A stretch of 64,000 bases of DNA from Marchantia polymorpha subsp. ruderalis (taxonomy: Eukaryota; Streptophyta; Marchantiopsida; Marchantiales; Marchantiaceae). A program made the position numbers and the translations under genes. The notes under the pieces are model-generated. The model worked only from the letters and a program-made list of their open reading frames with translations. It searched no databases and had not been told where the DNA came from. Shown here piece after piece: positions 1 through 64,000 of this stretch. Each line of letters opens with the position of its first letter. Position 1 is the stretch's first letter. The stretch is taken from positions 19,284,501-19,348,500 of the forward strand of contig AP031353.1 of assembly GCA_037833965.1 (NCBI GenBank). Direction: 5' to 3'.

Positions 1-1040
1 GGTCTAGAACACCAGTGGATGGAACAACAATATCCAAAGTACTAATGAAGGTCACATGCAATCAGAGTAGCAATACTTAAAACTTTTAGACGTGCTGTGG
101 ATGAGATTCATTTTTACTTCCAAAGGGCTTGATCCAGTTGACCGATTAGCACCCATGACTAGAAGAGAATCTCCAGTCACTCATAAAGAAGAATTCTCAT
201 CTCATTTGTTTTTCATCTTGATTAAATTTTGTGAATCCCTTTTCTACCCTACACCTCCATCATTTGCTCAGATTATTGCAAATCTGAATCTTACCCTCGC
301 ATAATTTTTGAGCTTTGCCATCTTCATTGGCACCGAAAAAACCAAGGATTTAATTACAATATCTTCCTGTTTCATTCATTTTCATAAACTGAACATTATT
401 GGTTGCATGTTCATTGGTTATGAAATCATAAGGCTTATAACTGATGAGGAAGGCTGATTTATCGAACATATTGTTAATATGCTGACTTTATCTGGCAACA
501 ATGCTTTAAACAAACGGAAACACTTTGTATCAAATCCCGCGCGACTTCTAGGTATGAATACTTATGTTCGACACTAGATTTCCGATATGTCCTACTAGAT
601 TTGCACAAGGTACGTGCACATCCCCTGTTCTGGTAAGTGCAACTTTTTAATTTAGAGTTTGACCGTTTTGCCAACCTTACTGACTTCGAAAACACGCCCA
701 CCAAAGTACATTCAGAGATGTGAAAATGTAGATGACCTTATATACTTCTATGGTCATAATATTCATCGTGTTCTTCAGGAAGTTTACTCCCGTAAGAATC
801 AAAGTTGCAAGCGAGACCGGAGCCTCATCTACAGCACGCAGGTTTAGTCGAATGTACTGTAAAGATGATGAGGCGATTTCTGATCACATTCCTGGTGACA
901 TTGATGTGGTTTATGTCCATGACTACAATCTGCTTACCTTTTGTCCTTGGAGCTCGAGCAATCCATCGTCGATGATTTCGAACTCAAGTCTCTTGGCTGT
1001 AAAGAAGTTCTTGCTCGTTCCCCACTGGACTTGGAGTCCT
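1..1040. other. Host DNA without a recognisable gene
   Basis: AT-rich sequence outside the duplicated unit. Only short reading frames occur (for example 92-304 plus, 70 codons). None shows a recognisable domain, repeat or codon pattern, so I see no supportable gene. The stretch 732-1040 could be an exon edge of something continuing into the proline-rich region to the right, but nothing proves it. Confidence 0.5.
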
Positions 1041-1044
1041 TAAA

Positions 1045-1752
1045 TACACTTCAAGTGGATTCTCATTATTCCTGGGCCACCTCCCTTTTACGTCTTTCCT
1101 GGTCGGCCTCCTTATCACACTCCCCTTTCTACTAGCCCTCCTCCAACAGCTACTCTTCTTATTCCTCCTCCTCCTAAACTCAGACATCATACTTTTAAAG
1201 ACTCCACCTCTCCCGACTCCTCTTACTCCTCAATTTGTTCTTGTTACAGAACGCACTTCTCATCCCATATTACAGCAATCTCCTTCTGTCTTTCCATTCC
1301 ATCTTTTCCTCCTCCCGTTACCGAACACTCTTCCTTCAAAATTTCATCGTTCTCCCGTTTCTTCATTGTTTCGACCTCCTCCTCCTCCACCTCGTACCAA
1401 GCAGTCTCCTCCTCTCAGTTTCCATCATTCTCCTCCTGGTTCTTCATTGTTGCGATCTCCTCCTCCACCTGTTACCAAAAAATCCTCTCCAGCAGGTTTT
1501 GCCAATTATACTCCTGTGTTTTCATCGCTTCAACGTCCTCCTCCTCCTCCTCGTCTGCTTATCCAAGTTTTGAATACTCTCAACCTGTAACTTCAATATT
1601 TCCTGTAACTGCGGAAATTGTAAAGTTCTTCGGAACCTTCGGTCAATATTTCCATCTCCTCCTGCTGGTTTTCCTCCTCCTTTTGCAAGGGTGGGGGTTT
1701 ATGCCACCCTTGCCATTCGAAGATAGATGTTTACACTTATCATCTTCCTAGA
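1045..1752 (+). other. Pyrimidine-rich tract encoding proline-rich peptides, possible broken proline-rich gene
   Basis: The plus strand is strongly C/T-rich with repeated CCTCCTCCT runs. Frame 1366-1590 reads as a proline-rich, extensin- or formin-like peptide with several PPPP runs and SPPPP motifs. A second frame stays open from about 1045 to 1752 and shows the same PPP motifs at its start, so the proline-rich reading switches frame. That fits a decayed or intron-split proline-rich gene. A pyrimidine strand lacks stop codons by composition alone, so open frames here are weak evidence. No start codon, signal peptide or splice sites could be fixed. Confidence 0.3.
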
Positions 1753-1755
1753 AGT

Positions 1756-2430
1756 AAAATAAAATTTTGAGCAAGAACTAGATAATATGAACATTAAGCA
1801 CGATCATACTTGCTCCCTTACAACATTCTAGAACAAATGGATTCGATATAATGCAAATGATCGAATCCATATCAAACAATATATCAAAATCGCTTGCGAA
1901 ATGTGAAATTCGTGGTAGGTTGAAGGAACACATAATGAGAAATAAATACGATTGAAAGGCGTAGAGATTTTGATCAAACATTATCTCTATTTATTCTTTT
2001 GAAAAACAATCATTGGAGAGCTAATAATTTAACCCTCATTTGTGTCAGAATGATCTATCAAAGCAATGTCTAGCATTAAGAGAATATGAAGTGTGTAGAG
2101 TCTTGATTCTTTCAACATTGAACTGAAGATGCTTGTTTCATCTGGGTTTGCACTTTATGTGGCTCTTACTGCAATGCTGATTGATGGATATGGTCCGTAT
2201 GCATTGAACTCCCGAAGAAAATGGAAACATCCTCTCCTCAACATCTAACCCCCTATAATCTGTTCTCTTCTCCAGGAATTGGGGCATAATTCCCAAGATG
2301 AAGATCCCTGCCAATACTTCAATAGACTCAGGCACTTGAACTGTAATGACCAGACCCCATAACGCATCTCATATCGCACAGCCTTTACGGTACATTGAGC
2401 AATCTCTCAGGCTTGTCACATACTACATAC
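1756..2430. other. Host spacer without visible gene
   Basis: AT-rich sequence between the proline-rich tract and the left edge of the tandem duplication. Reading frames are short and unsupported. I see no repeat or RNA structure. Confidence 0.5.
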
Positions 2431-2595
2431 CTTACCCACCCTGGATCTCTAACTCGTGAAGATCGTCCATATTGACTACTCTTCAGTGTTTCTGACTGCA
2501 TATGTCCATAACAACATGTGAAGACCATACCGAAGATCTGAAGTGCACACGCTGGTACAATCAAGCGATTCCTTCTACATGCATCACTCTCTATG

Positions 2596-4377
2596 TTATA
2601 CGGTATTCCGAGAGGGAGTGTCATTGACACGACCAGAGGGACCTCCCCATAGTAACCGGCGTTCCAGCACCTCTGATTTTTTATGGGCTACCACCGTCAC
2701 TAATGCAGTACGCTTCTCAAACGGGTCGGGTACATGAGAGTACATTTGGTTCTCATCTACATTGGGGGGGCACGAAGTACTCGACATGACCTAAGACAGG
2801 TGTCATACATGGCAAATAAGACATTCTGAGCTCTGGATCTAGGACTGATTCGTAGGAGAGTTGGAAATGAAACGGGTCCTGGTACCACAACGTCAAAAGC
2901 GCCAGCACCTCCATGACATTCGCCTCCAGGAGCCTCTCTGCATCCTCCGTTGTAGGTGGCCTCCCACTAATCAGATGTTTCCAGCAACCAAGCTGAGATG
3001 TGTGCCTTCTGAGCCTGGCACACAGCCCTGGACAATGATGAAGGCGACATTTCGACGATGCTTTGAGAAAGGAACCATCTCTCTGCTTTCGAATTGGCTT
3101 CAAGTGCTTTGCTAACTTCTGTAACAACCTGAACCGAGGATGGGCAGCGGCATCACCTTCTTTGAATTTGCCATCGTCGTCCCTTGAACAATGGTAGATC
3201 TCTGCCCCCGATATATCTTCAAGCTCGTTCATTGTGAATTCTTCATTCGCAGCAGCCAAGAACACCAACTTTATTTCAACACAGCTGTAATCATACAACA
3301 AGAGTCTACTGTCAGTGTGTCTGTAGATGAGGATGCTATGAGTGTAGTGTTCGACAACACCGCGACTCTTGATATGGATGATATAGTTCTTGACAAGGTT
3401 GCCGTCCACTCTAGCTGTCGTGACTACCACATTTTGAATGCTCCTTTGCTCGTTCCATGCCTCACTCAACGACTGCACAAGTTTGCGTGTCAGTCTGTCG
3501 ATATACGGGATCTGCACAGTCATACCGCAACCAAGAGCTGACACGCCGAAGGTTAACTGCTGATTTCTGGAAAATATCGACGATAACATTTGCGCCGGAT
3601 CGATTCCACTTTGTCTCAAGTGAACACAAAAGTTCTGAAGTGCTTGCATACCAGGTACCACGCTGTCGTCCGTATTGGTTTGTGTCTTCTCTCTGACAAC
3701 GTTGAGAAAAGCGCCAGCCAACTCGTAATTCCTGAGCAGGACCTGCTCCATCGTTAGAAAAGATCCCGCAGAGTACTGGACCTCCGTCATGCCATCCACC
3801 AAGCTGTGGGTAGCCAGGACCGGGGTGTATGACATGTTTCCACTATAAGGGTATCTATTGGCGACGTGGAGATTAGCTGTGGATCGCACTTCTCCATTGA
3901 ATCCATTAGTCCATCTTTGCACCCTTGTACACAACTGGCTCAGAGCTGGGAACGCTACTGGCGAAAGGTCTCAAAATTCTACGAACGCTAGCTCGAAGTT
4001 GAATCTGTTCATTGCTGCCTGCCTGGACCTTCCTGCCTTGTGAAATTAACTGGGCGACGAAACGAACATCTTCGAGTAGATCTGGCGTATTGTGGCGGCT
4101 ATCAGATTCGTCCTATCGTGTACATCGAGATCAAAATCAAAATTGAAGTCAACGAGCGCTGACCAATGGTTATCGATGCCAAAACATTCTCACCCTGTTT
4201 TAGCTTAAGAAAAAATGCTGACAGACTGCTAGCAAGTTGCTCTCTTTCCTCATCTGAGATGACAATTTCCTCTCTCGAGCTCGACTTGTCAGTTAGCAAT
4301 CTGTGCTCCAGCGGCGGCGGCGCAACGACATTGATAAGCTCTCCCCTTGTTAAATCCAAGGAAAACTGATCTGCCAT
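2596..4377 (-). pseudogene. Broken copy of the duplicated 593-aa gene of unknown function
   Basis: This is the copy 1 counterpart of the intact minus-strand gene at 55001-56782. The start is conserved (ATG at 4377, product beginning MADQF against MANQF). The frame is lost after about 70 codons by a missing G near 4180. It is recovered at 3934 and read for most of the protein to 2753. It shifts again at a run of seven G near 2767, and the tail continues in the frame 2787-2596. At least three shifts make it a pseudogene. The long middle block (3934-2753) is still very similar to copy 2, so decay is fairly recent. Function is unknown, and the product is not recognised as any family. Confidence 0.75.
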
Positions 4378-4481
4378 TGCAACGAACTGATCCTCCTGCC
4401 TGCTGCGACCTCCTGCGACCTTTCATCAGTTCGACTTTACTGCATCTTTTTGATTGTGTTCCGGTCTATAACTCGAGCTAT

Positions 4482-4667
4482 TCAGATCGACTGAAGAAAA
4501 TGAACTCTGTGTCTCGAACCAGCTCTTGAGAAGCGCACATTCATGAGAGTGGAACAGAATGTCCGCAGTTCCAGTTCACGTGCGTTGATGCAGACCTTGA
4601 TAATTTCATCGCCCTTGCGTGGTTGTTTCTTGACAGACGCAATGACGAGATCAGAGGCTCCTGTCAT
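4482..4667 (-). CDS. Small conserved reading frame upstream of the duplicated gene (copy 1)
   Basis: A 61-codon minus-strand frame starting with ATG at 4667, about 100 bp upstream of the duplicated gene on the same strand. The peptide begins MTGASDLVIASVKKQ and contains GDEIIKVCINAREL. In copy 2 the same text lies at 56870-57061, but the ATG is GTG and a TAA interrupts it after INAREL. The frame extends upstream of the ATG through the LTR A insertion site into 7675, up to a TAA shared by both copies. It may be a short gene or the last exon of a gene now cut by LTR A. No domain recognised. Confidence 0.35.
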   Translation of the reverse strand: MTGASDLVIASVKKQPRKGDEIIKVCINARELELRTFCSTLMNVRFSRAGSRHRVHFLQSI

Positions 4668-4688
4668 GTTGACTTTTCGGTTACTTTC

Positions 4689-7674
4689 TGTAATAACCCA
4701 CTAAAGGCTAAAACTGCAATATAGTGGTAGAAAGGTCGAACCCACAGGGACAGAGGAACACACAGGGTACAAAGTGTCACGTTTAACAGACTATTGAGGA
4801 GTTTGAATTCTCAGGCGACTGTCACTCCCAGAAATACTGCAAGTGTCCACTCGGAGCGCACTCGGAGGTCGCACAGTGCAGCGTAACACACACACACACA
4901 AACACACACCTGAAACTACAGAAACACAACCTAGAGATCCGTTAGAACCTCTACTCAAGATTTCAGGGGGAAAGTCTCTCACGAGTGCACTCGGCGAAGC
5001 TGCGGGTAGTGACTCCCAACTCCGGCTTTTACAACACTTCCACTAGCTTGCTGCTAGTGCAGGAAACCCGGTTTGGACTACCTACTTCGGATCGAAGTCA
5101 CTCATACGCGGTGAACAACACTCTCAACTCACAAAACGCGCAGAGAACACAGGTCCGCACTAAAGGACTCACTGAGAAACATTCCAGTAACACAATAACA
5201 GTCTATTGAAGAGTTTGAATTCTCAGGCACTTGTCATTCCCAGAAATACTACAGGGGTTACCCTGAAGGCACCTGCTGCAGCGTAACCTGAATTTACAAC
5301 CAAGGCTTACACGAAGTAACAAAACTTCACTTTGGCATTCAAGGGAAAAATCCCAAAGGAGTACAATCAGGAACAGACACTCGAAGGTATAGGGGCGAAA
5401 CTATTCAAGTATCTAACTAGTCACTTGCTCTGAGCATCGGCAATCACCCGCAGGTGTAGATCCGAACTACTTAAATCTCTAACCAATGTACTAGCTCTGA
5501 ACATTCGGCCGAAGGCCTTCAGCTACAAAATGCGGAACGCCAAGTGGTAGCTCCCCTTGCGTGGTGACAGAACTAAGGACACAAACACGCAGGGAAAATG
5601 AGTTCCTGATCTGCACTTCCGAAATTGGGAAAGAACCCAAGGCAAAACGCCTTGAACTATTTTATACCTTCTAAGTCCTAACTAGCACTACACTTCACTA
5701 CGCTACACGCCTGCACGGAACCACGCTACACTACACTCCGCGGAACCTGTGCTACGTCTCCTGCGCGACGGACTGCCGCGCACTAACTCCCTACCCTGCC
5801 AGTCTTCCGCTCGACTGCGCAGTCCTAACCGCTGCAACGCCGCGGACACCTCCACCTCGAGGGTGGACATGGTATCCCGCGCCTTCGACAGAAAAGCGTC
5901 TAACTTCTTCGCCACCTTCCGCCGACTCCTGCTGTCACCTGCCAACAACCTTGCTACGCGAAGCTCTAACTCACGCAGTGCGAGTTTCTCCTGCGCCGCC
6001 ACTTCCCAGTGGGCGTAGCCCTTGAGACAGTGGGCGACACGCCTCGCCATCTCCTCCTTCGTGCGATCTGCCTCTCGCCTGCGATCATCTTCAATTACCA
6101 CCAACTGCGATTCGGCCTCCGCACGCTGCGCTCTCAATTCCCCACACTCCGACTGTAGCCTGCGGATTAAATCCTCATCCGCCTGTCGTGCGAGCTGACA
6201 CTCCGCCAACAAATGCGTCTGTCGCACGAGCTCCTCTGACAGAATCTGATTCTGAGTTCTCTCAGACATCAAATCTGTCGTGGTCTTCACCACATCCCTG
6301 GTGAGCTCTTCCAGTCTCTCCTTCTTCATCCTGTCGAGGGCGTGCGATTTCCTCACAAGGTTGTACTGACCCCACAAACAGGCATGCTTCTCCCTCAAGT
6401 CCTTCAACTCCCGGTCCGTTCTAGCTAGTAGCTTGCTAGTGTGGACTTTAGTGCGAATCCGCCTGCGCACTAATTCGATGTAGGATCCCGGCTGGAGTGG
6501 ATCGGCGTATTTATCAAATTTGCGATCCAAGTACTTCAGCAACGGTATCACCTGCTCAGAGAGCGCCGCCGCCGGTTTAACTCACACGCTCGAATTGGCG
6601 AATTTGAACTCCGCGAGCGTACTACGCCGCGGACATGGGTGCGCAGCGCCGAAGGCGGCTTTTCCGCCTTGCGCGGTACACTCGTTCGTACCGCTCCTCA
6701 GCCAATCCTCCTCCGCCCTGGTGCTTGTCCGCACGTCGAACAAAAGTTCAACTCCCGACTGTGCGCAGGCGGACTTCTCAGCGGATTCTCCGCCGGCGCG
6801 GAACTTCATCCGCCTGTGCGCAGGCGCTCGCCTGCGCGTAGGCGAAGTCCGTCCGCGTCGATGCGCTGGCGCGGAAGGCGTTGACCGCGGTCAACAGCTT
6901 CCCCCCAGACTGTCCGTTCCTTGTCTCTCCGTCGGCGCTCTCGCCGCCGCAACTCCGCCCGACCACGAGAGCATCCATCCGTCCCGTCCGTACAGTCCGT
7001 ACGGATTTTACTATTCTGGCGGCTCCTTGCTCGTCCTCGCCGTTGCGCTGGCGCAGAAGGCGCCGTACAATTTCTACCTCCGAAGGCGCATTTCTAGGGC
7101 CAAAGGCGGATTTCCCGCCGACGCCGAAGCGCATGAGCACAGGCGGACGCCTGTGCGTAGGCGAACTTCGCGCCTACATCAAAACCCTATTTTGCCTGTG
7201 CGCAGGCGAACTTCCTTCGTCTGCGCATAGGACAAAACTTTCTTCGCCTGTGCGCAGGCGGAAAGCTGAGTATCTTACAACCTTCATAACTCCCGGAGTC
7301 CTCATCCGTTGTTGGCGTTCTTGGGCTCGTTGGAATCAGCGCGTTGAGCTCTTTCCAACGAGATCCTAACCAGGTCGAGGCGTTTGGGGGTTGACCTAAA
7401 TATGAAGGATTTCTCTACCGCCGAGGGCGCAGCGCCGAAGGCGGATTTTGCGCCTTGCGCCGAAGGGATCATACCTTCAGAGCTCGCTGGGAGGGTGGTG
7501 CCCTTCCTTGACGCTGCACCCAACTCCTAGATTCTACGAGGTCCCTCGAGAATCTCTGCGATCTTCCGAATTCACTCTATTTTGATGCACCGAAGGCTAT
7601 TTACACTGCTGCCGTGGTACAGTTTTCCAAAAATGTTTTATTTTCCTCCAAATTACCAAAAGTGGGGTACCACA
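4689..7674 (-). mobile_element. Solo LTR A, family II, internally deleted
   Basis: In plus-strand order this begins TGTAATAACCCAC and ends GGGGTACCACA, so it is a family II LTR in minus orientation. It is flanked by the 5-bp duplication CTTTC (4684-4688 and 7675-7679). The host site is found empty in copy 2 near 57075. It is 2986 bp against about 5.4 kb for full family II LTRs. About 2.4 kb is missing: the stretch just upstream of the U3 gene is joined directly to its coiled-coil region near 6575, at a short shared TTAA-like sequence. It keeps the TATA box (5659-5667 on minus), the CA repeat (around 4889-4909) and both LTR tips. The non-coding U3 at 6580-7400 is dense in palindromes such as CCTGTGCGCAGG. 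Confidence 0.92.
5703..6551 (-). pseudogene. C-terminal remnant of the U3-encoded LTR protein in LTR A
   Basis: About 280 codons matching the last quarter of the intact protein at 38089-41244. It starts at the IPLLKYLDRKFDKY block and runs through the coiled coil, the CLKGYAHWEV motif, the GDSRSRRKVAKKLDAFL block and the basic tail RRRRSTGSAE. The N-terminal domain, disordered middle and acidic patch have been removed by the LTR A internal deletion. A TGA lies just upstream of the junction, and no normal ATG precedes the remnant. It is therefore not expected to give the normal product. Confidence 0.85.
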
Positions 7675-7788
7675 CTTTCGCTAAGCGTTGCAATTCTTTA
7701 GCTTTGAGCGTTGGTGAGCCGTCTATTCAGTATTCTTTTCTTACAAAATGCAAGGCCTATCACTTAGACTCATAAACCAAGGAAGCAC

Positions 7789-8917
7789 TGTAATAACCCA
7801 CCAAAGGCTAAAACTGCAGTATGGTGGTAAAAAGATCAAACCCACAGGGACAGAGGCAACACACAGAGTAAAAAGTGTCACGTTTAACAGACTTTTGTAG
7901 AGTTTGAATTCTCAGGCGACTGTCACTCCCAGAAATACTGCAGTGCTCGACTCGGAGGCCACTCGGAGGATGCTCGACTCGGAGGTCACTCGGAGGATGC
8001 TCGGAGGATGCACAGTGCAGCGTAGGTCACTCAACACACACACACACACACCTGAAACTAGAAAAGCACATCTCAGAGGTCGGTCAGGACCTCTGCTTAG
8101 GATTTCAGGGGGAAAGTATCTCAAAAGTTCACTTAGAGGCTCTGCAGGTAGTGACTCCCACTCCGGCTTTTACAGCCCTTCCGCCAGGAACTAGCGTAGG
8201 GAACCCGGATTGGACTTCCCACTTCGGAACGAAGTCCCTCATACGCAGTGGACGTCACCCTCGACTCACACCAAACGCAGAGAGTACAGGCCCGACTAAG
8301 AACTCAACTGAGACACAATCCAGTAACACACACACACAACCTGAATTGCAAACCAAGGTTTACACGAAGTAACAAAACTTCACTTTGGCATTCAGGGGAA
8401 ACTTCCCGTAGGAGTACAATCAGGATATGTCACTCGAAGGAGTAAGGGGAAACTGTTCAAATCTCTAACTCGCAACCGGCTCTGAGCATCAAAAATCACC
8501 CGCAGGTGCAGATCCGCACTACTCAAGTCTCTAACCGGTGTACTAGCTCTGAACATTCAGCCGAAGGCCTTCAACTACAACATGCGGTAACTTCACTATG
8601 CTGCAGCTCCTCTACGTGGTGCCAGGACCAAATGCACAAACACGCTAAGAAAGTGAGTTCCTGATCTGCACTTCCGAAACTGGAAGAGTCCCAAGGCAAA
8701 ACGCCTTGATCTACTTTATACCCTCTAAGGTCCTAACTAACACTACTCTGCACTATCTGCTACTCTAAACTCCTGCACGAAACCAAACTACACTACTGCA
8801 CTCTGCAGATCCGGTGCTGCGCCTCCTGCGCGCCGGACTGCCTCGCACCCTATCTCTACCCTGCCAATCTTCCGACCGGCTGCGCAACCCCAGTCGCCGA
8901 AGGGCGGCAGTCACTTC
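7789..8917 (-). mobile_element. Solo LTR B, family I, first segment (R-U5 end)
   Basis: This is the left segment of a family I LTR in minus orientation. It starts TGTAATAACCCACC at 7789 after the duplication AGCAC (7784-7788). It is cut at 8917 by the complete element, whose duplication is ACTTC. The rest of LTR B is 48647-52437. The segment holds the U5/R end, a CA repeat around 8034-8050, a minus-strand TATA box (CTTTATA on plus, 8714-8720) and the last 50 codons of the U3 gene (8912-8765). The intact LTR B would be 4920 bp. Confidence 0.92.
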
Positions 8918-9566
8918 TGTGGTAACACACTTTTTGTTTTTTTTGCAGAATTTAAACAATTTTAGAAAACTAGTACCAAAGCAGTGTTTGTAGCTAGAGA
9001 AGGGTACGCTAAATAGAGTGGATTGATGAGATCGTCACGAGGACACAAAAGAATCACGTAGTCGGATGTACCAACGCCAATGTCTTCGGCGCCTTCGGCA
9101 AAAGCTCCTTTTCTGAGGTGTCTCTACTCACGCGCCTCCAGCGTATAAGGAAGCTACGCTTCCGGCGCAGACACCTCAGGAGGAGGTTTTGCTAAAGACG
9201 TCAGGAGAAGGGCCCGGACCTCTAAAGGCATCCGACCATGAGTGCGCCTTCGGCGAAGCGCCGCTAGCGCGGAAAGGGAAAACCTTCATAACAATCGGGA
9301 TACACGGTAGATCCAGTTGGTTGAAGTTGCATTAGAAAGAGCTCGGGACGCTCGTTCTAACGAGTCCAAGAGCGTCGGAGATGGATCAGGAATGGAGAAG
9401 TTATGAGCGTCGGAAAACTCGTAGCCGGACATGCGCCGTTCGCGCTAGGGTTCACAGCCGGAAAGGATTCCCGTACGCCCTCGGCGATGCGCCTTCGGCG
9501 GAATCACGCGCTCATAGGAGGAAACTAACTTAGAGTCGGAAGCGCCTTTGGCGGCTGTTCATGGAA

Positions 9567-12500
9567 TGTAATAACCCACTAAAGGCTAAAACTGCAATAT
9601 AGTGGTAGAAAGGTCGAACCCACAGGGACAGAGGAACACACAGGGTACAAAGTGTCACGTTTAACAGACTATTGATGAGTTTGAATTCTCAGGCGACTGT
9701 CACTCCCAGAAATACTGCAAGTGTCCACTCGGAGCGCACTCGGAGGTCGCACAGTGCAGCGTAACACACACACACACACACCTGAAACTACAGAAATACA
9801 ACCCAGAGATCCGTTAGGACCTCTACTTCAAGATTTCAGGGGGAAAGTCTCTCGCGAGCACACTCGGCAAAGCTGCGGGCAGTGACTTCCAACTCCGGCT
9901 TTTACAACACTTCCACTAGCTTGCTGCTAGTGTAGGAAACCCGGTTTGGACTGCCTACTTCGGATCGAAGTCACTCCTACGCGGTGAACAACACTCTCAA
10001 CTCACAAAACGCGCAGAGAACACAGGTCCGCACTGAAGGACTCACTGTGAAACATTCCAGTAACACAACAACAGTCTATTGAAGAGTTTGAATTCTCAGG
10101 CACTTGTCATTCCCAGAAATACTACAAGGGTTACCCTCAAGGCACCTGCTGCAGCGTAACCTGAATTTGCAACCAAGGCTTACTCGAAGTAACAAAACTT
10201 CACTTTGGCATTCAGGGGAAAAATCCCAAAGGAGTACAATCAGCAACAGACACTCGAAGGTGTAGGGGCGAAACTATTCAAGTATCTAACTAGTCACTGG
10301 CTCTGAGCATCGGCAATCACCCGCAGGTGTAGATCCGAACTACTCAAGTCTCTAACCAATGTACTAGCTCTGAACATTCGGCCGAAGACCTTCAGCTACA
10401 AAATGCGGAACGCTAAGTTGTAACTCCTCATGCGTGGTGACAGAACTCAAGGGCACAAACACGCAAAGGAAATGGGTTCCTGATCTGCACTTCTGAAATT
10501 GGGAAAGAACCCCAGGCAAAACGCCTGGAACTATTTTATACCTTCTAAGTCCTACCTAGCACTACACTGCACTACGCTACACGCCTGCACGGAACCACGC
10601 TACACTACACTCCGCGGAACCTGTACTACGTCTCCTGCGCGGCGGACTGCCGCGCACTAACTCCCTACCCTGCCAATCTTCCGCTCGACTGCGCAGTCCC
10701 AAACGCTGCAACGCCGCGGACACCTCCACTTCGAGGGCGGACATGGTATCCTGTGCCTTCGACAGAAAGGCATCGAGCTTCTTTGCTACCTTCCGCCGAC
10801 TCCTACTGTCGCCTGACAACAACCCGGCTGCGCGCAATTCAAACACACGCAGTGTGAGTTTCTCCTGCGCCTTCACTTCCCAGTGGGCGTAGCTCTTGAG
10901 ACAGTGGGCGACACGCCTCGCCGTCTCCACCTTCGTGCGATCCGCCTCCTTCCTGCGATCCTCTTCAATTATCACTAATTGCGATTCGGCCTCAACACGT
11001 TGCGCTCTCAATTCGCCACACTCTGACTGTAACCTGCGGATTAACTCCTCATCCGCCTGCCGTGCGAGCTGACATTGTTCCAACAACCGCGTCTGTCGCA
11101 CGAGCTCCTCTGACAAAATCCGATTCTGGGCTTGCTCAGAAATGAGTGCTTCCTTGACCTTCACCTGCTCCTTGGTGAGCTCGTCCAGTTTCTCATCCTT
11201 CACCTTCTCGGAGTGCTTGTAGAATTTCTGATTAAGTTTATACTGACCCCACAAGCATGCATGCTTCTCCTTCAATTCCCTCAACTCCTGGTCCACTCTA
11301 GCTAACAGCTTGCTGGTGTGGACTTTAGTGCGAGTCCGCCTGCGCACTAACTCGATGTAAGATCCCGGCTGGAGTGGGTCGGCGTATTTATCGACCTTGC
11401 GATCCAAGTACCTCAGCAACGGAATCACCTGCTCAGAGAGCGCCGCCGCCGGCGCTCCAACAATTTCCTCCTCCTCCTCCTCGGTGTCCTCTGCTCCTGA
11501 CATTTCTTCGGTGGAGCCTCCGTCGTCATCATCCGAGTGGAGAATTTCAGTCGCCATTGATTGCGTCGGCGACTGCCCCGAGTGGGGCTGCACGTCATCG
11601 ACGTGTGCTGCCTGCAAAGGCACGGCTGCAGCCTCGCTGCTCTTCGCCAAAATGTCTAAGGCGGTAGGCGAATGTACCCGTGCGGCATTCCCGTCGCTCG
11701 CTTGTTGGTTGTCTACCGCGTCCTCTCTGCCGCCGTCGCCCGCCGCCGAAGGCGATCGAGCGGAGGGTGGCTGCGCGGGGTTTGATTGCGCATCGCGCAT
11801 CGAAATTTCATCCCGCGGACAGTCACTCCGCTCCTCCGTCTGTTGCTGCTCCTTTGATCGGTCCGTGGGGGCTGTGCTCGGCCTGTGCGCAGGCGCAAAT
11901 GCCGGCGCCTTGTCCGCCGCAGGCGTAGCGCCGCGGACATCCATCGCCGAAGGCGACATGGCCGGGGGCCGCTCGCCCGATGTCCCTTGGCCTATAGGCC
12001 CTACCGCCGCAGGCGCATCTATCGGCGGACTACCCGCCGATGGTGCGGCCTCCGCACGCTCCCTGCTCGTATCTCCTCGGCTCGAAGGCCCTGGCGCCGA
12101 AGGCGCAAATTGCGGCGCGTGGTGCGCCGGAGGGTCTGGCCCCGAAGGCCGGTGTCTCGTAGGCGGTTCTTCCGCCGGCTCCTTCCCCTTCCTACGTTGG
12201 AACGGGGGTGATTCTTGCCTGTGCACAGGCGGCACGTGTGGAGGTGTCCTGTGCACAGGCGACCTGTGCACAGGTGAGCGCCTGTGCACAGGTGGACTGC
12301 TCCTTCCCACGCGTAAGCGTAGATCCACGTCCACTTGTGATCGCCTGTCCGCGGAGGCTCGTCCGTCCGCGGAGTCTCGTCTGTGCGCAAACGGAACATC
12401 TGTCCGCATCGCACGTGGTAACTCCGGAGGCCCGTGGCCCGTAGGCGGCCTCTCTCCCGTCGAGGTTGTAGCGTGGCCCGTTGCTCCTGCGGTCGTCCGC

Positions 12501-14961
12501 GCTTCCTCATGCTTCTTTGGCGACGCACTTCCTTTCTCCGTCGCAATCGTCGCCGTGTCCGCACTGTCGGCTGGTAACACCAGTCTGCGTGCCTTCTGCT
12601 TCGGCCGGCTGTATGACTCGCACAGCGGCCGCGGTCGAATGGGAGCAGAGGGTTCTTGATGCTGCTCCTCTTCGAACTCTTCTCTCCATCGCCGCTTCCG
12701 CGGCACTCGTGCTGCAGGAGTGTTTCTCCCTTCGTCCCTCCGCCTTGATGGGGTAGAAGTCGGTGACTCCTCTGCATCAGTGTCGACCTCATTCTCCCGC
12801 ACATACTTCCCGGGATGGTCGACGGACAATGGCGGAAAATGTTCAAGCTCCGCCGCTGTCAAACAATTCCGCTGTCGATAAAAATTGATGAGGAAAGGAG
12901 AAAGATGGTTTAGAGTTCCCCCCTTCTCCTCAAACGCGTGCTGTCGCATCACCCTGTGCAGGATGCTCGCCCAGTGAATTGGAGTTCCCTCGATGACGCA
13001 CTCCACAAAAGAGACCTGCCACAATGTGATGTAGCAGGCGCGGTGCGGCTGCAGTAATTGCATCAGCGCCGCGGACAAAGTCCGGCGAAATCGATCCTTG
13101 TAATCACGGGTCCTGTACCCATTCTTGGTAGACCTCCCGGTCTTGAACAGCTCCACAAATTGCGCCTCTTCCTGCTTGGTCACCTTGATGCTCTCACTGT
13201 CGAAAAGGAGATGCCCTGGCATGCCGGCACATCTTCCCAATGCCTGCGCCCAATCTTGGACTGTCCACCGATCAACATGCGGACGCAATCCGCGCGAGGG
13301 TGGACCCTATGGCTCTAGCCACTCGCGCACCATATTCGCACAGATGTAGTTCCATCCCCATAGCAAGAAATCGAGCTTTCTTGCTATTAAGCGCTCCTCG
13401 AAAGCGCGCAGCCCGTTCTGTGGTAGGCGAAGTGGCACCATCCGCAATCTGCCCGGTTTCGTCATTGCGTTCCTGGAGTTCGCTCGCCCGCTCATTCTAC
13501 TTCCGCACCGCCCGAGCTCCTTTCTCTCTCGGCAAACTCTAATCGCCCTCAATTCCAAATCCCGCGCACTCACTTCTCCCTCAATCACCAAGAAATCCCC
13601 TGTGCGGCGACGTCGAGAATGTTTAGCAGCCAGCAGATGGATGCGCGCAGCGCGCACAAGAGATTGGAATCGCGAATTCAAGAATGGGACGTTCTCCGCC
13701 GCCCGGTCGAAGGTCATGGTCGGCTATTGCTCGTGGAGAACGTCTCACTTGATGGCTGCGCCGGCTCTACGCTGGAACGGTCTCCGCTCTCACGCGCGGC
13801 TTCACGCTCCGCCGTCGCCGATTAAACTCTCACGCTCGAATTGGCGGATTTGAACTCCGCGAGCGTATTACCCCGCGGACATGGGGGCGTAGCGCCGAAG
13901 GCGAGTTTTCCGCCTTGCGCGGTACACTTGTTCGTACCGCCCCTCGGCCAATCCCCCTCTGCCTTGACGCGTGTGTCCGCAGGTCGGACAAAAGTTCAAC
14001 TCCTGCCTGTGCGCAGGCAGGAGCCTCGGCGGATGCTCCGCCGGCGCGGAACTTCATCCTCCTGTGCACAGGCGCTCGCCTGTGCGCAGGCGAATTCCGT
14101 GCGCGGCGTCGCGCTGGCGCGGAAGGCGTTGACCGTGGTCAGCCGTCTCTGTCCAGTCTGTCCGTTCCTTGTCTCTTCGTCGGCGCTTCCGCCGCCGCAA
14201 CTCCGTCCGTCCAAGAGCGCATCCACCCGTCCCGTCCGCATGGTCCGTACCGATTTGATTACTCTGGCGGCTCTTCAGCCGTACGCGGCGCTGCGCTGGC
14301 GCGGAAGGCGCCGTACACTTTCTACCTCACAAGGCACATTTCTAGGGCCCAAGGCGGATTTTCCGCCGACGCCGAAGCGCCTGTGCACAGGCGAACGCCT
14401 ATGCGTAGGCGGACTTCGCGCCTCCCCAAACCCTACTTCGCCTGTGCACAGGCGAACGCCTTCGTCCGCGCATAGGACAAAACTTGATTCCCCCTTCCGC
14501 GTAGGCGGAATTCCCGCCGGTGGCGAACTCCTTCCGCCGTAGGCGACCGCCTCCGTATCTTCCAATAGTGATAACTCCCTAAGTCCTCATCCGTTCCAAG
14601 CGTTCTTGGACTCGTTGGAATCAGTGCGTCGAGCTCTTTCCAACGAGACCCTAACTTGGTCAAGGCGCCCGAGGGTGGACCTAATTATGGAGGATTTCCC
14701 TACCGCCGCGGACGCAATCTCCGACGGCGGGTTTTGCGCCTTGCGTCGTAGGGGTCCTAACTGCAGAGCTCGCAGGGAGGGTGGTGCCTGTCCTTACTGC
14801 TGCACCCCAAATCCTAGATTCTACAAGATCCCTCGAGAATCCCCGCGATCTTCCGGATTCACTCCGTTTTGATGTACCGAAGGCTATTTACAATGCTGCC
14901 AGGGTACAGTTTTCCAAAAATGTTTTAATTTCCTCAAAATTGCCAAAAGTGGGGTACCACA
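9567..14961 (-). mobile_element. Solo LTR C, family II, inside the 5' LTR
   Basis: A 5395-bp LTR in minus orientation, tips TGTAATAACCCAC and GGGGTACCACA on the plus strand. It is flanked by the duplication TGGAA (9562-9566, 14962-14966). Removing it restores the 3' LTR sequence around 44408. It contains the minus TATA box (TATTTTATA on plus, 10532-10540), the U3 gene with one stop (13717-10577), and about 1.2 kb of palindrome-rich non-coding U3 (13800-14960). No internal region or second LTR is present, so this is a solo LTR. Confidence 0.95.
10577..13717 (-). pseudogene. U3-encoded LTR protein of LTR C, one nonsense codon
   Basis: This frame aligns end to end with the 1051-aa protein at 38089-41244. 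The ATG at 13717 starts MTFDRAAENVPF. A TAG at 13309-13307 follows the WLEP motif, where the intact copies at 28838 and 38089 have CAG (Gln); the same frame then continues to 10577. The change fits C to T at a CAG (CHG) site. Domain order is the usual one: N-terminal domain, basic KRRWREE stretch, disordered middle with HRSPVHR repeats, acidic DDDD/EEEEE patch near 11470-11530, coiled coil and basic tail. A truncated 136-aa product or reinitiation downstream is possible. Confidence 0.88.
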
Positions 14962-15676
14962 TGGAAGGAAAGCGCCGGTCGGATGTACGGCTCCGACGTG
15001 GCGCTGACGGCCGGATGCGCTGGCATGAGTTGCGCTGATGGATATGCGCCGGCAGCAACGGACGAGGCATAAGGGACAAAATAGGCGGTACGACTGCGCG
15101 CCGGCGTAATTCGATCCGACTGGATGTGCGTCTCCAGCAAGGCGCCGACTGATAATGAACGCACCAGCGGCGACACGCCTCCGGAGAAGGGCGGGTTAGG
15201 AAAAGACAACAGGGCCGACGTATACCCTGCAGCGGACTCGAGTCCGGAAGGTGGCGGCGGCGGGAGAATTCAACGTTTAAGCATGCGAATGCGCGCAATG
15301 CGGAGACGTGAATTCGCGCATGCAAAGGGCGAACCGTTAAGCCGTATAGCCGGCTGCGTACGTTGCAACCAGTAAGAACGTTGGACGTTCTTGAAATCGG
15401 AGAAGAAAAGACTGCGCTCCAGTCTCATTCTCTCATTCTTGACTTTGCGATTTCCAGTTCCAAGATTACGCGCAAGGGCGGAGCGACCTGCAGTGAGAGT
15501 AGAGAGTGCGGAGAAGAGTTGCGCAAGGATCTTGGCGGACCTTGAAAGAATTGTGAGTAGCGATCTTGAACGAGCGCAGAGAGAGTGAGCAGTCAGTGCT
15601 TGAGTGGCCGACGCGCAGTGGCGATTGTGAGAGAGCGAGCGAAAGGGAGAACGTTTGTGTGTGTGCAGGCAACGCA

Positions 15677-18232
15677 ATGTCGAAGGTTCCCCAGCTGCGA
15701 GTGTCTCCACTCAGGGTGCCGCAGATCGGTCTACGCGCATTTCAAGATGTGCTGTTGAGGCTGAAGCTCGATTTTCTCCTATGGGGGTGGAATTGGACAT
15801 GTCCGGAAATGGTGCGCGAGTATCTGCAGGAGAGACACAAGCCTTCTCGCGGATTTCGCCCAAACCCAGAGAGATGGGACATTTGCAATTGGGCGCAGGT
15901 GTTGGGCAGGTGTGCCGGCGAGGAAGGGGATCTCCTCTTCGAGGCCGATAGCGTGAAGGTGTCCCAGGAGGAAGAAGTCTCTTACAATGAGCTCTTCAAA
16001 GTGGCCAGACATCCCAAGAACGGTTTCCGGACACGGGATTACAAGGATCGATTGCGGAGAAATGTCGCGACGGCATTGCTGCAGATATTGCAGCCGACCA
16101 AGACCGCTTACATGCATGGTTGGCAGGTAGAGTTCGTGGAGCTAGTGCTGTCAGGAGCTCCGGTGCATTGGGCACGGCTCCTGTGGAAGGTGACGCGCCA
16201 ACATGCGCAAGAAGAGAGGGGAGGAACCCTCAATCATCTATCGCCTTACTTAATCGTGTTTTACCGGGCGATGGGATGTTTGACGAATGCTGAGAAAACT
16301 CGATTTCCGCAGCTGACCCGGACTTATCCAGGAAGATATTCGAGGGAGGCCGAAGTAGACACAGACCCGGACGAGGAACCTGCCAATACGCCTCCGGCTC
16401 CGGCTCCAGCAAGAGCAGCAGAAGAACGTCGAAGTGAGCGCATTCCGCGAAAGCGGAAGTGGGATGAGAGACCCGAGGACAGGCAGCCGGAAGTGCTAGC
16501 TGCGCCGACTCGTGGTCGGCCCACCCCCGAGCCTCACAGTCGACCAAAATAGAGGGCACTCAAAATGCCAACTGTTACTGAGGAGATCAGGCGAACTCCG
16601 ACCCGGCGGAATCTCACACAGGAAGAGATAATCGCTCAGATTCTAGAGAAGACGGCAGAAACCTCTGCACAGAAGGCACCACGGCCTTCGGGAGGAGATG
16701 GACGGACTGACAGCCGCCCGACTGCGAGTCGGATGACTGAAGGTCGACAAGCGGAAGGAAGGCCAACTGAACGGCGCGTTGAACCGGACAGCAGGCCGGA
16801 AGCAGAAGAGAGTTTGGCTGACGAGCCAACAATCCTCAGAGGGTCGTCTTCGGCGGAAGGCACTTCTGGAAGAACGCCACCAGCAAGCAGGCCAAGTAGA
16901 GTCAAGACGCGCAGGGTGTATCCGACTCCCAGTCGGACAACTGCTGGTCGGCCGACTGCGAGTCGGACAACAGAGAGTCAGCCGGATTCGCCGACTGCGA
17001 GACGGATGGGGCCAACGACCAGTGTGCGGACGCCTTCGGCGGACGCACCTTCAGCAAGGACACCTTCCGCGCAGATTGCGCCGGAAGGACAGGCAGCAGT
17101 AGCGGGCGGATCAAGAGTGACAAAAGTCACTGCGGCGTCGACCCCTTCACAAACCGAAGATCGAGCCGGAACAGGGGCTCAAGCAGTGGGATCTCCCACT
17201 GCCCTGGATATTTTAGCAGGCAGTGGAGCAGCAGTCGCAGCGGAAGCTGCTGCGCGCCACAGTTCCAGGGAGTCGCCAAGGGATTCGGTGGCGACTGAAA
17301 TCCTTGAGACTGAGGATGATACGAGCTCGGAAGAGCAAGAAGAGGATTCGGTGCAGAAAACGCCAACAGGGGTGCTGTGCGAACAGATAGTTCCACTCCT
17401 GCGATATCTGGATCGCAAGACATCCAAATACGCAAGTGCCTTAAAACCGCAGTCTTATGTGGAGACTATCAGGCGAAGGACGAGGAGCAAGGTGGCAAGG
17501 TGGGCCTCTAGGTGCCAAATATATGTGGATAGGAACACCGCCCTCCGACAACACCTGGCGGTCACACAGAAGCTATACCAAGCCTTGCAGCAGCAGAGGG
17601 AGGATGCGGCGACGAAAAGTCAGGCGGATGCCGAACTAATTCGGGCAAAGATCGAGTCGGAACTGCAGGAGGAGCGGAGACAGAACAAAGTCCTAGCAGC
17701 CGAGCTTGCGCGCCAGACGCGCGCCTTAGAAGAAAGTCAAAGGGCCCGCAAGGAGGATGAGGAGTTGTTGTGCAACTTGCAATCCGAGTGCTCGGATTTG
17801 AGGGCACAACGTGCGGGATTAGAAATGCAGCTGGCCGAGGTGGAGAGCAGCTGCAGGGCGCGAGGAGAGTTGGCGGCACAGGTGACTCGTTGTCTAAAAG
17901 GATACGCCCATTGGGAGGTGGCAGCTCAAGAGAGGATTACACTCCGGGAGTTCGAGCTTCGGGCGGCGGCACTGACGGAAGGTGACAGTCGGAGTCGGCG
18001 GCGAGTGGCGAGAAAATTAGAAACCTTCTTGTCGGGTGCGCGCGACACTATGGCGCACTTGCAGTCGGAAGTCACAACAGCGCTCCGACGCCTGGGGTTA
18101 CGCAGCCGGTCGGAAGACTGGCAAGGTAGAGATAGTAAGCGGAGCAGTCCGGCGCGCAGGAGGCGCAGCACCGGATCTGCTGAGTGCAGTAGAGTAGTTT
18201 GGTTTCGCGCAGATGCTGCGAGTGGTAGATAG
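15677..18232 (+). pseudogene. U3-encoded LTR protein in the 5' LTR, one nonsense codon
   Basis: Family I version, nearly identical to the intact gene at 45121-47676 in the 3' LTR. The ATG at 15677 begins MSKVPQLRVSPLR. TAG at 16550-16552 replaces CAG of the 3' LTR copy (after HSRPK), a C to T change at a CHG site. The frame is otherwise open to 18232. A shift in coding use is unlikely, because the 3' LTR copy is continuous across the same point. In retroviral replication both LTRs are copied from one template, so this stop probably arose after insertion. Confidence 0.9.
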
Positions 18233-18265
18233 GATAGCGTAGTGCTAGTTAGGATCTTTTGAGAG

Positions 18266-18272
18266 TATAAAG
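18266..18272 (+). promoter_or_regulatory. TATA box of the 5' LTR
   Basis: TATAAAG lies 34 bp after the stop of the U3 gene, in the context GAGAGTATAAAG. All LTRs in the window keep a TATA box at the equivalent place, TATAAAAT in family II. It should set the start of R and drive the genomic RNA. This puts the whole upstream gene in U3. Confidence 0.75.
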
Positions 18273-18277
18273 TAGAT

Positions 18278-18294
18278 CAAGGCGTTTTGCCTTG
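18278..18294 (+). other. Covarying hairpin just downstream of the LTR TATA box
   Basis: CAAGGC-GTTTT-GCCTTG forms a 6-bp stem with a 5-nt loop. Family II LTRs have CCAGGC-GTTTT-GCCTGG at the same place (41293-41309). LTR A, a family II member, has the CAAGGC form (minus strand, near 5640-5656). Paired changes on both arms with an unchanged loop suggest a kept structure. Confidence 0.6.
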
Positions 18295-19219
18295 GGACTC
18301 TTCCAGTTTCGGAAGTGCAGATCAGGAACTCACTTTCTTGACGTGTTTGTGCATTTTGGTCCTGGCACCACGTAGAGAAGCTGCAGCATAGCGAAGTTAC
18401 CGTATGATGTAGTTGAAGGCCTTCGGCTGAATGTTCAGAGCTAGTACCCGGTTAGAGACTTGAGTAGTGCGGATCTGCACCTGCGGGTGATTTCTGATGC
18501 TCAGAGCCGGCTACGAGTTAGAGACTTGAACAGTTCCCCCTTACTCCTTCGAGTGACATATCCTGATTGTACTCCTACGGGAAGTTTCCCCTGAATGCCA
18601 ATGTGAAGTTTCATTACTTCGTGTAAACCTTGGTTTGTAATTCAGGTTGTGTGTGTGTTACTGGATCGTGTTTTCAGTAAGTTCTCAGTCGGGTCTGCAC
18701 TCCCTGCGTTTGGTGTGATAGTCGAGGGTGACGTCCACGGCGTATGTAGAGGCTTCGTTCCGAAGTGGGAAGTCCAGTCCGGGTACCCCCGCTAGTTCCT
18801 GGCGGAAGGGCAGTAAAAGCCGGAGTGGGAGGCACTACCTGCAGAACCTCTGAGTGAACTTGTGAGACACTTTTCTCCTGAAATCCGAAGCGGAGGTCCT
18901 GACCGACCTCCGAGTTGTGCTTTTTGCCAGTTTCAGGTGTGTGTGTGTGTGTGTGTGTGTGTTGAGTGACCAAGCTGTACCGTGCATCCTCCGAACATCC
19001 TCCGAGTTGAGTTCCTCCTCCGAGTAGAGCCTCCGAGTCGAGCACTGCAGTATTTCTGGGAGTGACAGTCGCCTAGAATTCAAACTCTACAAAAGTCTGT
19101 TAAACGTGACACTTTTACTCTGTGTGTTGCCTCTGTCCCTGTGGGTTCGATCTTTTTACCACCATACTGCAGTTTTAGCCTTTGGTGGGTTATTACATAA
19201 GGAGCCGACAACTTCTTTT

Positions 19220-19237
19220 TGGCGCCGCTGCCGGGGA
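19220..19237 (+). other. Primer-binding site, tRNA-Asp type
   Basis: TGGCGCCGCTGCCGGGGA matches the complement of the 3' end of plant tRNA-Asp(GUC) at 17 of 18 positions; the one difference is C for T at position 9. It lies 22 bases after the LTR end (19197). The tRNA 3' end is from memory of plant tRNA-Asp. tRNA-Asp priming is also known for Athila-type plant elements. Confidence 0.8.
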
Positions 19238-19280
19238 CAGTGCGTCAACACCAGAATACTTGAGCAGCAATGCTCGGTGA

Positions 19281-22106
19281 ATGTCGACGAGCGATAGTGT
19301 GGGAAACCTGAGTGCGAGAGCCACACGGAAACTCCGTCGAGATTCAGAAAAAGCCGTGGAAACAAAACGGCGAACTAAAAAGAAGACTCCCGGTGAGGAC
19401 TCTGCAGAGAGATCACCATCACCGACTACTGGAAGACAAAGGCGTTCCAGTTCACCTACTGAGAGCATTGAGCTAACAGTTCTGTTGGACATCCCTCCGA
19501 CAGGAACTCTTCCTGAGTTTGGCCAACCTAGGATCAGTCCGTCGACAGGATCACCGATGGCAGAACATCAAGCCAATCTCCGCCAGGTGTTTTCCCAACC
19601 TACCACCAAACATTCGTATCCAAGATACACGGGAACGGGCGACGACGATGATGCAGATTCATACATAAAGCTCTTCGAGTCTGTCTCCATCGCCAATCGT
19701 GAGACCAGTGATGAAGACAGACTACGAATCTTTCCTAGCCTGCTACGCAGACGAGCGCGTAGCTGGTACAACCATGAGAGCACCGACCCCACTGGCATCC
19801 GGACCTGGGCTCAGCTCAAGGAAAAGTTTCTGAGGCGGTTCCGCGAACTCGGATATGACAGTCGAGTTCTCACCCGGCTTCGAAATCTTCGACGCGAGCG
19901 GAAGGAGAATCTTCGAGACTACACTGAGAGATTCCAAGACCTCCTAGATCGAATTCCGAAGACAGGCCCGGGAGAACCATACTCGGTACAACAGGCAGTG
20001 GATTGGTATGTGACAGGGCTCTCAAGAGAAATGGAGACCTTCTGTAGGAGAGGCAAGACTGACACAATCCAGGAGATAGCTTCCGCGGAGACCTTTGAGA
20101 CGTCAATCCTTGACACTCGAAGACGCGACCGACGGTCGATGAAGAAGAAGTCGCAAGGCGGACGCCGGAAGAGAAGGAACTCGCCTTCCTCGACAGAAGA
20201 ATCAAGCTCCTCCGAATCAAGTTCTTCCTCGGAAGAAGAAGAGGACTCGTCATCTTCAGAAGAAGAAAGACGGAAGAAGAAACGCAGTGCGATCAAGAAG
20301 AAGGATCGAGGTAAGGGAATCCCAGTGAAGACTCAAGGGGACATCGCAGCCAAGGTAGACAACCTGGTGAAGAATTTTGCGGACCTGAAAGTTCATGTAG
20401 TGGGAGGCCAAGACCGACGTAAATCACCTGCGAGACAACGAGCGAATCTCTGGTGTACTACGTGCGGACAAGTGGTACATGCCAACACGGAGTGCATGTC
20501 CGCGCGGCCATCTTACCCAGTGAATGCGGTCGAATGGGCACCACAGTGGGAGAACCCCATGTATTATGCTGAGCCGCCTATGTATTATGCTGAGCAGGTT
20601 GAGGACACCGCCTACTCGGTACAGACAGCTCCAGCTACAACTCCGAACCCACCGGTGCATATACCGCGCTTTGTTCCGAGGGAAATGGCGGGTACACTCC
20701 CACCAAGACGCATGGCACCTCCAGGCAATCACAACCGACCTCGACCACAATTCGATGGTTGCTACAACTGCGGAGACATGGGGCATTACGCGCCAAGCTG
20801 TCCCCACCCGAGGAAGCCAATGGGGTATGCACCATTGTGCAGCAATTGCAAGAAGTCTGGACATACAGTAGCCGAATGTGATCAGCCCCAGCTCCCTAGG
20901 CCAGCCGTGCGTTTCGTATCAACACCTGGAAAGGAAGAGGTGCAGGTCAACCAGGTAGAACTGAGTCTGGACCCAGCTGAAGGAAACGAAGTATGGCCAG
21001 AGGAAGAAGTAATGTGCGGTCGGGTAGAAACCCAAAGTTCGAAGAAGAGAGGAGAAGGCCACGAGGACACTCGCCGCCTCGAGCGTAGGGAAGAGAGGAG
21101 GAAGTCTAAAGAAGTTAGAGAAGACCAAAGGAGAACGTCAAGTACACCTCCGGCTATGAGAAACACCCAGCCGGAGCGGAACTCAGAAAAGGCGGACTGG
21201 TATTCGGAAGAGTCCCGGACTCGAGATTACCTTCCGGACATCAAAGATGAGGTGAGTCACCTCATCAAGGAAGCACTGGGCGCCGGAATGACATCCGACG
21301 ACCGGAAGGCGGTTAGGCCCCCTACACCACTTCCGACCGCGAGTACAGGGAAACTTCCGGCTGTGACTTCCAACACTCCCTACGACATAGTGGAGGACAT
21401 AGGGAGTCAGAGGGCAAATATTTCCTTCCACCAGTTGTTGGAAGACAATAAGACGTACAGAAGGATGCTGATGCTTTCGTTGCGCCGACCACGCAAGCCC
21501 AGAAAAGAGAAACTTCCGGCTGTGTACAGAGTGGAAGGAGGAGACCTGGGACCTCCAGAGATCGAAGTAGAGATCGGAGGCTGCGTCATACAGAAGGTAC
21601 CAGTGGACTCCGGCTCGGGCGTGAATATCATGACCGAGGAGACAGCGAACTCCTTGGGGTTCCAGACCTTCGAGCCTACATCCCGAGTATTGCGACTGGC
21701 CGATCAAACACGCAGAATGCCACTAGGAATGTTGAGCAATGTGAGAACCAACATTGGAGGAGTGGACTTTCAACTGTCCTACATAATACTGCAACCTCTG
21801 ATGAAGAAAGGTTATGATGTGCTGCTTGGCAGACCGTGGCTATACGATGCCAAAGCAAGGTGTGACTGGAGTAGGAAGAGATTACAGTTCCGTAGCCCTG
21901 CGGACCCTCCGACTATCATTACCGTACCGTGGACCAAGGTACCCCATGAGGGCGAAACACCTTCCACCACCTCCGGTTACACAACCGGAGGGGAGACCAG
22001 CTCATCATGCACTTCAGAGACCGAAACGTCGGAGGAATTTGTGGGCTACGTCACTTGCTGCTCCATTGAGGAGGAAGGAGACGAGGTGTATCCGGATGAG
22101 GAATAG
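19281..22106 (+). CDS. gag: Gag-protease polyprotein of the complete element
   Basis: A 941-aa product forming the structural shell and protease of the retrotransposon particle. An alpha-helical retrotransposon Gag core spans about residues 90-260 (WYNHES, LKEKFLRRFRELGY, DYTERFQDLL). A Ser/Glu-rich then basic linker follows (about 285-350). Three CX2CX4HX4C zinc knuckles lie near residues 391-404, 494-507 and 520-533. The retropepsin domain has its active site as DSGSG near residue 777 and the flap-end signature LLGRPWL near 849. The ATG at 19281 is 43 bases after the primer-binding site. An earlier ATG at 19270 opens a 13-codon frame overlapping this start. The frame ends in a single TAG, after which pol continues in the same frame, so pol is probably made by readthrough. 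No inactivating change seen. Confidence 0.93.
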   Translation: MSTSDSVGNLSARATRKLRRDSEKAVETKRRTKKKTPGEDSAERSPSPTTGRQRRSSSPTESIELTVLLDIPPTGTLPEFGQPRISPSTGSPMAEHQANLRQVFSQPTTKHSYPRYTGTGDDDDADSYIKLFESVSIANRETSDEDRLRIFPSLLRRRARSWYNHESTDPTGIRTWAQLKEKFLRRFRELGYDSRVLTRLRNLRRERKENLRDYTERFQDLLDRIPKTGPGEPYSVQQAVDWYVTGLSREMETFCRRGKTDTIQEIASAETFETSILDTRRRDRRSMKKKSQGGRRKRRNSPSSTEESSSSESSSSSEEEEDSSSSEEERRKKKRSAIKKKDRGKGIPVKTQGDIAAKVDNLVKNFADLKVHVVGGQDRRKSPARQRANLWCTTCGQVVHANTECMSARPSYPVNAVEWAPQWENPMYYAEPPMYYAEQVEDTAYSVQTAPATTPNPPVHIPRFVPREMAGTLPPRRMAPPGNHNRPRPQFDGCYNCGDMGHYAPSCPHPRKPMGYAPLCSNCKKSGHTVAECDQPQLPRPAVRFVSTPGKEEVQVNQVELSLDPAEGNEVWPEEEVMCGRVETQSSKKRGEGHEDTRRLERREERRKSKEVREDQRRTSSTPPAMRNTQPERNSEKADWYSEESRTRDYLPDIKDEVSHLIKEALGAGMTSDDRKAVRPPTPLPTASTGKLPAVTSNTPYDIVEDIGSQRANISFHQLLEDNKTYRRMLMLSLRRPRKPRKEKLPAVYRVEGGDLGPPEIEVEIGGCVIQKVPVDSGSGVNIMTEETANSLGFQTFEPTSRVLRLADQTRRMPLGMLSNVRTNIGGVDFQLSYIILQPLMKKGYDVLLGRPWLYDAKARCDWSRKRLQFRSPADPPTIITVPWTKVPHEGETPSTTSGYTTGGETSSSCTSETETSEEFVGYVTCCSIEEEGDEVYPDEE

Positions 22107-22112
22107 CAACTA
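22104..22112 (+). promoter_or_regulatory. Leaky UAG stop between gag-pro and pol (UAG CAA CUA)
   Basis: The only stop codon in the reconstructed 1889-codon gag-pol frame is TAG at 22104-22106, directly followed by CAA CTA. This fits the UAG-CAR-YYA context known to cause readthrough of the tobacco mosaic virus replicase stop. RT continues in the same frame without a new ATG near its N-terminus. Readthrough would yield a minor Gag-Pro-Pol fusion. Confidence 0.8.
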
Positions 22113-22801
22113 GCAGCCGGACTGGGCAGGAGCGAGATCAGTCACATAGAGGGGATTGTTGACCCGAGTGATTGCTGCGAACTGCAGCTCAGTCCAGGTA
22201 AAGGCTTGAAGGTGTCAAGCCAGGTACAAGGAGAAGAGTTGAACAGGGTACAGGCGTTTCTTCGCCAGTATGAGGATGTCTTCGCATGGAAGATTGAAGA
22301 CATGAAAGGCATACCTGCAAGGTATGGAGAGCACAGGATCAACTTGTTGGACGAGGCAGTTCCGGTTCGCCAACGCCAATACAGGCTCAACCCAAAATAT
22401 TCATTATTGGTGAAGGACGAAATCGATAAGTACCTGAGCGCAGGAATCATCTACCCGGTACTCAGTAGCGAGTGGGTGTCGCCTATCGTGATCGTGCCCA
22501 AGAAACTGACGGGTAAGATCCGGGTATGCCAGGACTTCCGAAAGCTGAACGCAGCAACGAGGAAGGACCATCACCCTCTTTCTTTCACGGACTCTATTTT
22601 GGACCATGTAGCAGGGCATGAATGCTACAGTTTCCTAGACGGATTCTCCGGCTACAACCAGGTGTCCATCAGGGAACAGGACAAGGACAAAACAACCTTC
22701 ACGACCGACAAGGGAACCTATGCTTATCACAAGATGCCGTTCGGCCTGTGCAACGCGCCAGCGACGTTCCAGCGGATGATGACAAACATCTTCCAAGAGC
22801 A
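22107..22801 (+). CDS. pol: Pol part 1: reverse transcriptase, palm and fingers
   Basis: Continues the gag frame after the UAG. Ty3/gypsy reverse transcriptase signatures are present in order: the YRLNPKY region, SPIVIVPKK, VCQDFRKLN, LDGFSGYNQ (holding the first catalytic Asp region) and MPFGLCNAPATFQR. The segment ends at 22801, where LTR D is inserted; its duplication GAGCA occupies 22797-22801. The catalytic FIDD box lies on the far side, at about 33615. The reading frame resumes exactly at 33590 once LTR D and one duplication are removed. Confidence 0.93.
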
Positions 22802-23813
22802 TGTAATAACCCACTAAAGGCTAAAACTGCAATATAGTGGTAGAAAGGTCGAACCCACAGGGACAGAGGAACACACAGGGTACAAAGTGTCACGTTTAAC
22901 AGACTATTGATGAGTTTGAATTCTCAGGCGACTGTCACTCCCAGAAATACTGCAAGTGTCCACTCGGAGCGCACTCGGAGGTCGCACAGTGCAGCGTAAC
23001 ACACACACACACACACACCTGAAACTACAGAAATACAACCCAGAGATCCGTTAGGACCTCTACTTCAAGATTTCAGGGGGAAAGTCTCTCGCGAGCACAC
23101 TCGGCAAAGCTGCGGGCAGTGACTTCCAACTCCGGCTTTTACAACACTTCCACTAGCTTGCTGCTAGTGTAGGAAACCCGGTTTGGACTGCCTACTTCGG
23201 ATCGAAGTCACTCCTACGCGGTGAACAACACTCTCAACTCACAAAACGCGCAGAGAACACAGGTCCGCACTGAAGGACTCACTGTGAAACATTCCAGTAA
23301 CACAACAACAGTCTATTGAAGAGTTTGAATTCTCAGGCACTTGTCATTCCCAGAAATACTACAGGGGTTACCCTCAAGGCACCTGCTGCAGCGTAACCTG
23401 AATTTACAACCAAGGCTTACACGAAGTAGCAAAACTTCACTTTGGCATTAAGGGGAAAAATCCCAAAGGAGTACAATCAGAAAGAAACACTCGAAGGTGT
23501 AGGGGCGAAACTGTTCAAGTATCTAACTAGTCACTGGCTCTGAGCATCGGCAGTCACCCGCAGGTGCAGATCCGAACTACTCAAGTCTCTAACCAATGTA
23601 CTAGCTCTGAACATTCGGCCGAAGGCCTTCAGCTACAAAATGCGGAACGCTAAGTTGTAACTCCTCATGCGTGGTGACAGAACTCAAGGACACAAACACG
23701 CAAAGGAAATGGGTTCCTGATCTATACTTCTGAGTTTGGGAAAGAACCCCAGGCAAAACGCCTGGAACTATTTTATACCTTCTAAGTCCTACCTAGCACT
23801 ACACTGCACTACG

Positions 23814-26800
23814 CTACACGCCTGCACGAAACCACGCTACACTACACTCCGCGGAACCTGTGCTACGTCTCCTGCGCGGCGGACTGCCGCGCACTAACTT
23901 CCTACCCTGCCAATCTTCCGCTCGACTGCGCAGTCCCAAACGCTGCAATGCCGCAGACACCTCCACTTCGAGGGCGGACATAGTATCCTGCGCCTTGGAC
24001 AGAAAAGCATCGAGCTTCTTTGCTACCTTCCGCCGACTCCTACTGTCGCCTGACAACAACCCGGCTGCGCGAAGTTCAAACTCACGCAGTGTGAGTTTCT
24101 CCTGCGCCTTCACTTCCCAGTGGGCGTAACCCTTGAGACAGTGGGCGACACGCCTCGCCGTCTCCACCTTCCTGCGATCTGCCTCCTTCCTGCGATCCTC
24201 TTCAATTATCACTAATTGCGATTCGGCCTAAGCACGTTGCGATCTCAATTCGCCACACTCTGACTGTAACCTGCGGATTAACTCCTCATCCGCCTGCCGT
24301 GCGAGCTGACATTGTTCCAACAACCGCGTCTGTCGCACGAGCTCCTCTGACAAAATCCGATTCTGGGCCTGCTCAGAAATTAGTGCTTCCTTGACCTTCA
24401 CCTGCTCCTTGGTGAGCTCGTCCAGTTTCTCATCCCTCACCTTCTCGGAGTACTTGTAGAATTTCTGATTAAGTTTATACTGACCCCACAAGCATGCATG
24501 CTTCTCCTTCAATTCCCTCAACTCCTGGTCCACTCTAGCTAATAGCTTGCTGGTGTGGACTTTAGTGCGAGTCCGCCTGCGCACTAACTCGATGTAAGAT
24601 CCCGGCTGAAGTGGGTCGGCGTATTTATCGACCTTGCGATCCAAGTACCTCAGCAACGGAATCACCTGCTCAGAGAGCGCCGCCGCCGGCGCTCCAACAA
24701 TTTCCTCCTCCTCCTCCTCGGTGTCCTCTGCTCCTGACATTTCTTCGGTGGAGCCTCCGTCGTCATCATCCGAGTGGAGAATTTCAGTCGCCATTGATTG
24801 CGTCGGCGACTGACCCGAGTGGGGCTGCACGTCGTCGACGTGTGCTGCCTGCGAAGGCACGGCTGCAGCCTCGCTGCTCTTCGCCAAAATGTCTAAGGCG
24901 GTAGGCGAATGTGCCCGTGCGGCATCCCCGCCGCTCGCTTGTTGGTCGTCTACCGTGTCTTCTCTGCCGCCGACGCCCGCCGCCGAAGGCGATCGAGCGG
25001 AGGGTGGCTGCGCGGGGTTTGATTGCGCATCGCGCATCGAAATTTCATCCCGCGGACAGTCACTCCTCTCCTCCGTCTGTTGCTGCTCCCTTGATCGGTC
25101 CGTGGGGGCTGTGCTTGGCCTGTGCGCAGGCGCAAATGCCGGCGCCTTGTCCGCCGCAAGCGTAGCGCCGCGGACATCCATCGCCAAAGGCGACATGGCC
25201 GGGGGCCGCTCGCCCGATGTCCCTTGGCCTATAGGCCCTACTGCCGAAGGCGCATCTATCGGCGGACTACCCGCCGATGGTGCGGCCTCCGCACGCTCCC
25301 TGCTCGTATCTCCTCGGCTCGAAGGCCCTGGCGCCGAAGGCGCAAATTGCGGCGCGTGGTGCGCCGGAGGGTCTGGCCCCGAGGACCGGTGTCTCGTAGG
25401 CGGCTCTTCCGCCGGCTCCTTCCCCTTCCTACGTTGGAACGGGGGTGATTCCTGCCTGTGCACAGGCGGCACGTGTGGAGGTGTCCTGTGCACAGGCGAG
25501 CGCCTGTGCACAGGCGGACTGCTACTTCCCACGCGTAAGCGTAGATCTACGTCCACTTGTGATCGCCTGTCCGCGGAGGTTCGTCCGTCCGCGGAGTCTC
25601 GTCTGTGCGCAAACGGAACATCTGTCCGCAACGCACGTGGTAACTCCGGAGGCCCTTGGCCCGTAGGCGGCCTCTCTCCCGTCGAGGCTGCAGCGTGGTC
25701 CGTTGCTCCTGCGGTCGTCCGCGCTTCCTCATGCTTCTCTGGCGACGCACTTCCTTTCTCCGTCGCAATCGTCGCCGTGTCCGCACTGTTGGCTGGTAAC
25801 ACCAGTCTGCGTGCCTTCTGCTTCGGCCGGCTGTATGACTCGTACAACGGCCGCGGTCGAATGGGAGCAGAGGGTTCTTGATGCTGCTCCTTTTCGGACT
25901 CTTCTCTCCATCGCCGCTTCCGCGGCACTCGTGCTGCAGGAGTGTTTCTCCCTTCGTCCCTCCACCTTGATGGGGTAGAAGTCGGTGACTCCTCTGCATC
26001 AGTGTCGACCTCATTCTCCCGTACATACTTCCCGGGGTGGTCGACGGACAACGGCGGAAAATGCTCAAGCTCCGCCGCTGTCAAACAATTCCGCTGTCGA
26101 TAAAAATTGATGAGGAAAGGAGAGAGATGGTTTAGAGTTCCCCCCTTCTCCTCAAAAGCGTGCTGTCGCATCACCCTGTGCAGGATGCTCGCCCAGTGAA
26201 TTGGAGTTCCCTCGATGACGCACTCCACAAAAGAGACCTGCCACAATGTGATGTAGCACGCGCGGTGTGGCTGCAGTAATTGCATCAGCGCCGCGGACAA
26301 AGTCCGTTGAAATCGATCCTTGTAATCACGGGTCCTGTACCCATTCTTGGTAGACCTCCCGGTCTTGAACAGCTCCACAAATTGCGCCTCTTCCTGCTTG
26401 GTCACCTTGATGCTCTCACTGTCGAAAAGGAGATGCCCTGGCATGCCGGCACATCTTCCCAATGCCTGCGCCCAATCTTGGACTGTCCACCGATCAACAT
26501 GCGGACGCAATCCGCGCGAGGGTGGACCCTTTGGCTCTAGCCACTCGCGCACCATATTCGCACAGATGTAGTTCCATCCCCATAGCAAGAAATCGAGCTT
26601 TCTTGCTATTAAGCGCTCCTCGAAAGCGCGCAGCCCGTTCTGTGGTAGGCGAAGTGGCACCATCCGCAATCTGCCCGGTCTCGTCATTGCGTTCCTGGAG
26701 TTCGCTCGCCCGCTCATTCTACTTCCGCACCGCCCGAGCTCCTTTCTCTCTCGGCAAACTCTAATCGCCCTCAATTCCAAATCCCGCGCACTCACTTCTC

Positions 26801-26939
26801 CTTCAATCACCAAGAAATCCCCTGTGCGGCGACGTCGAGAATGTTTAGCAGCCAGCAGATGGATGCGCGCAGCGCGCACAAGAGATTGGAATCGCGAATT
26901 CAAGAATGGGACGCTCTCCGCCGCCCGGTCGAAGGTCAT
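23814..26939 (-). pseudogene. U3-encoded LTR protein of LTR D, one nonsense codon
   Basis: Full-length alignment with the intact family II proteins from the ATG at 26939. One TAG at 24230-24228, in the coiled-coil part (after LRSQR and one Ala), stands where other copies have GAA or GAG, a transversion rather than a C to T change. Downstream the same frame runs to 23814 and keeps the KGYAHWEV motif and basic tail. The HRSPVHR repeat is one unit shorter than in LTRs C and E. A product truncated near residue 903 would keep the N-terminal domain and half the coiled coil. Confidence 0.88.
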
Positions 26940-28837
26940 GGTCGGCTCTTGCTCGTGGAGGACGTCTCACTTGATGGCCGCGCCGGCTCTACGCTGGAAC
27001 GGTCTCCGCTCTCACGCGCGGCTTCACGCTCCGCCGTCGCCGATTAAACTCTCACGCTCGAATTGGCGGATTTGAACTCCGCGAGCGTATTACCCCGCGG
27101 ACATGGGAGCGTAGCGCCGAAGGCGAGTTTTCCGCCTTGCGCGGTACACTTGTTCGTACCGCCCCTCGGCCAATCCCCTTCTGCCTTGACGCGTGTGTCC
27201 GCATGTCGGACAAAAGTTCAACTCCTGCCTGTGCGCCGGCAGACTCCTCGGCGGATTCTCCGCCGGCGCGGAACTTCATCCTCCTGTGCACAGGCGCTCG
27301 CCTGTGCGCAGGCGAATTCCGTGCGCGGCGTCGCGCTGGCGCGGAAGGCGTTGACCGTGGTCAGCCGTCTCCGTCCAATCTGTCCGTTCCTTGTCTCTTC
27401 GTCGGCGCTTCCGCCGCCGCAACTCCGTCCGTCCAAGAGCGCATCCACCCGTCCCGTCCGCATGGTCCGTACAGATTTGATTACTCTGGCGGCTCCTTGC
27501 TCGTCCGCGGCGCCGCGCTGGCGCGGAAGGCGCCGTACACTTTCTACCTCACAAGGCGCATTTCTAGGGCCCAAGGCGGATTTTCCGCCGTGTGGTACCC
27601 CACTTTTGGCAAATTTTGAGGAAATTAAAACATTTTTGAAAAACTGTACCCTGGCAGCATTGTAAATAGCCTTCGGTACATCAAAACAGAGTGAAACCGG
27701 AAGATCGCGGGGATTCTCGAGGGATCTTGTAGAATCTGGGATTTGGGGTGCAGCAGTAAGGACAGGCACCACCCTCCCTGCGAGCTCCGCAGTTAGGATC
27801 TCTACGGCGCAAGGCGCAAAACCCGCCTTCGGAGGTTGCGTCCGCGGCTGTAGGGAAACCCCCGTAATTAGGTCAACCCTCGGGCGCCTTGACCAAGTCA
27901 GGATCCCGTTGGAAAGAGCTCGACGCGCTGATTCCAACGAGCCCAAGAACGCTTGGAACGGACGAGGACTTAGGGAGTTATCGCTACTGGAAGAAACGGA
28001 GGCGGTCGCCCCCGGCGGAAGGATTTCGCCACCGGCGCGAATTCCGCCTGCGCGGAAGGGGGATTCAAGTTTTGTCCTATGCGCGGACGAAGGCGTTCGC
28101 CTGTGCGCAGGCGAAGTAGGGTTAGGGAAGGCGCGAAGTCCGCCTACGCACAGGCGTTCGCCTGTGCACAGGCACTTCGGCGTCGGCGGAAAATCCGCCT
28201 TGGGCCCTAGAAATGCGCCTTGTGAGGTAGAAAGTGTACGGCGCCTTCCGCGCCAGCGCAGCGCAGCGTACGTAGGAAGAGCCGCCAGAGTAATCCAATA
28301 GGTACGGACCGTGCGGACGGCACGGGTGGATGCGCTCTTGGACGGACGGAGTTGCGGCGGCGGAAGCGCCGACGGAGAGACAAGGAACGGACAGACTGGA
28401 CGGAGACGGCTGACCACGGTCAACGCCTTCCGCGCCAGCGCAGCGCCGCGGACGGAATTCGCCTGCGCACAGGAGAACGCTTGTGCACAGGAGAATGTTC
28501 AAGTTCCGCACCGGCGGAGGATCCGCCGAGGCCCCTGCCTGCGCACAGGCAGGAGTTGAATTTTTGTCCGACATGCAGACACACGCGTCAAGGCAGAAGG
28601 AGATTGGCCGAGGGGCGGTACGAACAAGTGTACCGCGCAAGGCGGAAGACTCGCCTTCGGCGTTACGCCCCCATGTCCGGAGGGTGACACGCTCGCGGAG
28701 TTCAAATCCGCCAATTCGAGCGTGAGAGTTTAATCGACGACGGCGGAGCGTGAAGCCGCGCGTGAGAGCGAAGACCGTTCCAGCGTACAGCCGGCGCGGC
28801 CATCAAGTGAGACGTTCTTCACGACCAAGAGACGACC

Positions 28838-31800
28838 ATGACCTTCGACCGGGCGACGGAGAGCGTCCCATTCTTGAATTCGCGATTCCAATCTCTTGTG
28901 CGCGCTGCGCGCATCCATCTGCTGGCTGCGAACCATTCTCGTCGTCGTCGCACAGGAGATTTCTTGTTGATTGAGGGAGAAGTGAGTGCGCGTGATTTGG
29001 AATTGAGAGCGATTAGAGTTTGCCGAGAGAGAAAGAAACGCGGACAGTGTGGAAGTAGAATGAGCGGGCGAGCGAACCCCAGGAACGCAATGACGAGACC
29101 GAGCAGATTGCGGATGGTGCCACTTCGCCTGCCGCAGAACGGGCTGCGCGCTTTCGAAGAGCGCTTAATAGCAAGAAAGCTCGATTTCTTGCTATGGGGA
29201 TGGAATTACATCTGCGCGAATATGGTGCGCGAGTGGCTAGAGCCACAGGGACCACCCTCGCGCGGATTGCGTCCGCATGTCGACCGGTGGACAGTCCAAG
29301 ATTGGGCGCAGGCGTTGGGAAGATGTGCTGGCATGCCAGGGCATCTCCTTTGCGACAGCGAGAGCATCAAGGTGACCAAGCAAGAAGAGGCGCAATTTGT
29401 GGAGCTGTTCAAGACCGGGAGGTCAACCAAGAATGGGTACAGGACCCGTGATTACAAGGATCGATTTCGCCGGACTTTGTCCGCGGCGCTGATGCAATTA
29501 CTGCAGCCGCACCGCGCCTGCTACATCACATTGTGGCAGGTCTCTTTTGTGGAGTGCGTCATCGAGGGAACTCCAATTCACTGGGCGAGCATCCTGCACA
29601 GAGTGATGCGACAGCACGCGTTTGAGGAGAAGGGGGGAACGCTAAACCATCTTTCTCCTTTCCTCATCAATTTTTATCGACAGCGGAATTGTTTGACAGC
29701 GGCGGAGCTTGAACATTTCCCGCCATTGTCCATCGACCATCCCGGGAAGTATGTGCGGGAGAACGAGGTCGACACTGATGCGGAGGAGTCACCGACTTCT
29801 ACCCCATCAAGACGGAGGGATGAAGGGAGACACACCCCTGCGGCGCGAGTGCCGCGGAAGCGGCGATGGAGGGAAGAGGCCGAAGAGGAGCAGCATCAAG
29901 AACTCTCTGCTCCCATTCGACCGCGGCCGCTGTGCGAGCCATACAGCCGGCCGAAGCAGAAGGCACGCAGACTGGTGTTGCCAGCTGACAGTGCAGACAC
30001 GGCGACGATTGCGACGGAGATAGGAAGTGCGTCGCCAGAGAGACGAGAGGAAGCGCGGACGACCGCAGGAGCAGCGGGCCACGCTGCAACCTCGTCGGGA
30101 GAGAGGCCGCCTACGGGCCAAGGGCCTCCGGAGTTACCACGTGCGATGCGGACAGATGTTCCGTTTGCGCACAGGCGAACCTCCGCGGACGGACGAGCCT
30201 CCGCGGACCGGCGAACACAAGTGGACGTGGATCTACGCTTACGCGTGGGAAGGAGCAGTCCGCCTGTGCACAGGCGCTCGCCTGTGCACAGGTCGCCTGT
30301 GCACAGGACACCTCCACACGTGCCGCCTGTGCACAGGCAAGAATCACCCCCGTTCCAACGTAGGAAGGGGAAGGAGCCGGCGGAAGAACCGCCTACGAGA
30401 CATCGGCCCTCGGGGCCAGACCCACCGGCGCACCACGCGCCGCAATTCGCGCCTTCGGCGTCAGGGCCTTCGAGCCGAGGAGATACGAGCAGAGAGCGTG
30501 CGGAGGCCGCACCATCGGCGGGAAGTCCGCCGATAGATGCGCCTTCGGCGGTAGGGCCTATAGGCCAAGGAGCATCGGGCGTGCGGTCCCCGGCCATGTC
30601 GCCTTCGGCGATAGATGTCCGCGGCGCTACGCCTGCGGCGGACAAGGCGCCGGCACATGCGCCTGCGCACGGGCCGGGCGCAGCCCCCACGGACCGATCG
30701 AGGGAGCAGCAGACGGAGGAGCGGAGTGACTGTCCGCGGGATGAAATCTCGATACGCGATGCGCAATCCAACCCCGCGCAGCCACCCTCCGCTCAATCGC
30801 CTTCGGCGACGGACGACAGAGACAGAGAGAATGCGGTAGGCAATCAACCAGCGAGCGACGGGGATGCCGCTCGGATACATTCGCCTTCCGCCTTAGACAT
30901 TTTGGCGACGAGCAGCGAGGCTGCAGCCGTGCCTTCGCAGGCAGCACACGTCGAGGACGTGCAGCCCCACTCGGGGCAGTCGCCGACGCAATCAATGGCG
31001 ACTGAAATTCTCCACTCGGATGATGAGGACGGAGGCTCCACGGAAGAAATGTCAGGAGCAGAAGACACCGAGGAGGAGGAGGAGGAAATTGTTGGAGCGC
31101 CGGCGGCGGCGCTCTCTGAGCAGGTGATTCCGTTGCTGCGGTACTTGGATCGCAAGGTCGATAAATACGCCGACCCACTCCAGCCGGGATCTTACATCGA
31201 GTTAGTGCGCAGGCGGACTCGCACTAAAGTCCACACCAGCAAGCTATTAGCTAGAGTGGACCAGGAGTTGAGGGACTTGAAGGAGAAGCATGAGTGCTTG
31301 TGGGGACAGTACAAGCTTAATCAGAAATTCTACAAGCACTCCGAGAAGATGAAGGATGAGAAACTGGGCGAGCTCACCAAGGAGCAGGTGAAGGTCAAGG
31401 AAGCACTCAACTCTGAGCAGGCCGAGAATCGGATTTTGTCAGAGGAGCTCGTGCGACAGACGCGGTTGTTGGAACAATGTCAGCTCGCACGGCAGGCGGA
31501 CGAAGAATTAATCCGCAGTCTGCAGTCAGAGTGTGGCGAATTGAGGGCGCAACGTGCTGAAGCCGAATCGCAATTAGTGACCATTGAAGAGGATCGCAGG
31601 AAGGAGGCGGATCGCACGAAGGTGGAGACGGCGAGGCGAGTCGCCCACTGTCTCAAGGGCTACGCCCACTGGGAAGTGAAGGCGCAGGAGAAACTCACAC
31701 TGCGTGAGTTTGAATTGCGCGCAGCCGGGTTGTTGTCAGGCGACAGTAGGAGTCGGCGGAAGGTAGCGAAGAAGCTCGAGGCCTTTCTGTCGAAGGCACA

Positions 31801-31975
31801 GGATACCATGTCCGCCCTCGAGGGGGAGGTGTCCGCGGCGTTGCAGCGGTTGGGACTGCGTAGTCGAGCGGAAGAGTGGCAGGGTAGGGAGCTAGTGCGC
31901 GGCAGTCGGCCGCGCAGGAGACGTAGTACAGGTTCCGCGGAGTGTAGTGTAGCGTGGTTCCGTGCAGGCGTGTAG
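28838..31975 (+). CDS. Intact U3-encoded LTR protein, family II (1045 aa)
   Basis: A protein gene lying wholly inside the U3 of LTR E. ATG at 28838 (MTFDRATESV); a second possible start is the Met before TRPSRLRM, which aligns with the family I start. Conserved N-terminal domain at about residues 85-315 (GLRAFEERLIARKLDFLLWG, TRDYKDRFRRTLSAAL, GTPIHWASILHRVMRQHA, GGTLNHLSPFLINFYR). Basic RVPRKRRWREE stretch near 345, a possible nuclear signal. Pro/Ser/Arg/Ala-rich disordered middle at about 350-725, with HRRSPVHRSPVHRTP repeats from CCTGTGCACAGG palindromes. Acidic patch near 735-755. Coiled coil at about 765-1000 with the HCLKGYAHWEV motif; Arg-rich tail. Function unknown. The shape suggests a nucleic-acid- or chromatin-associated oligomer, which is inference only. 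A first search should compare it with the extra proteins of plant Tat-type elements. Confidence 0.88.
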   Translation: MTFDRATESVPFLNSRFQSLVRAARIHLLAANHSRRRRTGDFLLIEGEVSARDLELRAIRVCRERKKRGQCGSRMSGRANPRNAMTRPSRLRMVPLRLPQNGLRAFEERLIARKLDFLLWGWNYICANMVREWLEPQGPPSRGLRPHVDRWTVQDWAQALGRCAGMPGHLLCDSESIKVTKQEEAQFVELFKTGRSTKNGYRTRDYKDRFRRTLSAALMQLLQPHRACYITLWQVSFVECVIEGTPIHWASILHRVMRQHAFEEKGGTLNHLSPFLINFYRQRNCLTAAELEHFPPLSIDHPGKYVRENEVDTDAEESPTSTPSRRRDEGRHTPAARVPRKRRWREEAEEEQHQELSAPIRPRPLCEPYSRPKQKARRLVLPADSADTATIATEIGSASPERREEARTTAGAAGHAATSSGERPPTGQGPPELPRAMRTDVPFAHRRTSADGRASADRRTQVDVDLRLRVGRSSPPVHRRSPVHRSPVHRTPPHVPPVHRQESPPFQRRKGKEPAEEPPTRHRPSGPDPPAHHAPQFAPSASGPSSRGDTSRERAEAAPSAGSPPIDAPSAVGPIGQGASGVRSPAMSPSAIDVRGATPAADKAPAHAPAHGPGAAPTDRSREQQTEERSDCPRDEISIRDAQSNPAQPPSAQSPSATDDRDRENAVGNQPASDGDAARIHSPSALDILATSSEAAAVPSQAAHVEDVQPHSGQSPTQSMATEILHSDDEDGGSTEEMSGAEDTEEEEEEIVGAPAAALSEQVIPLLRYLDRKVDKYADPLQPGSYIELVRRRTRTKVHTSKLLARVDQELRDLKEKHECLWGQYKLNQKFYKHSEKMKDEKLGELTKEQVKVKEALNSEQAENRILSEELVRQTRLLEQCQLARQADEELIRSLQSECGELRAQRAEAESQLVTIEEDRRKEADRTKVETARRVAHCLKGYAHWEVKAQEKLTLREFELRAAGLLSGDSRSRRKVAKKLEAFLSKAQDTMSALEGEVSAALQRLGLRSRAEEWQGRELVRGSRPRRRRSTGSAECSVAWFRAGV

Positions 31976-32010
31976 CGTAGTGCAGTGTAGTGCTAGTAGG
32001 ACTTAGAAGG

Positions 32011-32018
32011 TATAAAAT
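32011..32018 (+). promoter_or_regulatory. TATA box of LTR E
   Basis: TATAAAAT, 35 bases after the stop of the U3 gene and followed by the CCAGGC-GTTTT-GCCTGG hairpin. Same position and spacing as in the other family II LTRs. Confidence 0.7.
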
Positions 32019-33589
32019 AGTTCCAGGCGTTTTGCCTGGGGTTCTTTCCCAAACTCAGAAGTATAGATCAGGAACCCATTTCCTTTGCGTGTTTGTGTCC
32101 TTGAGTTCTGTCACCACGCACGAGGAGTTACAACTTAGCGTTCCGCATTTTGTAGCTGAAGGCCTTCGGCCGAATGTTCAGAGCTAGTACATTGGTTAGA
32201 GACTTGAGTAGTTCGGATCTGCACCTGCGGGTGACTGCCGATGCTCAGAGCCAGTGACTAGTTAGATACTTGAACAGTTTCGCCCCTACACCTTCGAGTG
32301 TTTCTTTCTGATTGTACTCCTTGGGATTTTTCCCCTGAATGCCAAAGTGAAGTTTTGCTACTTCGTGTAAGCCTTGGTTGTAAATTCAGGTTACGCTGCA
32401 GCAGGTGCCTTGAGGGTAACCCCTGTAGTATTTCTGGGAATGACAAGTGCCTGAGAGTTCAAACTCTTCAATAGACTGTTGTTGTGTTACTGGAATGTTT
32501 CACAGTGAGTCCTTCAGTGCGAACCTGTGTTCTCTGCGCGTTTTGTGAGTTGAGAGTGTTGTTCACCGCGTCTGAGTGACTTCGATCCGAAGTAAGCAGT
32601 CCAAACCGGGTTTCCTACACTAGCAGCAAGCTAGTGGAAGCGTTGTAAAAGCCGGAGTTGGAAGTCACTGCCCGCAGCTTTGCCGAGTGTGCTCGTGAGA
32701 GACTTTTCCCCCCTGAAATCTTGAAGTAGAGGTCCTAACGGATCTCTGGGTTGTGTTTCTGTGGTTTCAGGTGTGTGTGTGTGTGTGTTACGCTGCACTG
32801 TGCGACCTCCGAGTGCGCTCCGAGTGGACACTTGCAGTATTTCTGGGAGTGACAGTTGCCTGAGAATTCAAACTCCTCAATAGTCTGTTAAAACGTGACA
32901 CTTTGTACCCTGTGTGTTCCTCTGTCCTTGTGGGTTCGACCTTTCTACCACTATATTGCAGTTTTAGCCTTTAGTGGGTTATTACACGCCGACGCCGAAG
33001 CGCCTGTGCACAGGCGAGCGCCTGTGCGTAGGCGGACTTCGCGCCTCCCCAAACCCTACTTCGCCTGTGCACAGGCGAACGCCTTCGTCCGCGCATAGGA
33101 CAAAACTTGATTCCCCCTTCCGCATAGGCGGAATTCCCGCCGGTGGCGAACTCCTTCCGCCGAAGGCGACCGTCTCCGTATCTTCCAATAGTGATAACTC
33201 CCTAAGTCCTCATCCGTTCCAAGCGTTCTTGTACTCGTTGGAATCAGTGCGTCGAGCTCTTTCCAACGAAACCCTAACTTGGTCAAGGCGCCCGAGGGTT
33301 GACCTAATTATGGAGGATTTCCCTACCGCCACGGACGCAACCTCCGAAGGCGGGTTTTGCGCCTTGCGTCGCAGGGATCCTAACTGCAGAGCTCGCAGGG
33401 AGGGTGGTGCCTGTCCTTACTGCTGCACCCCAAATCCTAGATTCTACAAGATCCCTCGAGAATCCCCGCGATCTTCCGGATTCACTCCGTTTTGATGTAC
33501 CGAAGGCTATTTATAATGCTGCCAGGGTACAGTTTTCCAAAAATGTTTTAATTTCCTCAAAATTGCCAAAAGTGGGGTACCACAGAGCA

Positions 33590-34148
33590 CCTGAGAAAGT
33601 TCCTAGAAATTTTCATCGACGACTTTTGTGTCTTCGGTAAGAGGTCGGAGCACCTTAACCATCTTCGGCAAACGTTCGACAGATGTAGGGAGAGCAGCTT
33701 GTCCTTACACCCTGAGAAATGTTTTTTCTTCATGACCACCGGAATCCTGCTAGGGCACCGAGTTTCGTCCGATGGCATTGCAGTGGATGTAGAGAAGGTG
33801 AAGATTATTCTCGAACTGCAGCCGCCAACGAATCTGCGTGAGTTGAGGGCCTTCCTTGGCCATGTAGGTTATTACAGAAGGTTCATAAATATGTACGCCA
33901 TCTTGGCAGCCGATCTGACGAAGCTGCTTAAGAAGGATGAACCCTATGTGTGGGGCAAAGAGCAACAGCTGGCCTTTGAAACGCTCAAAGCCAAACTGAC
34001 GACTGCTCCGGTTCTGAGAAGTCCGGATTGGAACAGACCTTTCCATGTCTATGTAGACACGTCGGCATTTGCCATCGGAGTGGTTCTCAGTCAGAAGGAC
34101 GACAACAAGAAAGACTACCCGATTTACTTCGCGAGTCGTCAGTTGTCA
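33590..34148 (+). CDS. pol: Pol part 2: RT active site to RNase H start
   Basis: Continues pol after LTR D. It begins by completing a His codon split by the insertion, then carries the RT catalytic box FIDDF, the thumb/connection region with GHRVSSDGI and FLGHVGYYRRFI, and the RNase H start with FHVYVDTSAFAIGVVL (catalytic Asp in YVDTS). It ends in ASRQLS at 34148, where LTR F inserted (duplication TGTCA). The frame is continuous with no internal stop. Confidence 0.93.
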
Positions 34149-34360
34149 TGTGGTAACCCACTTTTTGTTTTTTATCGGAACTAAAACATTTTTGAATAGT
34201 AAGTACCGCGGCAGTAGCTGTAAATAGTAATCGGTACGCGAAACCAGAGGATCGAGGACAGTCAAGGGGTTTTGGGCTTAGGCCACAGTGGGACGCTTGG
34301 GACGGAACGGGCGGTTCATGCTGCAGGATCCGCTTCGAGCACCTTTGGCGGTAGATCACT

Positions 34361-34480
34361 CATAACTTTCTCAATTCGTAACGCTTTGAGTTGCTTAGGG
34401 TCTCGTTGGAAAGAGCTCAACGCGCTGGTTCTAACGAGCCCAAGAACTTGTGAAACGGATGAGAGATCACTGAGTTATGA
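34361..34480 (+). repeat. Nested inverted-repeat cassette, first of three in LTR F
   Basis: A cassette of about 120 bp bounded by CATAACT and AGTTATGA. An inner pair TTGGAA...TTCTAA lies around the conserved AGAGCTC core. Further copies are at 34654-34774 and 35175-35294. Other LTRs have one copy each (family I 44131-44250, also 120 bp; family II near 37115-37229). The inner arms differ between copies but stay mostly pairable (TTGGAA/TTCCAA, TTAGAA/TTCTAA). Confidence 0.65.
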
Positions 34481-35017
34481 GTGTCGGAAGTTACTGATGG
34501 GGGGCCTTCGGCGGTAGAGCGACTTTGGCGGTACGCCTTCGGCGGAAGAACCGCCGGAAGATGCGCCTTGGGCGGTAGACGCCTTCGGTCAACGCCTTCG
34601 GGTCAACGCCTTTGGCGATGCGGGAGAGTGCATTCGGCGGAAAAGTGAATCCCTCATAACTTTCTCAATTCGCAACGCCTCGACTTGTTTAGGGTCTCGT
34701 TGGAAAGAGCTCGACGCGCTGATTCTAACGAGCCCAAGAACGCCACGAACGGAGGAGAATTCCGGGAGTTATGAAGGTCGCAAGATACTCAGCTTTCCGC
34801 CTACGCACAGGCGAAGAAAGTTTTGTCCTATGCGCGGACGAAGTAAGTTCGCCTGCGCACAGGCGTTCGCCTGTGCACAGGTCGCCTGTGCACAGGTCAC
34901 CTCCACACGTGCCGCCTGTGCACAGGCGCTTCGGCGTCGGCGGGAAATCCGCCTTGGGCCCTAGAAATGCACCTTGTGAGGTAGAAAGTGTACGGCGCCT
35001 TCTGCGCCAGCTCAGCG

Positions 35018-35132
35018 CCGCGGACGGACAATTCAGCGCAGCGGACGGACAGCTCAGCGCCGCGGACGGACAGGTCAGCGCAGCGGACGGACAGCTTAGC
35101 GCCGCGGACAGCCAGGTCATCGCCGCGGACGG
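35018..35132 (+). repeat. 21-bp minisatellite in LTR F U3
   Basis: Five and a half units of 21 bp of the type CCGCGGACGGACAGCTCAGCG, with CCGCGG and CAGCGG starts alternating. In the local open frame it would encode repeats of SAADGQL, and the frame 34771-35208 also spells the HRRSPVHR motif seen in the LTR proteins. I regard it as non-coding, since no conserved domain of the LTR protein is present. Confidence 0.8.
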
Positions 35133-35739
35133 ACTGTGGATAGGCGAACGCCTTCGGCGGAAGAGTAAAACCGACATAACTTTCTCAATTCTTAGCGGTT
35201 TGACTTGATTCGGGTCTCGTTGGAAAGAACTCGACGAGCTGGTTCCAACGAGACCAAGATCTCTTGAAACGGATAAGGCGTCAATGAGTTATGAGCGTCG
35301 AAAGCGGCTGTCATGGTTAGGCGTGAGGCCTTCGGCGTTAACAGTTAGAGGGGCCTTCGGCCCAAGGCGGCCTGCGAGTAGGCGGCTTGCGTGTAGGACG
35401 CGTGGGACCCGCAGTCCTCGGATTTTGGAGAAGGAATTTTGGACTAGGTTCAGAGATCTTGCGGGGCCCATATCTTTGCGATGGACGGTCGGATGGATCT
35501 GAAATTTTGTGGGGCCGTTGATCTCGGCCGGCCACGCATGCCTGCAAATTTTCAGCCCCAGATCTTGGATGGTAAGGCGCTGGCGGCTCTGTACAGTAGG
35601 CTTAGGATTCAGATTTAGGGTTAGGGTTAGATTTAGGTTGTAAGTTAGAGGAGAAGGCAGCCGCCGACTCCTCAAGTGTAGGATCTGTTGCGGCTCGCAC
35701 CATGGTAGTGCAGTGTAGTGTTAGTTAGGATTTAGAAGG

Positions 35740-35747
35740 TATAAAAT
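35740..35747 (+). promoter_or_regulatory. TATA box of LTR F
   Basis: TATAAAAT in the same context (TTTAGAAGG before, hairpin after) as family II LTRs. The LTR promoter core is kept although the upstream gene is absent. Confidence 0.7.
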
Positions 35748-36715
35748 AGTTCCAGGCGTTTTGCCTGGGGTTCTTTCCCATCAGAAGTGCAGATCAGGAA
35801 CCCATTTCCTTTGCGTGTTTGTGTCCTTGAGTTCTGTCACCACGCACGAGGAGTTACAACTTAGCGTTCCGCATTTTGTAGCTGAAGGCCTTCGGCCGAA
35901 TGTTCAGAGCTAGTACATTGGTTAGAGACTTGAGTAGTTCGGATCTGCACCTGCGGGTGACTGCCGATGCTCAGAGCCAGTGACTAGTTAGATACTTGAA
36001 CAGTTTCGCCCCTACACCTTCGAGTGTTTCTTTCTGATTGTACTCCTTGGGATTTTTCCCCTGAATGCCAAAGTGAAGTTTTGCTACTTCGTGTAAGCCT
36101 TGGTTGTAAATTCAGGTTACGCTGCAGCAGGTGCCTTGAGGGTAACCCCTGTAGTATTTCTGGGAATGACAAGTGCCTGAGAGTTCAAACTCTTCAATAG
36201 ACTGTTGTTGTGTTACTGGAATGTTTCACAGTGAGTCCTTCAGTGCGAACCTGTGTTCTCTGCGCGTTTTGTGAGTTGAGAGTGTTGTTCACCACGTATG
36301 AGTGACTTCGATCCGAAGTAAGCAGTCCAAACCGGGTTTCCTACACTAGCAGCAAGCTAGTGGAAGTGTTGTAAAAGCCGGAGTTGGAAGTCACTGCCCG
36401 CAGCTTTGCCGAGTGTGCTCTTGAGAGACTTTCCCCCTGAAATCTTGAAGTAGAGGTCCTAACGGATCTCTGGGTTGTGTTTCTGTAGTTTCAGGTGTGT
36501 GTGTGTGTGTGTTACGCTGCACTGTGCGACCTCCGAGTGCGCTCCGAGTGGACACTTGCAGTATTTCTGGGAGTGACAGTAGCCTGAGAATTCAAACTCC
36601 TCAATAGTCTGTTAAAACGTGACACTTTGTACCCTGTGTGTTCCTCTGTCCCTGTGGGTTCGACCTTTCTACCACTATATTGCAGTTTTAGCCTTTAGTG
36701 GGTTATTACATGTCA

Positions 36716-36843
36716 GCAGCAAAGAAGAAGTACACGACAACTGAGAGGGAGGCGTTGGGAATGGTGTACTCCTGTAAGAAGTTCCGACATTATTTGATCT
36801 GCTATGAGTTCGTGTTTCATGTAGATCATTACGCCTTACAGCA
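36716..36843 (+). CDS. pol: Pol part 3: RNase H middle
   Basis: A 128-base stretch between LTR F and LTR G. It reads on in frame from ASRQLS with KKKYTTTEREALGMVYSCKK and FVFHVDHYALQH. TEREAL carries the RNase H catalytic Glu, and HVDHYAL the later Asp region. It ends in the middle of a His codon, where LTR G inserted with the duplication CAGCA (36839-36843). Confidence 0.92.
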
Positions 36844-38088
36844 TGTGGTACCCCACTTTTGGCAATTTTGAGAAAATTAAAACACTTTTGGAAAACTGTA
36901 CCCTGGCAGCATTGTAAATAGCCTTCGGTACATCAAAACAGAGTGAATCCGGAAGATCGCGGGGATTCTCGAGGGATCTTGTAGAATCTGGGATTTGGGG
37001 TGCAGCAGTAAGGACAGGCACCACCCTCCCTGCGAGCTCTGCAGTTAGGATCTCTACGGCGCAAGGCGCGAAACCCGCCTTCGGAGGTTGCGTCCGCGGC
37101 TGTAGGGAAACCCTCCATAATTAGGTCAACCCTCGGGTGCCTTGACCAAGTTAGGATCCCGTTGGAAAGAGCTCGACGCACTGATTCCAACGAGCCCAAG
37201 AACGCTTGGAACGAATGAGGACTTAGGGAGTTATCGCTATTGGAAGAAACGGAGGCGGTCGCCTACGGCGGAAAGAGTTCGCCACCGGCGCGAATTCCGC
37301 CTACGCGGAAGGGGGAATCAAGTTTTGTCCTATGCGCGGACGAAGGCGTTCGCCTGTGCACAGGCGAAGTAGGGTTAGGGGAGGCGCGAAGTCCGCCTAC
37401 GCACAGGCGCTCGCCTGTGCACAGGCGCTTCGGCGTCGGCGGAAAATCCGCCTTGGACCCTAGAAATGCGCCTTGTGAGGTAGAAAGTGTACGGCGCCTT
37501 CCGCGCCAGCGCGGCGCCGCGTACGTCGGAAGAGCCGCCAGAGTAATCAAATCGGTACGGACCATGCGGACGGGAAGGGTGGATGCGCTCTTGGACGGAC
37601 GGAGTTGCGGCGGCGGAAGCGCCGACGAAGAGACAAGGAACGGACAGACTTGACGGAGACGGCTGACCACGGTCAACGCCTTCCGCGCCAGCGCGACGTA
37701 GCGCACGGAATTCGCCTGCGCACAGGCGAACGCCTGTGCACAGGAGGATGAAGTTCCGTGCCGGCGGAGAATCCGCCGAGGCTCTTGCCTGCGCACAGGC
37801 AGGAGTTGAACTTTTGTCCGACATGCGGACACACGCGTCAAGGCAGAGGGGGGATTGGCCGAGGGGCGGTACGAACAAGTGTACCGCGCAAGGTGGAAAA
37901 CTCGCCTTCGGCGCTACGCCCCCATGTCCGCAGGGTAATACGCTCGCGGAGTTCAAATCCGCCAATTCGAGCGTGAGAGTTTAATCGACGACGGCGGAGC
38001 GTGAAGCCGCGCGTGAGAGCGAAGACCGTTTCAGCGTACAGCCGGCGCGGCCATCAAGTGAGACGTTCTTCACGAGCAAGAGCCGACC

Positions 38089-41000
38089 ATGACCTTCGAC
38101 CGGGCGGCGGAGAACGTCCCATTCTTGAATTCGCGATTCCAATCTCTTGTGCGCGCTGCGCGCATCCATCTGCTGGCTGCGGAACATTCTCGACGTCGTC
38201 GCACAGGAGATTTCTTGTTGATTGAGGGAGAGGTGAGTGCGCGTGATTTGGAATTGAGGGCGATTAGAGTTTGCCGAGAGAGAAAGAAACCCGGGCGGTG
38301 CGGAAGTAGAATGAGCGGGCGAGCGAACCCCAGGAACGCAATGACGAGACCGAGCAGATTGCGGATGGTGCCACTTCGCCTACCGCAGAACGGGCTTCGC
38401 GCTTTTGAGGAGCGCTTAATAGCAAGAAAGCTCGATTTCTTGCTATGGGGATGGAATTACATCTGTGCGAATATGGTGCGCGAGTGGCTAGAGCCACAGG
38501 GACCACCCTCGCGCGGATTGCGTCCACATGTTGACCGGTGGACAGTCCAAGATTGGGCGCAGGCGTTGGGAAGATGTGCTGGCATGCCAGGGCATCTCCT
38601 TTTCGACAGTGAGAGCATCAAGGTGACCAAGCAAGAAGAGGCGCAATTTGTGGAGCTGTTCAAGACCGGGAGGTCTACCAAGAATGGGTACAGGACCCGT
38701 GATTACAAGGATCGATTTCGCCGGACTTTGTCCGCGGCGCTGATGCAATTACTGCAGCCGCACCGCGCCTGCTACATCACATTGTGGCAGGTCTCTTTTG
38801 TGGAGTGCGTCATCGAGGGAACTCCAATTCACTGGGCGAGCATCCTGCACAGGGTGATGCGACAGCACGCGTTTGAGGAGAAGGGGGGAACTCTAAACCA
38901 TCTTTCTCCTTTCCTCATCAATTTTTATCGACAGCGGAATTGTTTGACAGCGGCGGAGCTTGAACATTTTCCGCCATTGTCCATCGACCATCCCGGGAAG
39001 TATGTGCGGGAGAATGAGGTCGACACTGATGCAGAGGAGTCACCAACTTCTACCCCATCAAGACGGAGGGACGAAGGGAGACACACTCCCGCAGCACGAG
39101 TGCCGCGGAAGCGGCGATGGAGGGAAGAGTCCGAAGAGGAGCAGCATCAAGAACCCTCTGCTCCCATTCGACCGCGGCCGCTGTGCGAGCCATACAGCCG
39201 GCCGAAGCAGAAGGCACGCAGACTGGTGTTACCAGCTGACAGTGCGGACACGGCGACGATTGCGACGGAGAAAGGAAGTGCGTCGCCAGAGGAGCATGAG
39301 GAAGCGCGGACGACCGCAGGAGCGACGGGCCACGCTGCAACCTCGACGGGAGAGAGGCCGCCTACGGGCCAAGGGCCTCCGGAGTTACCACGTGCGATGC
39401 GGACAGATGTTCCGTTTGCGCAGAGACGAGCCTCCGCGGACGGACGAGCCTCCGCGGACCGGCGAACACAAGTGGACGTGGATCTACGCTTACGCGTGGG
39501 AAGGAGCAGTCCGCCTTTGCACAGGCGATCACCTGTGCACAGGTCGCCTGTGCACAGGTCGCCTGTGCACAGGACGCCTCCACACGTGCCGCCTGTGCAC
39601 AGGCAAGAATCACCCCCGTTCCAACGTAGGAAGGGGAAGGAGCCGGCGGAAGAACCGCCTACGAGACACCGGCCCTCGGGGCCAGACCCTCCGGCGCACC
39701 ACGCGCCGCAATTTGCGCCTTCGGCGCGAGGGCCTTCGAGCCGAGGAGATACGAGCAGAGAGCGTGCGGAGGCCGCACCATCGGCGGGAAGTCCGCCGAT
39801 AGATGCGCCTTCGGCGGTAGGGCCTATAGGCCAAGGAACATCGGGCGTGCGGCCCCCGGCCATGTCGCCTTCGGCGATAGATGTCCGCGGCGCTACGCCT
39901 GCGGCGGACAAGGCGCCGGCAAATGCGCCTGCGCACGGGCCGGGCACAGCCCCCACGGACCGATCAAGGGAGCAGCAACAGACGGAGGAGCGGAGTGACT
40001 GTCCGCGGGATGAAATCTCGATGCGCGATGCGCAATCAAATCCCGCGCAGTCACCCTCCGCTCGATCGCCTTCGGCGGCGGACGACGGCGGCAGAGAGGA
40101 TGCGGTAGACAATCAACAAGCGAGCGACGGGGATGCCGCACGGGTACATTCGCCTTCCGCCTTAGACATTTTGGCGACGAGCAGCGAGGCTGCAGCCGTG
40201 CCTTCGCAGGCAGCACACGTCGATGACGTGCAGCCCCACTCGGGGCAGTCGCCGACGCAATCAATGGCGACTGAAATTCTCCACTCGGATGATGACGACG
40301 GAGGCTCCACGGAAGAAATGTCAGGAGCAGAAGACACCGAGGAGGAGGAGGAGGAAATTGTTGGAGCGCCGGCGGCGGCGCTCTCTGAGCAGGTGATTCC
40401 GTTGCTGCGGTACTTGGATCGCAAGGTCGATAAATACGCCGACCCACTCCAGCCGGGATCTTACATCGAGTTAGTGCGCAGGCGGACTCGCACTAAAGTC
40501 CACACCAGCAAGCTATTAGCTAGAGTGGACCAGGAGTTGAAGGAATTGAAGGAGAAGCATGCGTGCTTGTGGGGTCAGTACAAGCTTAATCAGAAATTCT
40601 ACAAGCACTCCGAGAAGATGAAGGATGAGAAACTGGACGAGCTCACCAAGGAGCAGGTGAAGGTCAAGGAAGCACTCATTTCTGAGCAGGCCCAAAATCG
40701 GATTTTGTCAGAGGAGCTCGTGCGACAGACGCGGTTGTTGGAACAATGTCAGCTCGCACGGCAGGCGGATGAAGAGTTAATCCGCAGGTTACAGTCAGAG
40801 TGTGGCGAATTGAGAGCGCAACGTGCTGAAGCCGAATCGCAATTAGTGATAATTGAAGAGGATCGCAGGAAGGAGGCGGATCGCACGAAGGTGGAGACGG
40901 CGAGGCGAGTCGCCCACTGTCTCAAGGGCTACGCCCACTGGGAAGTGAAGGCGCAGGAGAAACTCACACTGCGTGAGTTTGAATTGCGCGCAGCCGGGTT

Positions 41001-41244
41001 GTTGTCAGGCGACAGTAGGAGTCGGCGGAAGGTAGCAAAGAAGCTCGATGCCTTTCTGTCGAAGGCACAGGATACCATGTCCGCCCTCGAAGGGGAGGTG
41101 TCCGCGGCGTTGCAGCGGTTGGAACTGCGCAGTCGAGCGGAAGATTGGCAGGGTAGGGAGTTAGTGCGCGTCAGTCGGCCGCGCAGGAGACGTAGTACAG
41201 GTTCCGCGGAGTGTAGTGTAGCGTGGTTCCGTGCAGGCGTGTAG
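38089..41244 (+). CDS. Intact U3-encoded LTR protein, family II (1051 aa)
   Basis: The longest intact copy. ATG at 38089 follows GAGCCGACC. Domains as in the LTR E copy: N-terminal domain about 85-315, KRRWREE at about 345, disordered middle, acidic DDDD...EEEEEE patch near 740-760, coiled coil, basic tail with RRRRSTGSAE. It is 6 residues longer than the LTR E protein: one extra five-residue SPVHR repeat and one extra Gln in a QQQ run. The terminal domains are nearly identical between copies, and also recognisable in family I, while the middle differs greatly. This suggests selection on the ends. No catalytic motif of any polymerase, protease, integrase or transposase is visible. Transcription could come from the genomic RNA of a full element or from an unidentified U3 promoter; the downstream TATA box cannot serve it. 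Confidence 0.88.
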   Translation: MTFDRAAENVPFLNSRFQSLVRAARIHLLAAEHSRRRRTGDFLLIEGEVSARDLELRAIRVCRERKKPGRCGSRMSGRANPRNAMTRPSRLRMVPLRLPQNGLRAFEERLIARKLDFLLWGWNYICANMVREWLEPQGPPSRGLRPHVDRWTVQDWAQALGRCAGMPGHLLFDSESIKVTKQEEAQFVELFKTGRSTKNGYRTRDYKDRFRRTLSAALMQLLQPHRACYITLWQVSFVECVIEGTPIHWASILHRVMRQHAFEEKGGTLNHLSPFLINFYRQRNCLTAAELEHFPPLSIDHPGKYVRENEVDTDAEESPTSTPSRRRDEGRHTPAARVPRKRRWREESEEEQHQEPSAPIRPRPLCEPYSRPKQKARRLVLPADSADTATIATEKGSASPEEHEEARTTAGATGHAATSTGERPPTGQGPPELPRAMRTDVPFAQRRASADGRASADRRTQVDVDLRLRVGRSSPPLHRRSPVHRSPVHRSPVHRTPPHVPPVHRQESPPFQRRKGKEPAEEPPTRHRPSGPDPPAHHAPQFAPSARGPSSRGDTSRERAEAAPSAGSPPIDAPSAVGPIGQGTSGVRPPAMSPSAIDVRGATPAADKAPANAPAHGPGTAPTDRSREQQQTEERSDCPRDEISMRDAQSNPAQSPSARSPSAADDGGREDAVDNQQASDGDAARVHSPSALDILATSSEAAAVPSQAAHVDDVQPHSGQSPTQSMATEILHSDDDDGGSTEEMSGAEDTEEEEEEIVGAPAAALSEQVIPLLRYLDRKVDKYADPLQPGSYIELVRRRTRTKVHTSKLLARVDQELKELKEKHACLWGQYKLNQKFYKHSEKMKDEKLDELTKEQVKVKEALISEQAQNRILSEELVRQTRLLEQCQLARQADEELIRRLQSECGELRAQRAEAESQLVIIEEDRRKEADRTKVETARRVAHCLKGYAHWEVKAQEKLTLREFELRAAGLLSGDSRSRRKVAKKLDAFLSKAQDTMSALEGEVSAALQRLELRSRAEDWQGRELVRVSRPRRRRSTGSAECSVAWFRAGV
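39512..39604 (+). repeat. Palindrome array inside the U3 gene
   Basis: A run of the 12-bp palindrome CCTGTGCACAGG and close variants, about every 15 bp, encoding HRSPVHR repeats. Unit number differs among LTRs: three SPVHR units before TPPH here, two in LTRs C and E, one in LTR D. The same array occurs as non-coding sequence in LTR F (34866-34930) and scattered singly through all U3 regions. Confidence 0.8.
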
Positions 41245-41280
41245 CGTAGTGCAGTGTAGTGCTAGGTAGGACTTAGAAGG

Positions 41281-41288
41281 TATAAAAT
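41281..41288 (+). promoter_or_regulatory. TATA box of LTR G
   Basis: TATAAAAT, 36 bases after the stop of the U3 gene, followed at 41293-41309 by the CCAGGC-GTTTT-GCCTGG hairpin. Confidence 0.7.
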
Positions 41289-42265
41289 AGTTCCAGGCGT
41301 TTTGCCTGGGGTTCTTTCCCATCAGAAGTATAGATCAGGAACCCATTTCCTTTGCGTGTTTGTGTCCTTGAGTTCTGTCACCACGCACGAGGAGTTACAA
41401 CTTAGCGTTCCGCATTTTGTAGCTGAAGGCCTTCGGCCGAATGTTCAGAGCTAGTACATTGGTTAGAGACTTGAGTAGTTCGGATCTGCACCTGCGGGTG
41501 ACTGCCGATGCTCAGAGCCAGTGACTAGTTAGATACTTGAACAGTTTCGCCCCTACACCTTCGAGTGTTTCTTTCTGATTGTACTCCTTGGGATTTTTCC
41601 CCTGAATGCCAAAGTGAAGTTTTACTACTTCGTGTAAGCCTTGGTTGTAAATTCAGGTTACACTGCAGCAGGTGCCTTCAGGGTAACCCCTGTAGTATTT
41701 CTGGGAATGACAAGTGCCTGAGAATTCAAACTCTTCAATAGACTGTTGTTGTGTTACTGGAATGTTTCTCAGTGAGTCCTTCAGTGCGGACCTGTGTTCT
41801 CTGCGCGTTTTGTGAGTTGAGAGTGTTGTTCACCGCGTCTGAGTAACTTCGATCCGAAGTAGGCAGTCCAAACCGGGTTTCCTACACTAGCAGCAAGCTA
41901 GTGGAAGTGTTGTAAAAGCCGGAGTTGGAAGTCACTGCCCGCAGCTTTGCCGAGTGTGCTCGCGAGAGACTTTTCCCCCCTGAAATCTTGAGTAGAGGTC
42001 CTAACGGATCTCTGGGTTGTGTTTCTGTAGTTTCAGGTGTGTGTGTGTGTGTGTGTGTGTGTTACGCTGCACTGTGCGACCTCCGAGTGCGCTCCGAGTG
42101 GACACTTGCAGTATTTCTGGGAGTGACAGTTGCCTGAGAATTCAAACTCCTCAATAGTCTGTTAAAACGTGACACTTTGTACCCTGTGTGTTCCTCTGTC
42201 CCTGTGGGTTCGACCTTTCTACCACTATATTGCAGTTTTAGCCTTTAGTGGGTTATTACACAGCA

Positions 42266-43724
42266 CCTGGTGAAGAAGGCGGATCTGTCCGGACGAATTG
42301 CCAGGTGGGTACTACTGCTGCAGGAATTCACCTACACTGTACAGACACGGAAAGGCGTTCACCATGAGAACGCGGACTACCTCTCCCGACTATGGACCGA
42401 ACCCATAGAGGAGGAAGTAGTGGATGATTTTCCCGACGAACAACTTTTTCAGTTGTCCGCCAGCCATGAGTCCAGGTACGCGGACTTATACAGGTTTCTG
42501 CTCACACTCCAATGTCCGGAAGGATTGGATGCGGAGCAGCGCACGGTCTTCGTTCATAAAGCGGGACCTTACCAACTTCAACAAGGGGTCTTGTTCAAAA
42601 AAATGGCAGACGAGAGGTTGTGCAGATGTCTAGAGGAGTCCGAAGTCCCGCGAGTTGTCAAAGCCATGCACACAGAAGACGCTGGTGGTCACTACGCCAC
42701 CAGAAATACAGTGACCAAAATTGTGAATGCAGGATACTGGTGGCCGACGATGTTCAAAGATGTACACGACTACGTTCGCAAATGCGACAGCTGCCAGAGG
42801 ACGGTAAGGCCGACTCCGACCACGAGATGGCCTCTTACACCAATCATGTCATTGGCACCATTTGAAAAATGGGGGATCGACTTCGTGGGACCAATACAAC
42901 CTGTCACTAAAGGCACGCGCAGGCGCTACATATTGGTAGCAACAGACTATGCGACCAAGATGGTGGAGGCAGAGGCCACAAGGCACGACGACGCAGCCGC
43001 AGTAGCACGGTTCCTATTCGAATCAATCATCACACGCTACGGGTGCCCCCTAGAAATAGTCAGTGACAGAGGGACGCACTTTCTGAATCAGGTGATAGAG
43101 AGTTTGACGCGGCACTTCCAGATTAAGCATCGGAAGACTACTCCTTACAACCCCAAGGCAAATGGTCTGACAAAGAAGTCCAATGGATTACTCTGTAAGA
43201 TACTCCTCAAGGTGACTGTAAACCATGCTCATGACTGGGACACCAAGCTACCGGCCGCCTTATGGGCATATAGAACGGCGGAAAAAGTCACCACCAGGCA
43301 AACATCTTACTTTCTAGTTTATGGGCAGCATCCGATTTTACCCATCGAATTCGAGATACCTACCAAGAGAACCTTAGATCAGAGACGGCTGGACGCGGAG
43401 GAAAGTCAGGCATATCAACTGCAAGAGGTAATGGCACTGGAGGAAAGACGTCAAGAGGCCGAAGATCGAACAAAGCAATTACAACTCAGGCGGAAGGAGA
43501 AGTACGATCGAAGGCTCAAACCAGTACTGCTGGAGAAGGGCGACTTGGCTCTGCTATACGATAGCAGACATGCTCGATTTCCAGGCAAGCTCCACTTGAG
43601 GTGGATGGGACCTTACAAGGTGATAGAAGTTTTTCCGAATGGATCCATCCAACTCGCAGAACTGACGGGAGAATGGTTAGGCACCCGCGTGAACGGATGG
43701 CGTCTGAAGAAATACCACGTGTAA
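42266..43724 (+). CDS. pol: Pol part 4: RNase H end and integrase (catalytic Glu replaced by Lys)
   Basis: Completes pol. The RNase H end (HHENADYLSR) is followed by the integrase zinc finger of HHCC type (MHTEDAGGH ... CDSC), the catalytic core, and a C-terminal GPY/F-like module (RWMGPYKVIEVF) ending at 43724. In the core the first Asp is at 42879 (GIDFVGP) and the second at 43065 (VSDRGTHF). Exactly 35 residues later, at codon 43173-43175, stands Lys in NGLTKKSNG, where Ty3/gypsy integrases have the catalytic Glu. A single G to A change in a CAG/CTG context explains it. The enzyme is expected to be inactive. Removing LTRs D, F and G and one duplication each restores one frame to gag. Confidence 0.92.
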
Positions 43725-43746
43725 ATGTTCGCGTGGGCGCTCACAA

Positions 43747-43761
43747 TTGAGGAGGGGGGCA
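43747..43761 (+). other. Polypurine tract
   Basis: TTGAGGAGGGGGGCA directly before the 3' LTR tip TGTGG at 43762. It lies 22 bases after the integrase stop, the expected place for plus-strand priming. Confidence 0.85.
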
Positions 43762-45120
43762 TGTGGTAACACACTTTTTGTTTTTTTTGCAGAATTTAAA
43801 CAATTTTAGAAAACTAGTACCAAAGCAGTGTTTGTAGCTAGAGAAGGGTACGCTAAATAGAGTGGATTGATGAGATCGTCACGAGGACACAAAAGAATCA
43901 CGTAGTCGGATGTACCAACGCCAATGTCTTCGGCGCCTTCGGCAAAAGCTCCTTTTCTGAGGTGTCTCTACTCACGCGCCTCCAGCGTATAAGGAAGCTA
44001 CGCTTTCGGCGCAGACACCTCAGGAGGAGGTTTTGCTAAAGACGTCAGGAGAAGGGCCCGGACCTCTAAAGGCATCCGACCATGAGTGCGCCTTCGGCGA
44101 AGCGCCGCTAGCGCGGAAAGGGAAAACCTTCATAACAATCGGGATACACGGTAGATCCAGTTGGTTGAAGTTGCATTAGAAAGAGCTCGGGACGCTCGTT
44201 CTAACGAGTCCAAGAGCGTCGGAGATGGATCAGGAATGGAGAAGTTATGAGCGTCGGAAAACTCGTAGCCGGACATGCGCCGTTCGCGCTAGGGTTCACA
44301 GCCGGAAAGGATTCCCGTACGCCCTCGGCGATGCGCCTTCGGCGGAATCACGCGCTCATAGGAGGAAACCAACTCAGAGTCGGAAGCGCCTTTGGCGGCT
44401 GTTCATGGAAGGAAAGCGCCGGTCGGATGTACGCCTCCGACGTGGCGCTGACGGCCGGATGCGCTGGCATGAGTTGCGCTGATGGATATGCGCCGGCAAC
44501 AACGGACGAGGCATAAGGGACAAAATAGGCGGTACGACTGCGCGCCGGCGTAATTCGATCCGACTGGATGTGCGCCTCCAGCAAGGCGCCGACTGATAAT
44601 GAACGCACCAGCGGCGACACGCCTCCGGAGAAGGGCGGGTTAGGAAAAGACAACAGGGCCGACGTATACCCTGCAGCGGACTCGAGTCCGGAAGGTGGCG
44701 GCGGCGGGAGAATTCAACGTTTAAGCATGCGAATGCGCGCAATGCGGAGACGTGAATTCGCGCATGCAAAGGGCGAACCGTTAAGCCGTATAGCCGGCTG
44801 CGTACGTTGCAACCAGTAAGAACGTTGGACGTTCTTGAAATCGGAGAAGAAAAGACTGCGCTCCAGTCTCATTCTCTCATTCTTGACTTTGCGATTTCCA
44901 GTTCCAAGATTACGCGCAAGGGCGGAGCGACCTGCAGTGAGAGTAGAGAGTGCGGAGAAGAGTTGCGCAAGGATCTTGGCGGACCTTGAAAGAATTGTGA
45001 GTAGCGATCTTGAACGAGCGCAGAGAGAGTGAGCAGTCAGTGCTTGAGTGGCCGACGCGCAGTGGCGATTGTGAGAGAGCGAGCGAAAGGGAGAACGTTT
45101 GTGTGTGTGCAGGCAACGCA

Positions 45121-47676
45121 ATGTCGAAGGTTCCCCAGCTGCGAGTGTCTCCACTCAGGGTGCCGCAGATCGGTCTACGCGCATTTCAAGATGTGCTGTT
45201 GAGGCTGAAGCTCGATTTTCTCCTATGGGAGTGGAATTGGACATGTCCGGAAATGGTGCGCGAGTATCTGCAGGAGAGACACAAGCCTTCTCGCGGATTT
45301 CGCCCACACCCAGAGAGATGGGACATTTGCAATTGGGCGCAGGTGTTGGGCAGGTGTGCCGGCGAGGAAGGGGATCTCCTCTTCGAGGCCGATAGCGTGA
45401 AGGTGTCCCAGGAGGAAGAAGTCTCTTACAATGAGCTCTTCAAAGTGGCCAGACATCCCAAGAACGGTTTCCGGACACGGGATTACAAGGATCGATTGCG
45501 GAGAAATGTCGCGACAGCATTGCTGCAGATATTGCAGCCGACCAAGACCGCTTACATGCATGGTTGGCAGGTAGAGTTCGTGGAGCTAGTGCTGTCAGGA
45601 GCTCCGGTGCATTGGGCACGGCTCCTGTGGAAGGTGACGCGCCAACATGCGCAAGAAGAGAGGGGAGGAACCCTCAATCATCTATCGCCTTACTTAATCG
45701 TGTTTTACCGGGCGATGGGATGTTTGACGAATGCTGAGAAAACTCGATTTCCGCAGCTGACCCGGACTTATCCAGGAAGATATTCGAGGGAGGCCGAAGT
45801 AGACACAGACCCGGACGAGGAACCTGCCAATACGCCTCCGGCTCCGGCTCCAGCAAGAGCAGCAGAAGAACGTCGAAGTGAGCGCATTCCGCGAAAGCGG
45901 AAGTGGGATGAGAGACCTGAGGACAGGCAGCCGGAAGTGCCAGCTGCGCCGACTCGTGGTCGGCCCACCCCCGAGCCTCACAGTCGACCAAAACAGAGGG
46001 CACGCAAAATGCCAACTGTTACTGAGGGGACCAGGCGAACTCCGACCCGGCGGAATCTCACACAGGAAGAGATAATCGCTCAGATTCTAGGGAAAACGGC
46101 AGAAACCTCTGCACAGAAGGCACCACGGCCTTCGGGAGGAGATGGACGGACTGACAGCCGGCCGACTGCGAGTCGGATGACTGAAGGTCGACAAGCGGAA
46201 GGAAGGCCAACTGAACGGCGCGTTGAACCGGACAGCAGGCCGGAAGCAGAAGAGAGTTTGGCTGACGAGCCAACAATCCTCAGAGGGTCGTCTTCGGCGG
46301 AAGGCACTTCTGGAAGAACGCCACCAGCAAGCAGGCCAAGTAGAGTCAAGACGCGCAGGGTGTATCCGACTCCCAGTCGGACAACTGCTGGTCGGCCGAC
46401 TGCGAGTCGGACAACAGAGAGTCAGCCGGATTCGCCGACTGCGAGACGGATGGGGCCAACGACCAGTGTGCGGACGCCTTCGGCGGACGCACCTTCAGCA
46501 AGGACACCTTCCGCGCAGATTGCGCCGGAAGGACAGGCAGCAGTAGCGGGCGGATCAAGAGTGACAAAAGTCACTGCGGCGTCGACCCCTTCACAAACCG
46601 AAGATCGAGCCGGAACAGGGGCTCAAGCAGTGGGATCTCCCACTGCCCTGGATATTTTAGCAGGCAGTGGAGCAGCAGTCGCAGCGGAAGCTGCTGCGCG
46701 CCACAGTTCCAGGGAGTCGCCAAGGAATTCGGTGGCGACTGAAATCCTCGAGACTGAGGATGATACGAGCTCGGAAGAGCAAGAAGAGGATTCGGTGCAG
46801 AAAACGCCAACAGGGGTGCTGTGCGAACAGATAGTTCCACTCCTGCGATATCTGGATCGCAAGACATCCAAATACGCAAGTGCCTTAAAACCGCAGTCTT
46901 ATGTGGAGACTATCAGGCGAAGGACGAGGAGCAAGGTGGCAAGGTGGGCCTCTAGGTGCCAAATATATGTGGATAGGAACACCGCCCTCCGACAACACCT
47001 GGCGGTCACACAGAAGCTATACCAAGCCTTGCAGCAGCAGAGGGAGGATGCGGCGACGAAAAGTCAGGCGGATGCCGAACTAATTCGGGCAAAGATCGAG
47101 TCGGAACTGCAGGAGGAGCGGAGACAGAACAAAGTCCTAGCAGCCGAGCTTGCGCGCCAGACGCGCGCCTTAGAAGAAAGTCAAAGGGCCCGCAAGGAGG
47201 ATGAGGAGTTGTTGTGCAACTTGCAATCCGAGTGCTCGGATTTGAGGGCACAACGTGCGGGATTAGAAATGCAGCTGGCCGAGGTGGAGAGCAGCTGCAG
47301 GGCGCGAGGAGAGTTGGCGGCACAGGTGACTCGTTGTCTAAAAGGATACGCCCATTGGGAGGTGGCAGCTCAAGAGAGGATTACACTCCGGGAGTTCGAG
47401 CTTCGGGCGGCGGCACTGACGGAAGGTGACAGTCGGAGTCGGCGGCGAGTGGCGAGAAAATTAGAAACCTTCTTGTCGGGTGCGCGCGACACTATGGCGC
47501 ACTTGCAGTCGGAAGTCACCACAGCGCTCCGACGCCTGGGGTTACGCAGCCGGTCGGAAGACTGGCAAGGTAGAGATAGTAAGCGGAGCTGTCCGGCGCG
47601 CAGGAGGCGCAGCACCGGATCTACTGAGTGCAGTAGAGTAGTTTGGTTTCGCGCAGATGCTGCGAGTGGTAGATAG
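45121..47676 (+). CDS. Intact U3-encoded LTR protein, family I (851 aa)
   Basis: ATG at 45121 begins MSKVPQLRVSPLRVPQIGLR. The frame is open another 37 codons upstream, but without ATG, and family II aligns from this Met. N-terminal domain at residues 1-230 (KLDFLLW, FRTRDYKDRLRRN, APVHWARLLWKVTRQHA, GGTLNHLSPYLIVFYR). Basic RIPRKRKWDE near 255. Disordered middle at about 260-560 with RPTASRTTE-type repeats made from CCGACTGCGAGTCGG palindromes. Short acidic ETEDDTSSEEQEED patch. Coiled coil and CLKGYAHWEV motif; basic tail. Gene order relative to gag-pol is that of an extra gene after pol, yet inside U3, so it is duplicated at both ends of the element. Function unknown. The mouse mammary tumour virus superantigen gene is the known precedent for a U3 gene, but no similarity is claimed. 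Confidence 0.9.
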   Translation: MSKVPQLRVSPLRVPQIGLRAFQDVLLRLKLDFLLWEWNWTCPEMVREYLQERHKPSRGFRPHPERWDICNWAQVLGRCAGEEGDLLFEADSVKVSQEEEVSYNELFKVARHPKNGFRTRDYKDRLRRNVATALLQILQPTKTAYMHGWQVEFVELVLSGAPVHWARLLWKVTRQHAQEERGGTLNHLSPYLIVFYRAMGCLTNAEKTRFPQLTRTYPGRYSREAEVDTDPDEEPANTPPAPAPARAAEERRSERIPRKRKWDERPEDRQPEVPAAPTRGRPTPEPHSRPKQRARKMPTVTEGTRRTPTRRNLTQEEIIAQILGKTAETSAQKAPRPSGGDGRTDSRPTASRMTEGRQAEGRPTERRVEPDSRPEAEESLADEPTILRGSSSAEGTSGRTPPASRPSRVKTRRVYPTPSRTTAGRPTASRTTESQPDSPTARRMGPTTSVRTPSADAPSARTPSAQIAPEGQAAVAGGSRVTKVTAASTPSQTEDRAGTGAQAVGSPTALDILAGSGAAVAAEAAARHSSRESPRNSVATEILETEDDTSSEEQEEDSVQKTPTGVLCEQIVPLLRYLDRKTSKYASALKPQSYVETIRRRTRSKVARWASRCQIYVDRNTALRQHLAVTQKLYQALQQQREDAATKSQADAELIRAKIESELQEERRQNKVLAAELARQTRALEESQRARKEDEELLCNLQSECSDLRAQRAGLEMQLAEVESSCRARGELAAQVTRCLKGYAHWEVAAQERITLREFELRAAALTEGDSRSRRRVARKLETFLSGARDTMAHLQSEVTTALRRLGLRSRSEDWQGRDSKRSCPARRRRSTGSTECSRVVWFRADAASGR

Positions 47677-47709
47677 GATAGCGTAGTGCTAGTTAGGATC
47701 TTTTGAGAG

Positions 47710-47716
47710 TATAAAG
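47710..47716 (+). promoter_or_regulatory. TATA box of the 3' LTR
   Basis: TATAAAG in the context GAGAGTATAAAG, 34 bases after the stop of the U3 gene. Identical to the 5' LTR copy. Confidence 0.75.
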
Positions 47717-48646
47717 TAGATCAAGGCGTTTTGCCTTGGGACTCTTCCAGTTTCGGAAGTGCAGATCAGGAACTCACTTTCTTGACGTGTTTGTGCATTT
47801 TGGTCCTGGCACCACGTAGAGAAGCTGCAGCATAGCGAAGTTACCGTATGATGTAGTTGAAGGCCTTCGGCTGAATGTTCAGAGCTAGTACCCGGTTAGA
47901 GACTTGAGTAGTGCGGATCTGCACCTGCGGGTGATTTCTGATGCTCAGAGCCGGCTACGAGTTAGAGACTTGAACAGTTCCCCCTTACTCCTTCGAGTGA
48001 CATATCCTGATTGTACTCCTACGGGAAGTTTCCCCTGAATGCCAATGTGAAGTTTCATTACTTCGTGTAAACCTTGGTTTGTAATTCAGGTTGTGTGTGT
48101 GTTACTGGATCGTGTTTTCAGTAAGTTCTCAGTCGGGTCTGCACTCCCTGCGTTTGGTGTGATAGTCGAGGGTGACGTCCACGGCGTATGTAGAGGCTTC
48201 GTTCCGAAGTGGGAAGTCCAGTCCGGGTACCCCCGCTAGTTCCTGGCGGAAGGGCAGTAAAAGCCGGAGTGGGAGGCACTACCTGCAGAACCTCTGAGTG
48301 AACTTGTGAGACACTTTCCTCCTGAAATCCGAAGCGGAGGTCCTGACCGACCTCCGAGTTGTGCTTTTTGCCAGTTTCAGGTGTGTGTGTGTGTGTGTGT
48401 GTGTGTTGAGTGACCAAGCTGTACCGTGCATCCTCCGAACATCCTCCGAGTTGAGTTCCTCCTCCGAGTAGAGCCTCCGAGTCGAGCACTGCAGTATTTC
48501 TGGGAGTGACAGTCGCCTAGAATTCAAACTCTACAAAAATCTGTTAAACGTGACACTTTTACTCTGTGTGTTGCCTCTGTCCCTGTGGGTTCGATCTTTT
48601 TACCACCATACTGCAGTTTTAGCCTTTGGTGGGTTATTACAACTTC

Positions 48647-51600
48647 CGACTCTCAGTGCGCCATAGTGTCGCGCGCACCCGACAAGAAGGCTTCTAATTT
48701 CCTCGCTACTCGCCGCCGACTCCGACTGTCACCCTCCGTCAATGCCGCCGCCCGAAGCTCAAACTCCCTGAGTGTGATCTTCTCTTGAGCTGCCACCTCC
48801 CAATGGGCGTATCCTTTTAGACAGTGAGTCACCCGCGTCGCCAACTCTTCTCGCGTCCGGCTGCTGCCTTCCACCTCTGCTAGCTGCATTTCCGCATCTG
48901 CGCGCTGCGCCCTCAATTCCGCGCACTCGGATTGCAAGTTGCGCAACAACTCCTCATCCTCCTTGCGTGTGCTTTGACTTTCTTCTAATGCGCGCGTCTG
49001 GCGCGCAAGCTCCTCTGTTAAGATGCGGTTTTGTCTCCGCTCTTCCTGCAATTCCGACTCGATCTTTGCCCGCATTAGCTCAGCATCCGCCTGGGCTTTT
49101 GTCGCCACATCCTCCCTCTGTTGTTGCAGGGTTTGGTGTAGCCTCTGCGTGATCGCCAGGTGCTGTCGGAGGCAGTATACCTATCCTGCAATGTTTGGCA
49201 CCTAGAGGCCCAAGTGGCCACCTTGCTCCTCGTCTTGCGCTTGACAATCTCCACATAAGACTGCGGTTTTCTGGGACCCGAGTACTTTGATGTCTTGCGA
49301 TCCAAATATCGCAGGAGTGGAACTATCTGCTCGCACAATACCCCTGTTGGCGTCTTCTGCACAGAGTCCGCTTCCTGCTCTTCTGAACTCGTCTCATCCT
49401 CTGTTTCGAGGATTTCGGTCGCCACAGAATCTCTTGGCGACTCCCTGGAACTGTGGCGCGCGGCAGCTTCCGCCGCGACTGCCGCTCCACTCCCTGCATA
49501 AATATCCAAGGCAGTGGGGGATCCCACTGCCTGAGCCCCTGTTCCGGCTCGATCTTCGGTTCTCGAAGGGGTCGGCGCCGCAGTCACTTTTGCCACCCTT
49601 GCACCGCCCGCTTCTACTGCCTGCTCTTCCCGCGCGATCTGCGCGGAAGGTGTCTTCGCCGGAGGTGTGTCCGCCGAAGGCGCCCGCACAATGGTCGCCG
49701 GCCCTGTCCGTCTCGCAGTCGGCGAATCTGACCGACTCTCAGTTGACCGACTCGCAGTCGGCCGACTAGCAGTTGTCCGACTGCCGGTGGATCTACCCTG
49801 CGCGTCTTCACTCCACTTGGCCTGCTTGCTGGCGGCGTTTTCCCAGAAGCGCCTTCTGCCGAAGGCGACCCTCTCAGGGTTGTTGGCTCGTCAGCCAAAC
49901 TCCCTTCTGCTTCCGGCCTGCTATCCGGTTCAACGCGCTGCTCGGTTGGCCGTACTTCAGTTGGCCGACCTTCAGTCGCCCGACTCGCAGTCGGCCGACT
50001 GTCAGTTCGCCTGTCTTCTTCTGGAGGCATCGGTGCCTTCTGCGCAGAGGTGTCCGCCGACCTCCCCAGAATCTGCGCGATTATCTCTTCTTGCTTGGGC
50101 AGGATACTCCGCCGGACCGGAGTACGCCTGGTCTCCTCAGTACTAGTTGGCAACACCACTTTGCGTGCCCTCTGTTTCGGCCGGCTGTGAGGCTCGTTGG
50201 TTGGCCGACTCCGAGTCGGCGCCGCGGGAGCTTCCGGCTGCCTGTCTTCCAGTCTCTCATCCCATTTCCGCTTCCGCGGTGCGCGCTCGCTTCGACGCTC
50301 TTCTGCTGCTCTTGCTGGGGCCGGAGCCGGAGCTGGAGCTAGAGCTGGACTGGCAGGTGCTTCGTCCGGATCTGTGTCCACTTCGGCCTCCCGCAAGTAT
50401 CTACCTGGATAACTCCGGGTCAGCAGCGGAAACCGTGTCCGCTCTGAAGTTGTCAAACATCCCATCGCTCGATAAAACACAATCAGGTAAGGCGAAAGAT
50501 GATTGAGGGTCCCTCCTCTCTCTTCTTGCGCATGTTGGCGCGTCACCTTCCACAGGAGTCGCGCCCAATGAACCGGAGCTCCTGACAACACTAGCTCCAC
50601 AAATCCCACTTGCCAACCATGCATGTAGGCGGTCTTGGTCGGCTGCAATATCTGAAGTAATGCAGTCGCGACATTTCTCCGCAATCGATCTTTGTAATCT
50701 CGCGTCCGGAAACCGTTCTTGAGATGCTTGGCAACTTTGAAAAGATCATTGTAGGAGATTTCTTCCTCCTTGGACACCTTCACGCTCTCGGCCTCGAAGA
50801 GGAGAAACCCTTCCTCGCCTGCACACCTTCCTAACACCTGCGCCCAGTCACTAATGTCCCACCTCTCGGGATGTGGGCGGAATCCGCGCGAGGGCTTGTG
50901 TTTCTCCTGCAGATACTCGCGCACCATCTCCGGACATGTCCAGTTCCATCCCCACAGGAGGAAGTCAAGCTTCAGCCTTGTTAACACATCTTGGAATGCG
51001 CGTAGACCGATCTGCAGCACTCTGAGTGGAGACACTCGCAGCTGGGGGACCTTCGACATCTTCCTTGCGTTTCCTGCACACACACACAGACGTTCTCCCT
51101 TCCGCTCGATCTCTCACAATCGCCGCTGCGCGTCGGCCGCTCAGACACTGACTGAAATCGCTCTTTCTTCTCTTGCGCGCTCAAGTTCGCTGCTCGCAAA
51201 CTCTCTGCAAGGTCTGTCAAAATCCTCGCGCAACTCGTCTCCGCACTCTCTCTTCTCACTGCAGGTCTCTCCGCCCTTGCGCGTAATCTCTGAAGCTGGA
51301 AAACTCACAATCAAGAATGAGAGAATGAGACTGGAGCGCAGCCTTTTCTTCTCCGAATTCAAGATCACCCAACGTTCTCACTGGTTACAATCAAACTTGA
51401 TTGCGCAGCCGGCTATACGGCCTAACGGTTCTCCCTCGCATGCTCGAATTCACGACTCCGCACTGCGCGCATTCGCATGCGTGAACGTTGAATTCTCCCG
51501 CCGCCATCGTCTTCCAGACTCGAGTTCGCCGCAGTGGAGCGTATGCTTCGACTAGGTTGTCTTTTCCTAACCTGACCATCGCCGGAGGCATATCGCCGCT

Positions 51601-52437
51601 GGCGTAATCCTTCTCCGTCGGCGCCTCGCTGGAGGCGCACATCAAGTCGGCGCGAATTACGCCGGCGCGTATTCGTACCACTTTTTTTGTCCGTTCTGCC
51701 CCGCCTATCGCCAATGGCGCATATCCCGCCGGCGCAAATCATGCCAGCGCACCCGCCTATCCGCGCCACGTCGGAGGCGTACATCCGGCCGGCGCTTCTC
51801 TTCCGTTGCGCAGCCGCCAAAGGCGCTTCCGCCTCTGAGTTGATCTCCTCTCATGAGCGCGTGGTTCCGCCGAAGGCGCATCGCCGAAGGCGTACGGGAG
51901 TCCTTTCCGACGGTGAACCCTAGCGCGAACAGCGCATGTCCAGATGCAAGTTTTCCGACGCTCATAACTTCTTCGTCCCTGATCCATCTCCGGCGCTCTT
52001 GGGCTCGTTAGAACGAGCGTCCCGAGCTCTTTCCAATGCAACCTCAACCAACTGGAACTACGGTGAGTCCTGATCGTTATGAAGGTTTCCCTCCCGCGCT
52101 AGCGGCGCATCGCCGAAGGCGCACTCATGGTCGGAAGCCTTCAGGGGTCCTTGCCGGCTTCTGACGTCTTCAGCGACATCTCCTCCGGAGGTGTCTGTGC
52201 CGGAAGCGTACTTTCCCTAAACGCTGGAAGTGCGTGGGTAGAGACACCTCAGTAAAGGAGATCTTGCCGAAGGCATTTGGCGCTGGTACGTCCAACTTCG
52301 CGTTTCTTTGTGACCTCGTGACGATCTCCTCAATCCACTCTATTTAACGTACCATTTCCTAACTACAGACACTGCTTCGGTACTTCTTTTCTAAATTGTT
52401 TAAATTCTGCAAAAAAAACAAAAAGTGTGTTACCACA
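48647..52437 (-). mobile_element. Solo LTR B, family I, second segment (U3 and gene)
   Basis: The larger part of LTR B in minus orientation. It resumes after the complete element and ends GTGTGTTACCACA at 52437, followed by the duplication AGCAC (52438-52442). It carries the broken U3 gene (51059 to 48647) and non-coding U3 (51060-52437) that matches 43762-45120 in reverse with clear divergence. Its decay and its role as host of the complete element make it one of the oldest insertions here. The intact host site is visible in copy 2 at 57184. Confidence 0.93.
48653..51059 (-). pseudogene. Broken U3-encoded protein gene of LTR B
   Basis: Family I gene starting at ATG 51059 (MSKVPQLRVSPLRVL). 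The frame is normal through the N-terminal domain and part of the middle. A one-base loss near 49787 shifts it (product then reads VGQLLVGRL instead of the SRTTAGRPTASR type). A second one-base loss near 49171 shifts it again before the coiled coil. A TGA at 48652-48650 replaces the Leu codon after DTMAH. The complete element then interrupts the gene, and its last 50 codons lie at 8912-8765. It cannot encode a normal product. An extra alternating Ala/Pro run (near 50320-50350) distinguishes it from the complete element's copy. Confidence 0.88.
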
Positions 52438-52442
52438 AGCAC

Positions 52443-54845
52443 TCGATTGCTTGCTTGACGAACTATTCTGGACATGTGGATTTTACTTTTCCGGAAAAGA
52501 CACAATCTTAATCTGGGAATCATCCAACACAAGAGTATTATATCAGCAGGATGCTAGCTTGATTGGAAGATGGCAAGATTTAACTTGCCGGCTGAAGTTA
52601 CTGTGTTTGTGCCTGCACGCGCCTGTCACTTGGAGATGAACATGTGAATGATCCAAGTAATCTACAAAAATATCGGAAACAGAGGCAATGTACTACAAGA
52701 AATCAGATTCCAAGCTTGGAGGGAGTGCAGTGCACTTTGCCGATGGCAATGGCGTACAGTGATAGAAAAACCAAAAAGGGGAGCCATTTTCAACATCTTC
52801 AACAGGTGATCTAAGGAGTTATGTGCTTTGTTGTTTGTTACTTATCATCTTCATTGCTGAAGGTATGATCTCAATCTAATGCACGTGGGAAAGTCGTAGA
52901 AACAAATCAATATTCGTGAGATGAAACCTCTTACCAACGATTCCTAGAATCTCTCGTTTTGTCTCTTCCTGCAGTATCTGAATTGCTACGTTACACCACA
53001 ACAGCAGTGGTGTAGGACCCCAAGATTTATCAGATAAAAATGCGGGACCCAGTGCCATACAATTCTCACCAGAGGCCAGTTCTGTCAACTAAAATGGCAA
53101 GCCAAATAAGGAAATAACCATGAATGTTTCAAATGCATCCCCTTTATAAGATTCACCTGGCAAAGGGTTTGTGGCGTTCTAGAACTCAAGACAAGCGACC
53201 GTGGCTTCTCATAAATTTCGTTTTGTGCATCGAACAGTGATCGTTGGAGAGAAGCAACCGGTGTCAAAAAAGTCAAAGATCCAAGATGAGATGGCTGGTG
53301 CAAAACACAAAATCTTAATCCCCACGATGATAAACTAGCGTCAATATACAGGTCGATTTCTCTGTCGTATGTGTCATGTCTGAGCATTTATGCTATGTCA
53401 GCATTGTGAATTTGGACCAAGGTATCTCGCCTCTGGACGGTGGTAGTTCTACCAAGGAAAGACTTTGTGAACATCTCCTTCTTAATCGTACATTTGCGTC
53501 TAGGTAGTCATAAGAGATATATGCACACCAATCACACACTGAAATTCTTTCTTATTGGAGAGAAGACAGAGAGTAAGTGATACTTGATTTGCCAATTAGG
53601 TCTAGGGACTAGCTATTTGTTTTGTCTTGTCCCAGACTTCATTCCGGTTACCCTTGATCAATTTTCAAAAAATGCAGCACTGAATCTTGAAGTGATTGAA
53701 ATCTCCAGGACGATTGTTTTGGAATTTAGTATTTATTGGAACAGTGAATAATCAGTTTTGTTAATGCATCGCACAAATTATTCATACTCAATAATTTCAA
53801 AATATTTTTTTTTATGATTCTTTTCTACAGGAATTTTAATATCACATTTTAGATTATGTCCACTATTTTTAAATGGAGATTATCCATGTGCACGTTTTTC
53901 AACAATTCACCACTTAGAAGGTATAATCAATATCTCCGAAAATTAAACACAATTTTGACTTCTGTTCTAGCTTTGTATTCATTTTTAGTAGATCACATTT
54001 GAATGTAGGGACTGAACTCAGTAACCACGACTATGTTCTCTCGTATCACATTTAAACCAGACAGTAAACAAATTTTTCAAGTGATTAGAATTAATCACTG
54101 AATTTTGATATGTAAAATCAATTGTCTCTATATGAATAGAGAGATGAACAGAGTGCGGAGATCAACAACACATCGTATTATTCCCTTAGAGCAAGAGACC
54201 TCATCATGAAGAGTAGAATAACTCATCCTCGCGTAGAAGGCAAGAGAAGGCGAACGTCAACTTTTATCTCAACTTTCCTTGAAAAATTTGGATTAGTATC
54301 ACGATGCACATACTCAACATGTACCACTGTATGCTTTTCACATGATATTAAGATGGCATTTTGCCCATATCTCTTCACATCTCCACATGTAGTCTATTCA
54401 ATGTGATCTGAAGCATGCTGTATTTTTAGTGGTCAAGGGTGTGATACATGCCAACCATACATTAGCACCAAATAGTAGCACTGCGGAGTAAAATCTCCCA
54501 ATAGTGACAAACATGGGTTCTAGGGTTTTACTACAGTATTGGAAGGTGTCACTCTTAGGAGAAAAGTGACTAACCTTGATTATAACCTCCCAATAGTAAT
54601 GCACATTGGTGTACAGGTTGGAATTCACTATTGGATGTCAATTAGAAATAGAAAGTACATAGACTTCTTAATGTACATTACATTCGTTCTAGGACATTCT
54701 ATAATTATGTTATTTGGTTTAAAAATCGTATTCATTTGCAATTCTGTATTGTTCACGACGATTAAAGTATGAGTTATAGTTGAGTTTGAATTCGAATTAA
54801 TACACAAAAATATGAGTGAAACTATTCATGATAGTATGTGTCTAA
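52443..54845. repeat. Tandem host duplication, copy 1, right part
   Basis: Continues copy 1 after LTR B: the text TCGATTGCTTGCTTGACG here and at 57189 follows AGCAC in both copies. Homology with 57189-59600 runs to about 54845, where copy 2 begins. Copy 1 has about 190 bp (roughly 52945-53145) that copy 2 lacks. Copy 2 has the MITE-like insertion and two inverted repeats that copy 1 lacks. The end region (54417-54680) contains CTCCCAATAGTGACA motifs shared with 61088-61290. Confidence 0.88.
53085..53387 (-). CDS. Possible small exon or gene conserved in both copies
   Basis: A 100-codon frame containing HDTYDREIDLYIDASLSS, LRFCVLHQPSHL and RSLFDAQNEIYEKPRSLVLS. The same peptide blocks occur in copy 2 in frames 57963-57769 and 57881-57591, with mostly conservative changes but split by a 13-base difference. 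After TPQTL the DNA reads CAG-GTGAAT, which could be a splice donor. It may be an exon of an unrecognised gene or chance conservation of duplicated DNA. Confidence 0.25.
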   Translation of the reverse strand: MLRHDTYDREIDLYIDASLSSWGLRFCVLHQPSHLGSLTFLTPVASLQRSLFDAQNEIYEKPRSLVLSSRTPQTLCQVNLIKGMHLKHSWLFPYLACHFS

Positions 54846-55000
54846 CTAGATCTCTAAATCGTGAAGATCGTCCATCTTGAGTACTCTTAAGTGTTTCTGA
54901 TTGCATATGTCCATAACAACATGTGAAGACCATACCGAAGCTCTGAAGTGCACACGCTGGTACAATCAAGCGATTCCTTCTACATGCATCACTCTCTATG

Positions 55001-56782
55001 TTATACGGTATTCCGAGAGGGAGTGTCATTGACACGACCAGAGGGACCTCCCCATAGTAACCGGCGGTTCCAGCACCTGTGATTTTTATGGGCTACCACC
55101 GTCACTAATGCAGTACGCTTCTCAAACGGGGCGGGGACATGAGAGTACATTTGGTTCTTATCTACATTGGCAGGCACGGAGTACATGACATGACCTAAGA
55201 CAGGGGTCATATATGGCAAATAAGACATTCTGAGCCCTGAATCTAGGACTGATTCGTAGGAGAGTTGGAAATAAAACGGGTCCTGGTACCACAACGTCAA
55301 AAGCGCCAGCACCTCCATGACATTCGCCTCCAGGAGCCTCTCTGCATCCTCCGTTGTAGGTGGCCTCCCACTGATAAGATGTTTCCAGCAACCAAGCTGA
55401 GATGGGTGCCTTTTGAGCCTGGCACACAGCCCTGGACAATGATGAAGGCGACATTTCGACGATGCTTTGAGAAAGGAACCATCTCTCTGCTTTCGAATTG
55501 GCTTCAAGTGCTTTGCTAACTTCTGTAACAACCTGAACCGAGGATGGGCAGCGGCATCACCTTCTTTGAATTTGCCATCGTCGTCCCTTGAACAATGGTA
55601 GATCTCTGCCCCCGATATATCTTCAAGCTCGTTCATTGTGAATTCTTTATTCGCAGCAGCCATAAACACCAACTTATCTTCAACACAGCCGTAATCATAC
55701 AACAAGAGTCTACTGTCAGTGTGTCTGTAGATGAGGATGCTATGAGTGTAGTGTTCGACAACACCGCGACTCTTGATATGGCTGATATAGTTCTTGACAA
55801 GGTTGCCGTCCACTCTAGCTGTCGTGACTACCACATTTTGAATGCTCCTTTGCTCGTTCCATGCCTCACTCAACGACTGCACAAGTTTGCGTGTCAGTCT
55901 GTCGATATACGGGATCTGCACAGTCATACCGCAACCAAGAGCTGACACGCCGAAGGTTAACTGCTGATTTCTGGAAAGTATCGACGATAACATGAGCGCC
56001 GGATCGACTCCACTTTGTCTCAATTGAACACAAAAGTTCTGAAGTGCTTGCATACCAGGTACCACGCCCTCGTCCGTATTGGATTGTGTCTTCTCTCTGA
56101 CAACTTTGAGAAGAGCGTCAGCCATCTCGTAATTCCTGATCAGTTCCCCCTCCATCGTTTGAAAAGATCCCGCAGAGTACTGGACCTCCGTCATGCCATC
56201 CACCAAGCTGTGGGATGCCAGGATCGGGGCGAATGACATGTTTCCAGTAGAAGGGTTTTTATCTAAGACGTTGGATCTAGCTTTTTCTCGCGCTTCTCCA
56301 CTGAATCCGCAGTCCATCTGAGCACCTTTGTACACAACCGGCTCAGAGCTGGGATCGCTAGTGGCGAAAGGTCTCAAAATTCTACGAACGCTGTCTTGAA
56401 GTTGAAACTGCTCATTGGTTCTTGCCTGGACTCTCCTGCCTCGTGAAATTAACTGAGCGACGAAACGAGCATCTTCGAGTAGATCTGGCGTAGATATCGC
56501 GGCGGCTATCAGATTCGTCCTTTCGGATACATCGAATTCAAAATCAAAATTGTTGTCAACGAGCATTGACCATGCGAGATCGATGCCCAAGGCATTCTCA
56601 CCCTGTTTTATCTTAAGAAAAAATGCCGTCAGAGTGCTAGCAAGTTGCTGTCTTTCCTCATCTGAGATGACAACTTCCTCGCTCGAGCTCGACGGGCCAG
56701 TTAGCAATCTGTGCTCCAGCGGCGAGGCAACGACATCGATAAGCTCTCCCCTTGTTGAATCCAACGAAAACTGATTTGCCAT
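55001..56782 (-). CDS. Duplicated gene of unknown function, intact copy (593 aa)
   Basis: A single long minus-strand frame from ATG 56782 (MANQFSLDSTRGELID) to 55001. The start is supported by the same ATG in copy 1. No known domain recognised, and no signal peptide or membrane segment is apparent. Visible features: an acidic Ser-rich N-terminus (SSSSEEVVISDEERQQ), a conserved-looking block FGVSALGCGMTVQIPYIDRL, a block HYTHSILIYRHTDSRLLLYD, and a His/Cys-rich basic stretch KCRLHHCPGLCARLKRHPSQ at about residues 440-460. The last 30 codons may be read in a shifted frame, since copies 1 and 2 differ by compensating one-base indels there (near 55065-55090 in copy 2). It is uninterrupted over 1.8 kb, while copy 1 is broken. 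It could be a retrogene, a virus-derived sequence or an orphan gene; none is shown. Confidence 0.6.
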   Translation of the reverse strand: MANQFSLDSTRGELIDVVASPLEHRLLTGPSSSSEEVVISDEERQQLASTLTAFFLKIKQGENALGIDLAWSMLVDNNFDFEFDVSERTNLIAAAISTPDLLEDARFVAQLISRGRRVQARTNEQFQLQDSVRRILRPFATSDPSSEPVVYKGAQMDCGFSGEAREKARSNVLDKNPSTGNMSFAPILASHSLVDGMTEVQYSAGSFQTMEGELIRNYEMADALLKVVREKTQSNTDEGVVPGMQALQNFCVQLRQSGVDPALMLSSILSRNQQLTFGVSALGCGMTVQIPYIDRLTRKLVQSLSEAWNEQRSIQNVVVTTARVDGNLVKNYISHIKSRGVVEHYTHSILIYRHTDSRLLLYDYGCVEDKLVFMAAANKEFTMNELEDISGAEIYHCSRDDDGKFKEGDAAAHPRFRLLQKLAKHLKPIRKQRDGSFLKASSKCRLHHCPGLCARLKRHPSQLGCWKHLISGRPPTTEDAERLLEANVMEVLALLTLWYQDPFYFQLSYESVLDSGLRMSYLPYMTPVLGHVMYSVPANVDKNQMYSHVPAPFEKRTALVTVVAHKNHRCWNRRLLWGGPSGRVNDTPSRNTV

Positions 56783-56869
56783 TGCAACGAATTGATCCTT
56801 CTGCCTGCTGCGACCTCCTGACTTTGATCAGTTCGATTTTACTGCGTCTTTTTTATTGTGTTCCGGTCT

Positions 56870-57061
56870 TTATTCAAATCGACTGAAGAAAATGAACTCT
56901 GTGTGTCGCGAACCAGTTCTTAAGAAGCGCACATTCATGAGAGTGGAACAGAATGTCCGCAGTTACAGTTCACGTGCGTTGATGCAGACCTTGATAATTT
57001 CATCGCCCTTGCGTGCTTGTTTCTTGACAGACGCGATGACCAGGTCAGAGGTTCCTGTCAC
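56870..57061 (-). pseudogene. Small upstream reading frame, copy 2, broken
   Basis: Counterpart of the 61-codon frame at 4482-4667. The ATG is GTG here, and TAA replaces GAA after INAREL. The rest of the peptide text (LRTFCSTLMNVRF) is kept. If the copy 1 frame is a real short gene or exon, this copy is dead, the opposite of the situation for the 593-aa gene. Confidence 0.35.
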
Positions 57062-57570
57062 GTTGACTTTTCGGTCACCTTCGCTGACCGTTGCAGTTCT
57101 TTAGCTCTGAGCGTTGGTGAACCGTCTATCTAGTATTTTTTTCTTACAAAATGCAAGGCCTATCACTAAGACTCAGAAACCAAGGAAGCACTCGATTGCT
57201 TGCTTGACGAACTATTCTGGACATGCGCATTCGACTTTTCCGGAAAAGACACAATCTTAATCTGGGAATCATCCAACACAAGAGTACGTTATATCAGCAG
57301 GATGCTAGCTTGATTGGAATCTGGCAAGATTTAACTTGCCGGCTGAAGTTCCTGTGTTTGTGCCTGCACGCGCCTGTCACTTGGAGATGAACATGTGAAT
57401 GATCCATGTAATCTACACAAATCTCGGAAACAGAGGCAATGTACTAATGCTGCAAGAAATCAGATTTCAAGGTTGGAGGGAGTGCAGTGCACTTTGCCGA
57501 TGGCAATGATGTACAGTGACAGAAAAACCAAAAAGGGGAGACGTTTCCAACATCTTCAACAGGTGAGCTT

Positions 57571-57602
57571 CAAAGCACATAACTCCTTAGTTATGTGCTT
57601 TG
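57571..57602. repeat. Perfect 14-bp inverted repeat private to copy 2
   Basis: CAAAGCACATAACT - CCTT - AGTTATGTGCTTTG. Copy 1 has only the right arm (near 52812-52834, AAGGAGTTATGTGCTTTG). The left arm is new in copy 2, as if templated from the right arm. Confidence 0.75.
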
Positions 57603-58057
57603 TTGTTTGTTACTAATCATCTTCATTGAGGAAGGTATGATATCAATCTGATGCACGTGGGAAAGTCGTTGAAATAAATCAATATTCGTGAGATGGAACC
57701 TGGTTATAAGATTCACCTGGAAAAGGGTTTGTGGCGTTCTAGAACTCAAGACAAGCGACCGTGGCTTCTCATACATTTCGTTTTGTGCATCGAACAGCGA
57801 TCGTTGGAGAGAAGCAACCGGTGTCAAAAAAGTCAAAGATCCAAGATATAGGGAGAAGATGAGATGGGTGGTGCAAAACACAAAATCTTAGTCCCCACAA
57901 TGACAAACTAACGTCAATATACAGGTCGATTTCTTTGTCGTATGTGTCATGTCTGATGAGCAATTATGCTATGTCAGCATTGTGACTTTGGACCAACGTA
58001 TCTCGCCCCTGGACGGTGGTAGTTCTACCATGGATAGACTTTGTGAACATCTTCTTC

Positions 58058-58085
58058 TTAATCGTACATTCAAATGTACGATTAA
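58058..58085. repeat. Perfect 13-bp inverted repeat private to copy 2
   Basis: TTAATCGTACATT - CA - AATGTACGATTAA. Copy 1 has only the left arm (near 53486-53498, followed by TGCGTCTAGG). The right arm is again an added reverse complement. Confidence 0.75.
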
Positions 58086-59331
58086 AAAAAAGTCTAGGTA
58101 GTCATATGAGATATATGCACCCCAAATCACACACCGATCTTCTTTCTTGATGGAGTGAAGAGATAAAGTAAATGATTGCTTGATTGGCCACTTAGGTCTA
58201 TGGACTTGCCATTTGTTTTTTATCTTGGTTACCCCTGATCAATTCTCACAAAACGCAACATTGAATCTTGAAGTGATGGAAATCTCCAGCATGATTATTT
58301 TGGAATTTATAGGAACAGTGAAGAATCAACTTTGTTGATGCATTACACAAATAATTCATTCTCAATGTTTTCAATATATCACTTTTAATGATTCTTGTTT
58401 ATAGGAATTTTAATATCACATTTTAGATTATGTCCATCATTTTTAAATGGATTTTATCTATAGGCACGTTCTTCAACAATTCACACTCAGAAGATATTAT
58501 CCATATCTCCGAAAAAAAACACAATTTTGACTTCTGCTCTACCTCTGTATTCATTTTTAGTAGATCACATTTGAATGTAGGGACCCTAAACCCTGACTAA
58601 ACTCAGTAACCACGACTAAGTACTCTCAAATCACATTTAAACCCAACAGTAAACAAATTTTTTAAGTGATTAGAATTAATGACTGAATTTTGATATGTTA
58701 AATCAATAGTCTCTATATAAATAGAGAGATGAACAGAGTGCGGAGAACAACAACACATCGTATTATTCCCTTAGAGCAAGATACCTCATCATGAAGAGTA
58801 GAATAACTCATCGTCGCCTAGAAGGCAAGAGAAGGCGAACGTCAACTTCAATCTCAACTTTCCTTCAGAGTTTTGGATTAGTATCACGATGCACATACTG
58901 AACATGTACCACTGCATGATATTAAGATGGCATTTTGCCCATATCTCTTCACATCTCCGCATTTAGTCTATTCTATGAGATTTGAAGCATGCTGTATTTT
59001 TAGTGGTCAAGCCTGTGATACAGGCCAACCATACATCAGTACCAAATAGCAGCAGCACTATTGAGTTAAACCTCCCAATAGTGACATCTATTGTTTCTAC
59101 GGGTTTACTACACATTGGAACGTGTCCCTCGGAGTAGAAATGTCCCAATAGTAATGTACATTGGTGTTCAGATTGTAAGCCACTATTGAAAGGTGTCACT
59201 TACACATAGAAGTGCACAGACTTCTTATAGTATATTACATCCGTTTCTAGTACATTCTACAAATATGTTGTTTGGTTTAAACCTCATTTACAATTTTGTA
59301 TTGTTCACAATGATTACTGTAAGCATTATAA

Positions 59332-59527
59332 GGGAAGGGCTAGTTATCTCTCAATTAGGGCTAATTAATTCTCACGCTACTATTGGCTTTTCTCTGATTG
59401 ATCGAAGGTTTATTTTAGAAGTTGATGCTAAACACACCTTATAGCATTGTATTGACCAATCAGATGAGAAATTATTGTAGAGTGAGGGCTAATTAGCCTT
59501 AAATGGAGTATAACTAGCAGCTCCCCG
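59332..59527. mobile_element. MITE-like insertion in copy 2
   Basis: A 196-bp non-coding insertion between two TTATAA sequences (59326-59331, 59528-59533). Ends GGGAAGGGCTAGTTAT and ATAACTAGCAGCTCCCC form imperfect terminal inverted repeats. A subterminal pair AGGGCTAATTA / GGGCTAATTAGCC lies inside. Copy 1 at about 54770-54790 has a single TTATA at the same point, an empty site. The duplication could be TTATAA or a TTA/TAA core; the superfamily is uncertain (PIF/Harbinger-like if the core is TWA). Confidence 0.7.
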
Positions 59528-59600
59528 TTATAATTGAGTTTGAATTCTAATTAATACACAAAAATCTGAATGAAACCAATGACCATAATATATGTAACGA

Positions 59601-61080
59601 AGTATTTTATCGAAACCGAGAATAGTGAATTCTTGATATAGAAATTTAAATAAATGAATGTCAAATTCTTCTTTCTCACCGTTATATATTGCGATCATGA
59701 TAGATTACATTTGAAACTGTCAGTATTGGATAGCGTCATGTTGTTATAGGACTCCTGAACACAAACAATCGAATCGATTCGGGCAGAACTCGAATCCGGC
59801 GGCGGATCCATGATCATGAGGGGTTTAGGATCGCGAGGGTGAATTGGGAAATTGGAATTGCATTTCGAGAAGGCAGGACCAGCAGGATAAGTAGTGCAGC
59901 GCGGCCCAGCTAGAAGCAGAAGCGAGCCAGCAAGAGAGCGGGTGCCTGCAAGCGGGACGAGGAGTGTCAGACACGAAAGGAGGATTATGCAGAGAAGGAT
60001 GGACCAGTTGGGCTTCCAGCTGAGCTCTTATCTATCGTTGCTTTATTGATTTTAGGGTCGGTTACAGCCCTCTACCCGAACTCGGGTTCCGATAAACCCG
60101 ATGGGAGCGTAATGTCGATAAAGCAAATAGTGACATATTGTTCTTATTGAGTAAATTTACAAACTACAAACTTATGGTTATGATTATAACCTACGTTACA
60201 TGTTCCTATCCTTGGAATATGATTGCGGAACTTATTATATTGCATTTTGTCTTGTTTTCTGTGTACCTTAGTGACAAACATCCTTCGATCTTGACATAGA
60301 TCGATATGATCTATGTCAAGGGGGATATGCAGGAGAAATCTAGAAAAGTGGACACTGTTAGTTCTCTAAAACTTTCCCATTCTCAAATAGTAAACCTCTT
60401 AATTTCTTGGTGCTTGATTAATGTAAACCTTACGGATCCACTATTCTAATACCGTTGATCATTATTAATAATCCTAACGCTCCAAGGCATTAGGGTTCTA
60501 CTTAAACAGTTCAAACCGTAGACAAAGTTTTTGATCAAAGCTGCAAATTCTTGGTGACCACGACAGTTGTAGGTCAAAGGCAGGAGCTTTAAACCGAGCG
60601 TTAAACCTCCCAATAGTGGGAAATCTTATGATTGACATACTCTCATAAGTGATGTAAATTACCAGAACCATTAGTTTGTAACTTTTTTATCTGCTCAATA
60701 AGAACAGTACGTCGGTATAGCTGATAGTGACATGATATTATCGAGAGTTGCAAGTAAATTTCGGAGATAAATTCATATCATAATCATAATACATAGCTGT
60801 GAGAAAGAAAAATTTGGCATATTTTTATTTAAAAGTTTATGTCAACAATGCACTCTTTCTGGGCTTCAGTAATATACTTCACTACAAATATTATCATGAA
60901 TTGTTTCACTCAGAGTTTTCTGTATCAATCCGAATCACCCGCAACTATAGTGCCTATGTTAATCTTCGTGAACAATACAAAATTGCAAATGAAGTCGATC
61001 TTGAAACCAAACAACAAATTCAGAAAATTTCTTAGTAAGTATGTAATGTACGAGAATAAATCTATGCACTTTATTTTTTC
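59601..61080. other. Host DNA without recognisable gene
   Basis: AT-rich, apart from a GC-richer patch near 59770-60020. Reading frames are below 90 codons and show no domain. A CCTCCCAATAGTGGG motif at about 60606 belongs to the repeat family at 61088. Confidence 0.5.
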
Positions 61081-61087
61081 AATAGTT

Positions 61088-61292
61088 ACCTCCCAATAGT
61101 GACATCCTAACACCAATATATGTTACTATTGGGAGGTTATACACCTCCCAATAATGACATCCACCCCAACACCAATGTATGTTACTATTGGGAATTAATA
61201 ATTAAGGTTTGGCTTTTTCGTCTTGTGAGTGACACCTCCAAATAATGGCATAAAACCCTGGCACCAATGTATGTCACTATTGGGACGTTTAA
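61088..61292. repeat. Three consecutive short fold-back repeats
   Basis: ACCTCCCAATAGTGACAT (61088-61105) faces ATGTTACTATTGGGAGGT (61120-61137), an 18-bp near-perfect inverted pair around a 14-base centre with CACCAAT. A second unit spans 61143-61195 and a third, weaker one about 61232-61292. Single arms recur near 54495, 54583, 59071, 59135, 60606 and 61912. They look like the termini or remnants of a small DNA transposon family. No transposase is seen. Confidence 0.7.
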
Positions 61293-63690
61293 CTCTTTAC
61301 AAAAATTGGTTCTACGAACCCTTTCCTGCAACATTCCAAGAGGCTGCAGCTTGATTCCACTCAGCTGCCAATTTCTCATAGACAAGTTTTAGCCTTTTGT
61401 AGCCAACCCTAAGGTTGTCTATATTGTAAATGTCTTCATAGAAGACGCGACGGAGCGCGGGAGTCATCACCGATCTAGAATCACCTTTATTGGCTTTGGT
61501 TTTAGTAGTTGTTTTCGCTAATTCTGCTACACTAAAAAAGAAAACATAGTTACTAGGTTTTTGGATTCCCCTGATTGGAGCAGAGGGCCTTTAGCTAAGA
61601 AAGGGAAAGTCCAAAAGCTTGTCTAAGCTTTAGCTCTTTTCCTGGTGGAAGAGAAGGTAATGCTTGGACCGTCTTCGTTCCCTTTGGAAATATTGTAAAG
61701 AAGAGCAGTTCAAGGCAGAAAGGCATGTTCTGCTAATGTCATACTCGGAATATTACATGAACAGAGATTGACTTGACCATACCCCAAACCAGGAGACTTT
61801 GACAAAGCGGGTATTCTTGGAGACCACGTGGATCTACTACGCCCTCGTGTACAAATTGGCAACGACGACCACATACATAAATGTCCTGATCTTTTAATGT
61901 AGTCGTGTTAAACCTCCCAAATTGCCACAAATCCATCAAATCTGGTCCTTTTAGTATTCTTCACGTGGCGGAAGGTCCGCACCTCTGGATATATTAAATA
62001 CTGGATGTCTTTGTTCCTTCTTCTGTACATCTCCAATCGAGTGATTTTATTAAGTCATGATAATACTCGAATGAGTTTAAAGACTTACATACTTGACCTT
62101 CTGTTTGCTGATTTTCCTGGTCTATTGCAACCCTGTTTACCGAGAGCGACGCGATGCGCGATGCACGCCTCGACCTTGACCACCGTAGTCTACTACAGGG
62201 CATCAACAAAGCTGTTGATCCAAGGAACTACTTTAATGACCTGGGCCAAGTTACCACTCCAGCACAAGGCACTCTACGGATTTGGTAGACATGAGGTGCT
62301 CTGACTGCATTCTCAAATACTATAAGATCCGTTGCCGTCGATGACAACAGCGATCAAATTTTTCTTCTTCCAATAGCTTGATTTCTATCCCCAATTTTCT
62401 TTCCCATTGAGCAAAACGTGACGCGCTTATGGTAGTCAGCATCGGTCGGTGGGCTCAGCAGCAGCAGAGTTTGTCCTCGGCCAAAACGTGGCGTTCCTAC
62501 GGACAACAGACTCCTGGACTCTTAGTGTGGTCGCTGTCGGAGAACAATTCGCCTCGTGGTGATGGGCTCCTCCCAATGATGTGTTAAGAAAGACTTACGA
62601 CCACGTCTAACTACCGACGCGTACATTTGTCTCTGCAAACTTGGAATACCGCTGAGGCTAGGTTTTCAAAGTTGGGATACTGCTAATTGTTTGAATCTGA
62701 ATATGAGCTTAGAAATCCAGAATTGAAGTAAAATCAATCTATTTCTGTTGATGAAGCGAGGCATGTAGTATATGTGTACGCAAAATCCACAATCAAAAAT
62801 ACATTGTCAGGAGTTGTCTTGACAGACTGCTTGGTGTGCAATGCTGGCCATCTTGTTCAGCCAATAATATATGTCCCACAAAAAAGCTTTCCCAAAACTA
62901 TGGCATAATGACAACTTGTTTGAGTTGACTCTTACTTTTGACCGAACATCACCTTTGTCTGTGATCTATCCAAAAGGTGGACATCACCATGTAATAAGCA
63001 ATAACAAAGAACATGCATGCACGTTGCATAGTAATTTGGGTGTTGACGGTGAGCTAACTTCCTGCTGTTGCATATTGACTGCGTGACTGCCCATCGGATA
63101 TTTTCCATCATTTGGGGTCATTTAGGGTCATCATACTGATTTATTCTTCAGTGTCTGTTTACGTGTTCCTAGATTTAATTTAACAGTTAACCCTCTGTAA
63201 TTCAGCATACAGGTCTGTCTTAGAGCGAACATACATGGAATAGTCACTTTCAGTTTCTCTGACAGGTAGAAGTAGAGGAAAATGGGATTAGTCCTAATCT
63301 AAAATGCTGCATTTAGTTAACGGTAATCAAAAGTCCAAGACAGCACCGTTCGACCGTAAGAAAGGCATTTAAGGTTGATGAAAGCTTGAAAGAAACAACT
63401 TCTGCTACTGCTAGTCAGTGAAGGCTTGTGATGATTGATCTGGCTTCAATTGGCTTGGTCCGCGTTGTGCAGGAAACTGGGTCATGCTCTTCACGTTATA
63501 CCGACAGATCCTCTTCTTCCAATTGGGTGATGTACAGATATGGATTACAGCGAGAGAGTCCAGACATTTCATCGCCTTTGTATCGAGCTCGTGGCATGGC
63601 TGCGCATACATACACGCTCAATGATTCCTAAAAAGCGACTGGTGGTTGGGAGTTAGAAGGAGGAGAGATTTAACAGGCTTGTCGTCATCC
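61293..63690. other. Host DNA without firm gene; one coding-like stretch
   Basis: No gene can be supported. The stretch 62115-62288 (plus) is open for about 58 codons and reads plausibly protein-like (ESDAMRDARLDLDHRSLL, GINKAVDPRNYFNDLG). It could be an exon, but no start or splice junction could be fixed. Confidence 0.35.
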
Positions 63691-63700
63691 GAGGGAGCGA

Positions 63701-63708
63701 TATATAAG
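63701..63708 (+). promoter_or_regulatory. Possible TATA box near the right edge
   Basis: TATATAAG in a GC-richer context (GAGGGAGCGA before it). If real, transcription would begin near 63733 and run out of the window. No coding start is seen before the edge. Confidence 0.25.
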
Positions 63709-64000
63709 GGCGAGCGATGCATTCTGTCCCTAGACGTCTCTTCCAAATAGTGGGCGAACAACAATACGCCAGTAGCGCCAGGGATCACTTCGAGAACAGA
63801 GTATAAAGCAGTTGCAAGGCCACGAAGTAACAACAGATAAGACATTTTGATCGGATGCTTGCAAGTCGAAACGAACACTCAATTTGAAGAGCAGGTATCA
63901 TTGATTTGGACTGATTCGTCTTTATTATACAGAATATATCGTCTGAAATCCATCCGATAGACAGAGAATCTCAAAGTCTGTTTGTGGAGACACTCGCGAA

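What the first reader, a model, noticed from the sequence alone, without database searches (positions are those of the whole stretch)
43762..48641. Giant LTRs that carry their own protein-coding gene in U3
Both 4880-bp LTRs of a complete Ty3/gypsy element, and six of the seven solo LTRs, contain in U3 a long sense gene or its remnant for an 850-1050 aa protein of unknown family. It ends about 35 bp before the LTR TATA box. Boundaries are certain (TG...CA, 5-bp duplications, primer-binding site and polypurine tract abutting). Three copies are intact after long divergence into two families. The protein ends are conserved while the middle is not, which suggests selection. U3 genes are known in some animal retroviruses (mouse mammary tumour virus sag), but I know of no described plant element with a gene of this size wholly inside the LTR.
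Basis: partly seen in the sequence, partly recalled or inferred. Interest (0 to 1): 0.92.

Follow-up and report, generated by a model that had tools for sequence, protein, structure and literature searches.

The report
Liverwort retrotransposon gene inside its LTRs
A jumping-gene family that is common in a Marchantia-type liverwort keeps a large extra gene inside the repeats at its own ends, and natural selection has preserved that gene, an arrangement otherwise known mainly from a mouse retrovirus.

Summary
The 4880-bp repeats are true LTRs: TG...CA ends, 5-bp target duplications, two paralogous empty sites, primer-binding site, polypurine tract, and gag, protease, RT pieces and integrase between them. 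Of 30 fetched family I copies, 12 are solo LTRs with exact duplications, 5 precede the PBS, 4 follow the PPT, 2 do both, 7 are unclassified. The LTR carries in U3 a sense ORF of 851 (family I) or 961-967 codons (family II) that ends 33-36 bp before a TATAAA. Among top-scoring places, 39 of 53 (family I) and 33 of 43 full-length (family II) lack a stop. The N-terminal domain is under strong purifying selection: N/S 0.02-0.12 among four unselected family II copies, and 0.10 against 0.17 for integrase in the same six family I copies, though the whole ORF gives 0.28. No significant Pfam match; all ten relatives found are Marchantia polymorpha hypothetical proteins. Best reading: a nuclear accessory gene of a non-chromovirus Ty3/gypsy lineage, placed like sag of mouse mammary tumour virus but a new protein family. 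Expression route and biochemical role are inferred, not shown.

The parts
8918..19197 (+). 5' LTR of the family I element, interrupted by II-a at 9567-14961
43762..48641 (+). 3' LTR of the family I element, 4880 bp
45121..47676 (+). U3 gene of family I, 851 codons, open
15677..18232 (+). U3 gene in the 5' LTR, one stop
45110..45120 (+). AG-containing stretch just before the ATG where DNA similarity between families begins; possible splice acceptor (inferred)
47710..47715 (+). TATAAA, presumed promoter of the genomic RNA
19220..19237 (+). primer-binding site (tRNA-Asp type, recalled)
43747..43761 (+). polypurine tract
19281..22106 (+). gag and protease ORF, 941 codons
22107..22801 (+). first part of RT, up to the nested insertion (RT recognised by eye)
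33585..34184 (+). RT and RNase H continuation after the nested insertion (recognised by eye)
42270..43724 (+). end of RNase H (by eye) and integrase
9567..14961 (-). family II solo LTR II-a, TSD TGGAA, gene with one stop
22802..33584 (-). family II solo LTR II-outer, TSD GAGCA, holds II-b; gene with one stop
27591..32986 (+). family II solo LTR II-b, TSD CGCCG; gene 29090-31975 open
36844..42260 (+). family II solo LTR II-c, TSD CAGCA; gene 38341-41244 open
35705..36710 (+). truncated family II LTR end without the gene
4689..7674 (-). shortened family II solo LTR, TSD CTTTC, C-terminal remnant of the gene
7789..52437 (-). older family I solo LTR (7789-8917 and 48642-52437), TSD AGCAC, into which the full element inserted; gene broken

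Best explanation
A Ty3/gypsy lineage without a detected chromodomain, in a Marchantia liverwort, has 4.9-5.4 kb LTRs that carry wholly inside U3 an accessory gene for an 851-967 aa protein of a new family. Shown: the LTR anatomy; the gene in two families with open copies and, decayed, in a third; and purifying selection on the replicating lineage, strongest in the N-terminal 230 residues. Inferred: the product is a soluble nuclear regulator that enters the nucleus by its conserved basic motif and self-associates through its helical C-terminus, helping the element's own RNA or DNA (RNA export, transcription or escape from silencing, in the manner of Rem/Rev, Cer1 CERV or Grande gene 23). Inferred: it is made from a short mRNA ending in R/U5, either spliced to an acceptor before its ATG as in MMTV sag, or started in the 1.36 kb of U3 upstream. 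The TATA box of the genomic RNA follows directly after its stop codon.
For: LTR status. Gene in two families and full-length elements. Selection: against near-neutral change after insertion (11 amino-acid-changing, 6 synonymous). Start codon kept in three families and TATA position in two. Basic motif PRKR[KR]W in 11 of 13 proteins and SRPKQKAR-type in 8 of 13; no 19-residue window of transmembrane grade (threshold recalled). Parallels: MMTV uses an acceptor just upstream of the ORF in the 3' LTR (PMC3026287, passages); Cer1 CERV has an NLS and a leucine zipper and is needed for genomic RNA export (PMC10309623, passages); Grande gene 23 is nuclear (PMC7264820).
Against: No expression or localisation data. 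No fold: both N-domain models were poor (pLDDT 39.8 and 42.1). The coiled coil is weak evidence (6-11 of 16 a/d positions hydrophobic, no control; SMC match E 0.22). The AG before the ATG lacks a good pyrimidine tract in family II and may be start context only. Whole-ORF N/S (0.28) is above that of integrase (0.17) in the same copies. Copies were picked by protein score, which lowers N/S. Lineage not tested by a tree.
Confidence: 0.7

Rival explanations
1. The ORF is a chance or passenger frame in a long GC-rich LTR, without function; its openness reflects recent copying.
For: Copies are young and similar (97-100%), and the middle tolerates much change.
Against: 851 codons against a maximum of 389 in 1000 random LTRs; open in two families at 57% N-domain identity; N/S 0.02-0.12 in the N domain; all length differences inside the ORF of the four family II copies keep the frame.
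Confidence: 0.03
2. A structural or particle protein, for instance a second Gag-like or chaperone protein, expressed in the cytoplasm.
For: Helical N domain and helical C region, which would also suit assembly.
Against: The element already has gag with capsid and zinc-knuckle matches; no gag-type Pfam match in the U3 protein; conserved basic motif suggests the nucleus.
Confidence: 0.12
3. A captured host gene carried along, whose selection reflects host use or recent capture.
For: Gene capture by plant LTR elements is documented (PMC7264820, text parts 1-2).
Against: No relative outside Marchantia was found, and those found resemble the LTR gene itself (the search needs shared 5-residue words, so distant relatives may be missed). 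The closest match in this genome to annotated P0001, L031, also lies in LTR-like sequence.
Confidence: 0.1
4. An env-like protein, as in some plant gypsy and copia elements.
For: It is a sense ORF downstream of pol in the genomic RNA.
Against: No transmembrane-grade segment (maximum 1.22 and 1.14 on the Kyte-Doolittle scale); it lies inside U3, not between pol and the LTR.
Confidence: 0.04

Closest known systems
Mouse mammary tumour virus sag (PMC3026287, passages)
   Same: Sense gene inside the 3' LTR; lengthened LTR; [quoted passage not shown]
   Different: MMTV LTR about 1.3 kb; Sag is an immune superantigen. Here LTR 4.9-5.4 kb, 851-967 aa, no sequence family in common detected, plant retrotransposon.
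Plant additional ORFs: Grande gene 23, RIRE2, Retand TRP28 ORFs (PMC7264820, parts 1-2; PMC11963269, passages)
   Same: Large accessory ORF kept in most copies; nuclear product in Grande; coiled-coil/SMC-like matches in some.
   Different: Those lie between pol and the 3' LTR, antisense; here sense and wholly in U3. No PF04195 match.
Retrosat2, RIRE3, RIRE8 ORF0 (PMC3485330, passages)
   Same: Long LTRs (about 3 kb) and a fast-evolving extra ORF of unknown function.
   Different: ORF0 lies upstream of gag-pol in the internal region by that description; found in grasses.
Cer1 CERV (PMC10309623, passages)
   Same: Novel nuclear accessory protein of an LTR retrotransposon with NLS and coiled coil, from a spliced mRNA.
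   Different: Cer1 LTRs are 491-492 bp; no sequence comparison made here.
[not shown]
   Same: Tat-lineage gypsy elements without additional RNase H, reported in both Marchantia genomes of that study; PBS type here fits the Tat/Athila group (recalled).
   Different: Placement not tested by a tree here; the passages seen do not mention a gene in the LTR.

Membership tests
LTR retrotransposon, Ty3/gypsy | Two LTRs with TG...CA, target duplication, PBS and PPT | tested here: met
LTR retrotransposon, Ty3/gypsy | gag, protease, RT, RNase H, then integrase, in that order | tested here: met
   Pfam for gag, protease and integrase; RT and RNase H by eye, not by profile
Tat/Athila lineage | Position on an RT or integrase tree | not tested
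   No reference set; no chromodomain reported in the integrase ORF; PBS type recalled
MMTV sag-like arrangement | Gene wholly or mainly inside U3, sense | tested here: met
MMTV sag-like arrangement | Spliced subgenomic mRNA | not testable with these tools
   Only a candidate acceptor is seen
TRP28 (PF04195), Transposase_32 (PF20167), plant mobile domain (PF10536) | Match to the family profile | tested here: not met
   No match up to E 1; genome-wide searches for PF04195 and PF20167 were empty, but no control genome rang
Env-like proteins | Transmembrane segment | tested here: not met
Nuclear accessory regulators (Rev, Rem, CERV type) | Nuclear localisation and binding of element RNA | not testable with these tools
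   Only a conserved basic motif is seen

The most novel reading that the evidence does not exclude
The U3 gene is a self-contained transcription unit, so the LTR itself is a gene-carrying module: loss of the element body by LTR recombination leaves a working gene. With 6383 LTR 3' ends but 1376 LTR-PBS junctions in the genome (different mismatch limits, and some ends may belong to LTRs without the gene), much of the pool of product would come from solo LTRs, a dispersed regulator that could control silencing or expression of the whole family.
Probability: 0.3. Interest if true: 0.92.

Novelty: new variant of a known kind. Interest (0 to 1): 0.78.

Why it matters
The plant additional ORFs described in the review read here lie in the internal region (PMC7264820, parts 1-2). 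A conserved gene of 851-967 codons wholly inside U3, in families whose LTR ends number in the thousands in one genome, changes what a solo LTR can be (a gene, not only a promoter), would explain why these LTRs are so long, and adds a protein family that annotation now lists as hypothetical Marchantia proteins. Marchantia polymorpha is a laboratory plant, so the expression route and role of an LTR-borne accessory gene can be tested directly.

Tried and rejected
Chance ORF: disfavoured. Env-like: disfavoured. TRP28 and Transposase_32 by whole-genome profile search: no match, but no positive control rang, so absence is not shown. Pfam, NCBIfam and PDB sequence searches: nothing significant (best E values 0.004 to 0.65, low-complexity or coiled-coil-type matches under the curated cut-offs). 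AlphaFold2 on the N domain twice: mean pLDDT 39.8 and 42.1, so no fold search was run. gag comparison with L066: misaligned (46% identity, 49 stops), dropped; only the L065 pair was used. Pairs L001-L002 and L010-L007 are inflated by interrupted LTRs and are not used. The 593-codon ORF at 55001-56782 shows no similarity to the U3 protein. True copy numbers of the gene are not given: the genome search scored 53 of 13171 and 47 of 13988 first-look candidates.
Full report
Setting. The window is C4:19284501-19348500 of a 241.5 Mb genome in 9 contigs. The relatives of the U3 protein found among 5.8 billion proteins are ten hypothetical proteins, all of Marchantia polymorpha subsp. ruderalis (3 hits, 8, one shared); P0001 has a 98% match in this genome. 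I take the host to be Marchantia polymorpha or a close relative; this is inference.

Anatomy. The family I element spans 8918-48641 with ACTTC on both sides. Its LTRs are 99.5% alike: 3 differences in 649 bp and 22 in 4238 bp. The PBS starts 22 bp after the 5' LTR and the PPT abuts the 3' LTR. gag-protease (19281-22106) and integrase (42270-43724) match Pfam; RT and RNase H were recognised by eye in pieces separated by nested insertions. The element sits in an older solo LTR of its own family; four family II LTRs and one truncated piece lie inside it. Joined flanks of the older solo LTR and of the shortened family II LTR match uninterrupted paralogous DNA at 57152 and 57043 (76 of 80 and 70 of 80), the pre-insertion state.

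Genome-wide check. A search with the family I protein scored 53 of 13171 first-look candidates, the window's own two included; 39 of 53 have no stop. Of the 30 loci fetched, 12 are solo LTRs with exact 5-bp duplications, 5 are followed by the PBS, 4 are preceded by the PPT, 2 have both, 7 are truncated or unclassified. Family II: 33 of 43 full-length rows have no stop, nor do the four split places; a tandem element at C4:11.30 Mb has the same PPT and PBS. The LTR-PBS junction occurs 1376 times and the PPT-LTR junction 1230 times (up to 2 mismatches), the LTR 3' end 6383 times (up to 1 mismatch); reversed controls gave 0. Of 64 listed LTR-PBS junctions on C1-C3, 43 have a listed PPT junction within 20 kb, 36 of them at 5760-5795 bp. 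These counts may include LTRs that lack the gene; the share that holds it was not measured. A published assembly of M. polymorpha ruderalis is said to hold 222 full-length LTR elements (PMC9985172, passages), fewer than the junction counts here; I cannot explain the gap beyond method or assembly.

The gene. ORF 45121-47676 is far longer than chance. It aligns with family II at both ends. The start codon is shared with decayed family III copies: 12 of 25 P0001-search loci matched the start motif, one of these (L044) through a family I-like copy. Family III has no copy shown intact: P0001-type matches mostly hold stops, and the longest frame of L031 starts after the N-terminal piece. TATAAA follows the stop by 33-36 bases in families I and II. 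DNA similarity between I and II begins near the AG before the ATG.

Selection. Between families I and II identity is 57-58% (N), 37% (middle) and 56% (C), with synonymous sites near saturation, so that ratio is only indicative. Four family II copies, taken because they lie in the window, give N/S 0.02-0.12 (N), 0.17-0.27 (C), 0.43-0.71 (middle). Thirty family I copies chosen by protein score give 0.06, 0.26, 0.32; variants shared by copies in the N domain are 3 nonsynonymous and 34 synonymous. Six of these copies give 0.10 (N), 0.35 (C), 0.53 (middle), 0.28 overall, against 0.17 for their integrase. One gag-protease pair gives 0.24. Differences gained after insertion between the two LTRs of the window element are 11 amino-acid-changing (one a stop) and 6 synonymous, nearer neutral but few. 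Selection thus acts on the replicating lineage.

The protein. No significant Pfam, NCBIfam or PDB match. The N domain is predicted helical at low confidence. The middle is rich in proline, serine and threonine and holds two conserved basic motifs (11 of 13 and 8 of 13 proteins); the C region is basic and nearly free of proline, with weak heptad signal; no transmembrane-grade segment.

How it may work. Strong selection despite many open copies that could help in trans suggests that the product serves, or is made by, the same copy, as for gag-pol (inference). I commit to a nuclear accessory regulator. Between a spliced subgenomic RNA and a promoter in U3 I cannot choose.

Literature. Ten answered searches of open PMC papers listed, by title and abstract, no plant element with a gene wholly inside the LTR; the only paper for the direct wording concerns MMTV (listing only). 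Retrosat2 ORF0, Grande, RIRE2 and Retand ORFs are internal. The survey PMC6317226 has none of six terms looked for, and PMC9985172 has no word beginning with ORF. In orchid and other plant gypsy elements the most frequent atypical domain is the plant mobile domain (PMC9289625, passages), not matched here. Subscription papers and preprints are not covered, so priority is not proven.

Noticed in passing
55001-56782 (-), 2753-3934 (-), flanking repeats 52437-59330: A multicopy gene-like ORF (593 codons, and a 393-codon relative) without a Pfam match; its duplicated surroundings supplied the empty sites. No similarity to the U3 protein.
   Followed up: partly
G000 C3:17733776-17740911: Three LTR-PBS junctions spaced about 3.19 kb, each with a PPT junction about 0.74 kb on: a tandem of short, probably non-autonomous derivatives.
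   Followed up: no
G000 C1: C1 (5.59 Mb by subtraction of the other contig lengths) holds 19 of the first 100 listed exact LTR-PBS junctions against 21 on C2 (31.6 Mb). A small, element-rich contig of a 9-chromosome Marchantia suggests a sex chromosome (inference).
   Followed up: no
L023-L025 (C7:486795-510661); C4:11303136-11354227: Tandem arrays sharing LTRs; LTRs of L023-L025 differ by 0 to 2 of 4867 compared positions, so some copies are very recent or recently duplicated.
   Followed up: partly
P0001, P0003, P0006-P0010: Annotated Marchantia proteins look like gene models of this U3 ORF with parts of the N domain left out, perhaps as false introns; for P0001 the two matched pieces lie 270 bases apart in the genome.
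   Followed up: partly
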